Below are positions 1 to 64,000 of a DNA stretch of 64,000 nt, one piece after another. The position numbers and the translations under genes are program-made. Source of the stretch: Spiribacter halobius (GTDB lineage Bacteria > Pseudomonadota > Gammaproteobacteria > Nitrococcales > Nitrococcaceae). The stretch covers positions 3,588,501-3,652,500 of the forward strand of contig NZ_CP086615.1 in the NCBI RefSeq assembly GCF_020883455.1, written 5' to 3'. Under the pieces are notes generated by a model. The model was not told the DNA's origin, searched no databases, and worked only from the letters and a program-made list of their open reading frames with translations. Position 1 is the stretch's first letter. Every line of letters starts with the position of its first letter.

Positions 1-701
1 TCGGTGAACTTCATGATGTTGCCCTTGTGGACAAGGGTCACGCTCTCGCGGTTGTTGTCGATGGCGTACTGGATCGCCTTGCGCACCAGGCGCTTGCTGC
101 CGAAGGGGCTGATCGGCTTGACGCCGAGGCCGGCATCGTCGAAGAACGTGGCGCCCATCTCCTCGCGCAGGAACTTCGCGAGCTTGCGGTTCTCGTCGGT
201 GCCGGACTGATACTCCAGGCCCGCGTACACGTCCTCGGTGTTCTCGCGGAAGATCACGACGTCCACCTCTTCCGGCTTCTGCAGCGGCGAGGGCACGCCG
301 TCGTAGTGGCGCACCGGGCGCACGCAGGCGTAGAGGTCGAGCTTCTGGCGCAGCGCGACGTTGAGCGAGCGGAAACCGCCGCCCACGGGGGTGGTCAGCG
401 GCCCCTTGATGGAGACGATGAGGTCCTCGAGGGCTTCCTGCGTTTCGGCGGGGAAGTAGTCGCCGTCGTATAGCCCGGCGGCCTTCTCCCCCATGTAGAG
501 CTCGGCCCAGTGGACCTTGCGCTTGCCCCCGTAGGCCTTTTCCACCGCGGCATCCCAGATGCGCATCGAGGCGCGAGTGATGTCCGGGCCGATACCGTCG
601 CCCTCGACATAGCCGAGGATGGGGTTGTCCGGTACCTGCATGCGGCCGTCGACTACCCGGATCTTCTCGCCGCTCTCCGGATACTGGATATGCTGGGTCA
701 T
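1..701 (-). CDS. icd: NADP-dependent isocitrate dehydrogenase, N-terminal part (runs off the window)
   Basis: TCA-cycle enzyme that oxidatively decarboxylates isocitrate to 2-oxoglutarate. The minus-strand reading gives about 233 residues starting [16 protein letters not shown], followed by [19 protein letters not shown], the nucleotide-binding start typical of prokaryotic Icd, and later [19 protein letters not shown] and [14 protein letters not shown]. These contain the substrate-binding Ser/Asn/Arg region and the ENTEDVY signature. The start at 701 is preceded by an AGGGAGG ribosome-binding site 5 bases upstream. The C-terminal half lies outside the window. It is divergent from the thiolase gene at 1185, with a palindromic repeat between the two. 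Confidence 0.95.
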
Positions 702-1184
702 GAGGCCTCCCTGAATCGGACGGGGCCGCGTGGGATCGGATCCTGCGTGCCCGCCGCACGGGCACGACACACGGGCCGTGACGAAGCGTCTTGTTGTCGG
801 TGGCGGGCCGTACCCCGCGGCGGCGCACCGGGCACCGTCGGGACGGGGCACGGATGGCCGGGGTGGGCCCACGGCGCGAATCGCCGCATATTCTCGCCGA
901 CCCCCCTCATGCGTTCAAGAAAGCCGCCGCACAGCCCGCGTATCTCACCGATTCGCGCAGCGAGGGCGTGGAGATGGCGGGCAGGAGATGGGCAGCGCGG
1001 GAGAGTCCGGGCGCGCAGGCGTACTCGACAGTACGTCGAGCACCCGGACCGAGCGCAACGCCGGCCTGTCCGCCAGATCCGCGCCCGCAGCCGTGAATCG
1101 GTGAGATAGGCGGGCTAGCGGTCGCCGCGGCCCCGCGGCGGGCGCTACACTGCGATCTGCGACAGTCCACCGGAGGAGAGGGCC
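702..1184. other. Divergent intergenic region between icd and the thiolase gene
   Basis: About 480 bases with no convincing gene. It must carry the promoters of icd (leftward) and of the thiolase gene (rightward), but I cannot pick either reliably. Its right part, 933-1116, is a full copy of a palindrome-ended repeat. The open frames here are arginine- and proline-rich translations of GC-rich non-coding DNA. Confidence 0.6.
933..1116 (+). repeat. Palindrome-ended repeat, family 1, full copy A (184 bp)
   Basis: The ends form terminal inverted repeats of about 22 bp with one internal mismatch (AGCCCGCGTATCTCACC at left; its complement with GCC in place of GCG at right). The interior contains a hairpin built on CTCGAC/GTCGAG and GTCCGGG/CCCGGAC. 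The same sequence recurs at 25001-25180 inside a coding region. A reduced 58-bp copy is at 43200-43257 and a half copy at 54914-54968. There is no transposase, so this is MITE-like or RPE-like non-autonomous DNA. Confidence 0.85.
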
Positions 1185-2366
1185 ATGACCGAGATCGTCG
1201 TCGGCAGCGCGGTGCGCTGCCCCATCGGGACCTACGGCGGGGCGCTGAAGGATGTGCCTCTGGGCGATCTCGCGGCCTCGGTGGTGCGCGAGGCCGTCTC
1301 CCGCGCCGGCGTGGCGCCGGAGCGCTACGGCCATACGGTGTTCGGCAACGTCATCCACACCGAGCCCCGGGACATGTACCTGGCGCGGGTGGCCAGCGTG
1401 AACGGCGGCCTGCCGGTGGAGACCCCGGCGCTCACCCTGAACCGGCTCTGCGGCAGCGGCCTGCAGGCCATCCTCACCGCCGCCTCCTATCTCCAGCTCG
1501 GCGATACGGAATGCGCCGTCGCCGGCGGCGGCGACGCCATGAGCCGCGCGCCCTACTGGCTGCCGAGCGGCCGCTGGGGGCAGCGCATGGGCGACGGCAA
1601 GATGCTCGACGCCATGGTGGGCGCCCTGACCGACCCCTTCGACCGCTGCCACATGGGCGTAACGGCCGAGAACGTGGCCGAGAAGTGGGGCATCTCCCGC
1701 GAGGACCAGGACGCCCTCGCCGTGGAGAGTCACGCCCGGGCGGTGCGCGCCATCGATGAGGGCCGCTTCCGCGAGCAGATCCTCCCGGTGGAGATCAAGG
1801 GCCGCAAGGGCACCACGGTGGTGGACACGGACGAGGGCCCGCGCCGGGACATCGACCCGGACCGGCTCGCGGCGATGAAGCCGGTGTTCAAGCCCGAGGG
1901 TGGCTGCGTCACGGCGGGCAACGCCTCGACACTCAACGACGGGGCGGCGGCGGTCACGCTGTTCACGGCGGATGCCGCCCGCAGCGAGGGGGTCACGCCG
2001 CTGGCCCGCCTAGTGGACGGCACCGTGGCTGCGGTGGAGCCGCGGTACATGGGCATCGGCCCGGTGCCGGCGGTACGCCGGCTGCTGGAGCGCACCGGCG
2101 TCTCCCACGACCAGGTGGACGTCTGGGAGATCAACGAGGCCTTCGCGGCCCAGGCGCTGGCCGTGGTCCGCGACCTGGAGCTCGACCCGGCGAAGGTGAA
2201 CCCCAACGGCAGCGGCATCTCCCTCGGTCATCCCATCGGCGCCACCGGCGCCAACCTGACGGTGAAGGCGCTCTACGAGCTCCACCGCAGCGGTGGCCGC
2301 TACGCCGTGGTTACCATGTGCATCGGCGGCGGCCAGGGTATCGCGGCGCTGTACGAGCGGCTCTGA
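1185..2366 (+). CDS. Acetyl-CoA C-acyltransferase (thiolase)
   Basis: A 393-residue thiolase that condenses two acetyl-CoA or thiolytically cleaves 3-ketoacyl-CoA. The nucleophile is Cys89 in NRLCGSG. The active-site His is in GHPIGATG near residue 349 and the second Cys is in CIGGGQG near 379. NEAFAAQ is also present. Length matches the biosynthetic (PhaA/AtoB-like) class. It starts ATG at 1185 after a GGAGGAGAG ribosome-binding site. It stands alone: no phaB or phaC next to it, so a polyhydroxyalkanoate role cannot be inferred from context. It could equally serve beta-oxidation or ketone body metabolism. Confidence 0.93.
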   Translation: MTEIVVGSAVRCPIGTYGGALKDVPLGDLAASVVREAVSRAGVAPERYGHTVFGNVIHTEPRDMYLARVASVNGGLPVETPALTLNRLCGSGLQAILTAASYLQLGDTECAVAGGGDAMSRAPYWLPSGRWGQRMGDGKMLDAMVGALTDPFDRCHMGVTAENVAEKWGISREDQDALAVESHARAVRAIDEGRFREQILPVEIKGRKGTTVVDTDEGPRRDIDPDRLAAMKPVFKPEGGCVTAGNASTLNDGAAAVTLFTADAARSEGVTPLARLVDGTVAAVEPRYMGIGPVPAVRRLLERTGVSHDQVDVWEINEAFAAQALAVVRDLELDPAKVNPNGSGISLGHPIGATGANLTVKALYELHRSGGRYAVVTMCIGGGQGIAALYERL

Positions 2367-2437
2367 GGAGCTGGCCATGGGATCCGGGCCGGAGCCTTGC
2401 GGCGGTGCCCAGGGCGTATTCGAGGGGTCGTGAGAAT

Positions 2438-2470
2438 GTCGGCATCCGCCTTCGGTGGGTGCCGACCTAC
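2438..2470 (-). repeat. REP-like hairpin, GTAGGTCGGC family
   Basis: Read on the minus strand it begins GTAGGTCGGCACCC, has a short GAA loop, and returns with GGCGGATGCCGAC. The same head and stem recur at 3448-3479, 15074-15105, 27668-27695 and (one arm only) 27926-27947. It lies between the thiolase and endonuclease V genes and may form a 3'-end hairpin of the thiolase mRNA. Confidence 0.65.
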
Positions 2471-2497
2471 TTCAGTACTGCACGCAGTGCCTTCGGC

Positions 2498-2528
2498 GTA
2501 GGTCGTGCGCGGCGAAGCCGCGTGCGAC
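2498..2528 (+). repeat. REP-like hairpin, GTAGGTCGTGC family
   Basis: GTAGGTCGTGCGCGGC, a short loop, then GCCGCGTGCGAC. The head and tail match the element at 53880-53912 while the inner stem differs, as expected for a structure kept by base pairing rather than by sequence. Confidence 0.6.
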
Positions 2529-2579
2529 GTCTCTCGACTCGGCCGTTCCGCGGTTGAGCGGGAGGTCGCGCACCATCGC

Positions 2580-3239
2580 ATGAACGCGACTACGGAATGG
2601 CCCACTGACCCTGCCGAGGCGCGGGCGCTGCAGACGCGGCTCGCACGGAAGGTGCGGCTCGGGCCGGCGCCGGAATCCGTCCAGCTCATTGCCGGCGTCG
2701 ATACCGGCTTCGCGGATGCCGGGCGAACGGCGCGGGCAGCGGTGGTGGTAATGCGCTGGCCGGGACTGGAGCCGGTGGCGGAGATGGTAGCCGAGCGGCC
2801 GACCCCCATGCCCTACGTGCCGGGGCTGCTGTCGTTTCGTGAGCTGCCGGCGGTGCTGGATGCGCTGGAGCGGCTGGCAATGACCCCCGACCTGGTGCTC
2901 TGCGACGGCCAGGGCATCGCCCACCCGCGCCGGCTCGGCATTGCCGCGCACCTCGGGGTGATCACGGGCTTTGCCACCATCGGCGTCGGCAAGAGCCGGC
3001 TGGTGGGCACGCATGCGGAGCCGGACATCGGGAAAGGCGCCTGGGCACCGCTCATGGACGGTGCCGAGCGGATCGGCACGGTGCTGCGCACCCGCGCCGG
3101 CGTGCGGCCGCTCTGGGTGTCGCCCGGGCATCGTGTCGACCACGACGGCGCCGCCGACTGGGTCCTCGCCTGCTGCCGCCGCTACCGCCTGCCGGAGCCA
3201 ATCCGGGCAGCGGATCGGCTGGCGTCGCGGCGGCCCTAG
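2580..3239 (+). CDS. nfi: Endonuclease V (deoxyinosine 3' endonuclease)
   Basis: Cuts the second phosphodiester bond 3' of deoxyinosine, repairing adenine deamination. The 219-residue protein shows the family motifs: IAGVDTGF with the first metal-binding Asp, PYVPGLLSFRELP with the catalytic Glu, LVLCDGQGIAHPRRLGIAAH with the second Asp, and GVGKSRLVG. Length is normal. ATG 2580 was chosen because the frame upstream runs through the REP-like hairpin at 2498-2528. The GGAGG sequence is about 14 bases away, longer than usual, so the true start may differ slightly. It appears monocistronic. Confidence 0.92.
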   Translation: MNATTEWPTDPAEARALQTRLARKVRLGPAPESVQLIAGVDTGFADAGRTARAAVVVMRWPGLEPVAEMVAERPTPMPYVPGLLSFRELPAVLDALERLAMTPDLVLCDGQGIAHPRRLGIAAHLGVITGFATIGVGKSRLVGTHAEPDIGKGAWAPLMDGAERIGTVLRTRAGVRPLWVSPGHRVDHDGAADWVLACCRRYRLPEPIRAADRLASRRP

Positions 3240-3298
3240 GCTGAGGCCGGGTGCCTTTATTCCCGTAACGCTCGAACCCGCCGAGACGGCTGATGGGC

Positions 3299-3400
3299 GG
3301 GGAGTGGTCCCCTCTCCCGGGACCCTCTTCGGCAGGGATGCCGCAATGGAGCCTACACGGATGTATTCACGGCGTGTCCCGGGAGAGGGGGCCACTCCCC
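3299..3400 (+). repeat. Repeat family 2, copy A, with 25-bp inverted ends
   Basis: Outer arms 3299-3323 and 3376-3400 are complementary with one mismatch (GGGGAGTGG...TCCCGGGAC). The interior carries GGCAGGGATGCC and the shared core GGATGTATTCACGGCGTG directly before TCCCGGG. Related copies are at 5087-5166 (inverted) and 27757-27900. Confidence 0.75.
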
Positions 3401-3447
3401 ACCCGGGCACCGACGCTCGGCCGAGCCTCTGCACTCCGAAAGCCGAT

Positions 3448-3479
3448 GTCAGCCCCCGCCTGCGGCGGCTGCCGACCTA
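3448..3479 (-). repeat. REP-like hairpin at the response-regulator stop codon
   Basis: Read on the minus strand the gene ends AGCGGT-TAG and runs straight into GTCGGCAGCCGCC, a short loop and an imperfect return arm. The TAG stop is thus the first three bases of the TAGGTCGGC repeat head. Confidence 0.6.
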
Positions 3480-4823
3480 ACCGCTCAGGAAGGCGAGGAC
3501 GAGGGCGAGGGCGGAGACCACGACGGCGGCGCCGGCGGTGGCCATCAGCTGACGGCGCAGGCTGACGAGGCGCGCCTCGAGCTCGGCGGTGCGCTCGCGG
3601 GCGATGACCTCCACCTGATCGTGCAGGAGCGTCTCCACCGCCGCCTCGGCGGCCTCCCGGCCTGCCTCGCGCGCCGCCGCCACCGCACGTTCCTCGGCGC
3701 TGGCGATGGCACTGGCGGTGATCTCGTCGCGCAGCCGCGGAGCCACCTCGCGGGCCACCGCGTCCCGCAGGCGCTCGGCGGCGGCATCCATGAGCGCATC
3801 CAGGATCTGGTCCCGGAAGGCGTCCGCGGCCAGCAGCTCCGCCATGTACTCGCGGATGTCCCGCCGCAGGTCCGCCATGATGCGCCGGGCGGCCTCGGGC
3901 CCGACTTCCTCCGCTACGCGACGGGCCGTCTCCTGGGCGACGCCGTCGCTGATCAGCTTCGCCGCCTGCTCCGCCACACCCTGGGCCGCCTCGCGGGCCG
4001 CCGCCTCGGCAGCCTGGCGGCTGGCGTCGTCCGCGGCCTCGCCGGCGAGCTCCCGGGCACGTGCCTCGCTGCGCTCGAGGCCCTCGCGAACCTCGCCGCG
4101 CAGGCGCTCGACATGAGGGGCGAGCAGGTCGTCGATCTCTTCGGCCAGGCTCTCCCGCGCCGCAACGCGGGCAGCACCCTCGGCGCTTTCCCGCGCCAGC
4201 TCACGGATGCGCTCCCAGGGCGGCTCGGCGCCCGCCGGCGCCTCGGGCGCAGGGGGCGGAGCGGCCCGCTCGCCGCCACTCGCGGCACGCCGCACCACGC
4301 CATAGGCGCTGGCGGCGCTGGCCCGGGCGTCGCTGACGCGCGCATCGCCAAATTGTGCCGAGGTGTCGGACCGCGCCTCCGCCGCCTGGGCGCCGGCCGC
4401 CTCCGCCTCACCGGCCTGGGCCGCCTCCGCCTGCGCAGCGATGGTCTCGGCGTGGCGCGCCACCGCCTCCAGCACCTCATCGAGCGCCTGCTCGCCGCTC
4501 GGCTTGGAGAGGAAACCGGTGATCCCGAGCTGGCGCGCCCGCTCGCGGTCCTCGGAGGTGTCCTGGGAGGTGTACATGACCACCGGCAGGTCGAGGCCGG
4601 CGATCTCGCGCAGCTGCCGGGTGGCCTCGAAGCCATCCATGTCCGGCATCATGTAGTCCATGAAGACCACGTCCGGCTGCTCGCCGCGGAGGAACTCCAC
4701 GGCCTCGCCACCGGTGCCCACCACCTCAACCTCGACCTCGCGCCGCTGCAGCAACCGAGTGAGCGCGATCCGGGCAAGCCGTGAGTCGTCGACCACCAGC
4801 GCCCGTCTGACAGCGTGTTCCAT
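3477..4823 (-). CDS. Response regulator: receiver domain, long alpha-helical region, C-terminal membrane anchor
   Basis: 448 residues from ATG 4823 (GGGAGAG just upstream; an in-frame start 17 codons earlier has weaker support). Residues 1-126 are a CheY-like receiver with acidic pair Asp12/Asp13, phospho-acceptor Asp56 in VVFMDYMMPDMDG, Ser85 and Lys107. Residues about 127-425 are Ala/Glu/Arg-rich, with heptad or 11-mer character, and look like long amphipathic helices or coiled coil. Residues about 426-448 (TAGAAVVVSALALVLAFL) are a single transmembrane helix. There is no DNA-binding or enzymatic output domain and no adjacent histidine kinase. I infer a membrane-tethered phospho-switch, perhaps scaffolding a polar or chemosensory complex. 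The function is unknown. Confidence 0.8.
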   Translation of the reverse strand: MEHAVRRALVVDDSRLARIALTRLLQRREVEVEVVGTGGEAVEFLRGEQPDVVFMDYMMPDMDGFEATRQLREIAGLDLPVVMYTSQDTSEDRERARQLGITGFLSKPSGEQALDEVLEAVARHAETIAAQAEAAQAGEAEAAGAQAAEARSDTSAQFGDARVSDARASAASAYGVVRRAASGGERAAPPPAPEAPAGAEPPWERIRELARESAEGAARVAARESLAEEIDDLLAPHVERLRGEVREGLERSEARARELAGEAADDASRQAAEAAAREAAQGVAEQAAKLISDGVAQETARRVAEEVGPEAARRIMADLRRDIREYMAELLAADAFRDQILDALMDAAAERLRDAVAREVAPRLRDEITASAIASAEERAVAAAREAGREAAEAAVETLLHDQVEVIARERTAELEARLVSLRRQLMATAGAAVVVSALALVLAFLSG

Positions 4824-5444
4824 GCGCTCTCCCTGGACCTCACGTGGTCGTCCCACCGCGACCCGCCCCGGCACCCAATGCCGGGTGCCTCGAAGTGTAA
4901 CGCCCCCGGGGACGAACCCCAGCCGCGCAATATGCCAGCCATCAGTTTCCGGGTTGCCGGCGCAGCGATCCTTGACGTGGCTCGCAATTCTTCACCTGAT
5001 CGCGCAGCCGAATTCACCATGCTTGCGGCTCACGCCGCCGCGACGCTTCTGATCGGGCATAGGCCGTGCCGTTGCGGTAAGGGGTGGGAGCGCCCGGGAC
5101 ACGCCATGAACCCATCCCTGGGGGCTCGTAGGCGAGGTCCCTCTCGCCTGCGGTCCCGGGCGCTCCAACCCCGCACCGCACCGCGGACGTCGGCAACGTC
5201 TTCCGCGACCGGGGAGGTGTAAGCGGGGCCCGGCCAGGTACGAAATCAGGCGTGCCCGCGAGCGAGCTGCGGCCTAAGACCGCCGGCGGGTGGGAAAAGC
5301 GCGGCCTGGCGCTTCGATACGGTTCGCAGAGATAGCAGGGTGACTGCGTGGTGAAGGCTCCGCGCTTCGCGGCGGTAGCGGAGGGACCCGCAGACGAGCG
5401 GCAGGGCGCTCGCCTGCGGGATCACAGGTACTTCGGCGCGGCCC
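4824..5444. other. 621-bp intergenic region between the response regulator and the Sel1-repeat gene
   Basis: No credible gene. It contains a small hairpin GGCACC-CAAT-GCCGGGTGCC near 4871-4889 and a repeat family 2 copy at 5087-5166. The response-regulator promoter must lie at its left end. The rest shows nothing I can name. Confidence 0.5.
5087..5166 (-). repeat. Repeat family 2, copy B (inverted)
   Basis: The outer arms GGAGCGCCCGGGAC (5087-5100) and GTCCCGGGCGCTCC (5153-5166) are perfectly complementary over 14 bp. Read on the minus strand the interior has CCAGGGATGGGTTCATGGCGTG before TCCCGGG, matching the core of the copies at 3299 and 27757. Confidence 0.7.
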
Positions 5445-5852
5445 TCAGGACGACTCCGCCACCGCCGGGTCCGCGTCCCGGCGCTCGAGCCAGCGGCGGG
5501 CCTCGGCGCTGCCGCCGAGGGCGGCATGGTAGAACCAGCGCACCGCGGCCTGCTCATCGGCGCGCACGCCCCGCCCCTCGGCGAACATCACCCCCAGATT
5601 GTGCTGCGCCGAGACATGACCCTGGGCGGCCGCCGCCTCGAACCAGCGCACGGCGAGCGCCTCGTCCCGACCCACGCCCTGGCCCGTGGCGTAGAGGAAC
5701 GCCAGGGCGTGCTGGGCCTCCGCCATGCCGCGAAAGGCAGCGCGGCGGTAGAAGTACGCGGCGAAGGCCAGATCCACCGGGCAGCCGTCCCCCGTCTCCA
5801 GCCGGCGCCCGCGCAGATAGTCGTTCCAGGCCATGTCCACTTGCTTGCCCAT
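5445..5852 (-). CDS. Sel1-like repeat protein
   Basis: A 135-residue protein with three to four Sel1-type TPR-like repeats. The clear units are AEAQHALAFLYATGQGVGRDEALAVRWFEAAA, GHVSAQHNLGVMFAEGRGVRADEQAAVRWFYHAA and a final half repeat SAEARRWLERR (given here in fragments). No signal peptide is seen, so it is probably cytoplasmic and acts as a protein-binding adaptor. ATG 5852 has GAGGGGGC 8-9 bases upstream. The frame is open further upstream, but that sequence is not protein-like. It is divergent from the AmpG-like gene. The partner is unknown. Confidence 0.8.
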   Translation of the reverse strand: MGKQVDMAWNDYLRGRRLETGDGCPVDLAFAAYFYRRAAFRGMAEAQHALAFLYATGQGVGRDEALAVRWFEAAAAQGHVSAQHNLGVMFAEGRGVRADEQAAVRWFYHAALGGSAEARRWLERRDADPAVAESS

Positions 5853-6231
5853 CTTGTTATGCCCCCTCAATCCATTCCGGCCTGCGTGCTGACTGCGTAA
5901 ATGCAGGAGCTGTGCCAGCGGGTGACCCGACCCGCTGCGACCGTCGCCAAACGGTGACAGGTCACTGAGAGCGAAGGAAAACTGGGTCACACTCCGGACC
6001 CGGGTGCAGATAGCCAGGCCGCGATACCCCTGGCCCAGACCTGCCCCGCCCTGTCGGCGAATGTCCTACATTGCCGTTTCGCGTCACCGCTTGCCGCACG
6101 CGGTGACGATGGCCGACGATGCGGCTTCGCGCCGCCAGCGCGCCGTTGCCCCGCCCCGACGTGGCGTCGGCGACGCCGTCGTCGAGGCGCCTTGCCCTGG
6201 CGTCGCTGCGGGCCTCAGAGGGCACAGGAAC
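5853..6231. other. Divergent intergenic region between the Sel1-repeat and AmpG-like genes
   Basis: About 380 bp. An 8-bp inverted repeat CAGCGGGT/ACCCGCTG separated by 6 bases sits at 5916-5937 and could be an operator for the divergent pair, but nothing identifies a regulator. The right part is open in the AmpG frame from 6004, but its codon use around 6215-6250 (AGA, AGG, ACA, CTA) is unlike that of a gene. Confidence 0.4.
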
Positions 6232-8737
<2,506 letters not shown>

Positions 8738-8739
8738 GC

Positions 8740-9015
8740 ATGGTCGCCGAGCCCGACACGCCCGCGCATCTTGCCCTCTACGAGCACGAGCTCTGCGGCT
8801 TCTGCCGGCACGTGCGCCACGCCATCGATGCGTCGGGCCTGGAGGTGGAATCCCGCAACATCCTGCGCGAGCCAGGGCACCGCGAGGATCTCATCGCCGG
8901 CGGCGGCCGGGGCATGGTGCCCTGCCTGCGCATCGAGCACCGGGATGGGCAGGTGGACTGGCTCTACGAGTCGGCGGACATCATCGCCTATCTCGAGCGA
9001 CTCGCCGCCCGCTGA
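8740..9015 (+). CDS. Glutaredoxin-like protein (CGFC active site)
   Basis: A 91-residue thioredoxin-fold protein. The N-terminus has LALYEHELCGFCRHVRHAI with a CxxC pair (CGFC), followed by the cis-Pro region GGRGMVPCLRIE and a C-terminal helix YESADIIAYLERL. This resembles glutaredoxin or GST-N domains. It is directly downstream of trxB (ATG at 8740, trxB stop at 8735-8737), so translational coupling is likely. The partner reductant could be TrxB or glutathione; the sequence does not decide. Confidence 0.85.
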   Translation: MVAEPDTPAHLALYEHELCGFCRHVRHAIDASGLEVESRNILREPGHREDLIAGGGRGMVPCLRIEHRDGQVDWLYESADIIAYLERLAAR

Positions 9016-9024
9016 GCGGCGCCC

Positions 9025-9804
9025 TCACCAGGGCCAGTCGTAATCCAGCGTCAGCGGGGCGTGGTCGGAGAAGCGCTGCCCGGTGTGGATGCGGGCATCC
9101 AGGACCCGGTCCCGCAGCCCCGGGGTGATGACGTGGTAGTCGATCCGCCACCCCGTATTGTTGTCCCAGGCCCGGCCGCGGTAGGACCACCAGGTGTACT
9201 GGTGGTCCTGATCGTTCACCACCCGGAAGGCGTCGACGAAGCCGGCCTCGCCGAACAGGCGGTCCATCCATGCCCGTTCGTGGGGCAGAAAGCCGGAGTT
9301 CTTCTGGTTCGAGCGCCAGTTGCGCAGGTCCCGCGCGGTGTGCGCGATATTCCAGTCGCCGCAGATAATGAGCTCGCGCCCACTCTCGCGCAGCGCCTGC
9401 AGGCGCGCGAGGAAGGGCTCCATGAAGGCGTCCTTGACGTCCTGGCGGTGCTCGCCGGAGCTGCCCGAGGGCATGTAGAAGGAGACCACTGCCAGATCGC
9501 CGAAGCGCGCCTCCAGCCAGCGCCCCTCGCGGTCGATCTCGGGCATGCCGATCCCCGTGACCACCTCGTCCGGCTCGCGGTTGGCGTAGAGCGCCACGCC
9601 GCTGTAGCCCTTGCGCTCGGCATCGGCGAACCAGGCCCGGTAGCCGGGCGGGAAGTAGAAATCGTCGGTGAGCTGCGCGCGCTGCGCCTTGGTCTCCTGG
9701 ACGCATAGGATGTCCGGTGACTCCTCCGGCAGCCAGTCGAAGAAGCCCTTGCGGGCGGCGGCGCGAATGCCATTGAGGTTGGCACTGGTAATGGTCAGCG
9801 GCAT
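9025..9804 (-). CDS. xthA: Exodeoxyribonuclease III
   Basis: An AP endonuclease/3' exonuclease of base excision repair, 259 residues. Visible motifs are SANLNGIRAA at residues 7-16, CVQETKA with the metal-binding Glu, FYMPSGS, the catalytic GDWNIAH, and the C-terminal FSDHAPL with the active-site His. It is convergent with the glutaredoxin gene: the two stop codons are only about 10 bp apart with no visible terminator. Confidence 0.95.
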   Translation of the reverse strand: MPLTITSANLNGIRAAARKGFFDWLPEESPDILCVQETKAQRAQLTDDFYFPPGYRAWFADAERKGYSGVALYANREPDEVVTGIGMPEIDREGRWLEARFGDLAVVSFYMPSGSSGEHRQDVKDAFMEPFLARLQALRESGRELIICGDWNIAHTARDLRNWRSNQKNSGFLPHERAWMDRLFGEAGFVDAFRVVNDQDHQYTWWSYRGRAWDNNTGWRIDYHVITPGLRDRVLDARIHTGQRFSDHAPLTLDYDWPW

Positions 9805-9882
9805 GACGGCTAAACAATGGCCCGTGGTGAGGACGCGCAGGGTACACCAGCGCTCGCCGGCGGCGCTGCGCCGGTGGGCCGG

Positions 9883-11547
9883 TCAGGGTGCTGACGCCCC
9901 CGCCATCAGCGCCTCCTGAGACGACTGCAGGGCCTCGAGCACCCGCGCATCCCGCCCGTAGACATCTTCCCGGAAGTGCATCACGCCATCCTCCCCCGCC
10001 CAGGCCGTCCAGTAGAGCAGATGCACCGGCACGGAACGCTCCAGACCCACCGTCCGCGGCTCGCCGCCCACCGCGTCAAGTGCAGCCTGGACCCGCTCCG
10101 GCGACCAGCTGTCGTTGGCGGCCAGCACCCGCTCGGCCAGCAGCCCCGGCGCCGAGACGCGGATGCACCCCGAGCTGAACGCGCGCCGATCCTCCTGAAA
10201 CAGGTTCCGGGCCGGCGTATCGTGGAGGTAGACCGCAAAGCGGTTGGGGAACATGAACTTGACCCGGCCGAGGGCGTTCAGCGGGCCCGGGGCCTGCCGA
10301 AAACGAAACGGCAGCCGATCGCCGAGGGCCTGCCAGTCGATGGTCTCCGGATCGATCCGCACCTCATCCCGGCCCCAGCCCTGCAACACCTGGAATCCCA
10401 TGCGCTCGAGGTAATCCGGATCCTCCCGCAGGGCCGGCACGATGTCGCGGCGGGCAATGCTCTGTGGCACCTCCCAGGTGGGATTGAACACCAGATAGGT
10501 CATGCGCCCGGACATCATCGGCGTCTGCCGGTACGGGCGGCCCACGATCACCGGCATCTCGAGCCCGGGTGCACCGTCCTCGAACCATTGCAGCCGGAAG
10601 CCAGCGATATTGACACGGATGTGGGGGTCGCCGAGCTCGGCCGGCAACCAGCGCCAGCGTTCGAGGTTCACGATGAGCCGGTCGATCAGCACCGGCAGCG
10701 GCTCGTTCAGCGCGGCGAGCGTCTGCCTGCCTACCAGGCCGTCCGCGAGCAGCCCGCGGCTGCGCTGGAACGCCTGCACGGCCTCGACCAGCGCCTCGTC
10801 ATAGCGGTAACGCTCGGCATCCGTCGCCCGAGCGAATTCCTCCGCAACCAGGCGACGGCGCAGGGCCTCGACCCGCGCTCCGCCCTCGCCAGGCCGCAGC
10901 AACGGACCGTCCGGCACCGGCTCCCAGCCGCCGCTTCGCTGCAGGCGGCGATACTTCGCCAGCCCCTGGCGCAGGGCTGCGTAGCCGGGATCCGATGGCG
11001 CCAGCGCGGCGAGCGTCTCCCCCGGGCGCCCGGTCCGCACGGCCTCGCGCAAGGGCTCCAGATAGCGCTCCACCGGACGCGTCGGCAGCTCGCTGTCCGG
11101 ATCGATGACCAGCGGATCCACCCGCCCGCTGCGCAGATCATGGGCGGCGCGCAGATAGGCATCCGTAAGCAGGAGCTCGAGGTCGGTCCGCGCGCCGGCA
11201 CCGGATTCGGCCTCGAGAAGCAGCCGCCGCAACGCGTCGCGGTGATAGCGCTGCGGATCGAGGCCGTGACGGTCCATATCGTCGAGCGCCCGGCGCAGGG
11301 ACCGGACCCGGGGGAGCGGCGCGCCTTCGGCGTCGTGCCACGCGGGCTCGTAGAGCCGTCCGGCGTAGAAGGCGCGCACGCCGGCCGGCGCCTCCAGCGG
11401 CACATCCGCTACCCGGGCCGGCAGCCGTGCGCCCTCGGCGAACAGCTGCTCCACCCGCTGGCGCAAGGACTCTTCCTGGGCGGGAGCGGGCAACGCCAGC
11501 GTGAAGGCGGCGAATCCGAGGAAAGCGGCGAGCGTGGCCCTGGTCAA
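9883..11547 (-). CDS. L,D-transpeptidase with peptidoglycan-binding domain (YcbB/LdtD type)
   Basis: A 554-residue exported enzyme forming 3-3 cross-links in peptidoglycan. Residues 1-23 are a signal peptide (LAAFLGFAAFTLALPAPAQ). Next come a scaffold region, a PG_binding_1-like segment near residue 250-280 (SRGLLADGLVGRQTLAALN), and the YkuD catalytic domain, with HDTP and the nucleophile Cys in SSGCIRVS near residue 470. The length and the large N-terminal region resemble E. coli LdtD. It is separated by about 80 bp from xthA and runs in the same direction. Confidence 0.92.
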   Translation of the reverse strand: MTRATLAAFLGFAAFTLALPAPAQEESLRQRVEQLFAEGARLPARVADVPLEAPAGVRAFYAGRLYEPAWHDAEGAPLPRVRSLRRALDDMDRHGLDPQRYHRDALRRLLLEAESGAGARTDLELLLTDAYLRAAHDLRSGRVDPLVIDPDSELPTRPVERYLEPLREAVRTGRPGETLAALAPSDPGYAALRQGLAKYRRLQRSGGWEPVPDGPLLRPGEGGARVEALRRRLVAEEFARATDAERYRYDEALVEAVQAFQRSRGLLADGLVGRQTLAALNEPLPVLIDRLIVNLERWRWLPAELGDPHIRVNIAGFRLQWFEDGAPGLEMPVIVGRPYRQTPMMSGRMTYLVFNPTWEVPQSIARRDIVPALREDPDYLERMGFQVLQGWGRDEVRIDPETIDWQALGDRLPFRFRQAPGPLNALGRVKFMFPNRFAVYLHDTPARNLFQEDRRAFSSGCIRVSAPGLLAERVLAANDSWSPERVQAALDAVGGEPRTVGLERSVPVHLLYWTAWAGEDGVMHFREDVYGRDARVLEALQSSQEALMAGASAP

Positions 11548-11686
11548 GATGCGCTCCGAAGGGGCAGCCGGTGATGTACCGACTATGACACACCTGCCGA
11601 CGAAGGCCGGCCAGGGTGCCAGCGGCCCACGGGCTCACGCCGCACGGGGCCCACACCAGCGGCCTCCCGCAACCGGCAGCGCGTGC

Positions 11687-11974
11687 TCAGAGATCGAGGT
11701 CGTCCAGCGGGTTGCCGGCGAAGTAGGCCGGCGTGCCGTCATCGAGGCCGAAGTCCTCGCGCATCATGTCCAGGGAACCCGACACATCCTCCGGCGGCTC
11801 AATGGGCTCGGCGGCCACTTCCATCCAGCTCTCGATGTCCAGCTCCTCGATCGCACCGTCGAAGTACTGGATCTCCACCGCGCCTTCCTCGGCGTCGTAG
11901 GCCACCACCTCGAAACTCTCGCCGCTGGTGGAGAGGTACCACTCGCCGATCTCCGGCTCGTGACTCACAGCCAT
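11687..11974 (-). CDS. Small acidic protein, DUF6763-like
   Basis: A 95-residue, strongly acidic protein. The recognisable stretch IGEWYLSTSGESFEVVAYDAEEG followed by IQYFDGAIEELD (given in pieces) and a repeat-like C-terminus resemble what I know as DUF6763 in gammaproteobacteria; this assignment is from memory. ATG 11974 has a GGGAGCGGAG ribosome-binding site. The longer open frame to 12316 overlaps the cobU promoter region and is not protein-like. It is divergent from cobU. The function is unknown. Confidence 0.75.
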   Translation of the reverse strand: MAVSHEPEIGEWYLSTSGESFEVVAYDAEEGAVEIQYFDGAIEELDIESWMEVAAEPIEPPEDVSGSLDMMREDFGLDDGTPAYFAGNPLDDLDL

Positions 11975-12157
11975 CGCTCCGCTCCCCGTGTCCATCCGGT
12001 GCCAGGCACCGGCTGAAGGGTCAGTCCACCTATAGGGCGGGGGCCGCGGACGTTCAAGCCCGCTCATCGGGCAGGGGCGGCGGGGTGTCCGGCCATCGGC
12101 CGCCTCGGCTATGCTCCCGCCTCGCATGGGAACGGGGTACGGGAGGCTGGCAACAGG

Positions 12158-12667
12158 GTGAAGGAGCTGATTCTCGGGGGCGTGCGTTCGGGCAAGAGCC
12201 GGCTCGCGGAAGGCCGCGCCGGCGAGGGCGCGGTAACCTATGTCGCCACCGCCCGGGTGGGCGACGCCGAGATGGCGGCGCGCATCGCCGACCATCGGGC
12301 ACGGCGGCCGGCACACTGGCGGACGGTGGAGTGCGGCGCAGGGCTCGCGGCCACCCTGCAGCGCGAGGCAGAAGCCGGGCGCTGCCTGCTGGTGGACTGC
12401 CTGACGCTATGGCTCACGGGCCTGCTGGAGCAGCCCGACGCCCTGGCAACGGAGCCCGACCGGCTGGTCGCGACGCTGCCGGAGCTGCCGGGCCACGTCA
12501 TCCTGGTGGGCAACGAGGTGGGCCTCGGTATCGTGCCCCTGGGCGAGGTGAGCCGGCGCTTCGTCGACGCCGCCGGCAGTCTGCATCAGCGCCTTGCCGG
12601 GGTTTGTGACCGGGTGACCCTGGTCGCCGCCGGCCTGCCGCTGACGCTAAAGGGAGAGGCATCGTGA
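12158..12667 (+). CDS. cobU: Bifunctional adenosylcobinamide kinase / adenosylcobinamide-phosphate guanylyltransferase
   Basis: Phosphorylates adenosylcobinamide, then transfers GMP to give AdoCbi-GDP. 169 residues with Walker [10 protein letters not shown] at residues 7-15, the DHRARRP segment carrying the guanylylated His, [12 protein letters not shown] and [13 protein letters not shown]. The start is GTG 12158 with GGGAGG 11 bases upstream. First gene of cobU-cobT-cobC-cobS, with overlapping or closely spaced junctions. I looked for a cobalamin riboswitch ahead of it and did not find the conserved boxes. Confidence 0.95.
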
Positions 12668-13689
12668 TCCGTCAGCCCGACACCACGGCCGAGGCCGGCG
12701 CCCGCGAGCGCCAGCGGCGCCTGACCAAGCCGCCGGGGTCTCTCGGCCGCCTCGAGGATCTCGCCGTACGCCTCGCGGCGCTGCAGGGTCGCGCCCGGCC
12801 GACGGCGGATCACGTGCATATCACCGTCTTCGCCGCCGACCACGGCGTGACCGCCGAGGGCGTCTCCGCCTACCCCGCCGCGGTGACCGTGGAGATGATC
12901 CGCAATTTCGCGGCCGGCGGTGCGGCCGTAAGCGTCATCGCACGCCGTCTCGCTGCCGAGCTGGAGGTGGTGGACGTCGGCACCGCCGAGGACTACGAGC
13001 CGCCGGCCGGCGTGCGTTGTGAGCGCGCGGCGCGCGGCAGCGGCAACATCCGCCACGAGCCGGCAATGGACAGCGCCACCCGCGAACGCGCCGAGGCGAG
13101 CGGGCGGGCCAGCGTCACCCGCGCGCTGACGGCGGGTGCCGATATCTTCGTCGGCGGCGAGATGGGGATCGGCAACACCACGGCCGCGACGGCGCTGGCC
13201 TGCGCGCTGCTCGATCTGCCGCCTGCGCACCTGGCCGGGCCGGGCACCGGACTGGATGCCGCCGGGGTGACGCACAAGGTGGCAGTGGTGGAGGCCGCGC
13301 TGGCCCGGCATGGCCGGCTTCGCGACGACCCGGTGGCCGCCCTGGAACGGCTGGGCGGGCTGGAGATCGCGGCCCTGGCAGGCGCTTACCAGGCCTGTGG
13401 CGAGCTCGGGCTGTCGGTCCTGGCGGATGGCTTCATCGCCAGCGTGGCCGCCCTGGTGGCGGTGCGCCGGGAGCCCGCGCTCAGAGACTGGCTGCTGTTT
13501 GCCCATCGCTCCGGCGAGCCGGGTCACGGCGGCATCCTCGACGCCCTCGGCGCGGAGCCGCTGCTCGATCTCGGCATGCGGCTCGGCGAGGGTAGCGGTG
13601 CCGCGGCCGCCGTGCCGCTCCTGCGCCTCGCCTGCACCCTGCACAACGAGATGGCCACCTTCGACGAGGCCGGCGTCTCCGAGTCCTGA
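12664..13689 (+). CDS. cobT: Nicotinate-nucleotide--dimethylbenzimidazole phosphoribosyltransferase
   Basis: Makes alpha-ribazole phosphate from DMB and nicotinate mononucleotide. 341 residues with [11 protein letters not shown] near the N-terminus, [29 protein letters not shown] and the C-terminal [10 protein letters not shown] with the catalytic Glu. It starts at GTG 12664, overlapping the cobU stop by 4 bases (GTGA), so the two are translationally coupled. Confidence 0.96.
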
Positions 13690-13706
13690 ATCCACGGAGC
13701 CTTCGC

Positions 13707-14333
13707 ATGCAGCGCATTGACCAGCACCCCATGACCCTCGTGGACCTGATGCGCCACGGCATGCCCGTCGGCGGCCGTCGCTATCGCGGCCACATCGACG
13801 ACCCCCTGGCCGAGGAGGGCTGGGCGCAGATGCGAAGCGCGGTAGGCGACGCCTGCCCCTGGGACGCCATCGTGAGCTCCCCGCTGCAACGCTGCGCCGC
13901 CTTCGCCCGCGAGCTGGCCGAGCGCCATGACCGCCCGCTGCACATCGAGGAGGGGCTGCGCGAGATCAGCTTCGGCGACTGGGAGGGGCGCCATGTTCGC
14001 GAGATCCTCGCCGAGAGTCCGGAACAGGTGAGCCGCTACTGGCAGGATCCGGTCCGCCACACCCCGCCCGGCGCCGAGCCCCTCACCGACTTCCGCGAGC
14101 GCGTGGTACGCGCCTGGGAGCAGGTGGTCGAGCGCCACCGCGGCGGCCATGTGCTGATCGTCGGCCACGGCGGTCTCATTCGCACCCTGCTCACCCATGT
14201 GCTTGAGATGCCCCTCAGCGCCACCCTCCGGCTGGAGATGCCCAACGCCGCCTTCACCCGCGTCCGCGTGCAGGACGACATCAACGGCAACCCGGCGCCC
14301 AGCCTCGTCTTCCACGCCCGCCGGCACCCATGA
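13707..14333 (+). CDS. cobC: Histidine phosphatase family protein, probable alpha-ribazole phosphatase
   Basis: 208 residues of the phosphoglycerate-mutase-like superfamily. The catalytic RHG is in LVDLMRHGMPVGGRRYRG; later come SSPLQRC, the acidic EISFGDWEG and the second His in VLIVGHGGLIRTL. Position between cobT and cobS argues for dephosphorylation of alpha-ribazole phosphate (or of cobalamin phosphate). ATG 13707 has GGAG 9 bases upstream; an alternative ATG lies 8 codons later. It overlaps the cobS start by ATGA. Confidence 0.9.
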   Translation: MQRIDQHPMTLVDLMRHGMPVGGRRYRGHIDDPLAEEGWAQMRSAVGDACPWDAIVSSPLQRCAAFARELAERHDRPLHIEEGLREISFGDWEGRHVREILAESPEQVSRYWQDPVRHTPPGAEPLTDFRERVVRAWEQVVERHRGGHVLIVGHGGLIRTLLTHVLEMPLSATLRLEMPNAAFTRVRVQDDINGNPAPSLVFHARRHP

Positions 14334-15076
14334 TGCGCGGGGCCCTCGCCGCGCTGGTCTTCCTCACACGACTGCCCCTGCCCCGCCTGGAGCTCGGGAC
14401 GGCGGACGCCGGCCGGAGCCTGCCCTGGTATCCGGCCGTGGGCGCGCTGCTCGGCGCGCTCGCCACGCTGGCGGCACTGGCGGGGGCGAGTGCCAGCCCG
14501 CTGCTCGGCGCCGCCGTGTACGTCGCCGCCCTGGCCGCCCTCTCCGGAGGCCTCCATCTCGACGGGCTCGCCGACACCGCCGACGCCTGGGTCGGCGGGA
14601 TCGGCGACCGCGAGCGAACGCTGGTCATCATGAAGGATCCGGCCTGCGGCCCGGCGGCGGTGAGCCTGCTTGTCGCCGTGCTCACCCTGCGTCTCGCCGC
14701 CGCGCAGGCCGTGCTCCTCGCCGGCGCCTGGCCGGCCCTGCTCCTGGCTCCCGTGCTCGGCCGGGCGGCCGCCCCGGCGCTGTTCCTCAGCACACCCTAC
14801 GTCCGCGCCGGCGGCCTCGGGCAGGCGCTCAGCGAGCATCTGCCACGCGGCACCACACGCATAGCCCTGCTGGTAACCGCCGGCGTCGCGCTCCTCGGCG
14901 GCTGGCCCGGGCTCGCCGCCCTGGCGGCGGCCGGCGCGCTCCTGGTGGCGCTGCGCCGCGCGTTCCAGCGACGCCTCGGCGGCATCACCGGCGACACCAC
15001 CGGCGCCGCCATCGAGCTCTGCGAGCTCGCGGCACTGCTCGCCCTGGCGCTTACGGTGCCAAACCCAGCGTCGTAA
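14330..15076 (+). CDS. cobS: Adenosylcobinamide-GDP ribazoletransferase (cobalamin synthase)
   Basis: The inner-membrane enzyme that joins AdoCbi-GDP and alpha-ribazole in the final step of cobalamin assembly. 248 residues, several transmembrane helices, N-terminal FLTRLPLP, and the metal-binding motif GGLHLDGLADTADAW at about residues 73-87, followed by IMKDPACGP. Its TAA stop at 15074 runs directly into a GTCGGC repeat. Last gene of the cobUTCS unit. Confidence 0.95.
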   Translation: MMRGALAALVFLTRLPLPRLELGTADAGRSLPWYPAVGALLGALATLAALAGASASPLLGAAVYVAALAALSGGLHLDGLADTADAWVGGIGDRERTLVIMKDPACGPAAVSLLVAVLTLRLAAAQAVLLAGAWPALLLAPVLGRAAAPALFLSTPYVRAGGLGQALSEHLPRGTTRIALLVTAGVALLGGWPGLAALAAAGALLVALRRAFQRRLGGITGDTTGAAIELCELAALLALALTVPNPAS

Positions 15077-15105
15077 GTCGGCATCCGCCATGGGCGGAGG
15101 CGTAC
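15074..15105 (+). repeat. REP-like hairpin at the cobS stop codon
   Basis: The cobS stop TAA is followed at once by GTCGGCATCCGCC, a short loop and a degenerate return arm GGGCGGAGGCGTAC. This is the same head as at the stop codons of the response regulator and cobQ, with TAA instead of TAG. Confidence 0.55.
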
Positions 15106-15299
15106 TGGACACGGACGTGGTGCCAAGAGCGGAGTTGATCCAGGGGTACACAGGTCTGGCTGCTGCCTCGGACGGATCCAGTGACACAGCTGCTCGCGGC
15201 TGAGCCCCGGCGCGTCCCGGGCACCGGTCAACCGGGTGCACGCCAGCGCCGCGGATCACGGAATCCGTCGGAGGGCATCAAGTTTCTGCCTGAACTCAA

Positions 15300-15318
15300 G
15301 AGAATGATAGTCTTTCGC
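15300..15318 (+). promoter_or_regulatory. Candidate Fur box upstream of the ECF sigma factor gene
   Basis: The 19-mer GAGAATGATAGTCTTTCGC matches the classical Fur consensus at about 14 of 19 positions, including the central AATGATA. It lies 46 bp before the sigma-factor start and fits iron control of the downstream uptake cluster. It is a consensus match only. Confidence 0.55.
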
Positions 15319-15363
15319 ACCTGACTCGGAACCCTTGCTGTCGGACTGTTCGAGACCTGCGTC

Positions 15364-15861
15364 GTGCCCCGCTCATGCCCGCTCATCGACACCCTGCTCC
15401 TGCACCGGGACGCCCTGGTGAGCCAGGTGCTCCCGATCGTCGGGGGGCGGGCGCAGGCCGAGGACGTGGTGCATGAGCTGTTCCTGCGCCTCGCGCGGCG
15501 CGACAGCGATGCCGGGGTGCGCCAGCCACTCGCCTTCCTGCATCGCGCGGCGCGCAACCTGGCCCAGGACGAGCTGCGTCACGAGCGCATGGTGGCGCGG
15601 CATGGCGAGCGGCAGAGCGGGCTGGCGCCGGAGCATGCCCCGTCGGCCGAGCACTGCAGCGGCGAGCGCCAGGCCCTGGAACGGGTGCAGCAGGCGCTGG
15701 CGGCGCTGCCGCGGGACTGCCGAGCCGCCTTCGAGATGCACCGGCTGGGGGGCTACACTCATCGCGAGATCGCGGCAGCCCTCGGAATATCGGCGAGCAT
15801 GGTGGACAAGCACATTCGGCGGGCGCTGACCGCGTGCCGGGACGCCCTGCGCGATGAGTGA
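15364..15861 (+). CDS. FecI-type ECF RNA polymerase sigma factor
   Basis: 165 residues with sigma region 2 (AEDVVHELFLRLARRD, then LHRAARNLAQDELRHERM) and region 4 (LPRDCRAAFEMHRLGGYTH, REIAAALGISASMVDKHI helix-turn-helix). It starts at GTG 15364. It overlaps the FecR-like gene by 8 bases and precedes a TonB receptor with an N-terminal signalling domain, the usual cell-surface signalling arrangement. It probably transcribes the receptor and perhaps the whole uptake cluster. Confidence 0.9.
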   Translation: MPRSCPLIDTLLLHRDALVSQVLPIVGGRAQAEDVVHELFLRLARRDSDAGVRQPLAFLHRAARNLAQDELRHERMVARHGERQSGLAPEHAPSAEHCSGERQALERVQQALAALPRDCRAAFEMHRLGGYTHREIAAALGISASMVDKHIRRALTACRDALRDE

Positions 15862-16810
15862 GCCGGCGCGCGACCGGCCGCAGAATGACCCCGCCTGGGA
15901 AGCGGCCCTGGACTGGCTGCTGGCGCTGCAGGCCGGCGGGCTCGACGACACGCAGCAGGCCGCGTTGCAGCGCTGGCTGGAGGCGGACCCGCGTCACCAC
16001 GCGGCGTTTGCAGAGGCCCAGCGCGTCTGGGGGGTGACCGGTCATGTCACGCCAGCGCACGCGGCCTGGCCGCGTCCGCAGCGGCAGCGCCCACGGCGCC
16101 GGTGGCTGCCCCTCGCGGCGGCCGCGGTGCTGGTGGCGGGCATCACCGCCATCCTCGCCACCGGCGCCCTCGACCGGTGGCGTCACGACCTCGTCGCCGG
16201 TGTCGCGGAGCTGCGCACGGAAGCGCTCGCCGACGGCAGCCGCGTGACCCTGGCGCCGGGCAGCGCCGCGGATGTGAGCATGGATGCGTCCTCACGCCAC
16301 CTCACCCTGCGCCGCGGCGCGATCTACCTCGACGTGGCACGGGACGCGGAACGGCCCTTCGTCGTCACCGCCGGTGAGACGCGGGTCGCCGTAATCGGCA
16401 CCCGCTTCACCGTTCGCCGCTCCGACGTCCGTGTCCGTGTTGCGGTGGCTGAGGGACGGGTCCGCGTCGAGCGCGGACGCGCCGGCGTCGACCTCGCGGC
16501 GGGACAGGCGGTGGCCGCCGGCGGTGGGGCTATGCAGCCGCAACGCGTGCCCCGCCAGCAGGTCGGAAGCTGGCGCGAAGGCCGACTGCGCCTGCGCGAT
16601 GCCACCATCGCCGAGGGCGTGGCCGCGCTGCGCCCGTGGCATCGGGGCATCATCCTCGACCCGCCCCAGGCACTGGCCCAGCGCCGCATCAGCGGCATCT
16701 ACGACCTGCAGCGGCCCCAGGCAGCGCTGGCGGCGATGCTGGCGCCTCACGACGGCACGGTCGCCGCCTTCACACCCTGGCTGCTCCGTATCGAATCCCC
16801 CGACAGCTGA
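15854..16810 (+). CDS. FecR-type anti-sigma/sigma regulator
   Basis: 318 residues. The N-terminal cytoplasmic DUF4880-like region has WLLALQAGGLDDTQQAALQRWLEAD... HHAAFAEAQRVW. One transmembrane helix follows at about residues 85-105 (WLPLAAAAVLVAGITAIL), then the periplasmic FecR domain (GSRVTLAPGSA, GAIYLDVARD, TRVAVIGTRFTVR). It relays the receptor-occupied signal from the periplasm to the sigma factor. It overlaps the sigma gene; the receptor follows after 110 bp. Confidence 0.92.
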   Translation: MSEPARDRPQNDPAWEAALDWLLALQAGGLDDTQQAALQRWLEADPRHHAAFAEAQRVWGVTGHVTPAHAAWPRPQRQRPRRRWLPLAAAAVLVAGITAILATGALDRWRHDLVAGVAELRTEALADGSRVTLAPGSAADVSMDASSRHLTLRRGAIYLDVARDAERPFVVTAGETRVAVIGTRFTVRRSDVRVRVAVAEGRVRVERGRAGVDLAAGQAVAAGGGAMQPQRVPRQQVGSWREGRLRLRDATIAEGVAALRPWHRGIILDPPQALAQRRISGIYDLQRPQAALAAMLAPHDGTVAAFTPWLLRIESPDS

Positions 16811-16920
16811 TCGGGTCGGAAGTCATCCCGCATTGAGAACATTCCCCGGCTCGTTCGTCTTCTTCCGTAGACAAGAAGCGATTGCATTGGCATTCGCGAC
16901 AACAACCACGGGAGAACCGC

Positions 16921-19323
16921 ATGCGCACACGCCACGCCTGCCACCGCCTCGGCGCCACCCTGGCGGTGGCCTCCGCCCTGACCCTGGCCGCCGGCCTGGA
17001 CGGCACCGCCCTCGCCCAGAACACGAGTGAGCCCACCAGCCTGCAGCTCCCGGCCCAGCCGCTCGCCGAGGCATTGACCGAGCTCGGCGCCGCCACCGGC
17101 GTCCAGGTGAGCTTTGACCCGTCCCTGCTCGCCGGCGAACGGGCGCCTGCCCTGGAAGGGCGCTACACCCTGGATCAGGCCCTGCAGCGCCTGCTCGCGG
17201 ACACGCAGCTCACCTACGAGCGCAGCGGCGATGGCTCGGTGACCATTCGCGCCGCCAGCAACGGCTCGGATGCGGTCACGGTCGCGCCGATTACCGTCTC
17301 CGGCTGGCGCCCCTCCACCACCCAGGGCTACCGGGCGGAGGTGATCTCCTCGGCCACCAAGACCGAGGAGCTGCTGGTGGACGTGCCGGCGTCGGTGTCC
17401 GTGGTCACCGCCGACCTCATCGAGGACCAGAACGCCACCACCGTCGCCGAGGCCCTGCGCAACGTGCCGGGCGTGGGCGCCGGGCCCAATCCGGCCAATG
17501 TCTCGGTGCAGGAGGAGGTCACCATCCGCGGCTTCGAGTCCGCCCTGGTGCGGGTGAACGGCGTGCAGCGCCGCTCCACCGGGCCGCTCAGCCTCGCCAA
17601 CGTGGCGAGCGTGGAGGTGCTAAAGGGCCCGTTCTCGGTGCTCTACGGCGACCTCTCGCCCGGCGGCTTCGTCAACATCCAGACCAAGCGCCCGCAGCGG
17701 GAGGCGGGGGCGGAGGTCAGCCTCGGCGGCAGCCAGGTCATGTCCGGGGACGGCACCAGCGCGCGGGGCACGGTTGACCTGACCGGCCCTCTGAACGAGG
17801 ACGGGACGGTGCTCTATCGCCTGATCGCCTCCTCGGAGGGCGGCAGCTCCTTCATCGACACCGTGGAGAACGAGCGGCAGTTCATCGCCCCGTCGCTGTC
17901 CTTCCTCGGGCTCGACGACCGGCTGCGCGTCGACGTGGACCTTCGCTACCTGCGTAACGACGAGACATTCCTGTTCGGCGTCCCCGCCCGCAATGGCGAA
18001 CCCGACGACCGCATCGACTACGACACCTTCCTGGGGGCCGATGACAGCGAGAAGGTCACCGAGGATTACGACGCCGAGCTGCGCGCCGAGCTCGAGCTGA
18101 GCGACCGTACACGGATCGATGGCGCCATCACCTATCACCGCAATGAGCACACATCACGGGCGCTCCGGCCGTTCGGCGGGGGTCAGGAGGTCGCGAGCGA
18201 CGATACGGTGGAGCGGGCCTACAGCGTTCGCAGCTCGCGCACCACGGATCAGCAGATCGAGGTCAACATCATCCACGAGCTGAGCGTCCGGGATCAGGAA
18301 TGGCGGTTCCTCGCCGGTGGCGATGTGCGAAGCACCGACTTCGAGCCGGCGGGCCCCGGCTCGCTGAACCTCAACCCGTTCGATACCACCAGTGTTTTCG
18401 ATCCCGACAACGACGTGACCTTTCCCGCGGATGACGACCCCGCGCTGTCTCAGTTCTTCGTTGACCAGGACAACGACAGCTGGGGCGTCTACGGCCAAGC
18501 CGAGGTCTGGTGGCGGGACCGGCTCAAGCTGCTGGCGGGCGCGCGCTACACGGATCTCGATTACAGCTACCGCAGTGACGCCTTCGGCAGCTTCGATGAG
18601 AACCCGACCAGCGTGGATCCGCGCGCTGGGGCCCTGCTGAAGCTCACCCCGGAGACCTCGCTCTACGCGAGCTATAGCACCTCCTTCGAGCAGTCCTTCA
18701 GCTTCGACCCGGACAACGTGGAGCCGCTGGAGGCCGAGCAGTACGAGTTCGGCGTCAAGCGCGAGTTTGCCGGGGGCATGGGGCTCCTGACGGCCACTGT
18801 GTTCGATCTCACGCAGGAGAATCTGGTGACCACCGACCCCGAAACCGGGCTGAACCGCCAGATCGGCGAAGCCCAGACCCAGGGCTTCGAGCTCGAGGTC
18901 CGGGGCACGGTCACCGAGCGGTTACAGGTCCAGGCGGGCTACACATTCCTGGACAACGAGATCAGCAAGGACAACGACGGCAACGAGGGCAACCGCCTGC
19001 CCAACGTCGCCGAGCACGAGGCGAGCCTCTGGGCGAGCTACCGCCTGCCCACTCGGGGCGAGGGGTCCTGGTATCTCGGCGGCGGCGTGTTCTACGAGAG
19101 CGAGCGCTTCACCGGCGCCGCCAACACCGTGGAGATGCCAGGCTACGTCACCACGGACCTGAGCCTTCGCTACGAGCTGCCCCTTGGCGAGCGTCAGCTC
19201 TCGGTCCGCTTCGGCGTGAAGAACGTCTTCGACGAGGAGTACTACGCCGGCGGCTTCGGCGAGGGCATTTCCTTCCGCGGCGAGCCGCGCACGGCCTTCG
19301 CCACGCTCACGGCGCGCTTCTGA
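16921..19323 (+). CDS. TonB-dependent siderophore receptor with STN signalling domain (FpvA/FecA type)
   Basis: An 800-residue outer-membrane receptor. Signal peptide residues 1-33 end in TALAQ. The STN/secretin-like signalling domain is about residues 40-110 (LPAQPLAEALTELGAATGVQVSF). A TonB-box-like VTVAPITV comes next, then the plug (VDVPASVSVVTADLIEDQNATTV) and a 22-strand barrel ending in a terminal Phe (LTARF). ATG 16921 follows GGGAGAACCGC. The frame is open upstream to 16882, but the ribosome-binding site and signal peptide fix the start. The ligand is probably a hydroxamate or catecholate ferric siderophore, not determinable from sequence. Confidence 0.93.
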   Translation: MRTRHACHRLGATLAVASALTLAAGLDGTALAQNTSEPTSLQLPAQPLAEALTELGAATGVQVSFDPSLLAGERAPALEGRYTLDQALQRLLADTQLTYERSGDGSVTIRAASNGSDAVTVAPITVSGWRPSTTQGYRAEVISSATKTEELLVDVPASVSVVTADLIEDQNATTVAEALRNVPGVGAGPNPANVSVQEEVTIRGFESALVRVNGVQRRSTGPLSLANVASVEVLKGPFSVLYGDLSPGGFVNIQTKRPQREAGAEVSLGGSQVMSGDGTSARGTVDLTGPLNEDGTVLYRLIASSEGGSSFIDTVENERQFIAPSLSFLGLDDRLRVDVDLRYLRNDETFLFGVPARNGEPDDRIDYDTFLGADDSEKVTEDYDAELRAELELSDRTRIDGAITYHRNEHTSRALRPFGGGQEVASDDTVERAYSVRSSRTTDQQIEVNIIHELSVRDQEWRFLAGGDVRSTDFEPAGPGSLNLNPFDTTSVFDPDNDVTFPADDDPALSQFFVDQDNDSWGVYGQAEVWWRDRLKLLAGARYTDLDYSYRSDAFGSFDENPTSVDPRAGALLKLTPETSLYASYSTSFEQSFSFDPDNVEPLEAEQYEFGVKREFAGGMGLLTATVFDLTQENLVTTDPETGLNRQIGEAQTQGFELEVRGTVTERLQVQAGYTFLDNEISKDNDGNEGNRLPNVAEHEASLWASYRLPTRGEGSWYLGGGVFYESERFTGAANTVEMPGYVTTDLSLRYELPLGERQLSVRFGVKNVFDEEYYAGGFGEGISFRGEPRTAFATLTARF

Positions 19324-19393
19324 GGAGCCGGGCTGGCGATGGCGAACACGGTAGGTTAACGTTCAACGCTCTCAGTCGCGTTCGCATCCGGCC

Positions 19394-20431
19394 ATGACCG
19401 TCGCAGCCATCTCCGGCGCCGCACCGCTCCCGCGGCGGCACCGCCGCCGCGCCCTGATCCTGCTCGGCCTCGCCGGTGCCGCCGGCACGGCCGTGCTGCT
19501 GAGCCTGCGGATCGGTTCGGTGCCCCTGGATACCGCCACGGTGCTCGCGGCCCTGATGGCCCCCGACAACTCGGATGCCCACGCCATCGTGCGCGAGCTG
19601 CGCCTGCCGCGCACGGTGCTGGGGGCCGCCGTGGGTGCCGCCCTGGCGGTGGCCGGCGCCATCATGCAGGCGGTCACGCGCAATCCGCTGGCCTCACCCA
19701 CCATCCTCGGCCTCAACGCCGGGGCGATCTTCGCCGTGGTCTGCGCGGTATTCGTGCTCGGCATAGCCGACCCGGCCCAGTACCTGTGGTTCGCCTTCCT
19801 GGGCGCCCTCGGGGCGGCGGCGCTGGTGTTCGCCATCGGCTCCGCGGGCCGCGGCGGGGCGACGCCGGTGAAGCTCGCCCTGGCCGGCACCGTGGTCACG
19901 GCGCTGCTCTCGAGCTGGGTCAGCGGCATCCTCATCTTCGACCAGCGCACCCTGGACGAGGCCCGCTTCTGGCTCGCCGGCTCCCTCGGCGGGCGCGATC
20001 TCGAGGCCTTCTTCCGGGTGGCCCCGTTGATGGCCGCGGGCATCGCCACGGGACTCGCCCTCGGGCATTCGCTCAACGCCCTCGGCCTCGGCCGCGACGT
20101 GGCCACGGCGCTCGGCCAGCGCACCGCGTGGCTGCGGGTGATCGCGACGGCCACCGTCGTGCTCCTGGCCGGCTCCGCCGTCGCCGTCGCCGGGCCCATC
20201 GGCTTCGTCGGCCTCGCCGTGCCGCACATGGTCCGCGGCCTGCTCGGACCGGACTACCGCTGGGTGCTCCCCGGCTGCGCCGTCGGCGGCGCAGCGCTGC
20301 TGCTCACTGCCGACGTGATCGGGCGGGTCATCGCCCGCCCGGGGGAAGTCGAGGCGGGGATCATCACCGCACTCGTCGGTGCGCCCGTGCTCATCCACAT
20401 CGTCCGCCGCCCGCGGCTCACCGGCCTGTGA
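19394..20431 (+). CDS. Iron-siderophore ABC transporter permease (FecCD family), first subunit
   Basis: 345 residues, about 10 transmembrane helices. It carries RELRLPRTVLGAAVGAALAVAGAIMQAVTRNPLASP in fragments typical of FecCD/BtuC permeases (RLPRTVLGAAVGAAL; TRNPLASPTILGLNAG), and later GPIGFVGLAVPHMVR, the cytoplasmic loop that contacts the ATPase. The second permease starts at GTGA over its stop. Confidence 0.93.
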   Translation: MTVAAISGAAPLPRRHRRRALILLGLAGAAGTAVLLSLRIGSVPLDTATVLAALMAPDNSDAHAIVRELRLPRTVLGAAVGAALAVAGAIMQAVTRNPLASPTILGLNAGAIFAVVCAVFVLGIADPAQYLWFAFLGALGAAALVFAIGSAGRGGATPVKLALAGTVVTALLSSWVSGILIFDQRTLDEARFWLAGSLGGRDLEAFFRVAPLMAAGIATGLALGHSLNALGLGRDVATALGQRTAWLRVIATATVVLLAGSAVAVAGPIGFVGLAVPHMVRGLLGPDYRWVLPGCAVGGAALLLTADVIGRVIARPGEVEAGIITALVGAPVLIHIVRRPRLTGL

Positions 20432-21471
20432 GCGGCGCCCGGCTCGCCCTGCGGCTGCCCCGCCCGCTCGCCGCCTCCTGGCGGGTGGGTCGGCGCACGC
20501 TGCTGCTCGCCGCGCTGGCGCTGGCGTCGGTGCCCGTCGCAGCGCTGCTGGCGCTCGGGCTCGGCGAGTATCCGCTCGGGCCCTGGGGCAGCCTGCAGGC
20601 GCTGCTCGGCGCGCACGGCGACAGCCTCGGGCAGTTCATCGTCGCCGAGCTGCGCGCGCCCCGGGTGGCGGCGGCGCTGCTGGTGGGGGCCGCCCTCGGC
20701 GCCTCCGGGGCGGTGTTCCAGGGACTGGTGCGCAACCCCCTGGTGGCGCCTGACATCATCGGCATCAACGCCGGGGCGGGGCTCGCTGCGGTGCTGGTCA
20801 TCGTCGGCGGCGCCGGGGTGCTGGCGCTGCCGGCGGCGGCCCTCGCCGGCGCCATCGTCACGGCGGTTGTCGTCTACGCGCTCACCTGGCGGCAGGGCAT
20901 CACCGGCGGGCGGCTGGTGCTGGTGGGCATCGGCGTGAACGCCCTGCTCGCGGCGCTCACCACCCTGGTGCTGCTGCGCGCCCCGGTGGAGCAGGCGACG
21001 CCGGCCGTGGTCTGGCTCACCGGCAGCCTCGCGCTGCGGGACTGGGGCCACGCGGCGCTCGCCGCCGGGGGTATGGCGCTGCTGCTGCCCGCGTTGCTGC
21101 TGCTCTGGCCCCGGCTCGCCGCCCTTGAGCTCGGCGATGACAGCGCCCGGGCCCTGGGCGTGCGGGCGGAGCGCGACCGGCTGCTGCTGCTCGCCTGCGG
21201 CGCGGCCCTGGCGGGGCTGGCCGTGGCGGTGGCAGGGCCGCTTGCCTTCGTCGCGCTCATGGTGCCGCATCTGGCGCGGCTGCTGGTGGGGCCGCTCAGC
21301 GGCGGCGGCGTGGTGCTGGCGGCGGCCCTCGGCGCGCTGCTGGTGCTCGCGGCGGACCTGCTCGGCCAGCACGCCTTCGCGCCGGCGCGGCTGCCCGTGG
21401 GGCTGATCACCGCCAGCGTCGGGGCGCCCTTCTTCCTGTTCCTGCTCTATCGTGTCAACCGGAGCCTCTGA
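20428..21471 (+). CDS. Iron-siderophore ABC transporter permease (FecCD family), second subunit
   Basis: 347 residues from GTG 20428, overlapping the previous gene by 4 bases. The signature [39 protein letters not shown] and [18 protein letters not shown] are paralogous to the first permease, so the two presumably form a heterodimer. The frame is open far upstream (to 19786) but out of phase with the first permease; that part is a shadow. Confidence 0.93.
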
Positions 21472-21475
21472 GCCC

Positions 21476-22294
21476 ATGCCCGATCTGCGCGCCCGCGACC
21501 TTGCCCTCGGCTACGACGGACGCCTGGTGGTGGAGGGCCTGGACCTCGCCCTGCCGCCGGCGCGTATCACCGTGATCGTCGGCCCCAACGCCTGCGGCAA
21601 GTCCACCCTGCTGCGGGCGCTGGCGCGGCTGCTGCGCCCGCGCCGCGGCGCGGCACTGCTGGACGGCCACGCCGTGCACCGCCTGCCCACCCGAGCCCTG
21701 GCCCGGCGACTCGGGCTGCTGCCCCAGGCCCCCAGCGCGCCGGAGGGGCTCACTGTGGAGGACCTGGTGGCCCGCGGGCGCTTCCCGCATCAGCGGGTGT
21801 TCCGCTACTGGAGCCCGGAGGACGCGCAGGCCGTGGCCGAAGCCCTGGCCGATACCGAGATGGAGGCCCTTCGCGATCGGCCGGTGGACGAGCTCTCGGG
21901 AGGCCAGCGCCAGCGGGCCTGGATCGCCATGACACTGGCCCAGCAGACCGAGATCCTGCTGCTGGACGAACCCACCACCTTCCTCGACATCGCCCACCGC
22001 CTGGAGGTGCTGGAGCTGCTCCGGCGGCTGAACCGCGAGCGCGGGCGCACCATCGTCATGGTGCTGCACGACCTCAACGAGGCCGCCCGGCATGCCGACC
22101 ACCTGGTGGCCATGCGCGCGGGCCGCATCCTCGCCGAGGGCCCGCCCGGGGAGGTGGTCACCCCGGCCCTCGTGGAGCGGGTCTTCGGCATCGCGAGCCG
22201 GGTGATCCCGGATCCCGTCACCGGCACGCCGCTGGTGGTGCCGGTACGCAGCGCCGAGCCCGACCAGCCGCTGCCCCGGGCGCGGAGGGCCTGA
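21476..22294 (+). CDS. Iron-siderophore ABC transporter ATP-binding protein (FecE/FhuC type)
   Basis: 272 residues. Walker [13 protein letters not shown]-loop LLPQAP, signature [17 protein letters not shown], Walker [16 protein letters not shown] and switch [11 protein letters not shown] are all intact. ATG 21476 is 4 bases after the second permease stop. It powers import of the ferric siderophore delivered by the substrate-binding protein at 23107. Confidence 0.94.
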
Positions 22295-22297
22295 CCG

Positions 22298-23110
22298 GTG
22301 CCGGACCATCCGCTGGCCGAGGCCCTCGCCGAGGCGACCCGCGCGGAGCCCTGGCTGGCAGCCCGCATTGCCCCAGGCGCGGGGGGCGAGAGCCTCGCGG
22401 GGCTCGCCGCGGACGCCGGCCGCCTGGAGGACCTCGCCGGGCGCATGGCGCACACCCACGGGTCGGACGAGGTCTTCGTCGGCGCCACGCTGCTGTTCGA
22501 GCGCCTCGCCGCCATCGCCTCGATGGCGCTGGCTTTCCCGTTCTACCTGCGGCAACGCCTGCCCCTGGCCGGCCCCGAAGCCCTGCATGTCGGCTTCGGC
22601 GCGGACGGCGAGCCCGATGGCATAACCGTCACGGACGCGGCTTTCGCCTGCCCGGAAGGCGATCCCGCCACCGGCCATGCCGATGCCCGGGTGCTGCCGG
22701 ATGCGGCGGCCCTGCGGGCGCTGCTGCGCGAGCGCCTGGTCACGGTGGTCAGCCCGCTGGTGACTGCCCTGGCGCGCCCGGCGAAGCGCGGCCTGCGCAC
22801 CCAGTGGCGAGGCGCGGCGGACATGATCACCATCGCCGCCTGGTGTGCCGGCGGCGCCGCGGGCGACGAGGACGGTGGCATCGCCCTGGCCGAAGCGCTC
22901 TGCGAGGCCGGCGCGCCACTGGTGGGGCAGGCCGGGTTCCGGCCCTTCGAGCACCGCGGCGTGGTGTACCGGCACCGGGTGCGCAACACCTGCTGCCAGC
23001 GATACCGGATCCCCGGGAAGGGCTACTGCTTCACCTGCCCGCTGCCGAAGCCGGCGCAGCGCGAGCGGCGCTGGCATGAGCACCACGAGGCGCGCGGCGA
23101 CCCGCAATGA
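22298..23110 (+). CDS. fhuF: Siderophore-iron reductase, FhuF family
   Basis: 270 residues from GTG 22298. The C-terminal Cys cluster NTCCQRYRIPGKGYCFTCPL (residues about 230-250, Cys-Cys-x10-Cys-x2-Cys) ligates the [2Fe-2S] centre characteristic of FhuF. The N-terminal part is the ferric siderophore-binding fold. It reduces imported Fe(III)-siderophore in the cytoplasm and releases iron without destroying the ligand. It lies inside the transporter operon, 3 bases after the ATPase gene, and overlaps the binding-protein gene. Confidence 0.9.
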   Translation: MPDHPLAEALAEATRAEPWLAARIAPGAGGESLAGLAADAGRLEDLAGRMAHTHGSDEVFVGATLLFERLAAIASMALAFPFYLRQRLPLAGPEALHVGFGADGEPDGITVTDAAFACPEGDPATGHADARVLPDAAALRALLRERLVTVVSPLVTALARPAKRGLRTQWRGAADMITIAAWCAGGAAGDEDGGIALAEALCEAGAPLVGQAGFRPFEHRGVVYRHRVRNTCCQRYRIPGKGYCFTCPLPKPAQRERRWHEHHEARGDPQ

Positions 23111-24036
23111 GAGCGCTGATCCTCCTGCTGCTGCTCGCCCCGGGCCTCGCGACGGCCGCGGAAGGCTGGCCGCGGGTGATCGAGCACCCCCTGGGCGAGA
23201 CCCGCCTGCCGGCGCCGCCGCAGCGGGTGGTCGCGCTGGAGGTGGGCCAGAACGTGGACATGCTGCTGGCCCTCGGGCTGCCGCCGGTGGGGTCGATCAC
23301 CTACGGCCTTGCCGCGGCCGACCAGCCCGCCGCCTGGCCGCCCGCCATCGCCGCGCAGGCGGCGGCCGCCGGCATCCGCTCGGTGGGCTCCCCGGGGCAG
23401 GTGGACCTCGAGGCCATCGCGGTGCTCGAACCGGATCTGATCATCGCCAACGAATGGGGCGGCCACGAGGCCTACGCGGCCCTCTCCCGCATCGCCCCCA
23501 CCATCACGCTGCCCTTCGAGCGCCACTTCGTGCCGCCCCTGCGCGCGCTCGCCCGCGCGCTCGGGCGCGAGGCGCGCGCGGAGGCCTGGATCGCCCGCTA
23601 CACCGCCCGCACGCTCGAGCTGCATGAGGCGCTTGCGGGCACCGAGGTTGCCATCGTGCGCCCTCGCCTGCAGTCGGTCTGGATGTACGGGCCGCCCTCA
23701 AACGCCGGGCGCGTGCTGGGCGAGGCCGGCGTCAGGGTGCAGCCCCTGCCGCCAGGCGCCTCCTTCACCGCTGACGCCCCCGGGGCCATCGGCGAGCTGT
23801 CCCTGGAGCGGCTGCCGGCGATCACCGCGCCGCATCTGTTCGTCATCCTCTACAACCTGGAGCACCACGACGGCCTCCAGGGCTATCTGCGCGGCCCGCT
23901 CTGGCAGCGGCTGCCGGCGGTCGAGGCGGGCAACGTGCACGGGGTCGAGGGCATCGCCTGGACCAATCACGGCCCCATCGGCGCCCTGCAGATGCTGGAG
24001 GAGGCCGCCGCCGCACTCACCGGCGAGGTGCCATGA
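23107..24036 (+). CDS. Iron-siderophore ABC transporter substrate-binding protein (FecB/FhuD type)
   Basis: 309 residues with an 18-residue signal peptide (LILLLLLAPGLATAAEG) and no lipobox Cys, so it is periplasmic. A class III binding-protein fold is indicated by RVVALEVGQNVDMLLALGLPPVG, the SPGQVDLEAIAVLEPDLIIAN segment and the C-terminal helix region. It starts at ATG overlapping fhuF by 4 bases, and its stop overlaps the next ABC gene by 4, so the operon is tightly packed. Confidence 0.92.
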   Translation: MRALILLLLLAPGLATAAEGWPRVIEHPLGETRLPAPPQRVVALEVGQNVDMLLALGLPPVGSITYGLAAADQPAAWPPAIAAQAAAAGIRSVGSPGQVDLEAIAVLEPDLIIANEWGGHEAYAALSRIAPTITLPFERHFVPPLRALARALGREARAEAWIARYTARTLELHEALAGTEVAIVRPRLQSVWMYGPPSNAGRVLGEAGVRVQPLPPGASFTADAPGAIGELSLERLPAITAPHLFVILYNLEHHDGLQGYLRGPLWQRLPAVEAGNVHGVEGIAWTNHGPIGALQMLEEAAAALTGEVP

Positions 24037-25904
24037 GTCCCGCGGCCGCGCTGCTCGTCGGCCTCGCCCGGGAGCATTCCCGGGCGCTCGCCGGCGGCGT
24101 GGCGGTCGGCCTGCTCTGGCGGGGCGGCCAGCTCGCCGCGCCGGCGCTCACCGAGGCGGCCATCGACCGCGGCCTGATGCCGGGGGACGCGGGCGCGCTG
24201 CTCGTCTGGACCGCCGCGCTCGCCGTCACCGGGCTGCTGGTGGCGATCACCACGGGGGCGCGTCATCACTACGCCGGGCGGGCTGGCTACGGTGCCGAGG
24301 CAAGCCTGCGCGAGGCCCTCGCCGGGGCGCTGGCCGGCAGCGCGCTGGGCGCTGCCGAGCGCACCAGCCGCGTCACCGGTGACGCCCGCGCCGTGGGCGC
24401 GCTGTTCGAGGCCGCGCCCAGCAATGTCGGACTGGTGGTGGCGCTCGCCGGCGCCACCACCGCCCTCATTGCCACCGACCCCTGGCTCGCCGCCGCCGGG
24501 CTTGCACCCCTGCTCGCCCTCGGCGCGGTGACCGTGGCGGCGGTGCCGGGCCTGCGCCGACTCAGCCACGCCCTGCAGCAGAGCCGCGCCGCCCTCGGTG
24601 CCACCGTGGGCGAGTCGGTCAGCGGCATCCAGGTGGTGCAGGGGGTCGGCCTCGCCGCCGGCCTCGACCGGCGCTTTGCCGCCGAGAGCGCTGCCGCCCG
24701 CTATGCGGGCGAAGCCTTTGCCGACCGGCAGGCGGCACTGGCCGGGCTCGGCACCCTGGCCACCGGGCTCGGCCTCGCCGGCCTGCTCACTGCCGCGGCC
24801 TGGCGGCTGCCCGGCGGCAGCATCACCCCGGGCAGCATCGTGGCCGCGAGCGCCTACCTGCTACTGCTCGCTCCCGCGGTGCAGGGGCTCACCTGGCGGG
24901 TGTCCGCTGCCGTGCGGGCCTGGGCGGCGGCGGAGCGCCTCGCAGGGCTCGCCGCGAGCGCCCCGCAACGACCCTCGGGCAGCGCCGGGTTGCCGGACCT
25001 AGCCCGCATATCTCACCGATTCGCGAAGCGAGGGCGTGGAGATGGCGGGCAGGACAAGGCGCGCGAGAGTCCGGGCGCGCAGGCGTACTCGACAGTACGT
25101 CGAGCACCCGGACCGAGCGCAACGCAGGACTGCCCGCCAGATCCGCGCCCGCAGCCGGGAATCGGTGAGATATGCGGGCTTACCGGGCACCTGGTGTTCG
25201 AGGGGGTGCGGGTCAGCGCCGCGGACGGTACGCCGTGCCTGAACCTGGACCTCGCGATCCCGGCGGGGCAGCGGGTAGCCGTGCTCGGCGCCTCCGGCGC
25301 CGGCAAGAGCCTGCTGCTGGCCCTGGCCGCCGGGATCGACACACCCGCCGCCGGGCGCGTGACCCTGGACGGCGTGGCCGTGGCGGCACTCTCGCCCGAG
25401 GCGCGCCGCCGGGCCGTGGCCGTCGGCTTCGGCACGCCGTTCCTGTTCGCGGACACGGTGGCGGCGAATATCGCCCTCGCCCGGCCGGACGCAGTTGCCG
25501 CGGAGATCGAGGCCGCCGCCCGCGCCGCGGCCCTGCACGAAGAGATTCTGGCGCTGCCCCACGGCTACGCCACCCGCCTCGGCGAGCGCGGCCTGACCCT
25601 GTCCGGCGGGCAGCGCCAGCGGCTCGGCCTCACCCGTGCGCTGCTCGCCCGGCCGCGGCTGCTACTGCTGGACGACGTCACCTCCGCCCTCGATGCCGCC
25701 ACCGAGGCGCAGATCCTGCCCCGCCTGGCAGCGGCCGCCACCGGGCGGACGCTGGTCTTCGCCACCAGCCGCCCGGCGCCCCTTGCGCTCGCCGAGCGCG
25801 TGCTGGTGCTCGAGGCCGGCCGCATCGTCGCGGATGGGGCGCCCGCCGAGCTCGCCGATCATCCCCTGCTGCGCGCCATGGCAGCGGGCGGGGAGGTCCG
25901 GTGA
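24033..25904 (+). CDS. ABC half-transporter (TMD-NBD), subunit 1, with a 60-residue repeat-encoded insert
   Basis: 623 residues: six-helix membrane domain about 1-310, linker, nucleotide-binding domain about 386-623. Walker A is GASGAGKSLL near residue 419, the signature [15 protein letters not shown] is intact, and Walker B is LLLLDDVTSALD near 543-552, with Asp in place of the catalytic Glu. Residues about 323-383 are encoded by the repeat at 25001-25180. Removing them leaves 563 residues, matching the 568-residue partner. The subunit pairs with the next gene. Substrate unknown: siderophore export, siderophore import (IrtAB-like) and another compound are all possible. Confidence 0.87.
   Translation: MSPAAALLVGLAREHSRALAGGVAVGLLWRGGQLAAPALTEAAIDRGLMPGDAGALLVWTAALAVTGLLVAITTGARHHYAGRAGYGAEASLREALAGALAGSALGAAERTSRVTGDARAVGALFEAAPSNVGLVVALAGATTALIATDPWLAAAGLAPLLALGAVTVAAVPGLRRLSHALQQSRAALGATVGESVSGIQVVQGVGLAAGLDRRFAAESAAARYAGEAFADRQAALAGLGTLATGLGLAGLLTAAAWRLPGGSITPGSIVAASAYLLLLAPAVQGLTWRVSAAVRAWAAAERLAGLAASAPQRPSGSAGLPDLARISHRFAKRGRGDGGQDKARESPGAQAYSTVRRAPGPSATQDCPPDPRPQPGIGEICGLTGHLVFEGVRVSAADGTPCLNLDLAIPAGQRVAVLGASGAGKSLLLALAAGIDTPAAGRVTLDGVAVAALSPEARRRAVAVGFGTPFLFADTVAANIALARPDAVAAEIEAAARAAALHEEILALPHGYATRLGERGLTLSGGQRQRLGLTRALLARPRLLLLDDVTSALDAATEAQILPRLAAAATGRTLVFATSRPAPLALAERVLVLEAGRIVADGAPAELADHPLLRAMAAGGEVR
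25001..25180 (+). repeat. Palindrome-ended repeat, family 1, full copy B, in frame inside an ABC transporter gene (180 bp)
   Basis: It begins AGCCCGCATATCTCACC and ends with the complementary GGTGAGATATGCGGGCT. The interior matches copy A at 933-1116 nearly base for base, apart from small indels that bring it to 180 bp, a multiple of three with no stop in the host frame. It is placed exactly in the linker between the membrane and nucleotide-binding domains. Confidence 0.92.
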
Positions 25905-27607
25905 GCGGCCGCGCGCTTGCCCTGCTGCGCACCCTGCTCGCGCCACACCGCGGCCGGGTGCTGGCGGCAGTCGCGCTGGCGCTCGCGACGACCGGCGCGG
26001 GCCTGGTGCCACCGGCGCTGGTGGGCCAGGCGGTGGATGCCGGCGTGCTGCCGGGAGCGCCCAGGGCGGTGCTGGCCGCAGCGCTTGGCATCGCCGCGGC
26101 GGTCATGGTCGCGGCGCTGGCCCGCTGGGCCCTCACCCGCCTCGCCGCGCGGCTGGGCGAGGCGGTGCTGGCGGCCCTGCGCGAGCGCGTCTTCACCAAC
26201 GTGCTGAGGCTGCCCCTTGCCTTCCATGAGCGCAGCCGCACCGGCGGGCTGGTCTCGCGGCTCACCGCCGACGTCGAGGCGGTGGGCGAGGTGGCCCGCA
26301 ACGGCGCCGTGGAGACCGTCGTGGCCCTGCTCCAGCTCGTGCTGGTGGTGGGGGTGCTGGTGGCACTCTCGCCGCCGCTCGCGGCGCTGCTCCTGCTGGC
26401 CGGGCCGCCGGTGTGGTGGCTCGCCCGCTGGTTCCAGCGCCGCATCGGCCCCGCCTACCGGCGCTATCGCGACCGCGTGGCGGAGACCTCGGCGCGCCTG
26501 CAGGACGGCTTCGCCGGCGAGGCGGAGCTCGCGGCCAGCGGCGCCCGCGAGCGCCAGCTTCGCCGCACCCGCAGCGCGAGCCGCGCCGAGCGCCGCACCA
26601 TCGCCTACGGCTATGCCCTCGAGAACCGCTTCTTCCCGGGGCTGGAGCTTGCCGAGCTGGCGCTGGTGGCGCTGGTGCTGGTGGCGGGTCTCGTGCTCGG
26701 CGGCGTGGAGCTGGTCAGCGTGGGCGTGGTCGCGGCCTTCGTTCTGTACCTGCGGGATCTCTTCGGCCCGGTGGAGGAGCTCTCCTTCTGGCTCGACGAG
26801 CTGCAGTCCGCCGGCGCGGCGCTGGACGCCCTGGCCGGGCTGCTCGCCGTACCCCAACCCACGGCGCCGGACACCGGGCAGCGGCTGCCCACACGCGGCG
26901 GGCTCGCCCTGGAGGGCGTGCGCTTCGCCTACGGCCAGGGGCAGGACGAGATCGACGGCGTGGACCTGACGGTGGCCCCGGGGGAGCGGCTCGCCCTGGT
27001 GGGGCCGAGCGGAGCCGGCAAGACCACCCTGGCGCGGCTGATGGCGCGACTGCTGGTGCCGCGGGCGGGCACTGTCCGCTACGGCAGGGTGGACCTGGCG
27101 GACGTTCCCCCGGCGACGGTCCGGGAGCGGATCGTGCTCGCGCCCCAGGACGGGCATCTGGTGAGCGGCACGGTGGCGGACAACCTCCGCCTAGTCGCCC
27201 CTGAGGCGGAGGACGCGACCCTGGAGGCGGCGCTGGCGGGCCTCGGGCTCGGCTCGCGGCTGCCCCTCGCCCGCGGGGTGGGGCCAGGCGGCGCCTGGCT
27301 CTCCGCAGGGGAGCGCCAGCTGCTCGCGCTGGCGCGGCTCGCGCTGCTGGACCCGGCGGTGGTCATCCTCGACGAGGCCACCGGCGCCCTCGACGCGGCC
27401 ACCGAGGCGGACGTGGACGTTCTGCTGCAGCGCCTGCTCGCCGGGCGCACCGTCATCGTCATCGCCCACCGCCTCGCCAGCGCCTGGCGCTGCGACCGCG
27501 TGGCGGTGGTGGAGGCGGGGCGCATCGTCGAGATCGGGCCGCCGGTGACACTGGCAGCAGGGAACGGCCGTTTCGCCGAGTTGCAGCGGCTGGCCCGACC
27601 GGCATAG
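25901..27607 (+). CDS. ABC half-transporter (TMD-NBD), subunit 2
   Basis: 568 residues from GTG 25901 (GGGAGG upstream; overlaps subunit 1 by GTGA). Six transmembrane helices with FHERSRTGGLVSRLTADVE in the membrane domain, then Walker A GPSGAGKTTLARL, Walker B VVILDEATGALD with the catalytic Glu, and the H-loop IVIAHRLAS. The signature is degenerate, LSAGERQ near residue 467 instead of LSGGQ. Together with subunit 1 this makes one canonical and one degenerate ATP site, as in heterodimeric exporters. It is the last gene of the iron cluster. Confidence 0.9.
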   Translation: MSGRALALLRTLLAPHRGRVLAAVALALATTGAGLVPPALVGQAVDAGVLPGAPRAVLAAALGIAAAVMVAALARWALTRLAARLGEAVLAALRERVFTNVLRLPLAFHERSRTGGLVSRLTADVEAVGEVARNGAVETVVALLQLVLVVGVLVALSPPLAALLLLAGPPVWWLARWFQRRIGPAYRRYRDRVAETSARLQDGFAGEAELAASGARERQLRRTRSASRAERRTIAYGYALENRFFPGLELAELALVALVLVAGLVLGGVELVSVGVVAAFVLYLRDLFGPVEELSFWLDELQSAGAALDALAGLLAVPQPTAPDTGQRLPTRGGLALEGVRFAYGQGQDEIDGVDLTVAPGERLALVGPSGAGKTTLARLMARLLVPRAGTVRYGRVDLADVPPATVRERIVLAPQDGHLVSGTVADNLRLVAPEAEDATLEAALAGLGLGSRLPLARGVGPGGAWLSAGERQLLALARLALLDPAVVILDEATGALDAATEADVDVLLQRLLAGRTVIVIAHRLASAWRCDRVAVVEAGRIVEIGPPVTLAAGNGRFAELQRLARPA

Positions 27608-27667
27608 GCGGCCTAGCTGTGATCTCTCAAGAGGTTGCCCACGGGGACCTCCTTTGCGGATGCTTGG

Positions 27668-27695
27668 TCGGCACCCGCCATTGGGCGGATGCCGA
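27668..27695 (+). repeat. REP-like hairpin, GGTCGGC family
   Basis: TCGGCACCCGCC, loop ATTG, then GGCGGATGCCGA: a 12-bp stem with one mismatch. It is the cleanest member of the family in the window. Confidence 0.7.
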
Positions 27696-27756
27696 AATCC
27701 TCAATCCGCGACGCCAGCGACAGGTCGCCGATGCGTGGCACAGGCGAAGCGTGGCG

Positions 27757-27900
27757 GTCTCTCCCGGGAGCCTCTGCGGCAGGGATGACGCAGTGGAGCC
27801 TTCAGGGAAGCGCTGAGCCATTCCCGTGGGTCTCTGCGCTTCCCGCGAGACGGATCCACGGCGTGTCCCGGGAAAGGGGGCCGCTCCCCGCCCTGGGCAC
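27757..27900 (+). repeat. Repeat family 2, copy C, with an extra internal segment
   Basis: It aligns with copy A: CTCTCCCGGGAGCCTCTGCGG, then GGCAGGGATGACGCAGTGGAGCC at left and CCACGGCGTGTCCCGGGAAAG at right. Between them it carries about 45 extra bases that copy A lacks; these include their own inverted piece around GGGAAGCGC and GCGCTTCCC. Confidence 0.65.
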
Positions 27901-27925
27901 CACGGCCACATGCAGGGTCGCTCTC

Positions 27926-27947
27926 GCTTGCGGCGGGTGCAGACCTA
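27926..27947 (-). repeat. Half REP-like element at the cobQ stop codon
   Basis: On the minus strand cobQ ends AGG-TAG and continues GTCTGCACCCGCCGCAAGCG. This is the TAGGTCGGCACCCGCC head with one change and no clear return arm. Confidence 0.5.
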
Positions 27948-29411
27948 CCTGGGCGCTTGGCTCTGCCGTGAGCTGGCGAGCAGGGCATCAATATCGACAT
28001 GCTGCTCGAGCGTGTCGGCGAGGCGTTCGATACCCGCCTCGCGCAAGTCGGCCTGGTCCGGGAGCTCGAATGCCTCGAAGCCGCAGCGGGCGAGGAGGGC
28101 CCGGCGGGTCTCAGGGCTGTCGAAGAGGCCGTGGAGGTAGGTGCCGAGCACCCGACCGTCGGCGCTCGTGGCACCGTCCGGGCGTGAGCCGAGATCGGCG
28201 ACCGGGCGCAGGGTATCCGGGCCGTCGGTCTCGCCCATGTGGATCTCGTAGCCCGTCAGGGCCGTCGTCTCGGGGACGAGCTGGCCGCGGACGCGGTGCA
28301 GATGCTTGCTGGCACGCAGGCGGGTGGTCACTTCGAGCAGCCCCAGGCCCTCGCTGCTGCCCGCCTCGCCCTCGACCCCATCCGGGTCGTCGATGCGCTC
28401 GCCGAGCATCTGGTAGCCGCCGCAGAGGCCGATGACCGTCCCGCCGTAGCGCAGGTGCCGTTGCAGATAGGCCGGCCAGCCCTCGCGACGCAGCCAGGCG
28501 AGGTCCGCGCGGACGTGCTTGCTGCCCGGCAGCACCACCAGGTCCGCCGCCGGCGGGTGCTGGCCGGGGCCGACGAAGCTCACCGCGACGCCGGGCGTCA
28601 GCGCCAGGGCATCCAGGTCCGTGTGGTTGCTCATGCGCGGCAGCGCGGGCACGACGACGCGGAAGTCGGCCTCCGCGGTGGCGTCGCGGCGCGCCAGGCT
28701 GTCCTCCGCCTCCAGGTACAGCCCCTCCAGCCAGGGCAGCACGCCCAGCACCGGCTTGCCGGTGTAGCCGGTGAACCAGGCGAGCCCGGGATCAAGCAGG
28801 GACGGATCGCCCCGGAAGCGGTTGATGATCACGCCCTGCACCCGCGCCCGCTCGCTCTCCGATAGCAGCTCCAGGGTGCCCACCAGGGTCGCGAACACGC
28901 CGCCCCGGTCGATGTCCGCCACCAGCAGCACCGGACAGTCCACCGCCTCGGCGAAGCCCATGTTGGCGATGTCGTCGGCGCGCAGGTTCACCTCCGCCGG
29001 GCTGCCCGCGCCCTCGGCGACGATGATCTCGTACCGGGCGGCGAGCCGGCGGTGGGCGGCCAGCATCTCGGCCCGCAGGGCGCGCTTGCGGGCCTGATAG
29101 CCCCGGGCGTCCAGGTCTTCGCGTACCTGGCCGCAGACGATCACCTGGGCCGTGCGGTCGGCGGTGGGCTTCAGCAGCACCGGATTCATGTCCGAGTGGG
29201 GCTCGAGCCCGCAGGCGGCGGCCTGGGCCGCCTGGGAGCGGCCGATCTCGCCGCCGTCGACGGTGACGGCGCTGTTCAGCGCCATGTTCTGGGGCTTGAA
29301 CGGCGCCACCCGCAGGCCGCGGCGCCGGAATGCCCGGCACAGCCCCGTGGCGACGGCACTCTTGCCGGCGTCCGAGGTGCAGCCCTGGACCATGAGCGTC
29401 AGCGCCGTCAC
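27945..29411 (-). CDS. cobQ: Cobyric acid synthase (glutamine-hydrolysing)
   Basis: Amidates four side chains of adenosylcobyrinate a,c-diamide. 488 residues with the N-terminal ATP-binding [18 protein letters not shown], a middle dethiobiotin-synthase-like domain ([20 protein letters not shown]), and a C-terminal type I glutamine amidotransferase with the nucleophile Cys in [13 protein letters not shown] and the His in YLHGLFDSP. It starts at ATG 29411, overlapping the btuF stop. It is the last gene of the riboswitch-led operon. Confidence 0.95.
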
Positions 29412-30280
29412 GGCTGGACCTCGCGCACGCGCTGCAGATGCCGGCAGAGCCGCTCCGCGCCGTCCAGGATGCGCGGCCCGTGCCGCTGCAGCAGGTCCGG
29501 GTGGACATGGTAGAGATGGCCCTCACGCACGGCGCGCAGCCCCGGCCACTGCCGCCAGTCGTCGAGCCACTCCGGTCGCGAGGCGCCCATGCCGCTCGCC
29601 ACGATCGCCTCCGGATCGGCCCCGAGGACGGCCTCCCGGGTGATGCTCGGCGCCAGAGCGTCGGCCTCGGCGAAGGCGTTGCGGCCCCCGCACAGACGGA
29701 TGATGTCGCTGATCAGGTGCTCGCCGTTGACCGTCATCAGCGGCCGGTTCCAGATCTGGTAGAGGACCGTGACCGGCTCGGCACCGGCGTAGCGGCGGCG
29801 CAGGGCGTCCCATCGGGCCCGGAAGACCTCAGCGCGCTCGTGGCCACGCTCGCCGTGGCCGGTCAGCGTGCCGAGACGCTCCAGCGCCGCGGCGATGTCC
29901 GCCAGCGTGCGCGGCTCGCTGACATAGACCGGCACTTCCAGCTCCCGCAGGCGCTGGATGGTGCGCGTGCCGTTACCGCTGCCCCAGGCCACCACCAGGT
30001 CCGGGTCCAGAGCGACGATGCGCTCCAGGTCCACGGCGTCGTAGCCGCCGACACGGGGCACCTCGCGGGCGGCGGGCGGATAGTCGCTGTGACTCACGGC
30101 ACCCACCACCTGCTCGCCGGCGCCAACGGCGAACAGCAGCTCGGTGGCATGGGGCGCGAGGCTGATCACGCGCTGCGCCGGCGCGGGCAGCTGCAGCCGC
30201 TGGCCGGCGTCATCCACCACCTCGACGGCGGCCGCCGCCAGCAGCGGCCAGCACAGCAGCGCGAGCCACGCCCACCTCAT
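29408..30280 (-). CDS. btuF: Cobalamin ABC transporter substrate-binding protein
   Basis: 290 residues with an N-terminal signal peptide ([17 protein letters not shown]). Class III binding-protein features are [32 protein letters not shown] in fragments ([19 protein letters not shown]) and [21 protein letters not shown] partner for the BtuCD genes at 40.6-42.4 kb is plausible. ATG 30280 lies at the cobD junction. The frame continues upstream to 31213, but that part is a shadow of cobD. It overlaps cobQ by ATGA. Confidence 0.92.
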
Positions 30281-31275
30281 GCGCCGGCCTCCCGGCGCGC
30301 GGCGGGCAGAGCGTCCGCCAGCCGTGACCAGGCGGCGCCCTCGTCCGGCGGCAGCCCGATGCGCAGCCCCTGCGGCTCGCGGAAACGCCGCACCAGAATC
30401 GCGCGCCGCGCGAGCGCGGCGGCAAGCGCATCCGGCGCCGACAGCGGTGCCCAGGCGTAGAGGTCCGTACCGCCCTCGGCGGCCAATCCGGCGTCGGCGA
30501 GCAGGGCGCGCAGACGGGTCGCCGCGGCCGCCAGCTGCCGGCGCTGGCGCGCCTGCCAGGCCGTGTCCGTCAGTGCCGCGGCGGCCACCATGCGTGCCGG
30601 CCCCGCCACCGGCCAGGGCCCTGCGAGCTGGTCCAGTGCCGCGCGCACGCCGGCGGCGGCGCCCACGAAACCGACCCGGGCACCCGCCAGGCCGAAGAAC
30701 TTGCCCATGGAGCGCAGCACCACCAGCCCCTCGCTGCCGGCATCGCCGATGACGCTTACCTCCGGCGCCACGTCGGCGAAGGCCTCGTCCACCACCAGCC
30801 AGCCGCCCCGCCCCATCAGGGACGCCTGCCAGCGCCGCAGGCGCGCCACCGGGACGTGGCGGCCGGTGGGGTTGTCCGGGTTGACGACGACGACCACGTC
30901 GGCGTCGCTCACGGCCTGTTCCAGCCCGCCGGGCCGGTACTCGCTCACGCTGTGACCGGCGCGCCGCCAGGCCGCCGCGTGCTCGGCGTAGCCCCCGGCT
31001 GGGCAGGCGACGAGGCCGGGCGCCCGCAGCCAGGGCAGCAGGCCGATGGCCACCTGGCTGCCGGCCACCGGTGTCAGGGCAGCGGTGCCGTAGTACGCCT
31101 CGGCGGCGGCGAGCAGCCCGTCCTCGGGTTCCGGCAGGCGGCGCCATGCCTCGGCAGGCAGGGCCGGCGGCGGATAGCCCGTGGGCGCGATGCCGGTGGA
31201 GAGGTCCAGCCACTCCCCTGCCGGGATGCCGTGCTTTCGCGCCGCGGCCTGCAGGCGCCCGCCGTGCTCAAGCAA
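30277..31275 (-). CDS. cobD: Threonine-phosphate decarboxylase (aminotransferase fold)
   Basis: Makes (R)-1-amino-2-propanol O-2-phosphate for the nucleotide loop. A 332-residue class I/II aminotransferase-fold protein with [26 protein letters not shown], and the PLP lysine in [16 protein letters not shown] chose TTG 31275, which starts [16 protein letters not shown], the usual family N-terminus. It has GGGGGAGG 9-10 bases upstream and overlaps the cbiB stop. The extra 40 codons upstream overlap cbiB and are not conserved-looking. Confidence 0.9.
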
Positions 31276-32173
31276 GGAGCGCCCCTCCCCCGATCGCGAG
31301 CAGCCAGACGACCAGCGTGCGGTGGACCAGGGCCATTGCCCGCTGGATATCCGCGCCCGCCGGCCCCTCACCCGCGCCCAGCACCGGCCGCTCACGCCGC
31401 GTGCCGTGGTAGACGGCCGGCCCGCCGAGGCGCAGGCCGAGGGCGCCGGCGCCGGCGGCCATCACCGGTCCGGCGTTCGGGCTCTCCCAGGCCGCCGCCT
31501 GGGTGCGCCAGGCGCGCAGGGCGCCCCGGGTGCGACCGGTGAGCGCATAGCCCAGTGCCGTCAGCCGGGCCGCAGGCCAGTTGAGGACGTCGTCGGCCCG
31601 GGCGGCGAAGCGCCCGAAGGTGCCGAAGCGCTCACTGCGATAGCCCCACATGGCATCCAGCGTGTTCGCCAGCCGATAGGCAACGACGCCGGGGGCGCCC
31701 GCCAGCACGAACCAGAACAGCGGCGCGAACACCGCGTCCGCCCCGTTTTCCAGCACGGACTCCACCGTCGCCCGGGCGCAGCCCTCGGCGTCCAGCGCCG
31801 CGGTATCGCGGCTGACCATCCGCCCGCTGGCCGCCCGCGCCGCGTCCAGATCGCCATCGGCCAGCGCTGCGGCCACCGGCCGGGCGTGCTCGTCGAGGCT
31901 GCGCCCGCCCAGGGCAAGCCAGAGCAGCAGCAGCGAGATCGCCATGCCCGGCCAGCCCGGCAGCGCCCCAAGCACCGCCGCCAGCGCCGTGGCCGGGAGC
32001 ACCAGCAACGCCCAGGCCGCCGCGCCGCGCCAGGCATTACCGGCGTGCAGCGGGCGGTTCCAGCGCCGCTCCAGCGCCTCCGCCAGCCGGCCGAACCCCG
32101 CCAGCGGATGCGGCCGCGGCTCCGGGAGCAGGCGGTCGAGGGCGACGGCGGCGAGGGCGATCAGGGCAGTCAC
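31268..32173 (-). CDS. cbiB: Adenosylcobinamide-phosphate synthase
   Basis: An inner-membrane enzyme that attaches the aminopropanol arm to cobyric acid. 301 residues from GTG 32173: [24 protein letters not shown] in pieces ([19 protein letters not shown]), then [47 protein letters not shown] and the C-terminal membrane segment. An upstream in-frame ATG at 32269 is rejected because the intervening codons are the CTTGCAA heptamer repeat. The ribosome-binding site is weak. It overlaps cobD by 8 bases. Confidence 0.9.
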
Positions 32174-32182
32174 GGGTCGGCG

Positions 32183-32335
32183 GAGTTGCAGGTTGCCAGT
32201 GGCAAGTTGCAAGCAGGAACTCGATACGCGGTCGGCAGGGTCTGTAACACTGACCATGACGCCATACACGGCTTAATGAGCCGCGGCGCTCCGATTCGGG
32301 CTCGCCTGCCACTTGCAACCTGGGACTTGTAACTC
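32183..32335. repeat. Heptamer-armed inverted repeat between cobO and cbiB
   Basis: Left arm 32183-32219 (GAGTTGCAGGTTGCC, GGCAAGTTGCAAGCAGG) and right arm 32306-32335 (CCTGCCACTTGCAACC, GGACTTGTAACTC) are imperfect inverted copies built from a CTTGCAA-like heptamer. They enclose about 85 bp of lower-GC sequence. The left arm forms the leader of cbiB. The same design occurs at 33291-33432. Confidence 0.6.
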
Positions 32336-32360
32336 GAGCTGTGAGCAGAGCTCATAGCTC
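32336..32360 (-). repeat. 11-bp-stem hairpin over the cobO stop codon
   Basis: On the minus strand GAGCTATGAGC, loop TCT, GCTCACAGCTC: 10 of 11 pairs plus one G-T wobble. The cobO stop TGA (32352-32354) lies inside the first arm, so the last codons V-E-L and the stop belong to the palindrome. Confidence 0.65.
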
Positions 32361-32957
32361 GACCCCCTTCTGCGCCTTCACCCCCGCGCGAAACGCGTGC
32401 TTGACCATCTTCATCCAGCTCACGGTGTCGGCGGCCTCGATCAGGGCGTCCGGGGCGCGGCGGCCCGTGACGACGACGCTCTGCATGCGGGGGCGGGCCT
32501 GGAGGACGGCGAGGACGCGATCCAGCTCCAGGTAGCCCTTGTCGAGCACGATGTTGAGCTCATCCAGCAGCACCAGCTGCAGGGTATCGTCCGCGAGCAT
32601 GGCCTCCGCGCGCTGCCAGGCCGCCTCCGCGGCGGCCACGTCGCGCTCGCGGTCCTGGGTCTCCCAGGTGAAGCCCTCGCCCATGACGTGATAGTCCACC
32701 TCCGGGAAGCGGCGGAAGAAGGCCTCCTCCCCGGTGCTGAAGCTGCCCTTGATGAACTGCACCACCCCCACCCGAAAGCCGTGGCCAAGCGCCCGTGCCA
32801 CGGTGCCGAAGCCCGCCGTGCTCTTGCCCTTGCCGTTGCCGGTGTTCACCACCAGCACGCCGCGGTCCTCCGTGGCCCGCGCCACACGCTCGTCGACGAT
32901 GCGCTTCTTGCGCGCCTGCGCCGCCCGCCAGGCCTCGGGGTCGTGATCTTCAGCCAT
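32352..32957 (-). CDS. cobO: Cob(I)yrinic acid a,c-diamide adenosyltransferase
   Basis: Adds the 5'-deoxyadenosyl group to reduced corrinoids. 201 residues of the BtuR/CobO family with the ATP-binding P-loop VNTGNGKGKSTAGFG near residues 36-50, VVQFIKGSF, TLQLVLLDELNIVLDKGYL and SVVVTGRRAPDALIE. It starts at ATG 32957, 8 bases inside the DUF2149 gene. It follows the exported CobN module in the riboswitch operon. Confidence 0.95.
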   Translation of the reverse strand: MAEDHDPEAWRAAQARKKRIVDERVARATEDRGVLVVNTGNGKGKSTAGFGTVARALGHGFRVGVVQFIKGSFSTGEEAFFRRFPEVDYHVMGEGFTWETQDRERDVAAAEAAWQRAEAMLADDTLQLVLLDELNIVLDKGYLELDRVLAVLQARPRMQSVVVTGRRAPDALIEAADTVSWMKMVKHAFRAGVKAQKGVEL

Positions 32958-33249
32958 CGTCCTCTCCCACCATGATCAGCCTGCCCGTCTCCGGGTCCCG
33001 ATAGACGCGGCCCACCGGCTCCATGCCGGCCCCGCCCTCGCCGTACACGCCTGCCGGCGGCTCGGCGAGCTCCTCACCCCGCTCCACCACCTCACGCCCC
33101 GTCAGCACCTCGCGCAGATCGTCGCTGCGCGCCGCCAACGCCACCAGCAGCCCGCAGATGAACACGAGCATGATATCGGTGAGATTGGCCAGGGGACCCA
33201 TGGGGTCGGTTTCCTGGGTGTCGAAGCGGGTCTGGGTGAGCCTTTTCAT
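32950..33249 (-). CDS. DUF2149 protein, ExbD/TolR-like single-pass membrane protein
   Basis: 99 residues. It has a short cytoplasmic N-terminus, then LANLTDIMLVFICGLLVALAA at residues 21-41 as one transmembrane helix, then a 55-residue periplasmic tail rich in Gly/Glu. TDIMLVF mirrors the ExbD/TolR motif (PLVDVMLVLL), placing an Asp at the start of the helix where ExbD and TolR carry their essential proton-relay Asp. DUF2149 genes are known next to ExbB-like and CobN-like genes. It lacks the usual ExbD periplasmic domain length. Likely partner: the ExbB-like protein just upstream. Confidence 0.85.
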   Translation of the reverse strand: MKRLTQTRFDTQETDPMGPLANLTDIMLVFICGLLVALAARSDDLREVLTGREVVERGEELAEPPAGVYGEGGAGMEPVGRVYRDPETGRLIMVGEDDG

Positions 33250-33290
33250 AGCGCCTCTCCGGGGCGGGTACTAGCGACGCTTCATAGCGT

Positions 33291-33432
33291 CGAGTTGCAA
33301 GTTTCAAGTTGCGAGTTGCAAGCTCCAGGACCGGCGCCCAAACACCGTAACCGCGACATTGGCGCCAGCTTCTGCAGCACCCGTTGAAGCCGGTGCATTC
33401 GAACTTGCAACTTGCAACTTGCAACTTTGAAC
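33291..33432. repeat. Heptamer-armed inverted repeat between exbB-like and DUF2149 genes
   Basis: Left arm 33291-33324 (GAGTTGCAAGTTTCAAG, GAGTTGCAAGCTC) and right arm 33400-33432, which contains three tandem CTTGCAA heptamers, are inverted relative to each other around about 75 bp. A separate small hairpin GACGCT-TCAT-AGCGTC lies at 33275-33290, just upstream of the DUF2149 start. Confidence 0.7.
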
Positions 33433-33437
33433 TGCGG

Positions 33438-33481
33438 CTGCTGGAGGCGCTGGGCGCCTAGGCGCCCAGCGCCTCCAGCAG
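33438..33481. repeat. Perfect 44-bp palindrome over the exbB-like stop codon
   Basis: The sequence from 33438 to 33481 equals its own reverse complement, centred on CCTAGG. The right half encodes LLEALGA and the TAG stop of the ExbB-like gene; the left half is an exact inverted copy lying after the stop. No T-run follows on the minus strand, so it is not a standard intrinsic terminator. Confidence 0.95.
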
Positions 33482-33895
33482 ACCCTCGTACCACCGCCGC
33501 CGCAGCCGCCCGATGACGAAGGCGATGGCGCCGGCCAGCAGGCCGACGACGGTGGTGTCGAAGGCGACGGTGACGGCAGTGGCGAGGACGTCCAGCTCGC
33601 CGCGGCCGAGGGCGGCAAGGCCGGGGCCGAGGGGGATCAGGGTGCCCATCAGGCCAAGCATCGGCGCGAGCCGCGCCACCAGGTCCACCCGCTCGATGCG
33701 CCGTCGCGCCAGCGCCTCCACCCGCGCCGGATCCGCTCCGGCCGCAAGCCGGCGCAGGCCGCTAAAGCGCTCGCCCACCGCCGTGCCGCTATCCCAGACG
33801 CACACCACCACCGCCACGCCCAGCGCCACGAGCACCGGCTCCAGCAGCAGTCCGGTGAACCCGTGCAGCAGCGTAACCAGGGGACTGTCCAGCAT
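33458..33895 (-). CDS. MotA/TolQ/ExbB-family proton channel protein
   Basis: 145 residues, three transmembrane helices. One is near the N-terminus ([17 protein letters not shown]); two are in the conserved C-terminal channel region [19 protein letters not shown] and [20 protein letters not shown]. The Pro-x-LGLxGT and the TT pair are the hallmarks of ExbB and TolQ. ATG 33895 has GAGGAGAG upstream, 18 bp after the cobN stop. With the DUF2149 protein it should form a proton-driven motor serving the exported CobN or the BtuB receptor. Confidence 0.9.
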
Positions 33896-33913
33896 GCCCG
33901 TCTCTCCTCAGTT

Positions 33914-36900
33914 TCAACCGGCGGCGCGGGCGCCCCGCCAGGCGCCCCCGGCGAGCAGCACCACCACCAGCCCGGCAGCCGTCCAGCGCCACGCGCCGAC
34001 GGCTGCGAATGGCTCTCCGCCATGCTCCGGTTCGCCCGCGGCAGTGCTGCGGCCGTCCCGGCGCGCCGGGGGCTGCCCGCCCGCCGCGTCCGGCCGCTCT
34101 TCTTGCAGCGGCGCGATCTCGGTCACCGTGGTGAGGGTCGTCGCCTCCGCGTAGGGCTCGCCACGCGCCGAGGCGAGCTCCGCCTCGAAGGCCTCGCGGG
34201 TGGCGGCGTCGAGCCGCTCAGCAACGGCCTTCAGCATCGGGTGGTCCGGCGCCGTGTGGCCGCTGCCCGGCAGCCCGTGCTCGATGATGCCCTCGGCGAG
34301 CTCCCGGGAGAGGGCCTCCAGGCGCGCCTCGCCGGGCTCCCAGAAGCCCCGCTCGGCGGCCACCAGCAGCACGGCCCTCATCTGCAGGCCCACGGCCGCA
34401 TGGCGCTTCCGGTCGAGGAATTCATCCACGCCGAGACCGTGGGCGTCCTGGAAGTAGACCCGGTCCACGGCCTCCCAGGCGCTCGCCCCCACCAGCTCCG
34501 GGCTCGTCACCTGCCAGCCCCAGAGGTTCTCCAGAAACCCGGTGCCGAAGGTGCGCGCCCCGGCATAGCCGTGCGCCAGCAGCGGCTCGATCCAGGCGGG
34601 GTTGAGGTAGCGCCCCCGCAGCTCCTGGCCGAGGGCGGTCTCCAGGGGCCGGAGTGCGGGTGCCTGCGGATCCGAGAGGTCGACGATACGCCCGCGGGGC
34701 GGCTCGCCGGTGAGGGTCTCCACGGCGAGCCCGAGGCCGCCCAGGTAGTCGAAGGCGTCATTGTTGTCGAGCAGGCCGTAGAGGTGGCTCGCCCGACCCA
34801 GGTAGCTGCGCCGCACCCGCTCGAGCGCGCCGCGGAAAGCCTCGCCGGCGGGCTCGCCGTAGGCGTCCGCGCCATAGGCGTGGCCGAGACGGCCGAGGTA
34901 GGCCTCGCCCAGCTCGCCGCGCGCCTCCCAGGCGCCGGAGCGCTCGGCGAGGGTGTTGATGCCGGCGCCGTAGCTGCCAGGCGCGTCGCCGAAAACCCGG
35001 CGCACGGCCTCGCGGCCGGCGGCGGCCGGTGGCTCTCCCGCGGCCAGGGCCGCACGGGCGTCCGCCACCCAGTGGGCGGCGAGCCGGTTGCGCTCCAGGG
35101 GCTCCGAGCCCGCCTCGCCTGTTCCGTCGAGCGGGGCCAGCGCCGCCTCCAGCGCGGGCACCAGCGCCGGGTGCCGCGCGCGAATGGTGGCCGCCGACCC
35201 CTGCAACGCCAGGCGCACCGCCCGATCCACGAGCTCGAGCAGGTTGCCGTACAGATCCCGGAACAGCCCCGAGGTGGTGAACACCACGTCCCGTCGCGTG
35301 GCGTCGTTGGCGAGGGGCACCCGGCGCAGGCCGCTGACGATGCCGCGGCTGTTCCACTCCGGCGCCACACCCAGCAGGGACAGCCCGAAGCCCACCATGG
35401 CGCCCTCGTCCCGCACGGTGTCCGAGGCCCAGAGCACCACCGCCTCGCTGCCGCTGCCGCCCCGTGCGCGGGCCTCCGCGGCCATCTCCGCGCCGAGCTC
35501 GTAGCCCACCCGGGTGGGCAGCAGGCTGCCGTCGAGGGCGTGGAAGTTTCGCCCCGTGGGCAGGACGTCCGGATTGCGTACCGGGTCGCTGCCTTCCCCC
35601 GGGCGCACGAAACGCCCGTCCAGCCCGCCGAGAAGGGCCTCGCGCTCGGCCGCCGGCGAGGCCGCCAGCGCCTCCCCCCAATGCGGCTCGGGCTCGCCGT
35701 CACCGGCCATGGATTCGAGCATGAGCCCGCGGTCGGCCTGGGTCCAGTCGGCGCCGAAGACGTGCAGCCCGCTCGGCATGAACTGCTCCTGCAGCTCGGT
35801 GAGATAGTGCCCGACCTCGTGCACCACCAGCTCCGGCTCCAGCTCGTCGAGGCGCGCCTCGGGCCAACCGAACTCCTCGGCGATGGCGGTCTCGAGCTCC
35901 CCGCGCAGATCCAGGGCGTCAAGGCGCTCGCGCAGGCGGCGGAAGGCACGCTCCCGGGCGGCACCGCCCGCCGCGCCCGCTTCCCAGGACTCCACGAGCT
36001 GACGCAGGCCGAGCAGGTCGTCGTAGAGGGGCGTGGTGCGCAGCGGCGGCGTGAGATGGTCGACGATCACGGCGAGCCCGCGGCGCTTGGCCTGCAGACC
36101 CTCGCCGACGCCATCGACGATATAGGGGTAGATCCCCGGCAGGTCGCCGGCAACCAGATCGGGGTAGTCGTCCGGCGCAAGTCCCGCGCGGCGGTGAGGC
36201 AGGAACTCGTAGGTGCTATGGCGCCCCAGATGCACCACCGCATCCGCAGCGAAGCCGTCCCGCAGCCAGTGGTAGAACGCCAGATACTGATGCGGCGGCG
36301 GCATGCCGAGGTTGGCGTGCAGGGCCTCCTCGCCTTCGTGCCATCCCCGCGGCGGCTGCGGGCCGATGAAGACGTTGCCGAAGGTGAGCCCGGGAAAGAC
36401 GAAACGCCCGTCATGGACCATGACGCGCCCGGGCGGCTCGCCCCAGCCGCCGAGGCCCGGCACGCCGGTGCCGCGAATCGCCTCGATGAGCGAGGCCGCC
36501 ACCTGCCAGTCCGGCCGGTGGGCCTGATAGAGGTCATCCAGGCGCTCCAGCAGCTCCGCCGCCCGATCACGGCCGGGGTGATCCAGCTCCCGCAGCAGGG
36601 CGCGCAGATCGCCAAGGACCGCGCGTCGCAGGTCGTCGGCAAGCCCCGGCTCACCCGCGCGGCGGGCGTCCCGCAGGCGCTGGTGCAGGCGGCCCAGAGG
36701 GCCGGCGCGCAGCTCCCGGCGCACCGATGCTGGCTGGCTGTCGAGCCACTCGCGGTAGGTGTCCGCGGGCATGCCCGGCACCTCGGCAGCCATGCCTGCC
36801 AGGGCCGCTGCGTCCTCGGGGAGGTTGACGCCCCGCGCCAGCAGCCGATCGGTCAGCGCCCCGACATCCGCCGGCAGCTCGCCGACGTCGTAGCCGGCAG

Positions 36901-38215
36901 CGTCGAGGTCACGCAGGATCCGCAGCAGCGAGGCGGGCACGTCGAGGTTGTCCGCACCGAGGTTCTGACGGCCCGGCGGATGATTGTAGAAGACGATGGC
37001 GATGCGTTTATCGGCATTCGGCTTGCGCCGCAGCGCCGACCAGCGTGCCAGGCGACCCGTCAGGCGCTCGACGCGCTCCGCATCCGGCTCGGTCACGGCA
37101 ACGCGCAGGCCCGTGGCCTCATGGACGCGCGCCTCGGTGCTGTGGGCGAGCACCATGGGCTGGCTGACCCCCTGCAGCTCCGGCATGGCCACCCGCCAGT
37201 GGACGTCGTCGGCGGGGATACCGTCGGCCGAGAGGCGCCACTGGTCCCGGGTACGCTCGTCGAGCCGGATGCCCTGGAGCACCGGGACGTCCAGCGCCTG
37301 CAGCGCCGCCGTCGCCTCGGCGCGGCCATCGCCACCGCCGATGACGAATCCCTGCAGCGAGACCAGCGCCGCCAGGGGCGCCTTGCCGGTCAGCCGGGAC
37401 AGGCGCTCGAGGGCGGCGACACTGGCCTCGCCCCAGCGCGCCAGCAGCACCAGGCACTGCAGATCGCGCTCGGCCAGGGCGTCACAGACGCTATCGAGCA
37501 GCGCCCGGTCACCCAGACGATCGCCGGTGTCGTGATCGAGCACGGCCACCACCGGGCGTTCCGGATCCAGGCTCAGCTCCCCGGCGGCAACCACCGCGCC
37601 GTCATGATAGAGGCGCAGCGGCGCCCGCGGCTGTGGCGGCGGCGCCTCGCGGCCGAGCAGCCAGGCAAACAGGGCCGCAAGATTCTCCGGGCTGCGGCCC
37701 TGCCAGTAGGCGAGTCCGGTGAGCCAGAGTGCCTGGTCGGGATGGTCCGCGGCCAGGCGCTCACGGTGGGTGACAGGGTCCTCGTCCGCCGCGGGATTGC
37801 CCGTAAGCTGATCGATGGTCTCGGTCTCGAGACCGGCCAGCGGCCGGCTCTCATCCAGCCGGCTGCTTCGGGTCAGCCGCCGGTCGCCGCTTACGGCCAG
37901 AAGCCGTGACGGGGGCGCCTCCCGCGCAAGCCGCAGCAGCCGGCCGACCACTGCGTCCTCGAACACGGCGCCCAGCAGCACGGCATCCGCGGCGCGCCAG
38001 TGCCTTGCAAGCGTCTGCTCGTCCATGCTGCGCACCTGGGCCTCGGTGCGGAGGATGATCTCGTCCGCCGGCTGGGCGTCCAGATGCCGCTCGGCCGCCG
38101 CAGCAGCGCCTGCTGCGGACCGCTCGGAGATCACGCCAAACAGCGTCTTCGCCCCGGCACCGGACACGAGGCCCAGTACCAGGGCGATGACAGCTGCGGC
38201 ACGCAGCGCGATCAC
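33914..38215 (-). CDS. cobN: CobN-like chelatase subunit with export signal and C-terminal membrane anchor
   Basis: 1433 residues from GTG 38215 (GTGA overlap with btuB). Residues 1-22 form a signal sequence (AAVIALVLGLVSGAGAK), unlike cytoplasmic CobN. CobN/BchH-family landmarks are NHPPGRQNLGADNLDVP (411-427), FGNVFIGPQPPRGW (612-625), VHLGRHSTYEFLP (661-673) and DLPGIYPYIVDGVGEG (691-706). After about residue 1370 comes a Pro/Gly/Glu-rich linker, then a transmembrane helix (AAGLVVVLLAGGAW, about 1412-1425) and a short basic tail. Canonical CobN inserts cobalt with the CobS/CobT ATPases; neither is in the window. I infer a periplasmic, membrane-tethered corrinoid chelatase or dechelatase. 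Confidence 0.88.
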   Translation of the reverse strand: MIALRAAAVIALVLGLVSGAGAKTLFGVISERSAAGAAAAAERHLDAQPADEIILRTEAQVRSMDEQTLARHWRAADAVLLGAVFEDAVVGRLLRLAREAPPSRLLAVSGDRRLTRSSRLDESRPLAGLETETIDQLTGNPAADEDPVTHRERLAADHPDQALWLTGLAYWQGRSPENLAALFAWLLGREAPPPQPRAPLRLYHDGAVVAAGELSLDPERPVVAVLDHDTGDRLGDRALLDSVCDALAERDLQCLVLLARWGEASVAALERLSRLTGKAPLAALVSLQGFVIGGGDGRAEATAALQALDVPVLQGIRLDERTRDQWRLSADGIPADDVHWRVAMPELQGVSQPMVLAHSTEARVHEATGLRVAVTEPDAERVERLTGRLARWSALRRKPNADKRIAIVFYNHPPGRQNLGADNLDVPASLLRILRDLDAAGYDVGELPADVGALTDRLLARGVNLPEDAAALAGMAAEVPGMPADTYREWLDSQPASVRRELRAGPLGRLHQRLRDARRAGEPGLADDLRRAVLGDLRALLRELDHPGRDRAAELLERLDDLYQAHRPDWQVAASLIEAIRGTGVPGLGGWGEPPGRVMVHDGRFVFPGLTFGNVFIGPQPPRGWHEGEEALHANLGMPPPHQYLAFYHWLRDGFAADAVVHLGRHSTYEFLPHRRAGLAPDDYPDLVAGDLPGIYPYIVDGVGEGLQAKRRGLAVIVDHLTPPLRTTPLYDDLLGLRQLVESWEAGAAGGAARERAFRRLRERLDALDLRGELETAIAEEFGWPEARLDELEPELVVHEVGHYLTELQEQFMPSGLHVFGADWTQADRGLMLESMAGDGEPEPHWGEALAASPAAEREALLGGLDGRFVRPGEGSDPVRNPDVLPTGRNFHALDGSLLPTRVGYELGAEMAAEARARGGSGSEAVVLWASDTVRDEGAMVGFGLSLLGVAPEWNSRGIVSGLRRVPLANDATRRDVVFTTSGLFRDLYGNLLELVDRAVRLALQGSAATIRARHPALVPALEAALAPLDGTGEAGSEPLERNRLAAHWVADARAALAAGEPPAAAGREAVRRVFGDAPGSYGAGINTLAERSGAWEARGELGEAYLGRLGHAYGADAYGEPAGEAFRGALERVRRSYLGRASHLYGLLDNNDAFDYLGGLGLAVETLTGEPPRGRIVDLSDPQAPALRPLETALGQELRGRYLNPAWIEPLLAHGYAGARTFGTGFLENLWGWQVTSPELVGASAWEAVDRVYFQDAHGLGVDEFLDRKRHAAVGLQMRAVLLVAAERGFWEPGEARLEALSRELAEGIIEHGLPGSGHTAPDHPMLKAVAERLDAATREAFEAELASARGEPYAEATTLTTVTEIAPLQEERPDAAGGQPPARRDGRSTAAGEPEHGGEPFAAVGAWRWTAAGLVVVLLAGGAWRGARAAG

Positions 38216-40002
38216 TGAGCAGCGGGCTCCCAGGTCAGGGTCACGAAGCCGGTACGGCCTGCGGTCTCGAAGCCGGCGACGCTCTGGTACTCCCGGTCGA
38301 AGGCGTTGTCCACGCTCAGCCGAAGGCGCCAGTCCGGAGCGAACCGGTACCCGGCCCCGAAACCGGCCACCGCGTAACCACCGAGGCGCTCATCCCCGTC
38401 CGGCCGCGGGCCGACGTAGCGCAGGTCGGCATCCAGGGCCCAGGGGCCGAGATCGCGCTCGACGCGCAGGGACGCGAGGCGCTGGGGCCGGCGGTTGAGC
38501 CGCTCGCCGGTGTCCCTGTTCTCCGGATCCTGCAGGGTCAGCGCCGCCTCCGCGCGCCAGGCCGGACGAGCGAATTCCAGGGTGAGTTCGGCGCCGCGGA
38601 TGCGTGCCTCGCTCACGTTTTCGTTGCGGAAGGTGGTGGAGTCGTACTGAATGAGGTCATCCACTTCGGTGTGGAACGCCGCCAAACCCCAGCCGAATCC
38701 GCCGGCTTCGCCTTCGAGCCCGGCCTCGGCGCTCCTGGAGCGTTCGGGGTCGAGATCGGGATTCCCGGAGAAGAATCCGACGTTGGGGTAGTAGAGATCG
38801 TTGAACGTCGGTGCCCGAAACGCACTGCCGGCGCTGACGAAGCCGCGCACGCTCTCCGTGAAGGCGTATCCGACCGCGGCGCTGCCCGTCGTGGTCTCGC
38901 CGAAGGCCTCGTTGTCGTCGTGGCGCAGGCCCGCCTGCAGGTCCCAGCGGCCGAGAAACCACTGCTGCTGGGCGAAGACGCCGAGGTTGTCACGTCGGCT
39001 CTCTTCGAAGTCGAGATTGCTCGTGACCTCGTCGCGGTACCAGTCGACGCCGAAGGTGGTGATCACGTCGCGATAGCGGGCCGTGGTCTGCAGCGACGCC
39101 TGGTCACGATCGGTGGTGAAGCGATCGCCGTCTGCGGCGCGACTGTCGCTGTCGTCGCGGGCGCGTCCCAGCGCCAGGGTCATGTCCCACCGGTCAGTCA
39201 CCCGGTAATCGGCGGCAACGCTAAGGGCCTGATTGACGTTCTCCGTCTCGTCCGGGCCGCCTAAGGTCGGCGAGGCGTCGAACTCCACCTCGCTGTCATT
39301 ACGCAGCAGGCTGCCCCGGAGTGTCAGACGTGAACTCGGTGCGTACTCGCCGCGCAGGCTGACATTGCGCTCCTCGTAGCCGTCGTCGTCCGTGTCGCTG
39401 CCAGCCGCCTCCTGGACGTCGAAGCCGTCCGTGCTGAAGCCCCCGGCGGAGAGGCTCAGGCGGCCGTTCTCGAACTCGCGGCCAATGCCGGCGGAGAGGC
39501 TGCGGCTGTCGCGGCTGCCAGCGCCGAGGGTCACATGAGTATCGTTCGCCCGGGTGAAGATCTGCACCACGCCGCCGACCGCATCCGCGCCGTATAGCGT
39601 GGAGCGCGGCCCGCGCACCACCTCGATGCGCTCGATCCGGGCCAGCGGAATGCTCTCGAGCGCCGCGCTGCCCGCCGTGGCCGAGGCGACGCGAACGCCG
39701 TCGATGAGCACCAGCGTCTGATCGCTGTTGGTGCCGCGCAGGAACAGGCTGGTGCTCTGGCCGCGCCCACCGTTGCGTGCGATGTGCACACCCGGGAGCT
39801 CGGCGAGCAGATCCGGAAGATCCTGTGGCTGGCGCCGCTCGATGTCTTCGCGGGTAATGACCGAAACGCTGGCGAGCGTCTCGTCAGCAGTGAAGGGGTT
39901 GCGGTTGGGAGTGACCAGCAGTGGCTCCGTGGTCTCGGCCGCACTGGCCAGGAGCGGGCACGCAGCCAGCGCTGCGCCCGCGAGGAGGCGTCGGATCGTC
40001 AT
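38212..40002 (-). CDS. btuB: TonB-dependent vitamin B12 receptor
   Basis: A 596-residue outer-membrane receptor. The signal peptide (LAGAALAACPLLASAAE) is followed by a TonB box region EPLLVTPNR, the plug (DETLASVSVITREDIERRQ; DLPDLLAELPGVHIARNGGRGQ) and the barrel. Length is close to E. coli BtuB (594 mature). The last strand reads GFVTLTWEP and the protein ends PAAQ, not in the usual terminal aromatic residue. ATG 40002 has GGGAG upstream. A cobalamin riboswitch lies directly upstream, which confirms the ligand class. Confidence 0.95.
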   Translation of the reverse strand: MTIRRLLAGAALAACPLLASAAETTEPLLVTPNRNPFTADETLASVSVITREDIERRQPQDLPDLLAELPGVHIARNGGRGQSTSLFLRGTNSDQTLVLIDGVRVASATAGSAALESIPLARIERIEVVRGPRSTLYGADAVGGVVQIFTRANDTHVTLGAGSRDSRSLSAGIGREFENGRLSLSAGGFSTDGFDVQEAAGSDTDDDGYEERNVSLRGEYAPSSRLTLRGSLLRNDSEVEFDASPTLGGPDETENVNQALSVAADYRVTDRWDMTLALGRARDDSDSRAADGDRFTTDRDQASLQTTARYRDVITTFGVDWYRDEVTSNLDFEESRRDNLGVFAQQQWFLGRWDLQAGLRHDDNEAFGETTTGSAAVGYAFTESVRGFVSAGSAFRAPTFNDLYYPNVGFFSGNPDLDPERSRSAEAGLEGEAGGFGWGLAAFHTEVDDLIQYDSTTFRNENVSEARIRGAELTLEFARPAWRAEAALTLQDPENRDTGERLNRRPQRLASLRVERDLGPWALDADLRYVGPRPDGDERLGGYAVAGFGAGYRFAPDWRLRLSVDNAFDREYQSVAGFETAGRTGFVTLTWEPAAQ

Positions 40003-40131
40003 GCAATGCTCCCAGGTCGCGCCACCCGCGCGACGGTGTCGTTCTAGGTCTCATGCGGGAGCAGAGCGGGGCACGCAGCGACGCGGCGCGTCGGACGAGC
40101 CCGGGCGCCGCCTCCCGCAACGCTGGGCCAA

Positions 40132-40332
40132 CGTCTCCAGGCCGGTCTCCGGGCTTGCGAGCGGGTGGGTGATCACCCCGGCGCCGCGCCTTCCCGGACC
40201 CGAGGGCCCAGTGGCAGATTGCGACGCCTTGTCTCGCCTACCGTTGCGGGGGCAGCGCCGGACTTGCCGTCTGTGACGGCGCACCGGCTTCCCGTTCAAC
40301 CCCTGGGCCGGGTGGCCACGGGGCACCTGAAG
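40132..40332 (-). promoter_or_regulatory. Cobalamin riboswitch
   Basis: Read on the minus strand: GGTGCCCCGTGG at the 5' end, AACGGGAAGCCGGTG, the core GCGCTGCCCCCGCAACGGTA, GCCACTGGGCCC, and the B12 box AGCCCGGAGACCGGCC at the 3' end. These are the conserved boxes of the class I cobalamin riboswitch, in the right order over about 200 nt. It lies about 130 nt before the btuB start. Cobalamin binding should repress btuB and the nine-gene operon behind it. Confidence 0.95.
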
Positions 40333-40349
40333 CGATAATGGCGCCGGGA

Positions 40350-40378
40350 ACAGTAGCGGCCCGTGGGCGGGGGGTCAA
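40350..40378 (-). promoter_or_regulatory. Sigma70-like promoter for the riboswitch operon
   Basis: On the minus strand TTGACC (40378-40373), exactly 17 bases, then TACTGT (40355-40350). This places transcription start near 40343, about 10 nt before the riboswitch. The match to the -35/-10 consensus and the position agree. Confidence 0.75.
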
Positions 40379-40597
40379 ACCGGTGCCTGATTGGCAACGA
40401 GCTTCAGCTGCGCTGCCAGCCAGGTGGCGGGAACCCACGGCGGCCGAGCGAGGCTGGGCAGGAGCGCCCGGCACGGCCGTTACATCGGCCTCGGGGCCGC
40501 GGGCTCCTGGCGCCCGCATGGCTGAAGGTCTTTGCCAGTCGCGAACCGAGTTGCCCGAACGGCGGCGGATTCCTTTGCGCAACAGGGGCGTAGCCGG
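40379..40597. other. Spacer between btuD and the riboswitch promoter
   Basis: About 220 bp after the btuD stop, ahead of the btuB operon promoter. No gene, no T-tract terminator and no recognised repeat. Confidence 0.5.
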
Positions 40598-41365
40598 TCA
40601 GGCCGGCAGGAAGGCGCGGCGCCCGTCAGCGCTGAGGCAGCGCACCGGGTAGCCGTAGAGCCGGGTGAGATGGGTCTCGTCCAGCACGGCCTCGCGCCGG
40701 CCGAGATCGTGGCGGCCGTCGCCGTGGAGCAGCAGCACATGGTCCGCGAAGCGGTCGGCGAGGTTGACGTCGTGCAGAGTCATGACCACCGCCCCGCCCT
40801 GCTCCCGGGCGCGGGCACAGAGCAGCTCCAGCAGGCGTACCTGGTGGGGCAGGTCGAGATGGTTCGAGGGCTCGTCCAGCAGATACAGCCGGGGCGCCTG
40901 GGTCAGCAGCGTGGCGAAGGCGAGCCGCCGGCGCTCGCCGCCGGAGAGCGTGCCGACGTCCCGGCCCTCGAACCCTGTGAGGCCCGCGTCCGCGAGTGCC
41001 CGCCGCGCCCGTCGCTCGTCCTCCCGGCTCTCCCACTGCCAGGCCCGAAGCCAGGGATGGCGGCCGATGAGGGCGGTCTCCAGGACGGTCGCCGGAAAGG
41101 GGTCGAGGCTGTCCTGCGGCAGCACGCCCACCTGCTGGGCCAGTGCGCGGCGGGGCCAGAGGGCGAGGCCGCGCTGCGCCACCTCGATCGTACCCGCCGC
41201 CGGCGCGTGCAGCCCGGCCAGGGTGTGCAGCAGCGTGGTCTTGCCAGCGCCGTTGGCGCCGAGCACACACCAGCATTCGCCCGGCGCCACCGTGAGGTCG
41301 AGCGCCTGGCAGATCCCGCGCCCGCCGATGGTCACGGCCAGCCCCCGGGTGGCGAGCAGGGTCAT
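40598..41365 (-). CDS. btuD: Vitamin B12 ABC transporter ATP-binding protein
   Basis: 255 residues. Walker A LGANGAGKTTLLHTLAG, Q-loop VLPQDS, signature LSGGERRRLAFATLL, Walker B LYLLDEPSNHLDLPHQ and switch HDVNLADRFADH. ATG 41365 overlaps the btuC stop by ATGA. The open frame upstream to 42202 is a shadow of btuC. I assign B12 rather than iron specificity from the neighbouring riboswitch and btuB. Confidence 0.9.
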   Translation of the reverse strand: MTLLATRGLAVTIGGRGICQALDLTVAPGECWCVLGANGAGKTTLLHTLAGLHAPAAGTIEVAQRGLALWPRRALAQQVGVLPQDSLDPFPATVLETALIGRHPWLRAWQWESREDERRARRALADAGLTGFEGRDVGTLSGGERRRLAFATLLTQAPRLYLLDEPSNHLDLPHQVRLLELLCARAREQGGAVVMTLHDVNLADRFADHVLLLHGDGRHDLGRREAVLDETHLTRLYGYPVRCLSADGRRAFLPA

Positions 41366-42360
41366 GGTCCGGCCCCCGTCGCCGCCGGGCGCCCCCGGTG
41401 CAGCAGGAAAAGGAAGACGGGAACCCCGATAAGCGCCGAGAGCACGCCCACCGGCAGCTGCTGCGGGGCGAGCACGGTGCGCGCCAGGGTGTCCGCGAGG
41501 GTGAGGAAGCTGCCGCCGGCCAGCACGCAGGCGGGCAGCAGCAGGCGATAGTCGGTCACCCCGGCGAGCCGCAGCATGTGCGGCACCACCAGCCCGACGA
41601 AGCCGACGCTGCCGGCGAGGGTAACCGCCGCCGCCGTGAGCAGGGAGGTCAGCCCGAACACGGCGAGCCGCAGCCGGCCGACGGCGACCCCGAGCACCCG
41701 CGCCTGTACCTCGCCGCGGGCCAGCAGATTCAGGCTGCGCGCCAGCGCCATGGCCGCCATGAGTCCCGTGAGCAGCACGGCCGCCCGCAGTCCGGGCCCG
41801 CCGGCGCCGCTCAGGTCCCCCATCAGCCAGAACAGCATGCCGCGCAGCTCCGCCTGTGGTCCCACGGCGAGGAGAAAGCTCACCACCGCGCCCCAGCCCG
41901 AGGCCACCACCACGCCGTTCAGCAGCAGCCGCGCGGGCGTCCAGCCGCCGCGGCCGTGGGCCAGGCCGAAGACCATGAGCATGGAGGCGAGCGCGCCGAG
42001 GAAGGCGCTGCCGGAAACGGCGCCGGCGCCGAGCCCCGCCATCATGGACAGCAGCGCGCCCACCGCCGCCCCGCCGGAGAGCCCTAGGACGTAGGGATCG
42101 GCCAGCGGGTTGCGCAGCAGGACCTGCATCAGGGCCCCGGCGAGGGCCAGCAGTCCACCGGTGGTGAACGCGCTCGCCGCCCGGGGCAGGCGAAGCTCCC
42201 ATATCAGGGTGCCGGCCATGCCGGCAGCGGGATCCAGCAGCCCGGCGAGCAGCGCCGAGGGCCGCAGCACCACGCTGCCAAACGCGCCGGCAGCCCCCAC
42301 GGCCACAAGCGCGATCAGCGCCAGCGCCGGCAGGAGCACGAGCGCGCGTGTCTGCCGCAT
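41362..42360 (-). CDS. btuC: Vitamin B12 ABC transporter permease
   Basis: A 332-residue FecCD/BtuC-family permease with about ten helices. Motifs: WELRLPRAASAFTTGGLLALAG in pieces (ELRLPRAASAFTTGG), LMQVLLRNPLADPYVLGLSGG and GSVGFVGLVVPHMLRL. It begins 5 bp after the trmB stop, so it may be read from the thiS-thiG-trmB transcript rather than from the riboswitch. Confidence 0.9.
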   Translation of the reverse strand: MRQTRALVLLPALALIALVAVGAAGAFGSVVLRPSALLAGLLDPAAGMAGTLIWELRLPRAASAFTTGGLLALAGALMQVLLRNPLADPYVLGLSGGAAVGALLSMMAGLGAGAVSGSAFLGALASMLMVFGLAHGRGGWTPARLLLNGVVVASGWGAVVSFLLAVGPQAELRGMLFWLMGDLSGAGGPGLRAAVLLTGLMAAMALARSLNLLARGEVQARVLGVAVGRLRLAVFGLTSLLTAAAVTLAGSVGFVGLVVPHMLRLAGVTDYRLLLPACVLAGGSFLTLADTLARTVLAPQQLPVGVLSALIGVPVFLFLLHRGRPAATGAGP

Positions 42361-42364
42361 TGGA

Positions 42365-43066
42365 TCAGGCGCCGTCGCGGCGACGCAGGATCAGATCGTA
42401 GACCTGATGCCCCTTGCTGCGCCCCCGCCGCTCGAACTTGGTCTGCGGCCGCTCGCCGCGATCCGGCGCGAAGCCGCCGGCCGGATTCTCCAGGCGCGGC
42501 TCGGAGCCCACCACGGCGAGCATGTGCTCGGCGTAGTCCGCCCAGTCCGTCGCCAGGTGCAGGAATGCCCCGGGCGCCAGGCGCTCCGCCACCAGCGCCA
42601 GCCAGCCGGGCTGCACCATGCGCCGCTTGTGGTGGCGCTTCTTCGGCCAGGGATCGGGGAAGAAGAGCTGCAGCCCGGCCAGGCTCGCCGGCGGGATGTT
42701 CTGGCGCAGTACCTCCACGGCGTCTGCTTCGAGCACCCGCACGTTGTCGATGCCCTCGCGCTCAAGGGTGCGCAGCAGCCGTCCGACACCACTGCGGTAG
42801 ACCTCGATGCCCAGGTAGTTGCGCTCGGGGTGGGACAGCGCCAGCTCTGCCAGGGCCTCGCCGTCGCCGAAGCCGATGTCGAGCACCACAGGCGCGGTTC
42901 GGCCGAAGGCGGCGTCCAGGTCCAGCAGGCCCTGTGGGCGCGTCAGCCCGAAGCGCGGGTAGAGCTCGTCCAGCGCCCGCTGCTGGCCCGGCGTAAGCCG
43001 GCCCTCGCGGCGCACGAAGGAGCGGATGCGGCGGGCTGCGCCAGGCGGCGCGGTTTCGGCTTTCAT
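42365..43066 (-). CDS. trmB: tRNA (guanine-N7-)-methyltransferase
   Basis: Methylates G46 in the tRNA variable loop. 233 residues with the SAM-binding VVLDIGFGDGEALAELA, NYLGIEVYRSGVGRLL, LQLFFPDPWPKKRHHKRRM and a C-terminal TKFERRGRSKGHQVYDL. ATG 43066 is preferred; a TTG two codons upstream is also open. There is no good ribosome-binding site: the bases just upstream are the CCCGAAA heptamer repeat. Confidence 0.95.
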   Translation of the reverse strand: MKAETAPPGAARRIRSFVRREGRLTPGQQRALDELYPRFGLTRPQGLLDLDAAFGRTAPVVLDIGFGDGEALAELALSHPERNYLGIEVYRSGVGRLLRTLEREGIDNVRVLEADAVEVLRQNIPPASLAGLQLFFPDPWPKKRHHKRRMVQPGWLALVAERLAPGAFLHLATDWADYAEHMLAVVGSEPRLENPAGGFAPDRGERPQTKFERRGRSKGHQVYDLILRRRDGA

Positions 43067-43135
43067 GTTCAAGGTTTCGGGTTCGGGGGCGTCGCGGTTG
43101 GCAACCTTAAACGTTAAACCCGAAACCCGAAACTC
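43067..43135. repeat. CCCGAAA heptamer inverted repeat at the trmB leader
   Basis: Left arm 43067-43087 (GTTCAAGGTTTCGGGTTCGG) and right arm 43105-43135 (CCTTAAACGTTAAACCC, then CGAAACCCGAAAC) are inverted relative to each other. The repeat unit GTTTCGG/CCCGAAA is 7 bp, like the CTTGCAA unit elsewhere. The left arm abuts the trmB start codon. Confidence 0.65.
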
Positions 43136-43199
43136 CCCCGGGCGCCAACGGAGGATGCGCCTGCCGGCGTGTCGGCGAGCGCTGCGCGCTTGCCGACCC

Positions 43200-43257
43200 A
43201 GCCCGCCTATCTCACCGATTCGCGGCTGCGGGCGCGAATCGGTGAGATAGGCGGGCT
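43200..43257. repeat. Family 1 repeat reduced to a 58-bp perfect hairpin at the thiG stop
   Basis: Two perfectly complementary 25-bp arms (AGCCCGCCTATCTCACCG... ) flank an 8-base loop GCTGCGGG. The arms equal the terminal repeats of the copies at 933 and 25001, so this is an internally deleted copy. The thiG stop TAG (43256-43258) begins in the outer end of this hairpin. Confidence 0.9.
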
Positions 43258-44035
43258 ACGCTATGGTGCCCTCCAGCGGCGAGCTGGCGGAGGCGAAGCG
43301 GCGGCGCGGCATGCGCCCGGCGAGGAAGGCCTCGCGACCGGCCTGCACGCCCTTGCGCATGGCCGAGGCCATGAGCAAGGGATCGCGGGCGCCGGCGATG
43401 GCGGAGTTCATGAGCACCCCGTCGCAGCCGAGCTCCATGGCGACCGCCGCATCCGAGGCCGTGCCCACGCCGGCGTCCACCAGCACCGGCACGCTGGCGT
43501 TCTCGATGATGGTGATCAGGTTGTACGGGTTCTGAATCCCGAGCCCGGAGCCGATGGGGGCGGCCAGCGGCATCACCGCCACGGCGCCCATCTCCTCCAG
43601 GCGACGTGCGGTGATGGGATCGTCGCTGGTGTAGACCATGACGTCGAAGCCGTCCGCCACCAGCTGCGCGGTGGCTTCCAGCGTGGCCGGGATATCCGGA
43701 TAGAGCGTGGTCTGGTCGCCCAGCACCTCGAGCTTGACCAGGCTGTGGCCGTCGAGCAGCTCGCGGGCGAGCCGGCAGACCCGCACCGCGTCCCTGGCGG
43801 TGTAACAGCCGGCGGTGTTGGGCAGGATGGTGAACTCCGAGGGCGGCACCGCGTCGAGAAGATTCTCCTCGTCGTCGCGCTGGCCGATGTTCGAGCGACG
43901 CAGGGCCACGGTCACGATCTCGGCCCCGCTCGCCAGGATGGCGGCGCGGGTCTCTTCCAGATCGCGGTACTTGCCGGTGCCGACAAGCAGCCGGGAATGG
44001 TACTCGCGCCCGGCGATGGTCAGGATATCGGTCAC
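43256..44035 (-). CDS. thiG: Thiazole synthase
   Basis: Forms the thiazole phosphate ring of thiamine from DXP, dehydroglycine and ThiS thiocarboxylate. 259 residues: [20 protein letters not shown] near the N-terminus, [16 protein letters not shown] with the Schiff-base Lys, [12 protein letters not shown], and [15 protein letters not shown]. Its stop codon is supplied by the palindrome at 43200-43257. It is preceded by thiS with about 54 bp between. No TPP riboswitch is visible ahead of the pair. Confidence 0.95.
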
Positions 44036-44089
44036 AGTCGGGTGTCCTCGGACGGTCGGGAAAGGGTCGGCGCGCGGGACGGCGCCGGC

Positions 44090-44311
44090 TCAGCCACCAC
44101 CAATGGCGCGTACGACCTCTACGCGGTCGCCAGGCTGCAGGGGGTGACTGGCGTGCTCGCTGCGCGGCAGCACCTCCTCGTTCAGCTCGATGGCAACGCG
44201 CCGGCCGGCGAGCTCCAGCGTCTCGAGCAGGTCGCCGACGCACGCGCCGGGTGGCAGCCGATAGGGCTCACCGTTGAGCAGAATCTCAATTTCCGCGGCT
44301 TTCGGTTCCAT
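44090..44311 (-). CDS. thiS: Sulfur carrier protein ThiS
   Basis: A 73-residue ubiquitin-like sulfur carrier. It starts MEPKAAEIEILLNGEPY, has VGDLLETLELAGRRVAIELN and ends in the diagnostic Gly-Gly (VVRAIGGG), whose C-terminus is adenylated and thiocarboxylated. ATG 44311; the longer frame to 44452 overlaps the tctA 3' region and is not real. It forms a unit with thiG. Confidence 0.92.
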   Translation of the reverse strand: MEPKAAEIEILLNGEPYRLPPGACVGDLLETLELAGRRVAIELNEEVLPRSEHASHPLQPGDRVEVVRAIGGG

Positions 44312-44355
44312 ATAACGGATTATACCGGAGCCTACCCGTTTCCGGGAGCCGTTGA

Positions 44356-45837
44356 TTAGCGCCTGCGGCGGAGCAGCATCGGCAGGACGATCACGACTCC
44401 GGCCATTACCCACAGGGTGATGGCGATGGGGCTGCTGAACAAGGCCGACCACTCACCATCGCTGAGGTTCAGGGTACGCCGCAGATTGGTCTCCATCGGC
44501 CCACCCAGCACCAGGCCGAGCACTATGGGTACGAGGGAGATCTCCAGACGCCGGAACAGATAGCCGAGCACCCCGAAGAAGGTCATCGTGAGGATGTCGA
44601 AGGGGCTGTGGCTGATGGAGTAGATGCCGACGAAGGCGACCAGCGTCACCGAAGGCATGAGCGCCCAGGTGGGGGTGCTCAGCATGCGCACGAACAGCCC
44701 GATCAGTGGCAGGTTCATCACCAGAAGGACGACGTTCGCCACGTACAGCGCGGCGATGAGCCCCCAGACGAGATCCGGCTCGTTCTCGAACAGCAGCGGC
44801 CCCGGCGTGATACCGAGGGACACCAGCATCGCGAGCAGGATCGCCATGGTGCCGCTCGCCGGCACGCCGAGGGCCAGCAATGGCACCAGGCCGCCGCTGA
44901 CGCCGGCGTTGTTCCCGGCCTCCGGGGCCGCGACGCCGCGCTTGTCGCCCTTGCCGAAGGTGCCGCCCTTGTCATTCAGGCGCCGCTCCAGGCTGTAGGC
45001 GAGGAAGGCGCCCAGCGAGGCGCCTGCACCCGGCAGGATGCCGCCCACAAAGCCGACCACGCTGGAGCGCAGCATGGTGGCCCAGGTACCCGCCACCTCG
45101 CGCACCGCCCGGGTGATGCTGCCGACGCGCACCGGCTCCTGGGCGCCGCGAATATGGGCATCGATGAAGGCCAGCAGCTCGCTGACGGCGAACAGGCCCA
45201 CCAGCGCGACGATGAAGTCCACCCCCTCGTAGAGCTCCAGCAGGCCGAAGGTATAGCGGGGGACGCCGGTGCCCGGATCCAGGCCGATGGTGGCGAACAT
45301 CAGCCCGACGATGGTGGCGATGAGCGTCTTCAGCGGCCGGGCGCCGGTGACGCTGGTGATCGCGGAGAACGCCAGGATGTAGAGCGCAAAGTATTCGGCC
45401 GACCCGAAGCGGATCGCGAAGCTCGCCAGCCAGGGCGCAAAGAACATGAGCGCGATGATGGAGATGGTGGCGCCGACGAACGAGGCCACTGCGGAGATGG
45501 CCAGCGCCGCCTCGGCCCGGCCCTGGCGCGCCATGGGGTAGCCGTCCAGGGTGGTCATGATGGCCGGCTCGTCCCCGGGGATGTTGAGCATGATGCTCGA
45601 GATACGCCCGCCGTACATGGCGCCGTAGTAGACGCAGAGCAGCAGGATCATCGCCGAGTCGGCGCCGAGGCCGAGGCTGAACACCAGCGGGATGAGGATC
45701 GCGATACCGTTGGCAGGACCGAGCCCTGGCAACGCCCCCACCAGCGTGCCCGCAAAGGCGCCGAAAAGACCCAGGGCGATGTTGGTCGGCGTCAGCGCAA
45801 CGGCGAAGCCGGCGAGGAGCAGGCTGAGGGTTTCCAA
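44356..45837 (-). CDS. tctA: Tripartite tricarboxylate transporter permease TctA
   Basis: The large membrane subunit, 493 residues with about 11-12 helices. Family motifs GALPGLGPANGIAILIPLVF and GDEPAIMTTLDGYPMARQG are clear, with PGAGASLGAFLAY in the second half. It works with the periplasmic binding protein and the small TctB subunit to import citrate or other (di/tri)carboxylates by a sodium- or proton-coupled mechanism. Substrate not determinable. Confidence 0.94.
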   Translation of the reverse strand: METLSLLLAGFAVALTPTNIALGLFGAFAGTLVGALPGLGPANGIAILIPLVFSLGLGADSAMILLLCVYYGAMYGGRISSIMLNIPGDEPAIMTTLDGYPMARQGRAEAALAISAVASFVGATISIIALMFFAPWLASFAIRFGSAEYFALYILAFSAITSVTGARPLKTLIATIVGLMFATIGLDPGTGVPRYTFGLLELYEGVDFIVALVGLFAVSELLAFIDAHIRGAQEPVRVGSITRAVREVAGTWATMLRSSVVGFVGGILPGAGASLGAFLAYSLERRLNDKGGTFGKGDKRGVAAPEAGNNAGVSGGLVPLLALGVPASGTMAILLAMLVSLGITPGPLLFENEPDLVWGLIAALYVANVVLLVMNLPLIGLFVRMLSTPTWALMPSVTLVAFVGIYSISHSPFDILTMTFFGVLGYLFRRLEISLVPIVLGLVLGGPMETNLRRTLNLSDGEWSALFSSPIAITLWVMAGVVIVLPMLLRRRR

Positions 45838-45840
45838 GGC

Positions 45841-46275
45841 TCAACCTCCGAACAGGGCGCCGGCCGGCAGCGGCAGCCCGAGCACCGGATCGAACAGGAT
45901 GAACAGCCCGATGCTGACGCCGACCCCAAGCACCGCCGCAGGCCCCCAGCGCCCGCCCAGCTGCACGGCCAGCACCGCTATCGCCGCAGCCGTTGCGGGG
46001 ATGAATCCCACCGGCTCGAGCACGAAGGCATAGGCGACCAGCACGGCCACCGCGACGATCTGGCGCACCAGGGCAAGCCCATGCGGCCACTCGACCCCCG
46101 GCCCCGGCCGGAACAGCAGCACCAGGGCGGTGATGCCGAGTGCCACCGCCAGCAGCTGGGGAAAGGCGGACGGGCCGAGCGGGTCGGAGGTGAACGCGCT
46201 CTGGTAGTTGCGCCCGACGACCCCATAGGCCACCGCGAGCACGAACAGCAGCGCGCCCACCACCCGATCGCTCAT
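45841..46275 (-). CDS. tctB: Tripartite tricarboxylate transporter small subunit TctB
   Basis: 144 residues with four predicted helices (VVGALLFVLAVAYGVVG; FPQLLAVALGITALVLLF; AVAVLVAYAFVLEPVGF; a C-terminal pair). DPLGPSAFPQLLA is typical of the family. ATG 46275; it lies 3 bp ahead of tctA in the tctCBA order. Confidence 0.88.
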   Translation of the reverse strand: MSDRVVGALLFVLAVAYGVVGRNYQSAFTSDPLGPSAFPQLLAVALGITALVLLFRPGPGVEWPHGLALVRQIVAVAVLVAYAFVLEPVGFIPATAAAIAVLAVQLGGRWGPAAVLGVGVSIGLFILFDPVLGLPLPAGALFGG

Positions 46276-46294
46276 GCCCGTCACCTCCGCGCGC

Positions 46295-47290
46295 CTACTC
46301 TTGCAGGATGCCGATCTCGCGGGACAGCTCCGTGAGCTCTGCCACCTGCTCGTTAACGAAGTCGTCCATCTCCTCGCCGGCGCGCCAGAACGGCACCAGA
46401 CCATTGCGGGTCATGGCCTCCTGCCACTCGGTGGAGTTGTAGACCTCCTCCATGGCGTTGACCCAGTAGTCATAGGCGGCGTCGCTCATCTCGCCGCCGG
46501 CATAGAAGCCCCGCCAGTTCGCGCCGACCACGTCCACGCCCTGCTCCGCGGCGGTGGGCAGGTCGGAGAACTTGTCCGGCAGGCGCTCGTCCGCCAGCAC
46601 GGCGAGCACCCGGATGGCGCCGGCCTCGATCTGCCCGGTGGCCTCGGAGAGATCGCCAGTGAAGGCATCGATATGGCCGCCGCGCATCTGGGTGATGGCC
46701 GTGCCGCCGTTGTTGAAGGAGACGTACTTGATGGCGCGCACGTCCTCCACCCCGGCGGCCCTTGCCGCCAGCAGCACCTTCAGGTGATCCCAGCCGCCGA
46801 CGGCACTGCCGCCGCCGAAGGACACGTCCCGCGGGTTCTCCGCGATGGCCTCCATCAGGTCGTTAAGGTCTTCGTGCTCGGAGTCCGGAGACACGGCGAT
46901 GACGCCGAAGTCCGCGCCCAGGGTGGCGATCCAGCGCACCTGATCGGCGGAGAGCCCGGCATACTGGTTCTGCGCAAGGCGCGTGGTGGTGGCGGTGCTC
47001 GCGGCGACGATGAGGTTGTCGTCATCGGCGCGCTTGCTCACCACGTTGCTGTAGGCCACGCCACCGCCGGCCCCGGCCATGTTGGTGACGTTCACCGAGC
47101 CCTCGACCAGATCGAGCTCGTCAAGGATTCGCCCCACCGAGCGGCAGGTGAAGTCCCAGCCGCCGCCGGGATCCGCCGGCGCGATGCACTCGACGCCGGA
47201 GGCCGTGAAATCCTGCGCGGCGGCGCCGCCGGGCAGCATGGCGATCAGCGATACGGCGGCGAACGTCGCCGCGGACCACAGTCTGGACAT
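46295..47290 (-). CDS. tctC: Tripartite tricarboxylate transporter substrate-binding protein TctC
   Basis: A 331-residue periplasmic binding protein of the Bug family. Signal peptide residues 1-25 (AAVSLIAMLPGGAAAQ), then the ligand-loop region VECIAPADPGGGWDFTCRSV, and VNVTNMAGAGGGVAYSNV. The gene starts the tctCBA operon. No regulator gene (TctDE-like) is present in the window. Confidence 0.92.
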   Translation of the reverse strand: MSRLWSAATFAAVSLIAMLPGGAAAQDFTASGVECIAPADPGGGWDFTCRSVGRILDELDLVEGSVNVTNMAGAGGGVAYSNVVSKRADDDNLIVAASTATTTRLAQNQYAGLSADQVRWIATLGADFGVIAVSPDSEHEDLNDLMEAIAENPRDVSFGGGSAVGGWDHLKVLLAARAAGVEDVRAIKYVSFNNGGTAITQMRGGHIDAFTGDLSEATGQIEAGAIRVLAVLADERLPDKFSDLPTAAEQGVDVVGANWRGFYAGGEMSDAAYDYWVNAMEEVYNSTEWQEAMTRNGLVPFWRAGEEMDDFVNEQVAELTELSREIGILQE

Positions 47291-47436
47291 GATCCTCTCC
47301 TCCTTTTACGGGCGGCCGGGTGGCCACCTTCTTTCGTATGGGATGCCCCTGAAGCGTGGCAGGGGCCCGCACCAACCGCAAGCACCGGCATCCCCCCTTG
47401 CTCCACAGCGGCAAACCCGCATACTAATGCGGTAAC

Positions 47437-47510
47437 GCGGCTGTAGCTCAATGGTAGAGCGTCGCCCTCCCAAGGCGATGATGCCGGTTCGATTCCGGTC
47501 AGCCGCTCCA
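47437..47510 (+). tRNA. tRNA-Gly (anticodon CCC)
   Basis: A 74-nt cloverleaf: acceptor GCGGCTG pairs with CAGCCGC, D arm GTAGCTCAATGGTAGAGC, anticodon arm CGCC-CTCCCAA-GGCG giving anticodon CCC, T arm GCCGG-TTCGATT-CCGGT, and CCA encoded. No integrase or att duplication is seen next to it. Confidence 0.97.
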
Positions 47511-47700
47511 CCCCTTCTCCTTACCCGTCTCGCAGTCGCGATTTCCCGCCAGATTTCGGCCGGTTTTCTTTTCCGAGAGGCGCCTTGACTTGCGCGCTTC
47601 CCTGATTCCGCGCGGCCGTGCTGCCGGGGTGCGCCATGCTAGGCGCCACGCCGCACCCGCTTCACGACCTCGCGGACCCGAGATCGAAAAAGCACGCAAT

Positions 47701-49026
47701 TCAGGCCGCCTCGCGGCTGGCCTCTTGCGTGGACGGTGTGGCCTCGTCCGCACTGGCGTCGGCACGGGCGAGCTCCTCGATCCAGTCGAGCTGGGGGTCG
47801 ATCTCCCGGGCGCGGGGGTCGAGCTCGGAGATCACGGAAGTGGTGCGCGCCATGCTCACGAAGGCCGACTGCTCCTTGGCCGGGACCTGCTCGCCGCGGG
47901 CGATCAGTGCGTACAACGCCATCGCCGCCGTGACGCCGGCCACGGCAAGAAACAGCCCCTCGGGCCCCACCCGTGCCATCAGACCACCCACCAGCACCGG
48001 CCCCAGCGCCGCGCCGATGCCCCACAGGAACAGCAGCGCCGCGGCCACGCCGACGAAATCGACATCGCCCCGGGCCCCGAGGCGGTCGTTGATATGCGCG
48101 ACGGCCAGGGGGTAGAGAGTGAAGGTCAGCCCGCCGTACAGCGCCGCCACCGCCGCGAGCAGTACCAGCCCGGCGCCGGTGACCGCCAGCAGCAGGCCGC
48201 TTACGGCAAGCAGCGCCGCATTGACCACCACGATCAGCAGCCGGCGGTCGAAACGGTCCGAGAGCTGGCCGATGGGGTACTGCAGCAGCATGCCGCCGAG
48301 GATCATGGCGCCCATGAACACCGACACGCTCTGCACTCCGGCGAATGCCACCACGAACACCGGCGCCAGGGCGAACGCGGCACCGTTGACCACGCCTGCG
48401 GCGACGCACAGCAGCACGCCCATCCGGGAGCTCGTGAACACCGCCCTCAGCGCCAGCCGATGGCGCTGCGGCGGGGTGGGATGGATGGCGCGGGTAAGGC
48501 TGACCGGCACCAGGCAGAGGGCAAGGATGGCCGCGGTGATCATGAACAGCTCGGTGCCCTCGACCGGGCGCAGGGGCAGCAGGAACTGGCCGGCGCCGAG
48601 GCCGAGGTAGCTCGCGATCTGGTACAACGAGAACAGCCGGCCGCGGTTGCCGCTGCTCGCGCGCTCGTTCAGCCAGCTCTCGATGACCATGTACAGGCCG
48701 GCGATACTGAAGCCGGTCACTATCCGCAGCCCGCCCCAGACCCAGGCATCGATGTACAGGCCGTGCACCAGGGCGGCGGCGGTGGCCACCGCCGCGAACA
48801 CCGCAAACGCGCGGACGTGCCCGGCGCGCCGGATCACCGCCCCGGCGCCGAGGGCGCCGAGCATGAGCCCGGCGAAGTAGGCCGCCATGACCGCGCCGGT
48901 GACGTCCGCAGGAAAGGCCTCTGCGGCCAGGCGCACGGACAGCAGGGTCCCCAGCAGCCCGCTGCCGACCATGAGCACCAGGGTCGACAGGAGCAGCGCG
49001 GTAATCGAGGCCACAAGCGCGATCAT
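47701..49026 (-). CDS. MFS transporter (YcaD-like)
   Basis: A 441-residue major facilitator protein with 12 predicted helices. MAAYFAGLMLGALGAGAVIRRAGHVRAF is the helix 2-3 motif A region (given in part), and GFSIAGLYMVIESWLNE and LQYPIGQLSDRFDRR resemble the YcaD/UMF subgroup. ATG 49026 was chosen because the open frame further upstream (to 49296) is Arg/Gly-rich and not membrane-like. The C-terminal about 45 residues are acidic and cytoplasmic. Substrate unknown. Confidence 0.83.
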   Translation of the reverse strand: MIALVASITALLLSTLVLMVGSGLLGTLLSVRLAAEAFPADVTGAVMAAYFAGLMLGALGAGAVIRRAGHVRAFAVFAAVATAAALVHGLYIDAWVWGGLRIVTGFSIAGLYMVIESWLNERASSGNRGRLFSLYQIASYLGLGAGQFLLPLRPVEGTELFMITAAILALCLVPVSLTRAIHPTPPQRHRLALRAVFTSSRMGVLLCVAAGVVNGAAFALAPVFVVAFAGVQSVSVFMGAMILGGMLLQYPIGQLSDRFDRRLLIVVVNAALLAVSGLLLAVTGAGLVLLAAVAALYGGLTFTLYPLAVAHINDRLGARGDVDFVGVAAALLFLWGIGAALGPVLVGGLMARVGPEGLFLAVAGVTAAMALYALIARGEQVPAKEQSAFVSMARTTSVISELDPRAREIDPQLDWIEELARADASADEATPSTQEASREAA

Positions 49027-49327
49027 GCAGGGCAACCGGCCGTTGTTCCGGGGGGCGGCGGGCCCTGCGCCAGGGCCGACCCGGTGCCTTCCCGGCATCG
49101 GGCGCGCCAACGGTATTCCAGCGCCTCCGGCTTGTGAAGACTGCCAATGACGACTGGTCAACCGCCCCCGGCGGTGTGCTACAAGATAGGTAACGGCCGG
49201 CGCCAGAATACTGAAACCAAAGCCGCCTCGGGACGTTCCAAATCGCAGGCGGGTTCGCATCGCGACCCGGCGTGGGGGCAAAGCAACCGGGTGCACGAGA
49301 AGCCCGGATTAGCACGGAGGTGGTTAC
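49027..49327. other. 301-bp divergent region between the MFS gene and prkA
   Basis: It should hold the promoters of both genes. A CTACAAGAT at 49179-49187 loosely resembles an RpoS-type -10, which would fit the stationary-phase control of prkA homologues, but the match is too weak to call. No gene or repeat is seen. Confidence 0.4.
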
Positions 49328-51268
49328 ATGGCGAGCAGTAACGGCGGCGACCATCAGCGGTTCATGGACTCGCTCACGGCCTTCACCCGGGAGCACCGGG
49401 CGAAGCACTGGGAGGGCACGTTCGCAGAGTTCCTCGACCAGATCGTGAGCCCGCAACCGCAGCTCGCCACCCGCACCAGCCACCAGTATGTCTGGGACAT
49501 GCTGAAGTGGATGCAGCGAAAGGAGAGCGTCGAGGCCGAGGACGGCGAGTTCCGCCTGTTCTCCCACGAGCTCTTCGGCATGGACGAGCCGCTGCGGCGG
49601 ATCGTGGACTACTTCAAGGCGGCTAGCGCCGGCTCCGAGGTCGGGCGCCGCCTGCTGCTGCTGCTCGGCCCGCCCTCAGGCGGCAAGTCGAGCCTGGTCA
49701 TCCTCCTCAAGCGCGGGCTGGAGGAGTACAGCCACACCGAAGAGGGCGCCGTATACGCGCTCAAGGGCTCGCCCCTGCACGAGAACCCCCTGAATCTCGT
49801 GCCCTACAGCCTGCGCCCCGAGTTCCGCGAGACCTATGGCGTGGACATCCAGGGCGATCTCTCTCCCTACTGCCGCGCCATCCTCGACGAGGAGTACGAA
49901 GGGGATTTCATGCGCTACCCGGTGGAGCGCATCTTCCTTTCGGAGGCGAGCCGGGTCGGCGTCGGCACCTATGCGCCTCACGACCCCACCACGGCGGATA
50001 TCGCCGACCTGGTGGGCTCGGTGGACCTCTCAAAGGTCTCCGAGTACGGCGATGAGGGTGACCCGCGGGCGTGGTCCTGGTCCGGCGCGGTGTACTCCGC
50101 GAGCCGCGGCCTGCTCGAGATGATCGAGATCCTGAAGGTGAAGCGGGAGTTCCTGTATCTCCTGCTCACGCTGACCCAGGAGAAGAACATCAAGGTCTCG
50201 CGCTTCCCGCTCATCCACGTGGACGAGACCATCCTTGCCCACACCAATCTGGCGGAGTTCCGCAAGTTCCTACAGGAGAAGGAGAACGAGGCCCTGCTCG
50301 ACCGCATGGTCATCGTGCAGGTGCCCTACACCCTCAACTACCGGGACGAGGCGCGGATCTACCGCAAGCTGATCGCCCAGGCGCCGACCTTCCGCGAGGT
50401 GCACCTGGATCCGCATGCGCTGGAGGTGGCGGCGGTATTCGCCGTCCTGTCGCGCCTCAAGCCCTCGGAGCGCGAGGATCTCGACCTGTCCAAGAAGCTG
50501 CGCCTGTACGCAGGCGAGGACGTCGAGGGGCACTCCCAGAACGAGGTGGAGCGCATTCGCCACGAGCACGAGGACGAGGGGCTCTCCGGGGTCTCTCCCC
50601 GGTTCGTGGTCAACGCGCTCTCCAACGCCATCTCGCGCAGCGAGGTGCACAGCCTCACCAGCATGGAGGTGCTGGTGACGCTGAAGGACGCCATCGAGAA
50701 CGACGCCCGCATCGAGCCCAAGCAGAAGCGCCACTGGGTGGACTTCCTCGTCACCACCCGCAAGGATTTCTACAACCACTGGGTCAAGGAGGACGTGCAC
50801 AAGGCGCTGTTCGTCTCCTTCGAGGAAGAGAGCCAGAACCTGCTGGACAAGTACCTCGACGAGGTCGAGGCGATGCTCGACAACCGCGAGGTGGAAGACC
50901 CCATCACCGGTGAGGCGCGCCAGCCGGACGAGCGTTTCCTGCGCTCGGTCGAGGAGAAGATCAACATCTCCGACGCCGGCAAGCAGACCTTCCGCCAGGA
51001 GGTCGTGCGCAAGGCGATGGTGGCCTACAAGAACGGCGAGAAGTTCACACTGGACTCCCACGCCCGGCTGAAGGAGGCGATGGAGCGATACCTGTTCGAG
51101 GAGCGCCGTGACGTCCTGCGCCTGGTCACCTCTGTGGCGCGGCCGGACGAGGAGGCGCGCGAGAAGATCGCCGCCGTCGAGGAGCGGCTGATCAGCGAGT
51201 ACGGCTACGACCGGCACAGCGCGCGCGAGGCGCTCAACTACGTCACCACGCTCATGTCCCAGGAGTGA
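49328..51268 (+). CDS. prkA: PrkA family serine protein kinase
   Basis: 646 residues, the usual length. The N-terminal AAA+ domain has Walker A GPPSGGKSSLVI near residue 115 and an unusual long insertion. The C-terminal kinase-like domain (residues about 430-640) includes VTLKDAIENDARIEPKQKRHW. ATG 49328 follows ACGGAGGTGG. It starts a three-gene stress/stationary-phase cluster with a DUF444 (YeaH) gene and a SpoVR gene, conserved in many proteobacteria. The molecular target is unknown. Confidence 0.95.
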   Translation: MASSNGGDHQRFMDSLTAFTREHRAKHWEGTFAEFLDQIVSPQPQLATRTSHQYVWDMLKWMQRKESVEAEDGEFRLFSHELFGMDEPLRRIVDYFKAASAGSEVGRRLLLLLGPPSGGKSSLVILLKRGLEEYSHTEEGAVYALKGSPLHENPLNLVPYSLRPEFRETYGVDIQGDLSPYCRAILDEEYEGDFMRYPVERIFLSEASRVGVGTYAPHDPTTADIADLVGSVDLSKVSEYGDEGDPRAWSWSGAVYSASRGLLEMIEILKVKREFLYLLLTLTQEKNIKVSRFPLIHVDETILAHTNLAEFRKFLQEKENEALLDRMVIVQVPYTLNYRDEARIYRKLIAQAPTFREVHLDPHALEVAAVFAVLSRLKPSEREDLDLSKKLRLYAGEDVEGHSQNEVERIRHEHEDEGLSGVSPRFVVNALSNAISRSEVHSLTSMEVLVTLKDAIENDARIEPKQKRHWVDFLVTTRKDFYNHWVKEDVHKALFVSFEEESQNLLDKYLDEVEAMLDNREVEDPITGEARQPDERFLRSVEEKINISDAGKQTFRQEVVRKAMVAYKNGEKFTLDSHARLKEAMERYLFEERRDVLRLVTSVARPDEEAREKIAAVEERLISEYGYDRHSAREALNYVTTLMSQE

Positions 51269-51308
51269 GGGGGCACCGCCCCCGACGCTCCCGGGAAGGA
51301 GGCTCCCG

Positions 51309-52487
51309 ATGTCCCTGACCGACCACGACTCCAGGGACGGCGCCGGCCGCTGGTACGACCTCTTCTCCCGCGGCACCCGCGACTGGCTCCGGCACAACGA
51401 GAAGGTCCGCGAGGCGGTGCGTGAGCAGCTGCCCGACCTGGTGGCCGGCTCCGATGTGCTGAGCCGCCCGGACAACCGCACCGTGCAGGTGCCGGTGCGC
51501 TTCATGGAGCACGCCCGGTTCCGCCTGCGCGACCCCTCCGAGCAGAAGGGTGCGGGCCAGGGCCAGGCGAAGCCCGGCGACGTGCTGCGCCCGGCGCAGC
51601 CCGTGCGCCCCGGCCGCGGCGGCCAGGAGGGCGGCGGCGAGGGCGAGGGGCAGATCACCTTCGTCCTGGAGCTGCGCATCGACGACATCCTGGACTGGCT
51701 CTGGGACGAGCTGCAGCTGCCCAACCTGCAGCCGCGCCAGGGCAGCAACGTCGAGGCGGACGAATACATCCGCGAGGGCTGGGACCGCCGCGGCGCCCGC
51801 TCCCGGCTCGACCGCCGCCGCACCATGAAGGAGGCGATCAAGCGGCGCACGGCCGTGGGTGAGGGCGCCGTGCCGATCAGCAACGACGACCTGCGCTTCC
51901 GCCAGCTTGCCCGCCGCCGCCGGCCCACCACCAACGCCGCCGTGTTCTTCCTGCTCGACGTCTCCTCGAGCATGGACGAGCACTGCCGCAAGCTCGCCAA
52001 GAGCTTCTTCTTCTGGGCGCTGCAGGGCATCCGCCGGCAGTTCACTGCGGTGGATACGGTCTTCATCGCGCACACGGTGGAGGCCTGGGAGTTCGAGGAG
52101 CAGGACTTCTTCCAGGTCCACGGCCAGGGCGGCACCAAGAGCTCCTCGGGCTTCACCCGGGCGCTGGAGATCATGAACGAGCGCTTCGACCCCGGGCAGT
52201 ACAACAACTATCTGTTCTACGCCACCGACGGCCACAACTTCAGCGAGGACCGCAGCCGCGCCACGGACCTGCTTCTGCAGCTCGCCCCGGCGATGAATTT
52301 CCTCGGCTATGCCGAGGTGTCGCACCAGAACCACCGCCGGCTCGACACCGAGGTCGCCGGCATCTGGCGCGAGATCGCCCTGCAGTACCCCTCGGGCAGC
52401 TATTCCCTGACCCGGGAGCAGGACATCTGGCCGGCGATCAAGGCGTTCTTCACCGACCAGGCCGACGAGGCGGAGGTCGCCTCATGA
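51309..52487 (+). CDS. yeaH: YeaH/YhbH family protein (DUF444, VWA-like)
   Basis: 392 residues. The MIDAS-type motif FFLLDVSSSMDEHCRK near residue 215-230 marks a von Willebrand A-like domain. The N-terminal region is charged, and ENHRRLD-like and FYATDGHNFSED segments follow. ATG 51309 has GGAAGGAGG upstream and lies about 40 bp after prkA. It overlaps the SpoVR gene by ATGA. Confidence 0.93.
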   Translation: MSLTDHDSRDGAGRWYDLFSRGTRDWLRHNEKVREAVREQLPDLVAGSDVLSRPDNRTVQVPVRFMEHARFRLRDPSEQKGAGQGQAKPGDVLRPAQPVRPGRGGQEGGGEGEGQITFVLELRIDDILDWLWDELQLPNLQPRQGSNVEADEYIREGWDRRGARSRLDRRRTMKEAIKRRTAVGEGAVPISNDDLRFRQLARRRRPTTNAAVFFLLDVSSSMDEHCRKLAKSFFFWALQGIRRQFTAVDTVFIAHTVEAWEFEEQDFFQVHGQGGTKSSSGFTRALEIMNERFDPGQYNNYLFYATDGHNFSEDRSRATDLLLQLAPAMNFLGYAEVSHQNHRRLDTEVAGIWREIALQYPSGSYSLTREQDIWPAIKAFFTDQADEAEVAS

Positions 52488-53866
52488 CGGAATCCCTCGA
52501 AGACACCATCCCGCGCCTGGAGGCACTGGCCGCCGATCTCGGCCTGCGCCACCACCCGGTGGACTTCGAGATCGTGCCGCCGACCTTCATGATGGAGGTC
52601 GCGGTCTACGGCCTCCCGGTGCGCATGCCGCACTGGTCCTTCGGCGTGCGCTGGATCCACCAGATGATCCAGCATCGCATGGGCCACTCGAAGATCTTCG
52701 AGGTGGTCTTCCCCGGCAATCCGAACCGCGCCTACCTGGTGAACACCAACAGCGTCGAGGAGAACACGCTGGTGGTGGCTCACGTGCTTGGTCACGCGGA
52801 CTTCTCCCACAACAACATGACCTTCGCCCGCAGCCAGGAGCAGGTGGGCTATCACATCGTCGAGCAGGCGGCGGCCCATGCCCATCGCATCCAGGAGGTG
52901 ATCGACTCCGTTGGCACCCGGCGGGTGGAAGAGGTGCTCGACGTCGCGCTGGCGCTGGAGCCGCACATCGACACCGACCAGCCGCTGGAGCGGCCGCCCT
53001 ACGGTCGCCGATCGCGGGATCGCCAGGCATCGGAGCGTGACGACGACCCGTTCCGCGCGCGCTACGGCCACCTCCCGGGCGAGGAGCCGACGGGAACCGG
53101 CGCCCGCGAGCGACCGCAGCCGCCACGCATCCCCCCCTACCCGGAGCGCGACCTGCTCTGGTTCATTGCCCAGTACGCGCCGGAGATGGAGGACTGGGAG
53201 CGGGACATCTTCCTCGCCGTGCGCAAGGAGTCCTACTACTTCCAGCCGGTGTTCAACTGCCAGATCATGAACGAGGGCTGGGCGAGCTACTGGCACTCGC
53301 GCCTGCTGCGTGAGGCGGACTTCCTGCCGCAGCAGACCTACGTCGACTGCATGAAGACCCACTCGGACGTGGTGCGCCCCTATGCCGGCGACCGCCAGGT
53401 GGCGCTGCAGGTCAACCCCTATCACCTCGGCTACCAGATCTGGGAGAAGCTGGTGGAGGCGGAGGGCATGGAGGCCGCGCGCCAGCTGATGGAGCAGGAG
53501 GACGACTTCGCCTTCGTGCGCAACCACCTCTCCGCCGAGATGGCGGAGGAGCTGGGGCTGTTCGTCTACAGCGCCCGCCAGAACGGCGAGATCCGCGTCA
53601 CCGAGTCGAACCTGCACGAGCTGCACGAGGCCATCCTGCGGCCGAAGTTCCACTTCGGCGCGCCGCGGGTCTACGCCGACGAGCTCAAGTCCGACGGCAC
53701 CCTGATCCTGCGCCACGACCACCAGGGCGACGGCGCGGGCCTCGAGGTGGAGCGCGCCCGCCAGGTGCTGGACTACCTGGACCGCATCTGGCGCCGCCCG
53801 GTCAAGCTCTACACCACCGACGAGCGCGGCCGCGAGATCTGCCTCAAGCCGGGCCTGGAGGACTGA
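52484..53866 (+). CDS. ycgB: SpoVR family protein
   Basis: 460 residues. FEIVPPTFMMEVAVYGLPVRMPHWSFG (in pieces: VAVYGLPVRMPHWSFG), HVLGHADFSHNNMTF, MNEGWASYWHSRLLREADFL and QVNPYHLGYQIWE are the family signature; the His/Glu cluster (HVLGHADF, NEGWASYWH) suggests metal binding. The segment at about residues 165-215 is low-complexity and charged. Third gene of the prkA-yeaH-ycgB unit. Confidence 0.94.
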   Translation: MTESLEDTIPRLEALAADLGLRHHPVDFEIVPPTFMMEVAVYGLPVRMPHWSFGVRWIHQMIQHRMGHSKIFEVVFPGNPNRAYLVNTNSVEENTLVVAHVLGHADFSHNNMTFARSQEQVGYHIVEQAAAHAHRIQEVIDSVGTRRVEEVLDVALALEPHIDTDQPLERPPYGRRSRDRQASERDDDPFRARYGHLPGEEPTGTGARERPQPPRIPPYPERDLLWFIAQYAPEMEDWERDIFLAVRKESYYFQPVFNCQIMNEGWASYWHSRLLREADFLPQQTYVDCMKTHSDVVRPYAGDRQVALQVNPYHLGYQIWEKLVEAEGMEAARQLMEQEDDFAFVRNHLSAEMAEELGLFVYSARQNGEIRVTESNLHELHEAILRPKFHFGAPRVYADELKSDGTLILRHDHQGDGAGLEVERARQVLDYLDRIWRRPVKLYTTDERGREICLKPGLED

Positions 53867-53879
53867 GCGGGGTGCCAGC

Positions 53880-53912
53880 GTAGGTCGTGCACGGCCGCAG
53901 GCCGTGTGCGAC
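53880..53912 (+). repeat. REP-like hairpin downstream of the SpoVR gene
   Basis: GTAGGTCGTGCACGGCC, loop GCA, GGCCGTGTGCGAC. The head and tail match the element at 2498-2528; the stem differs. Confidence 0.6.
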
Positions 53913-53972
53913 ATCCTCGCTGCGGGTTTGCCGGTCGCCGTGCCCGCCGCGGGGCACCCACGCCCCGACCTC

Positions 53973-54001
53973 GCTTGAAACGCCCAACCCGAAACCCGAC
54001 A
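53973..54001. repeat. CCCGAAA heptamer repeat before the DMT permease gene
   Basis: GCTTGAAACGCCCAACCCG followed by AAACCCGAC. The unit matches the array at 43067-43135. Only one arm is seen. It ends about 8 bp before the GTG start of the next gene. Confidence 0.5.
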
Positions 54002-54009
54002 CTGCGCCG

Positions 54010-54900
54010 GTGTCCGCACCGACGACCAACCAGCCCCGCGCCTATCTCCTCGCTCTGACGGCGGTACTGCTGTGGTCTACCGTGGCCTCGGCCTTCAAGC
54101 TGTCGTTGCGGCACCTCACGCCGATCCAGCTGCTGGCCTACGCCACCCTGGTCTCGCTGATCACCCTGCTGGTGATGCTGGCCATCCAGGGGCGGCTGCG
54201 CGGGCTCATCGAAGGCACGGCGGGCGATCTCCGGCGGTCGGTGATGCTCGGGCTGCTGAACCCGGTGCTCTACTACCTGATCCTGTTCGAGGCCTATGAC
54301 CGCCTGCCCGCCCAGGAGGCGCAGCCCCTCAACTACACCTGGGCCATCACCCTGGCGCTGCTCTCCATCCCGCTGCTGCGCCAGCGGCTGAGCCGCTGGG
54401 ACCTCATCGGCGGGCTGGTGGCCTATGCCGGCGTCTGGGTGATCGCCACCCGGGGCGACGTGCTCGGCGTGGAGTTCGCGGATCCAATGGGCGTTGCCCT
54501 CGCCCTCGGCAGCACCGTGGTCTGGGCGCTGTACTGGATCTACAACGTCCGCGACGGCCGCGAGCCGCTGGTGGGGCTTGCCTCCAGCTTCGCCGTTGCG
54601 CTGCCTGTGGTCCTGGTGATCTGTGCGCTCACCGACGGCCTTGCCGTCGGCTCCCCGGCCGGGCTGCTGGGGGCGGCCTACGTCGGGGTATTCGAGATGG
54701 GGGTGGCCTTTGCCTGCTGGCTCGGCGCGCTGAAATACTCCGAGAACACGGCGAAGGTGGGCAACCTGATCTTTCTGTCGCCCTTCCTCTCGCTGGTTTT
54801 CATCCACTTTCTGGTGGGCGAGGCGATCCTCGGCTCCACCTACGTCGGGCTGGTGCTGATCGTCGCCGGGCTCGCCCTGCAGCAGCTACGCCGGCGCTGA
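54010..54900 (+). CDS. DMT/EamA family transporter
   Basis: A 296-residue inner-membrane permease with ten predicted helices in two EamA halves: AYLLALTAVLLWSTVASAFKLSL at the start, YYLILFEAYDRLPAQEAQPLNYTWAI in the middle (in part), and KVGNLIFLSPFLSLVFIHFLVGE in the second half. GTG 54010 is the likely start; ATG 53887 is in frame, but the codons between are repeat sequence. The substrate (metabolite or amino-acid efflux) is unknown. Confidence 0.82.
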   Translation: MSAPTTNQPRAYLLALTAVLLWSTVASAFKLSLRHLTPIQLLAYATLVSLITLLVMLAIQGRLRGLIEGTAGDLRRSVMLGLLNPVLYYLILFEAYDRLPAQEAQPLNYTWAITLALLSIPLLRQRLSRWDLIGGLVAYAGVWVIATRGDVLGVEFADPMGVALALGSTVVWALYWIYNVRDGREPLVGLASSFAVALPVVLVICALTDGLAVGSPAGLLGAAYVGVFEMGVAFACWLGALKYSENTAKVGNLIFLSPFLSLVFIHFLVGEAILGSTYVGLVLIVAGLALQQLRRR

Positions 54901-54913
54901 GCGCCGCGCCGCC

Positions 54914-54968
54914 GGACTGGCCGCCAGATCCGCGCCCGCAGCCGCGAATCGGTGAGAGATGCGGGTTA
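54914..54968 (+). repeat. Family 1 repeat, right-half copy
   Basis: GGACTGGCCGCCAGATCCGC, then CAGCCGCGAATCGGTGAG and GATGCGGG match the right end of the full copies at 933 and 25001. The left half is missing. The family 2-type mobile element at 54966 begins at its right boundary. Confidence 0.85.
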
Positions 54969-55235
54969 CTAATCCTATCGAAAGTATTGTCAGGTCTCAG
55001 AGCCCCGGAGCGGGCCGGCGGCAAGGCGCGGGAGCGCCGGCGTGGTGATTCCACGTCAAGCGAGCGCGACCCCGCCGCCGGCCCGCTCCGGGGCTCCCGT
55101 AGGGCGGGCCTGTGCGCCGCGGCGGACTGCGTTGCTCGCCGCTTATGTAGCTCGGCTACACCGCGCGCCTCGCGCCTTGCCGCCGCGGCGCACAGGCCCG
55201 CTGAGAGCTGACAATACTTTCGATAGGATTAGTAA
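54966..55235. mobile_element. MITE-like element, 270 bp, with 35-bp terminal inverted repeats and two nested hairpins
   Basis: The ends 54966-55000 and 55201-55235 are inverted copies, perfect over the outer 28 bp (starting TTACTAATCCTATCG) and with one mismatch over 35. Inside, 55000-55094 is bounded by a perfect 21-bp inverted pair (AGCCCCGGAGCGGGCC...), and about 55108-55202 by a perfect 20-bp pair (GGGCCTGTGCGCCGCG...). There is no coding capacity for a transposase. It resembles a miniature inverted-repeat transposable element or a structured non-coding insert. Confidence 0.88.
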
Positions 55236-55414
55236 GCCGGGCGCAGCACGACGCCGTCGCCCTCGGTACTCACGAGCCGATAGGGCGTGGCGCTGCAGGC
55301 GAAGCGGCGGATAATGCGGTGCGCCTCTCGCTGTGCGTCCTCGGCCGGGCCGCGGATCACGATCTCGTTGCTGCGGTATTCCACGCGGCAGCTGTGGCGG
55401 ATCATCGCCGGCAT
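55229..55414 (-). CDS. Hypothetical 61-residue protein
   Basis: MPAMIRHSCRVEYRSNEIVI begins a small basic protein with no signal peptide or membrane segment. ATG 55414 has an AGGAGG ribosome-binding site 4-5 bases upstream, good support for translation. It resembles no family I recognise. The last Tyr codon and the TAA stop lie in the terminal repeat of the MITE-like element, so the original C-terminus may have been different. Confidence 0.65.
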   Translation of the reverse strand: MPAMIRHSCRVEYRSNEIVIRGPAEDAQREAHRIIRRFACSATPYRLVSTEGDGVVLRPAY

Positions 55415-55720
55415 GGGACCTCCTACCGTCGAAAGCCGCTGGGCGGCAAGCGGTGCCGCTCGCCTCGCCGCCCTCCACCCGGGCGCGCCTCCGGCCCCCG
55501 GGCTGTTGCCCCGATCGCGGGGGTGGCGGCACGCTCCCCGATGCCGCCGCAGCCCCCCGCGCCCCCTCAAGCGTGCCACGCAACACTGTCCGCTTCGGGC
55601 TGGTGCTGCGCTGCAAGGTAGCGCGATTCTGCCGCGCACCCGCCGGTCAGTAAACCCCCCGTCATGAAGTCATATATGAGATCGAAGACGTGCCGTCCGT
55701 GACGCCCTGCGCATTGCCCG
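55415..55720. other. 306-bp region between zntB and the 61-residue ORF
   Basis: GC-rich, with short palindromic stretches (GCCCCGATCGCGGGG-like around 55509). An AT-richer patch near 55660-55680 (TCATGAAGTCATATATGAGATC) contains an inverted repeat TCATATATGA. The small-ORF promoter is presumably here. No gene is seen. Confidence 0.4.
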
Positions 55721-56713
55721 TCAGAGCCACCGGCGAAGCCAGAAGAATGCCACCTGCACCGCAGTCATCAGGCCGAGCGCAATCATCAGCCAGGCGAAGG
55801 CGCCCTCGGTCTGCGTACCGGGCATGCCCGCCAGGTTGACGCCGAACAGGCCGGTGACTAAGCCGAGTGGCAGGAACAGCGTCGCCACCAGCGAGAGCAC
55901 GTACATGGTGCGGTTCATCTGGTCCGAGAGCCTGGTGGTCAGCTCCTCCTGGGCGACGGCGGCGCGATCGCGCAGGGCCTCGAGATCCTCCACGTAGCGG
56001 GTCAGCCGGTCGGCGCTCTCGCGCAGTCGCAGGCGCGCCGGCTCGTCCACCAGCTCCCCGACCTCGCCGCCGGCGAGCCGGGCGAGCACGTCGCGCTGGG
56101 GCCCCAGGTAGCGTCGCAGAATGATCGCCTCGCGGCGGAGGGCGAGCAGCCGCGTGCGCAGCGCCCGCTGCTCGCCCGCCACGAGGGCCTCCTCCACCGA
56201 GTCCATGCCCTCGTCCAGCGCCTCCAGCACCGGGCCCATGCGCAGGATGAGCGCCGCCGCCAGGGCTGCGAGCAGCGCCCCGGGCCGGGGCGGGACCCGG
56301 CCCTCGCCGATGGCGGCGCGCACGTCCTCCACCGCCAGCAGCCGCGGCCCGCGCAGGCTGATCAGCCGTCCCGGCTCCAGCCACATGCGGATGGAGACCA
56401 TGTCCTCCGGATTGGCACCGGGGTTGAGATTGACGCCGCGCAGGATCACCAGCACACCGGAGCCGTGGCGGGCGAGCCGCGGCCGCGTCTCCTCCTGCAG
56501 CAGCGCCTCGGCCACCAGCGGCTCGAGCCCGGCATCCCCGCGCAGCCAGTGGGCGCTGTCGGGGTGCTTGCGGTCCAGATGCAGCCAGAGCAGGCCGCCT
56601 TCCCCGGCAGGATCGGCATCCCCCGGTGTACAGGCGTGCAGTACTCCGCCACGGTCGGCGCGGTAGGCACAGATCAGGCCCCCACCCAGGGGCGCGGTTG
56701 GCGCATCACTCAT
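55721..56713 (-). CDS. zntB: Zinc transporter ZntB (CorA family)
   Basis: 330 residues. A large N-terminal cytoplasmic domain, a long coiled helix (RESADRLTRYVEDLEALRDRA), then two C-terminal transmembrane helices with the GxN pore motif in GLFGVNLAGMPG, closer to ZntB (GVNVGGIPG) than to magnesium-type CorA (YGMNF). ATG 56713; the frame is open upstream but overlaps marC. It overlaps the marC stop by 4 bases. Confidence 0.88.
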   Translation of the reverse strand: MSDAPTAPLGGGLICAYRADRGGVLHACTPGDADPAGEGGLLWLHLDRKHPDSAHWLRGDAGLEPLVAEALLQEETRPRLARHGSGVLVILRGVNLNPGANPEDMVSIRMWLEPGRLISLRGPRLLAVEDVRAAIGEGRVPPRPGALLAALAAALILRMGPVLEALDEGMDSVEEALVAGEQRALRTRLLALRREAIILRRYLGPQRDVLARLAGGEVGELVDEPARLRLRESADRLTRYVEDLEALRDRAAVAQEELTTRLSDQMNRTMYVLSLVATLFLPLGLVTGLFGVNLAGMPGTQTEGAFAWLMIALGLMTAVQVAFFWLRRWL

Positions 56714-57309
56714 GCCAGTACCTTCTCGATGAATGCCTCCGTGCCGTCGAGCAGCATCTGCACGGAGATCGCGACGAGGATCATGCCCATCAGCCGCTCC
56801 AGGGCAAACAGGCCGCGCTCGCGCAGCACCCGGTAGAAGAGGTTGCCCGCAAGCAGGATCAGCAGCGTCGCGAGCCAGGCGAGGGTCATGGCGAGCCACC
56901 ACGTGAACAGGCGGTCCGGCGACTGGCGCACCAGCAGCACCAGGGTAGCCAGCGTCGAGGGTCCGGCCACCAGCGGCACCGCCAGCGGCACGAAAAACGG
57001 CTCCCCCTCCGGCGCCTCGCCCATCACCCCGCCCCGGGCGGGCGGGAAGATCATGCGCACGGCAATGATGAACAGCACGATACCGGCGGCGATGCGCACC
57101 GACTGCTGCTCCAGCGCGAACAGGTCCAGCAGCGCCTGGCCGCCGAGCAGGAACACCATCAGCACCACGTAGGCGAAACCGAGCTCCCGCAGGGTGATGA
57201 GCCGCCGCCGGGCCGGCGGCTGGTCACGCAGCAGGCTGAGGAACACCGGCAGGTTCCCCAGCGGGTCCATGATGGCGAACAGAATCACCGCCGCGGATAC
57301 GAGCTCCAT
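56710..57309 (-). CDS. MarC family membrane protein
   Basis: 199 residues with six predicted helices. ILFAIMDPLGNLPVFLSLL at the N-terminus and PLAVPLVAGPSTLATLVLL in the middle are the MarC/UPF0056 signatures. The physiological role of the family is not established; the link to antibiotic resistance was withdrawn for E. coli MarC. It is translationally coupled to zntB (ATGA). Confidence 0.9.
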   Translation of the reverse strand: MELVSAAVILFAIMDPLGNLPVFLSLLRDQPPARRRLITLRELGFAYVVLMVFLLGGQALLDLFALEQQSVRIAAGIVLFIIAVRMIFPPARGGVMGEAPEGEPFFVPLAVPLVAGPSTLATLVLLVRQSPDRLFTWWLAMTLAWLATLLILLAGNLFYRVLRERGLFALERLMGMILVAISVQMLLDGTEAFIEKVLA

Positions 57310-57402
57310 GGCGGCATGCTACGCATCCGGTGATGTCGAAAGCCACGCCGCCGAGGAGTATCGGCGCGGCGGTGGGCATCCACGACGGCCGAGCGGGGCG
57401 GT

Positions 57403-57479
57403 CCCACTGCGAGGCGATTTGGCCGCTCGTGCGAGGCGCATAGGTAACGAGCGCGAGCTTTCAAAGCGGCCGCAGTGGG
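57403..57479. repeat. Imperfect 77-bp inverted repeat between modC and marC
   Basis: Outer arms CCCACTGCG and CGCAGTGGG, inner arms CGCTCGT and ACGAGCG, with an intermediate partial pair GGCCGC/GCGGCC. It lies about 20 bp after the modC stop on the minus strand and could act as a 3' hairpin of the mod operon; no T-run follows. Confidence 0.5.
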
Positions 57480-57500
57480 GGCGCCGCAGCCCAGAGATTG

Positions 57501-58604
57501 CTACGGCGCAGACGCCTGGGCCGGTAGCGTGCCGACCGCGAGGGAAGAGGCCTCGATCAGGGCGTGCAACCGCCGCCCGGGCTCGAGGCCCAGCGCCGAC
57601 GCCGCCTGCCGCGTGACCCGGGCCCAGAGGCTACCGCCGCCGTCGGTGACGAGCCCCACCAGCAGCACCGCCTCGCCCTCTCCACGCAGCTCGCGCACCC
57701 GCGCCGGCAGCGCATTGAGCGCGCTGGTGGCCCGGGGCGGATCCAGGGCGAGGAGCACGTTGCCGGCGCGAATGCGCACGGTGACCCCGCAGCCGGTGGC
57801 GAGCCCCAGGGCCGGCACCTGTAGGCGACCGCCGTCGGCAGCCAGGGTGGTGAGCCCCCAGGCACTGTCCCGTGCGGCCACCCGCGCCCGCCAGACCACC
57901 CCCGGCTCGGCGTCGCCGAGCAGCGGCCAGACCGCCGGATCGGAGAAGAGCTCCGGCGCCGAGCCGGCCCCGGCGCGCTCGCCGTGGCGCAGCAGCAACA
58001 CGCGATCGGCGAGGTGCAGCACCTCCTCCTGGTCATGGGTGACGTAGGCCAGCGGCAGCCCGTAGCGGCCCGGCAGCTCGCGGATGAAGGCGAGGATCGC
58101 CGCCCGGCGGGCCGCGTCGAGGGCGGCCAGGGGCTCGTCCAGCAGCAGGATCGAGGGCGCCGCCACCAGGGCGCGCGCCAGGGCCACCCGCTGGCGCTCG
58201 CCGCCGGAGAGTCCGCCCGTGCGCCGGTCCAGCAGCGGCTGCAGACCCAGGGCAGCCACCACGTCGTCCAGCGCCGGGCCGGCGGCACGCCGACGGCGCT
58301 GGGCATAGCGCAGGTTGCCCTGCACCGTGTGATGGCCAAACAGCCGGGCCTCCTGGAACACCAGCCCGGCCCGGCGGGCATGGGCCGGCAGGGCCCGCTG
58401 CTCCCGCTGCCAGACCTGCTCGCCCAGGCGCACCTCGCCGCGACAGTCGGGCTCCAGGCCCGCCAGGCAGCGCAGAAGGGTCGTCTTGCCGCTGCCCGAG
58501 GGTCCGAACAGCGCAGTGATACCCGGCTGCAGGCTGCCCGCCACCTGCAGCGCGAACCCGGGCCGCCACAGGCGGACATCGAACTCCAGCGTCGGCGCCG
58601 TCAT
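57501..58604 (-). CDS. modC: Molybdate ABC transporter ATP-binding protein
   Basis: 367 residues. Walker A FGPSGSGKTTLLRCLAG, signature LSGGERQRVALARAL, Walker B ILLLDEPLAALD and H-loop YVTHDQEEV. The C-terminal about 70 residues form a Mop/TOBE oxyanion-binding domain (VTVRIRAGNVLLALDPPRATSALN, in part). ATG 58604 overlaps modB by ATGA. The length and the TOBE tail distinguish it from sulfate or polar amino-acid ATPases. Confidence 0.93.
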   Translation of the reverse strand: MTAPTLEFDVRLWRPGFALQVAGSLQPGITALFGPSGSGKTTLLRCLAGLEPDCRGEVRLGEQVWQREQRALPAHARRAGLVFQEARLFGHHTVQGNLRYAQRRRRAAGPALDDVVAALGLQPLLDRRTGGLSGGERQRVALARALVAAPSILLLDEPLAALDAARRAAILAFIRELPGRYGLPLAYVTHDQEEVLHLADRVLLLRHGERAGAGSAPELFSDPAVWPLLGDAEPGVVWRARVAARDSAWGLTTLAADGGRLQVPALGLATGCGVTVRIRAGNVLLALDPPRATSALNALPARVRELRGEGEAVLLVGLVTDGGGSLWARVTRQAASALGLEPGRRLHALIEASSLAVGTLPAQASAP

Positions 58605-59269
58605 GCCGGAAAGGCGCCACGCCGGCCATGATTCAGGCCGTAGAGCACCAGCAGCGTCACGAACGAGAATCCCAGCAGCCCGGCAGAAAGGGCATGGGCG
58701 GAGGCGTAGTCCAGGGTCTCCACGTGCTCGTAGATGGCGATGGCCACCACCCGCGTCTCTCCGGGAATGCTGCCCCCCACCATCAGCACCGCGCCGAACT
58801 CCCCCAGGGTATGCGCGAAGCCAAGCACCGCAGCGGACAGGAAACCCCGCCCCGCCAGGGGGCAGGCCACGGTGAAGAACGCATCCAGCGGGCGTGCCCC
58901 GAGCACTGCCGCTGCCTCCAGCGGACCATCGCCGACGGCCTGGAAGGCATCCCGCAGGGGCTGCACCACGAACGGCAGCGAGTAGAGCACCGAGGTCACC
59001 ACCAGGCCGGTGAAGCTGAAGGTCAGCGTCTCGCCGGTCAGCGCCACCCAGGGGGCACCGATGGCACCGTTCGGCCCGAGCAGGATCAGCAGGTAGAAGC
59101 CGAGCACCGTCGGCGGCAGCACCAGCGGCAGCGTCACCACCGCGTTCACCGGCACCCGCCAGCGGCTGCGGGTGCGCGCGAGCCACCACGCCAGCGGCGC
59201 TCCGAGCACCATCAGCACGGCGACGGTCACGCCGGCCAGGTGGATGCTGAGCCATATCGGGCCGCTCAC
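58601..59269 (-). CDS. modB: Molybdate ABC transporter permease
   Basis: 222 residues, five to six helices, with ISLxS-type start WLSIHLAGVTVAVLMVLGA, PLVLPPTVLGFYLLILLG and the EAA loop EAAAVLGARPLDAFFTVACPLA. GTG 59269 overlaps the modA stop by GTGA. The in-frame extension upstream to 59572 is a shadow of modA. Confidence 0.93.
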   Translation of the reverse strand: MSGPIWLSIHLAGVTVAVLMVLGAPLAWWLARTRSRWRVPVNAVVTLPLVLPPTVLGFYLLILLGPNGAIGAPWVALTGETLTFSFTGLVVTSVLYSLPFVVQPLRDAFQAVGDGPLEAAAVLGARPLDAFFTVACPLAGRGFLSAAVLGFAHTLGEFGAVLMVGGSIPGETRVVAIAIYEHVETLDYASAHALSAGLLGFSFVTLLVLYGLNHGRRGAFPA

Positions 59270-60048
59270 GCGCCCGCCTCCGCCGGCTCGTAGCCGAACT
59301 GCTCGAGGATGCGGGCCGCCTCGGCGCCGCGCAGGAATTCGAGGAAGGCCCGCCCGGCCGAGGGATGCGGCGCGTCCCGAAGCAGCACGGCGTCCTGGGC
59401 AACGGGCCCGTGCCAGTCCGCCGGCACCAGCTGCCAGCGCCCGGCCGGCGCATTCGGTGCCCGTGCATACGCCTTGGCCACCAGCCCGTGGCTGGCATTG
59501 CCGGTCACGACGTACTGCAGCGTCTGGCCGACGTTCTCCCCCTGCACCAGCCGGGACTGTAGCGGGTCCCACAGGCCGACATGCCGCAGCACCTCCTTCG
59601 CGGCCCTACCGTACGGCGCGAGCCGCGGGTTGGCGATGGCGAAGCGCCGCACGTCCGCCGGATCCAGCGCCCGCAGCCCCCCCGATGGCAGCGCCACCCC
59701 CGGTGCCGCCCAGAGCACGAGGCGGCCGCGGGCATAGGTGAAGCGGCTGCCGGCCACCGCCAGCCCCTCCGCCTCCAGACGGCGCGGCCGTTCCCGGTCC
59801 GCGGCGAGGAAGACATCGAACGGGGCGCCGTTGACGATCTGGGCGTAATGCCGGCCCGTGGCGCCAGGCACTGGCGTCACCCGCGGGCCGCCCTGCGCCG
59901 CCAGCGCCTCGGCGATCGCCTCCAGCGGCTGCAGGAAGTTCGTGGCCACGGCAACCCGCACCGTCTCGCCCTGGGCCTGGGCCAGCGCCGGCAGCAACAG
60001 CAGCAGAGCGGCGATGAGGCGGCGGCCGATGGCGCGCTGCAGCGACAT
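59266..60048 (-). CDS. modA: Molybdate ABC transporter substrate-binding protein
   Basis: 260 residues with a signal peptide (LIAALLLLLPALAQAQG) and binding-protein segments VRVAVATNFLQPLEAIAEAL, TGRHYAQIVNGAPFDVFLAADRERP (in part) and the C-terminal GRAFLEFLRGAEAARIL. It resembles the ModA branch with a T/S-rich tetrahedral oxyanion site. ATG 60048 has GGAG upstream. The order modA-modB-modC is the usual one. No ModE site or molybdenum-cofactor riboswitch was identified. Confidence 0.92.
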   Translation of the reverse strand: MSLQRAIGRRLIAALLLLLPALAQAQGETVRVAVATNFLQPLEAIAEALAAQGGPRVTPVPGATGRHYAQIVNGAPFDVFLAADRERPRRLEAEGLAVAGSRFTYARGRLVLWAAPGVALPSGGLRALDPADVRRFAIANPRLAPYGRAAKEVLRHVGLWDPLQSRLVQGENVGQTLQYVVTGNASHGLVAKAYARAPNAPAGRWQLVPADWHGPVAQDAVLLRDAPHPSAGRAFLEFLRGAEAARILEQFGYEPAEAGA

Positions 60049-60162
60049 GACGGTACTCCGGAGCGGGGCCTGAACCGCCGGGCGGCGGCAGGCCCGTATC
60101 CTCCGATGCTCCGGCGGGGCGGTCAACGTCCCGCCCCGGGCGCCGGCACGACGCCGGCGGAA

Positions 60163-60660
60163 TCAGCTGCCGGGCCCTGCCGGCGGCCGCCGGCGCGGCA
60201 GCAACCCGTCGCGGGCGAGGTGCTCCTGCAGCTCGCGCGGTCCGAGCTTGGCCAGATCCTTCTGTACTTCGCGGATCTCTACGCCGGGCAGCTCGGGCAG
60301 ACCGTTGCGCAGGAACCCGAGCATGCGCTTCTCCGCGCAGAGGATGACCCGTCGGGTACCGTTGCTCCGGGCCAGGCCGTCCAGCTGGCGGGCGATATCA
60401 CGGGCAAACCGGTGTTCCATCTCCGCGTCGTGGCCGTCGCGGTGCTCGTCGTAGGCGTGACCCTGGCCGCCGGGCGTCCGGTTGCGGCCGCTGCGGGCGT
60501 CGGCGTAGACCTTGCTGTCATGGGCACGATGGCGGGGATTGGCGAGCGAGAGGTGTTCCATCAGGTCGGGGCCGCCCTCGAGCTCCGGGAGGTCCGGACG
60601 CTCCAGGGTGAAGAACCGGGCTCTGGCGCCCTCGGCAACGACCACGCAGTATTCGCTCAT
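60163..60660 (-). CDS. Host attachment family protein
   Basis: 165 residues matching the family named for a plant-pathogen attachment factor: VVVAEGARARFFTLERPD at the N-terminus, HRFARDIARQLDGLARSNGTRRVILCAEKRMLGFLR (in pieces) and VQKDLAKLGPRELQEHL at the C-terminus. The middle is His/Asp/Arg-rich and probably disordered. It is widespread in free-living bacteria, so the name is historical; the fold resembles release-factor-like RNA-binding domains. ATG 60660 has AGGAGAG upstream. Two hairpins (GCCGGC pair near 60142-60158 and GGGGCGG pair near 60112-60133) separate it from modA. Confidence 0.85.
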   Translation of the reverse strand: MSEYCVVVAEGARARFFTLERPDLPELEGGPDLMEHLSLANPRHRAHDSKVYADARSGRNRTPGGQGHAYDEHRDGHDAEMEHRFARDIARQLDGLARSNGTRRVILCAEKRMLGFLRNGLPELPGVEIREVQKDLAKLGPRELQEHLARDGLLPRRRPPAGPGS

Positions 60661-60822
60661 ATGCGCTCTCCTGTGTGATGCTCCGGCTTGCGGGATGCCG
60701 TCGGCGCGGCCGGCCGGACGGCAGCCACTAACGGATATCGGGCTTCATCATCGGGTCACACAACCCCAGTATAGGAATGCCGGCGACGAACGGCCCGCCG
60801 GCCCGCGAGGAAGGACGGAATC

Positions 60823-62979
60823 ATGGCAGGCGTGCTGAAATGGCTGGCGATCATCGTCGGCGCGGTAGTCGCACTGGTGGTGGTACTGGTCGTGGGCCTG
60901 CTGCTGCTGGTGGACCCGAACGACTACCGCGACGAGATCGCGCAGGTAGTGGAGGCGCAGACGGGGCGGGAATTCACCATCGAGGGTGACATCGAGCTCA
61001 CCTTCTTCCCGCGCATCGGCCTCGCCGTCGGCGGCGTCGCCCTGGGCGACGATCCGGCCTTCTCGGACGGTGCCTTCCTGCGAGCCGACGGGCTAAACCT
61101 GGCCGTGGAGGTGATGCCGCTCCTCTCCGGGACCCTGCAGCTCGACACCATCACCCTGCGCCGTCCCCAGGTGACGCTGATCCGCGATGAGCAGGGCCGG
61201 GGCAACTGGGAGAGCCTGGCCCCGCCCGCTGCGGCGGCCGCCAGCGAACCCGCGCGGAATGCCGGGCTCGTGGCCGTGAGCAGCCACGAGCCGGCCGGCA
61301 CTGCACACGCCGGGGGGATGCTGGCGGACGCGCGCCTCGCCGGGCTGCGCATCGAGCAGGCGCGGCTGGTCTACGAGGATCGGGGCGCCGGCACCAGCGC
61401 TACCCTGGACCCCGTGAACCTCGCCCTCAACGACGTCCAGCTCGGCGCCCCGGTCGCCATCGAGGGCGACTGGCAGGGCGATGTGGCCGGCACGCGCCTC
61501 GACGGCACCCTGACGGGCAGTGCCACGGTCAGCCCCGACTTCGCCCGCGCCAGCGCCGAGGGCCTCACCCTTGCGGTCACGGCGGCCGGCGACGCCGTGC
61601 CCGCCGGTGAACAGACCGCCACCCTCAGCACCGACATCGAGGCCGATCTGCAGGCGGCGGTCTACCGGCTTTCCGGCCTGCGTCTGGAGGCGGCCACGGC
61701 AGTGCTCGAAGGCGGGGTGGAGGCGAACGCCGCCGGCAGCTCGCCGGTGGTCACCGGCCAGCTCACCCTCGCCGAGACCGACCCGCAGGGTGTCTTCGAG
61801 GCCCTCGACATGGCGCCCCCGGAGACCCGCGACGGCAACGTGCTGCAGAGCCTGAGCGCGGAGCTCGCGCTGCGCTTCGCCCAGGGCGTGCTGCGGGTGG
61901 ATCCGATCCGCGCCAAACTCGATGACAGCAACCTGACCGGCTGGGCCGAGGTGCGCGACTTCGCCGGACCCGATGCCGCCTTCGACCTGCAGCTCGACGG
62001 CATCAACGTCGACAGCTACCTGCCGCCCCCCGAGGAGGGCGAGGCCGAGCCCGCCGCGACGCCGGGCGGGGCCGCGGCCGCCGGCGCCGAGCTCATCCCG
62101 GTGGAGGTGCTGCGGCCGCTGGTGCTGGACGGGGAGATCCGGATCGGCGAGATCACCGCCAGCGGTGCCCGCCTCAGCGCGCTGACGGCAAGCATCACCG
62201 CCGCCGACGGCCGCCTGCGCGTGCACCCGCTCACTGCCACGCTGTACGGCGGCAGCTACCAGGGGGATCTGCGCATCGACGCCACCGGCGAACCGGCAGT
62301 GGTGCAGGTCAACGAGCGCCTCTCGGGCGTGCAGGCGGCGCCGTTGCTGAGCGACCTCGCCGGCTTCGACCGCCTGCTCGGCCAGGGCGACTTCTCGCTC
62401 CAGGCCACCACCCGGGCCGGCAGCGTCGAGCAGCTTCTGGAGACCCTCAACGGTGAGGCCACCTTCCGCTTCGCCGATGGCGCCATCCGCGGCATCAACA
62501 TCGCGCGCACGCTGCGCACCGCCATGGCCCAGGTCCAGGGCCAGGATACCCCTGCAGCGACGGAGGAGACCCCGAGCACGGACTTCACCCAGCTCAACGG
62601 CAGCATGCGGATCGAGGGGGGCGTCGTGCGCAGCGACGACCTCGCCCTGGACTCGCCGCTGCTGCGGGTACGTGGCAGCGGCAGCGCCAATCTGGTGCGC
62701 CAGGAGGTCGACTACCGCCTCACCGTGAACGTCGTGGGCAGCCTCGAGGGCCAGGGTGGTGCCAGCCTGGAGCAGCTCCGCGGCGTGCCCATTCCGTTGC
62801 GCATCAGCGGCCCGCTCACCGCGCCCGAGGTGGGCGTGGACATCGCCGGCGCCCTGCGCAACGCCCAGGAGCAGCGCCTGCGCGAGGAGACCGAAGAGGG
62901 GCGCGAGGAGCTTGAGCAACGCCTCGAGGAGGAGAGCGGCGAGATCCAGGAACGCCTGCGCGGCCTGTTCAACCGATGA
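60823..62979 (+). CDS. AsmA family protein
   Basis: 718 residues. N-terminal transmembrane anchor ([38 protein letters not shown] in pieces), then the AsmA region [24 protein letters not shown], and a C-terminal beta-rich region with the conserved [16 protein letters not shown] segment. The last about 40 residues are a Glu/Arg-rich coiled coil. Members bridge the inner membrane and periplasm and are now linked to phospholipid transport. ATG 60823 has AGGAAGG upstream. It overlaps mutY by ATGA. Confidence 0.9.
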
Positions 62980-64000
62980 CCGCCGAGGCGGTGGAGGCAC
63001 CCACCCTGCGCACGCCGCAGGGCTTCGCCGCCGCCGTGCTCGCCTGGTTCGAGCGACACGGCCGACACGACCTGCCCTGGCAGCACCCGGCCACCCCGTA
63101 CCGGGTATGGGTTTCGGAGGTCATGCTCCAGCAGACCCAGGTGGCTACGGTGCTGCCCTACTTCGAGCGCTTCATGGCCCGCTTCCCGGACGTTGCAAGC
63201 CTCGCGGCGGCGCCGGTGGACGAGGTGCTGGCACTCTGGGCGGGCCTCGGCTACTACGCGCGGGCCCGTAACCTGCACCGCGCCGCGCGCGAGCTGGTGG
63301 CCGAGCACGGCGGCGAGTTCCCCCGGCGGCGCGAGGCGGTGGAGGCATTGCCCGGCATCGGCCGTTCCACGGCGGGTGCCATCCTCTCCCTGGCGCGCGG
63401 CGAGCGCCACGCGATCCTCGATGGCAACGTGAAGCGCGTCCTGGCGCGCTTCCACGCCGTGCCCGGCTGGCCGGGGGAGGCGACGGTGGCCCGGCGTCTC
63501 TGGACCCTCGCCGAGCGCCATACGCCGCACCGGCGGGCCGCCGAGTACAACCAGGCGATGATGGATCTCGGCGCCACCGTCTGCCGGCGGCGGCCGGACT
63601 GCGGCCGCTGCCCGCTGGCCGGCGGCTGCCTCGCCCGGGTCACCGGCCAGCAGGCTGCCTTCCCGGGCGCACGCCCGAAGCGCGAACGCCCCCTGCGCAG
63701 CACCCGCATGCTGCTGATCCGCGACCAGGGGCGCGTGCTGCTGCTCAGGCGGCCCCCGAGCGGGCTCTGGGGCGGCCTGTGGATCCCGCCCGAGTGCCCA
63801 CCGGACGCGGATCCCGCCGAATGGTGCGAGCGCGAGCTCGGCCTCGGCATCGTGCCGGAACCGCCATGGCCCCGGTTCGAGCATGGCTTCACCCACTTCC
63901 GTCTCGCCATCGAGCCGGTGCCGGCAAGGCTTCGCGGCGGGGGCAGGGCCATGGAGGGGGGAGACCGGCTCTGGTATAACCCCGCCTCGGGACAGCCGCG
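62976..64000 (+). CDS. mutY: A/G-specific adenine glycosylase, 5' part (runs off the window)
   Basis: Removes adenine opposite 8-oxoguanine. The frame starts ATG 62976 inside the AsmA stop and is open to the window end. Motifs: [24 protein letters not shown] with the catalytic Glu in [36 protein letters not shown] with the helix-hairpin-helix and the catalytic Asp in [10 protein letters not shown], and the [4Fe-4S] cysteines in [16 protein letters not shown]. The C-terminal NUDIX-like 8-oxoG-recognition domain has begun ([19 protein letters not shown], in part). The 3' end is missing. Confidence 0.95.

Follow-up and report, generated by a model that had tools for sequence, protein, structure and literature searches.

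The stretch of DNA analysed here (64,000 nucleotides of the Spiribacter halobius contig NZ_CP086615.1, hereafter referred to as the window) contains a cobalamin riboswitch followed, in this order, by btuB, a gene for a CobN-type chelatase subunit, genes for an ExbB-like and a DUF2149 protein (with cobN, the trio), and cobO, cbiB, cobD, btuF and cobQ, all on the minus strand (Table 1). The open reading frames confirm the gene order of the original prediction, which had placed the riboswitch boundary at 40378; its actual end is at 40345. The btuB and cobN genes overlap by 4 bases, cobN and the exbB-like gene are 18 bases apart, and the DUF2149 gene overlaps cobO by 8 bases. In the window, 208 bases with a repeat element separate the exbB-like gene from the DUF2149 gene, whereas in most relatives the two abut or overlap.

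Table 1. Features of the window, with positions counted from its first nucleotide.
Feature	Position	Strand	Match
Cobalamin riboswitch aptamer	40123..40345	-	RF00174, 98.5 bits, E 2.3e-23
btuB, TonB-dependent B12 receptor	38212..40002	-	TIGR01779, 541.9 bits, under cut-off 599.7
CobN-type class I chelatase large subunit, export-like N-terminus and C-terminal anchor (1433 aa)	33914..38215	-	PF02514, 810 bits
ExbB/TolQ-like three-helix protein, proposed proton-channel part	33458..33895	-	PF01618, 39 bits, cut-off 22.9
DUF2149 protein, proposed ExbB partner	32950..33249	-	PF09919, 38.7 bits, cut-off 27.1
cobO, corrinoid adenosyltransferase	32352..32957	-	
cbiB, adenosylcobinamide-phosphate synthase, start uncertain	31268..32269	-	
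cobD, L-threonine-phosphate decarboxylase, start uncertain	30277..31395	-	TIGR01140
btuF, periplasmic corrinoid-binding protein	29408..30280	-	
cobQ, cobyric acid synthase	27945..29411	-	
btuC, corrinoid ABC permease, upstream	41362..42360	-	
btuD-like ABC ATPase, upstream, start uncertain	40598..41371	-	
cobT (DMB phosphoribosyltransferase), cobC, cobS; nucleotide-loop genes, not chelatase CobS/CobT	12664..15076	+	

Exported relatives of CobN have already been described as HmuS and BtuS (PMC12583661, PMC6460266, PMC10434189, PMC13227078). Purified HmuS is reported to release iron from heme in an NADH-dependent reaction without a motor (PMC12583661; NADH dependence in vitro also in PMC13227078), so that the motor is not needed for the chemistry of heme dechelation; the former report assigns HmuU/HmuV to the powering of HmuR. 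BtuS was introduced by Rodionov in 2003 as a third CobN type, with a proposed role in metalloporphyrin salvage (via PMC6460266). The hmuYRSTUV architecture with which the original prediction compared the window agrees with the account in PMC10434189. Like the window, these Bacteroidota systems, including BtuS1/BtuS2 of Bacteroides fragilis, encode a CobN-family protein having an export signal and a membrane anchor alongside a TonB-dependent receptor, an ExbB-like protein and a DUF2149 protein. Unlike them, the window has a cobalamin riboswitch and B12 genes in place of hmuY/hmuR and lacks an HmuT-like gene in the interval from btuB to cobO. The tree, built without Bacteroidota HmuS, sets window-type CobN in a different clade from the HmuS-like rows of Gammaproteobacteria. 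In 2012, a cobN beside exbB-exbD-tonB and near B12 genes, with no CobST reported, was described on plasmid pSZ77 of Trichlorobacter (Geobacter) lovleyi (PMC3403914). That account proposes a transport role and leaves DUF2149 unnamed; the plasmid record reads DUF2162-ExbB-DUF2149-CobN, and its CobN is 31.7% identical to that of the window. Motor-driven cobalt insertion is proposed nowhere in the literature that our searches returned.

The window CobN matches PF02514 over its whole length and retains the superfamily histidine, as expected of a member of the CobN/ChlH class I chelatase superfamily. As judged by hydropathy, the basis of all our export and anchor calls, it has a hydrophobic segment near the N-terminus and another at residues 1403–1421 (hydropathy 1.69), followed by a short basic tail. 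Because the plain hydropathy maximum failed to separate N-termini (6 of 19 cytosolic rows reached 1.8 or more), we replaced it with a measure that bars charges, namely a 13-residue uncharged hydrophobic stretch with a mean of at least 1.6. Such a stretch occurs in 11/11 aligned B12-type rows, 6/6 HmuS-like rows, none of the 19 cytosolic CobN/BchH rows, and 72 of 80 related loci (two contigs begin within the gene), counts that are approximate because the ORF starts are uncurated. The C-terminal segment separates the groups cleanly, the 19 cytosolic rows reaching at most 0.51. Both features support the earlier claim of an exported, anchored CobN.

Residues H666, E705 and D1153 of the window CobN are conserved (A1 numbering is that of the full protein minus one, A1 H665 being H666). 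All 78 rows agree with HmuS at H538 and E577, and the active-site motif GTHG of HmuS reads GRHS in window-type CobN. The second axial histidine of HmuS (H1209 of LSLDHxxEFMGG) is Asp in window-type CobN and in 53/53 B12-type rows; this position does not separate chelatase types, since Asp also occurs in 4/6 HmuS-like rows, besides 12/19 cytosolic rows.

The ExbB-like protein was modelled with a pLDDT of 93.8, and the top PDB matches of the model were ExbB and TolQ chains, at weak Foldseek E-values (best 0.01). D25 of DUF2149 is invariant in 20/20 B12-type rows; in a wider set the position is Asp in 20/21 and Glu in one. The pair thus resembles ExbB-ExbD-TonB and TolQ-TolR-TolA in having a three-helix ExbB-like protein with conserved residues and a partner with a single helix and a conserved Asp. 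It differs in that DUF2149 has 99 aa without the ExbD-type periplasmic fold, and in that the trio includes no TonB/TolA, the proposed load being the chelatase. The link of DUF2149 to ExbD rests on one helix: hhalign against five ExbD/TolR-like rows gave a weak match (28 columns, probability 9.9%), and the low-confidence model (mean pLDDT 66) consists of helices and a small C-terminal hairpin; neither analysis detected full-length ExbD homology or a periplasmic fold. The host genome yielded four TonB_C matches, of which three have an ExbB-family match less than 3 kb away, and T. lovleyi encodes ExbB-DUF2149-CobN and a separate exbB-exbD-tonB set within one array. M. acetivorans lacks an outer membrane; it matches DUF2149, MotA_ExbB and CobN (family matches, adjacency aside), with no TonB_C match. 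The pair tracks exported CobN rather than TonB, in line with its original assignment to CobN.

The co-occurrence search that had been suggested was carried out on 369 genomes of the class. DUF2149 scored above the cut-off in 20 of them, and all 20 have CobN, which overall occurs in 41/369; a chance association was therefore rejected. (A DUF2149 match in genome G294 fell below the cut-off and was dropped; its region, L044, has no CobN hit.) We then counted neighbours in 80 loci, not all independent, since L039/L046 and L040/L048 are apparently the same genomes and L138–L142 overlap other loci. ExbB follows CobN within 1.5 kb in 63/63 non-Marinobacter loci, DUF2149 is also present in 61 of these, the remaining two running off the contig, and every one of the 62 CobN proteins measured has the anchor segment (CobN of L085, split into two frames, gave no value). 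In contrast, anchor, ExbB and DUF2149 are lost together in 17/17 Marinobacter loci, which keep a riboswitch-linked exported CobN. The eight Marinobacter tree rows form one clade within the trio group, and we treat the loss as one evolutionary event. A riboswitch lies upstream on the same strand in 64/80 loci, directly before cobN in 23, as scored with a model (R1) built from hits within these families; none was found upstream in 14/80 loci or upstream of 8 HmuS-like loci. An Rfam scan of ten loci found no upstream riboswitch in L033 and L034; the short contig L037 was left out of Rfam scans and A1. In many loci btuB, btuF and btuCD neighbour the trio, BluB (nitroreductase-family) homologues occur in 35/106 loci, and in Runella the trio adjoins hypCDE. 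The window DUF2149 protein gave no match in plasmid records, a search that is too insensitive, since DUF2149 is present in the records of T. lovleyi and Runella.

CobN and ChlH, as characterised, are ATP-driven class I chelatases of the cytosol. The complete host genome encodes one CobN and one DUF2149. It gave no match to CobS, CobT or CbiC, and scores for a ChlID-type partner did not rise above background (24.7 bits at most). The absence of CobS/CobT from the window thus extends to the genome; a dedicated pair elsewhere, which would have spoken against the original prediction, was sought and not found, and on this ground we dropped the idea that CobN is cytosolic and served by an overlooked CobST or ChlID. 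The AAA+ partner TIGR02442, the only model used for relatives, scored 278–807 bits in 18/18 cytosolic CobN/BchH genomes and at most 48 bits in 25/25 exported-CobN genomes, with a strong partner in 0/25 (fragmented G191, G195 and G295 left out). Window-type CobN therefore shares with cytosolic CobN-CobS-CobT, or with CobN having ChlI/ChlD-type partners, the family, the active-site His and Glu and, in four trio relatives, aerobic B12 neighbours; it differs in its export-like N-terminus and anchor (by hydropathy), its ExbB/DUF2149 genes and the lack of any AAA+/VWA partner in our searches. CobW was found in 5 of 8 cytosolic-CobN regions (the survey covered 8 of 18 such genomes) versus one of 98 stretches from B12-type genomes, as a 33% match. 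CbiC had no match in 30 of 36 genomes (L061 left out), the host included, so that these 30 probably make no ring; the window genome accordingly shows no sign of the late (aerobic) cobalt-insertion pathway by this marker.

In four genomes (two of one genus), Thioalkalivibrio sp. ALJ24 among them, CobG and other aerobic ring genes adjoin the trio, and in all three of the four that were searched for it the trio CobN is the only CobN found. Of 106 loci, none but these four has an ABC-2 permease; CobG was present in just one of 8 cytosolic control regions. In Zoogloea (L101), the trio has as neighbours CbiM, a gene resembling CbiX/CfbA (61 bits, cut-off 120) and ring genes, CobG not being among them, so that its role is not confined to de novo synthesis. 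The original prediction had left open whether cobalt is inserted or removed. Since the trio is found in the aerobic, late-cobalt-insertion clusters of four relatives, insertion is favoured, as the probable direction.

With moderate confidence, we propose that the trio forms a class I chelatase in the periplasm that acts on corrins, is coupled to proton-motive force and probably inserts cobalt. The original interpretation is partly supported. We infer its location, motor coupling, substrate, direction and export step as follows. The signal sequence would direct CobN out of the cytoplasm, and a single helix at its C-terminus would tether it to the membrane. Together, the ExbB-like protein and the helix of DUF2149 that carries the conserved Asp would form an ExbBD/TolQR-like proton motor, which may act on CobN via the C-terminal anchor, replacing CobST or ChlID. 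The substrate would be a corrin, and the most likely reaction the insertion of cobalt into metal-free or incomplete corrins. In a salvager such as the host, BtuB would import corrins for subsequent handling by BtuF-BtuCD, CobO and CobQ; in the four aerobic-pathway relatives the substrate may be the ring that they make themselves, which the ABC-2 transporter of the cluster might export. More tentative is the complete cycle, in which a metal-free corrin, either self-made and exported through ABC-2 or scavenged via BtuB, would receive cobalt in the periplasm from CobN driven by ExbB-DUF2149 and return via BtuFCD. Several observations speak against the favoured reading. HmuS, the nearest characterised exported relative, runs in the opposite direction as described and works without a motor, and Marinobacter keeps an exported CobN without motor or anchor, so that the motor may not be strictly required. 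Zoogloea pairs the trio with a CbiX-like route of early cobalt insertion. Further points on this side are the missing CbiC match of most genomes tested, the loci without an upstream riboswitch, the weak DUF2149-ExbD alignment and Foldseek E-values, and the single cytosolic control region with CobG.

The neighbouring btuB, btuF and btuCD, the place of the trio within the B12 regulon and the missing CbiC of most genomes tested would also suit an escort rather than an enzyme, with the exported CobN binding BtuB-imported corrinoids and passing them to BtuF while the motor opens its cleft for release. We consider this rather unlikely, since no row lacks the chelatase His and Glu and the trio lies within CobG clusters, its CobN being the sole one found in the three genomes searched for it. 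Removal of cobalt or of a wrong metal from periplasmic corrinoids, after the manner of HmuS, would agree with the activity reported for that relative (PMC12583661), with the use of the same trio in hmu operons (PMC10434189) and with the hypCDE genes beside the Runella trio, which suggest metal acquisition. It appears improbable, because a salvager would gain little from breaking down corrinoids while B12 is scarce, the condition under which the riboswitch is permissive, and because the trio occurs in aerobic synthesis clusters; the Asp in place of the second axial histidine is shared by most HmuS-like rows and does not separate the types. The NADH dependence of HmuS, the adjacent cobO and the BluB homologues would be compatible with a CobN that alters the upper ligand or the redox state of corrinoids being taken up, without metal exchange; we know of no such activity in the CobN family, and regard this as very improbable. 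Finally, the frequent adjacency of btuB and the published role of HmuU/HmuV might suggest that ExbB/DUF2149 energise BtuB in place of ExbBD-TonB with CobN as an unrelated passenger, an idea that we reject as scarcely credible on the TonB_C sets of the host and the double array of T. lovleyi, and against which the M. acetivorans matches, the riboswitches directly before cobN and the tracking of the CobN anchor by the pair also argue.

If the trio is indeed a motor-coupled periplasmic chelatase for corrins, cytosolic cobalt delivery (CobW) and ATPase partners would be dispensable, and proton-motive force would power metal chelation in a manner common to HmuS-like and Ni-linked systems. The chelatase would be a new kind of load for the ExbB/TolQ motor family, and DUF2149 and HmuU/HmuV would gain a function. 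The Marinobacter lineage provides a natural motor-less comparison. Genomes with the aerobic B12 pathway but without a recognised AAA+ partner would have a means of cobalt insertion, and many B12 ‘salvagers’ may begin from metal-free rings.

The operon in the window has the layout of the original prediction: open reading frames and profile matches place, after a cobalamin riboswitch, btuB, a CobN-family gene, an ExbB-like gene, a DUF2149 gene, cobO, cbiB, cobD, btuF and cobQ, in this order on the minus strand. Neighbouring genes in the btuB-cobO stretch overlap or almost touch, the sole exception being a gap of 208 bases between exbB and the DUF2149 gene, which contains TTGCAAC repeats and an inverted repeat extending into exbB (see table). 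The CobN protein (1433 aa) has a hydrophobic N-terminus, a single hydrophobic C-terminal segment and a basic tail; in the PDB it matches chains of CobN, HmuS and ChlH. The nucleotide-loop genes cobT, cobC and cobS, distinct from the chelatase subunits CobS and CobT, are also within the window, where a sigma-70 factor and a FecR-type regulator adjoin them (15364-16810).

Coordinates of features in the window and in a fetched locus
Feature	Location	Strand or source	Remarks
Cobalamin riboswitch	40345-40123	minus strand	98.5 bits
Repeat CTTGCAACTTG, nine near copies	window 32203-33428		0.26 expected in whole window; in and near gaps of the cob operon
Perfect 22-base inverted repeat, loopless	window 33438-33481		at the exbB end
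DUF2162 predicted transporter	L171 3618-4319	T. lovleyi plasmid	directly before ExbB-DUF2149-CobN

The host genome, a single 4.17 Mb contig with a stated completeness of 100%, contains a single CobN gene, matched in three pieces, and one DUF2149. The original prediction invoked a CobN working without CobS and CobT, and no such pair was found elsewhere in this complete genome: CobT (PF06213) and CobS (TIGR01650) had no match, and for the ChlID-type partner (TIGR02442) there were two weak hits, neither above 24.7 bits. CbiC (PF02570) was likewise unmatched, and the host therefore probably makes no corrin ring.

We then compared 43 genomes for TIGR02442: 18 with cytosolic CobN/BchH (of 21; three fragmented ones were excluded) and 25 with exported CobN, comprising 13 of the B12 type (resembling the window protein), 2 of a Pseudomonas type, 4 from Marinobacter and 6 HmuS-like, that is, related to the heme dechelatase HmuS. 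The cytosolic group scored 278-807 bits in 18/18 genomes and the exported group at most 48 bits in 25/25. ChlID homologues were encoded in seven and CobW in five of eight cytosolic-CobN regions; among 98 stretches of B12-type genomes, some of which overlap, there was no ChlID and one CobW (33% identity), and eight HmuS-like loci had neither. The features by which the window CobN was predicted to be exported and C-terminally anchored are absent from the 19 cytosolic proteins of the 18 genomes, none of which has a C-terminal segment (hydropathy at most 0.51) or an uncharged hydrophobic N-terminal stretch of at least 1.6. A tree separated cytosolic from exported types with 98% SH-aLRT, by a quick method and with long branches and uneven composition flagged. 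Judged by these searches, exported CobN is without an AAA+ partner, and it is a well-supported reading that the ExbB/DUF2149 pair would stand in place of such partners.

Exported CobN, the ExbB-like gene and DUF2149 behave as one unit. Among 369 genomes, DUF2149 matched in 21 and CobN in 41, and all 20 genomes with DUF2149 above the cut-off had CobN. The 20 DUF2149 regions fetched contained a B12-type CobN in 11 cases (46-60% identity to the window CobN) and an HmuS-like one in eight (about 27-32%); in the remaining region, whose match lay below the cut-off, no CobN was found. A scan of GTDB genomes yielded 291 relatives, and the best 80 loci, which were retained, came from gamma- and betaproteobacteria, Nitrospirae, Nitrospinae and Myxococcota. 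An Rfam scan detected the cobalamin riboswitch in 8/10 B12-type loci (all except L033 and L034) and in 0/3 HmuS-like loci. With a second model, built from the first riboswitches found, an upstream riboswitch on the same strand was seen in 64 of these best 80 loci, within 700 bases of cobN in 23 of them; it was not found in 14, and in two the contig starts too near cobN. The same model found none in eight HmuS-like loci.

Within the best 80 of the 291, an ExbB-like gene followed CobN within 1.5 kb in 63/63 loci from outside Marinobacter, DUF2149 was present in 61 of these 63 (the other two leave the contig end), and a C-terminal hydrophobic segment of at least 1.22 was found in all 62 CobN proteins measured. 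The 17 Marinobacter loci lacked all three: the segment (at most 0.53), and ExbB and DUF2149 at the locus. Their CobN retained the N-terminal hydrophobic stretch (1.58 in one, at least 1.85 in 16). Eight Marinobacter rows formed a single clade nested in the group carrying the trio of exported CobN, ExbB-like and DUF2149 genes, so that on this tree the absence is one loss, not seventeen. The joint retention and loss of anchor and motor points to the CobN anchor as the probable contact with the motor, and the Marinobacter loci, retaining CobN alone, show that a predicted exported CobN can persist without a motor at its locus. The anchor-less Marinobacter proteins (e.g. L051, L060 and L078) often have a tail with two cysteines, NDxCQ...C.

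The structure model of the ExbB-like protein is confident (pLDDT 93.8) and had ExbB and TolQ chains as its best PDB matches (best E 0.01, TM 0.68). DUF2149 has one hydrophobic helix with D25, which is invariant in 20/20 B12-type rows; with T. lovleyi and Runella included, the position is Asp in 20 of 21 rows and Glu in one. The motif is like that of ExbD/TolR, whereas the profile match is weak, and no ExbD-like periplasmic fold appeared in the DUF2149 model, which is poor (pLDDT 66). In CobN, H666 and E705, corresponding to H538 and E577 of HmuS, are invariant in 78 CobN-family rows; changing H538 abolished HmuS activity (PMC12583661). The position of HmuS H1209 is Asp (D1153 in the window) in 53/53 B12-type and Marinobacter rows. 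Since Asp also occurs in 12/19 cytosolic and 4/6 HmuS-like rows, this position alone would identify neither the metal nor the ring.

The authors of the HmuS study take HmuU and HmuV to power the receptor (PMC12583661), and we considered the ExbB/DUF2149 pair as a TonB energiser. This role was rejected: T. lovleyi has both sets, its plasmid carrying receptor-DUF2162-ExbB-DUF2149-CobN adjoining exbB-exbD-tonB-receptor, and the control archaeon Methanosarcina acetivorans, with genome-level matches to DUF2149, MotA_ExbB and CobN, had none to TonB_C. Among three further control archaea, CobN was matched in M. jannaschii and H. volcanii, and none of the three matched DUF2149 or MotA_ExbB. The host of the window has seven MotA_ExbB matches and four TonB_C matches, three of the latter less than 3 kb from a MotA_ExbB match; it therefore probably has no need of the pair to serve TonB. 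On a Runella slithyformis plasmid (L172 4399-9387), ExbB-DUF2149-CobN lies beside a TonB receptor, a 'urease accessory' protein and hypCDE, possibly a nickel-linked version of the trio.

As to the reaction, CbiC was looked for in 36 genomes whose exported CobN is of the B12 type, counting Marinobacter among them: 30 gave no match and six did. In G089, G121, G236 (the last two of one genus) and Thioalkalivibrio ALJ24, the trio clusters with CobG, CobH, CobI, CobJ, CbiD, CobA, CobB and cobO; in G236, CobM, CbiE/CbiT, CobU and cobQ are close by as well. CobG was not found in the stretches fetched from the CbiC-matched Zoogloea and Duganella genomes. CobG is a marker of the oxygen-dependent route; there, cobalt enters late, at hydrogenobyrinic acid a,c-diamide, through CobN and ATP-using partners (PMC7689651, PMC8123684). 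In G089, G121 and G236 no CobN besides the exported one was found, and TIGR02442 gave only background in all four CobG-cluster genomes. Each of the four has an ABC-2 exporter-type pair between cbiD and cobG; permease homologues (77-91% identity between genomes) occurred in 8/106 loci, every one from these genomes, and in 0/8 cytosolic-CobN regions, including the one with CobG. The post-ring enzymes CobB and CobQ were present in 43/92 and 36/92 loci, respectively; the window has CobQ and lacks CobB. The reaction is most likely cobalt insertion, and the CobG-trio clusters and post-ring enzymes fit insertion into finished rings that the cell has either made or scavenged. Cobalt would be inserted into the corrin in the periplasm, the ABC-2 pair may act as exporter in the CobG clusters, and re-import would follow. 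Zoogloea counts against the finished-ring reading: with CbiM, a CbiX/CfbA-like gene and ring genes downstream, its trio should be unneeded for de novo insertion and would thus serve salvage. A second cobalamin riboswitch precedes the CbiM cobalt-uptake gene directly downstream of this trio (L101 13203-14257).

A 2025 study showed NADH-dependent iron removal from heme by HmuS of B. thetaiotaomicron (PMC12583661), and the roles of HmuT, HmuU and HmuV are left open in PMC13227078. BtuS1 and BtuS2 of B. fragilis, named for a third CobN type (BtuS) credited to Rodionov 2003, influence heme-iron use, although protoporphyrin was still freed when both were mutated (PMC6460266); two BtuS proteins occur in M. 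barkeri (PMC10846266). The T. lovleyi cobN was reported earlier, with the lack of CobST noted and transport suggested (PMC3403914). A proton-driven CobN was not found proposed in the literature searched, in which subscription journals are mostly outside coverage. Both AAA+ replacement and cobalt insertion are proposals from comparison; as judged from sequence, the trio is a real, widespread and B12-regulated variant of exported CobN systems.
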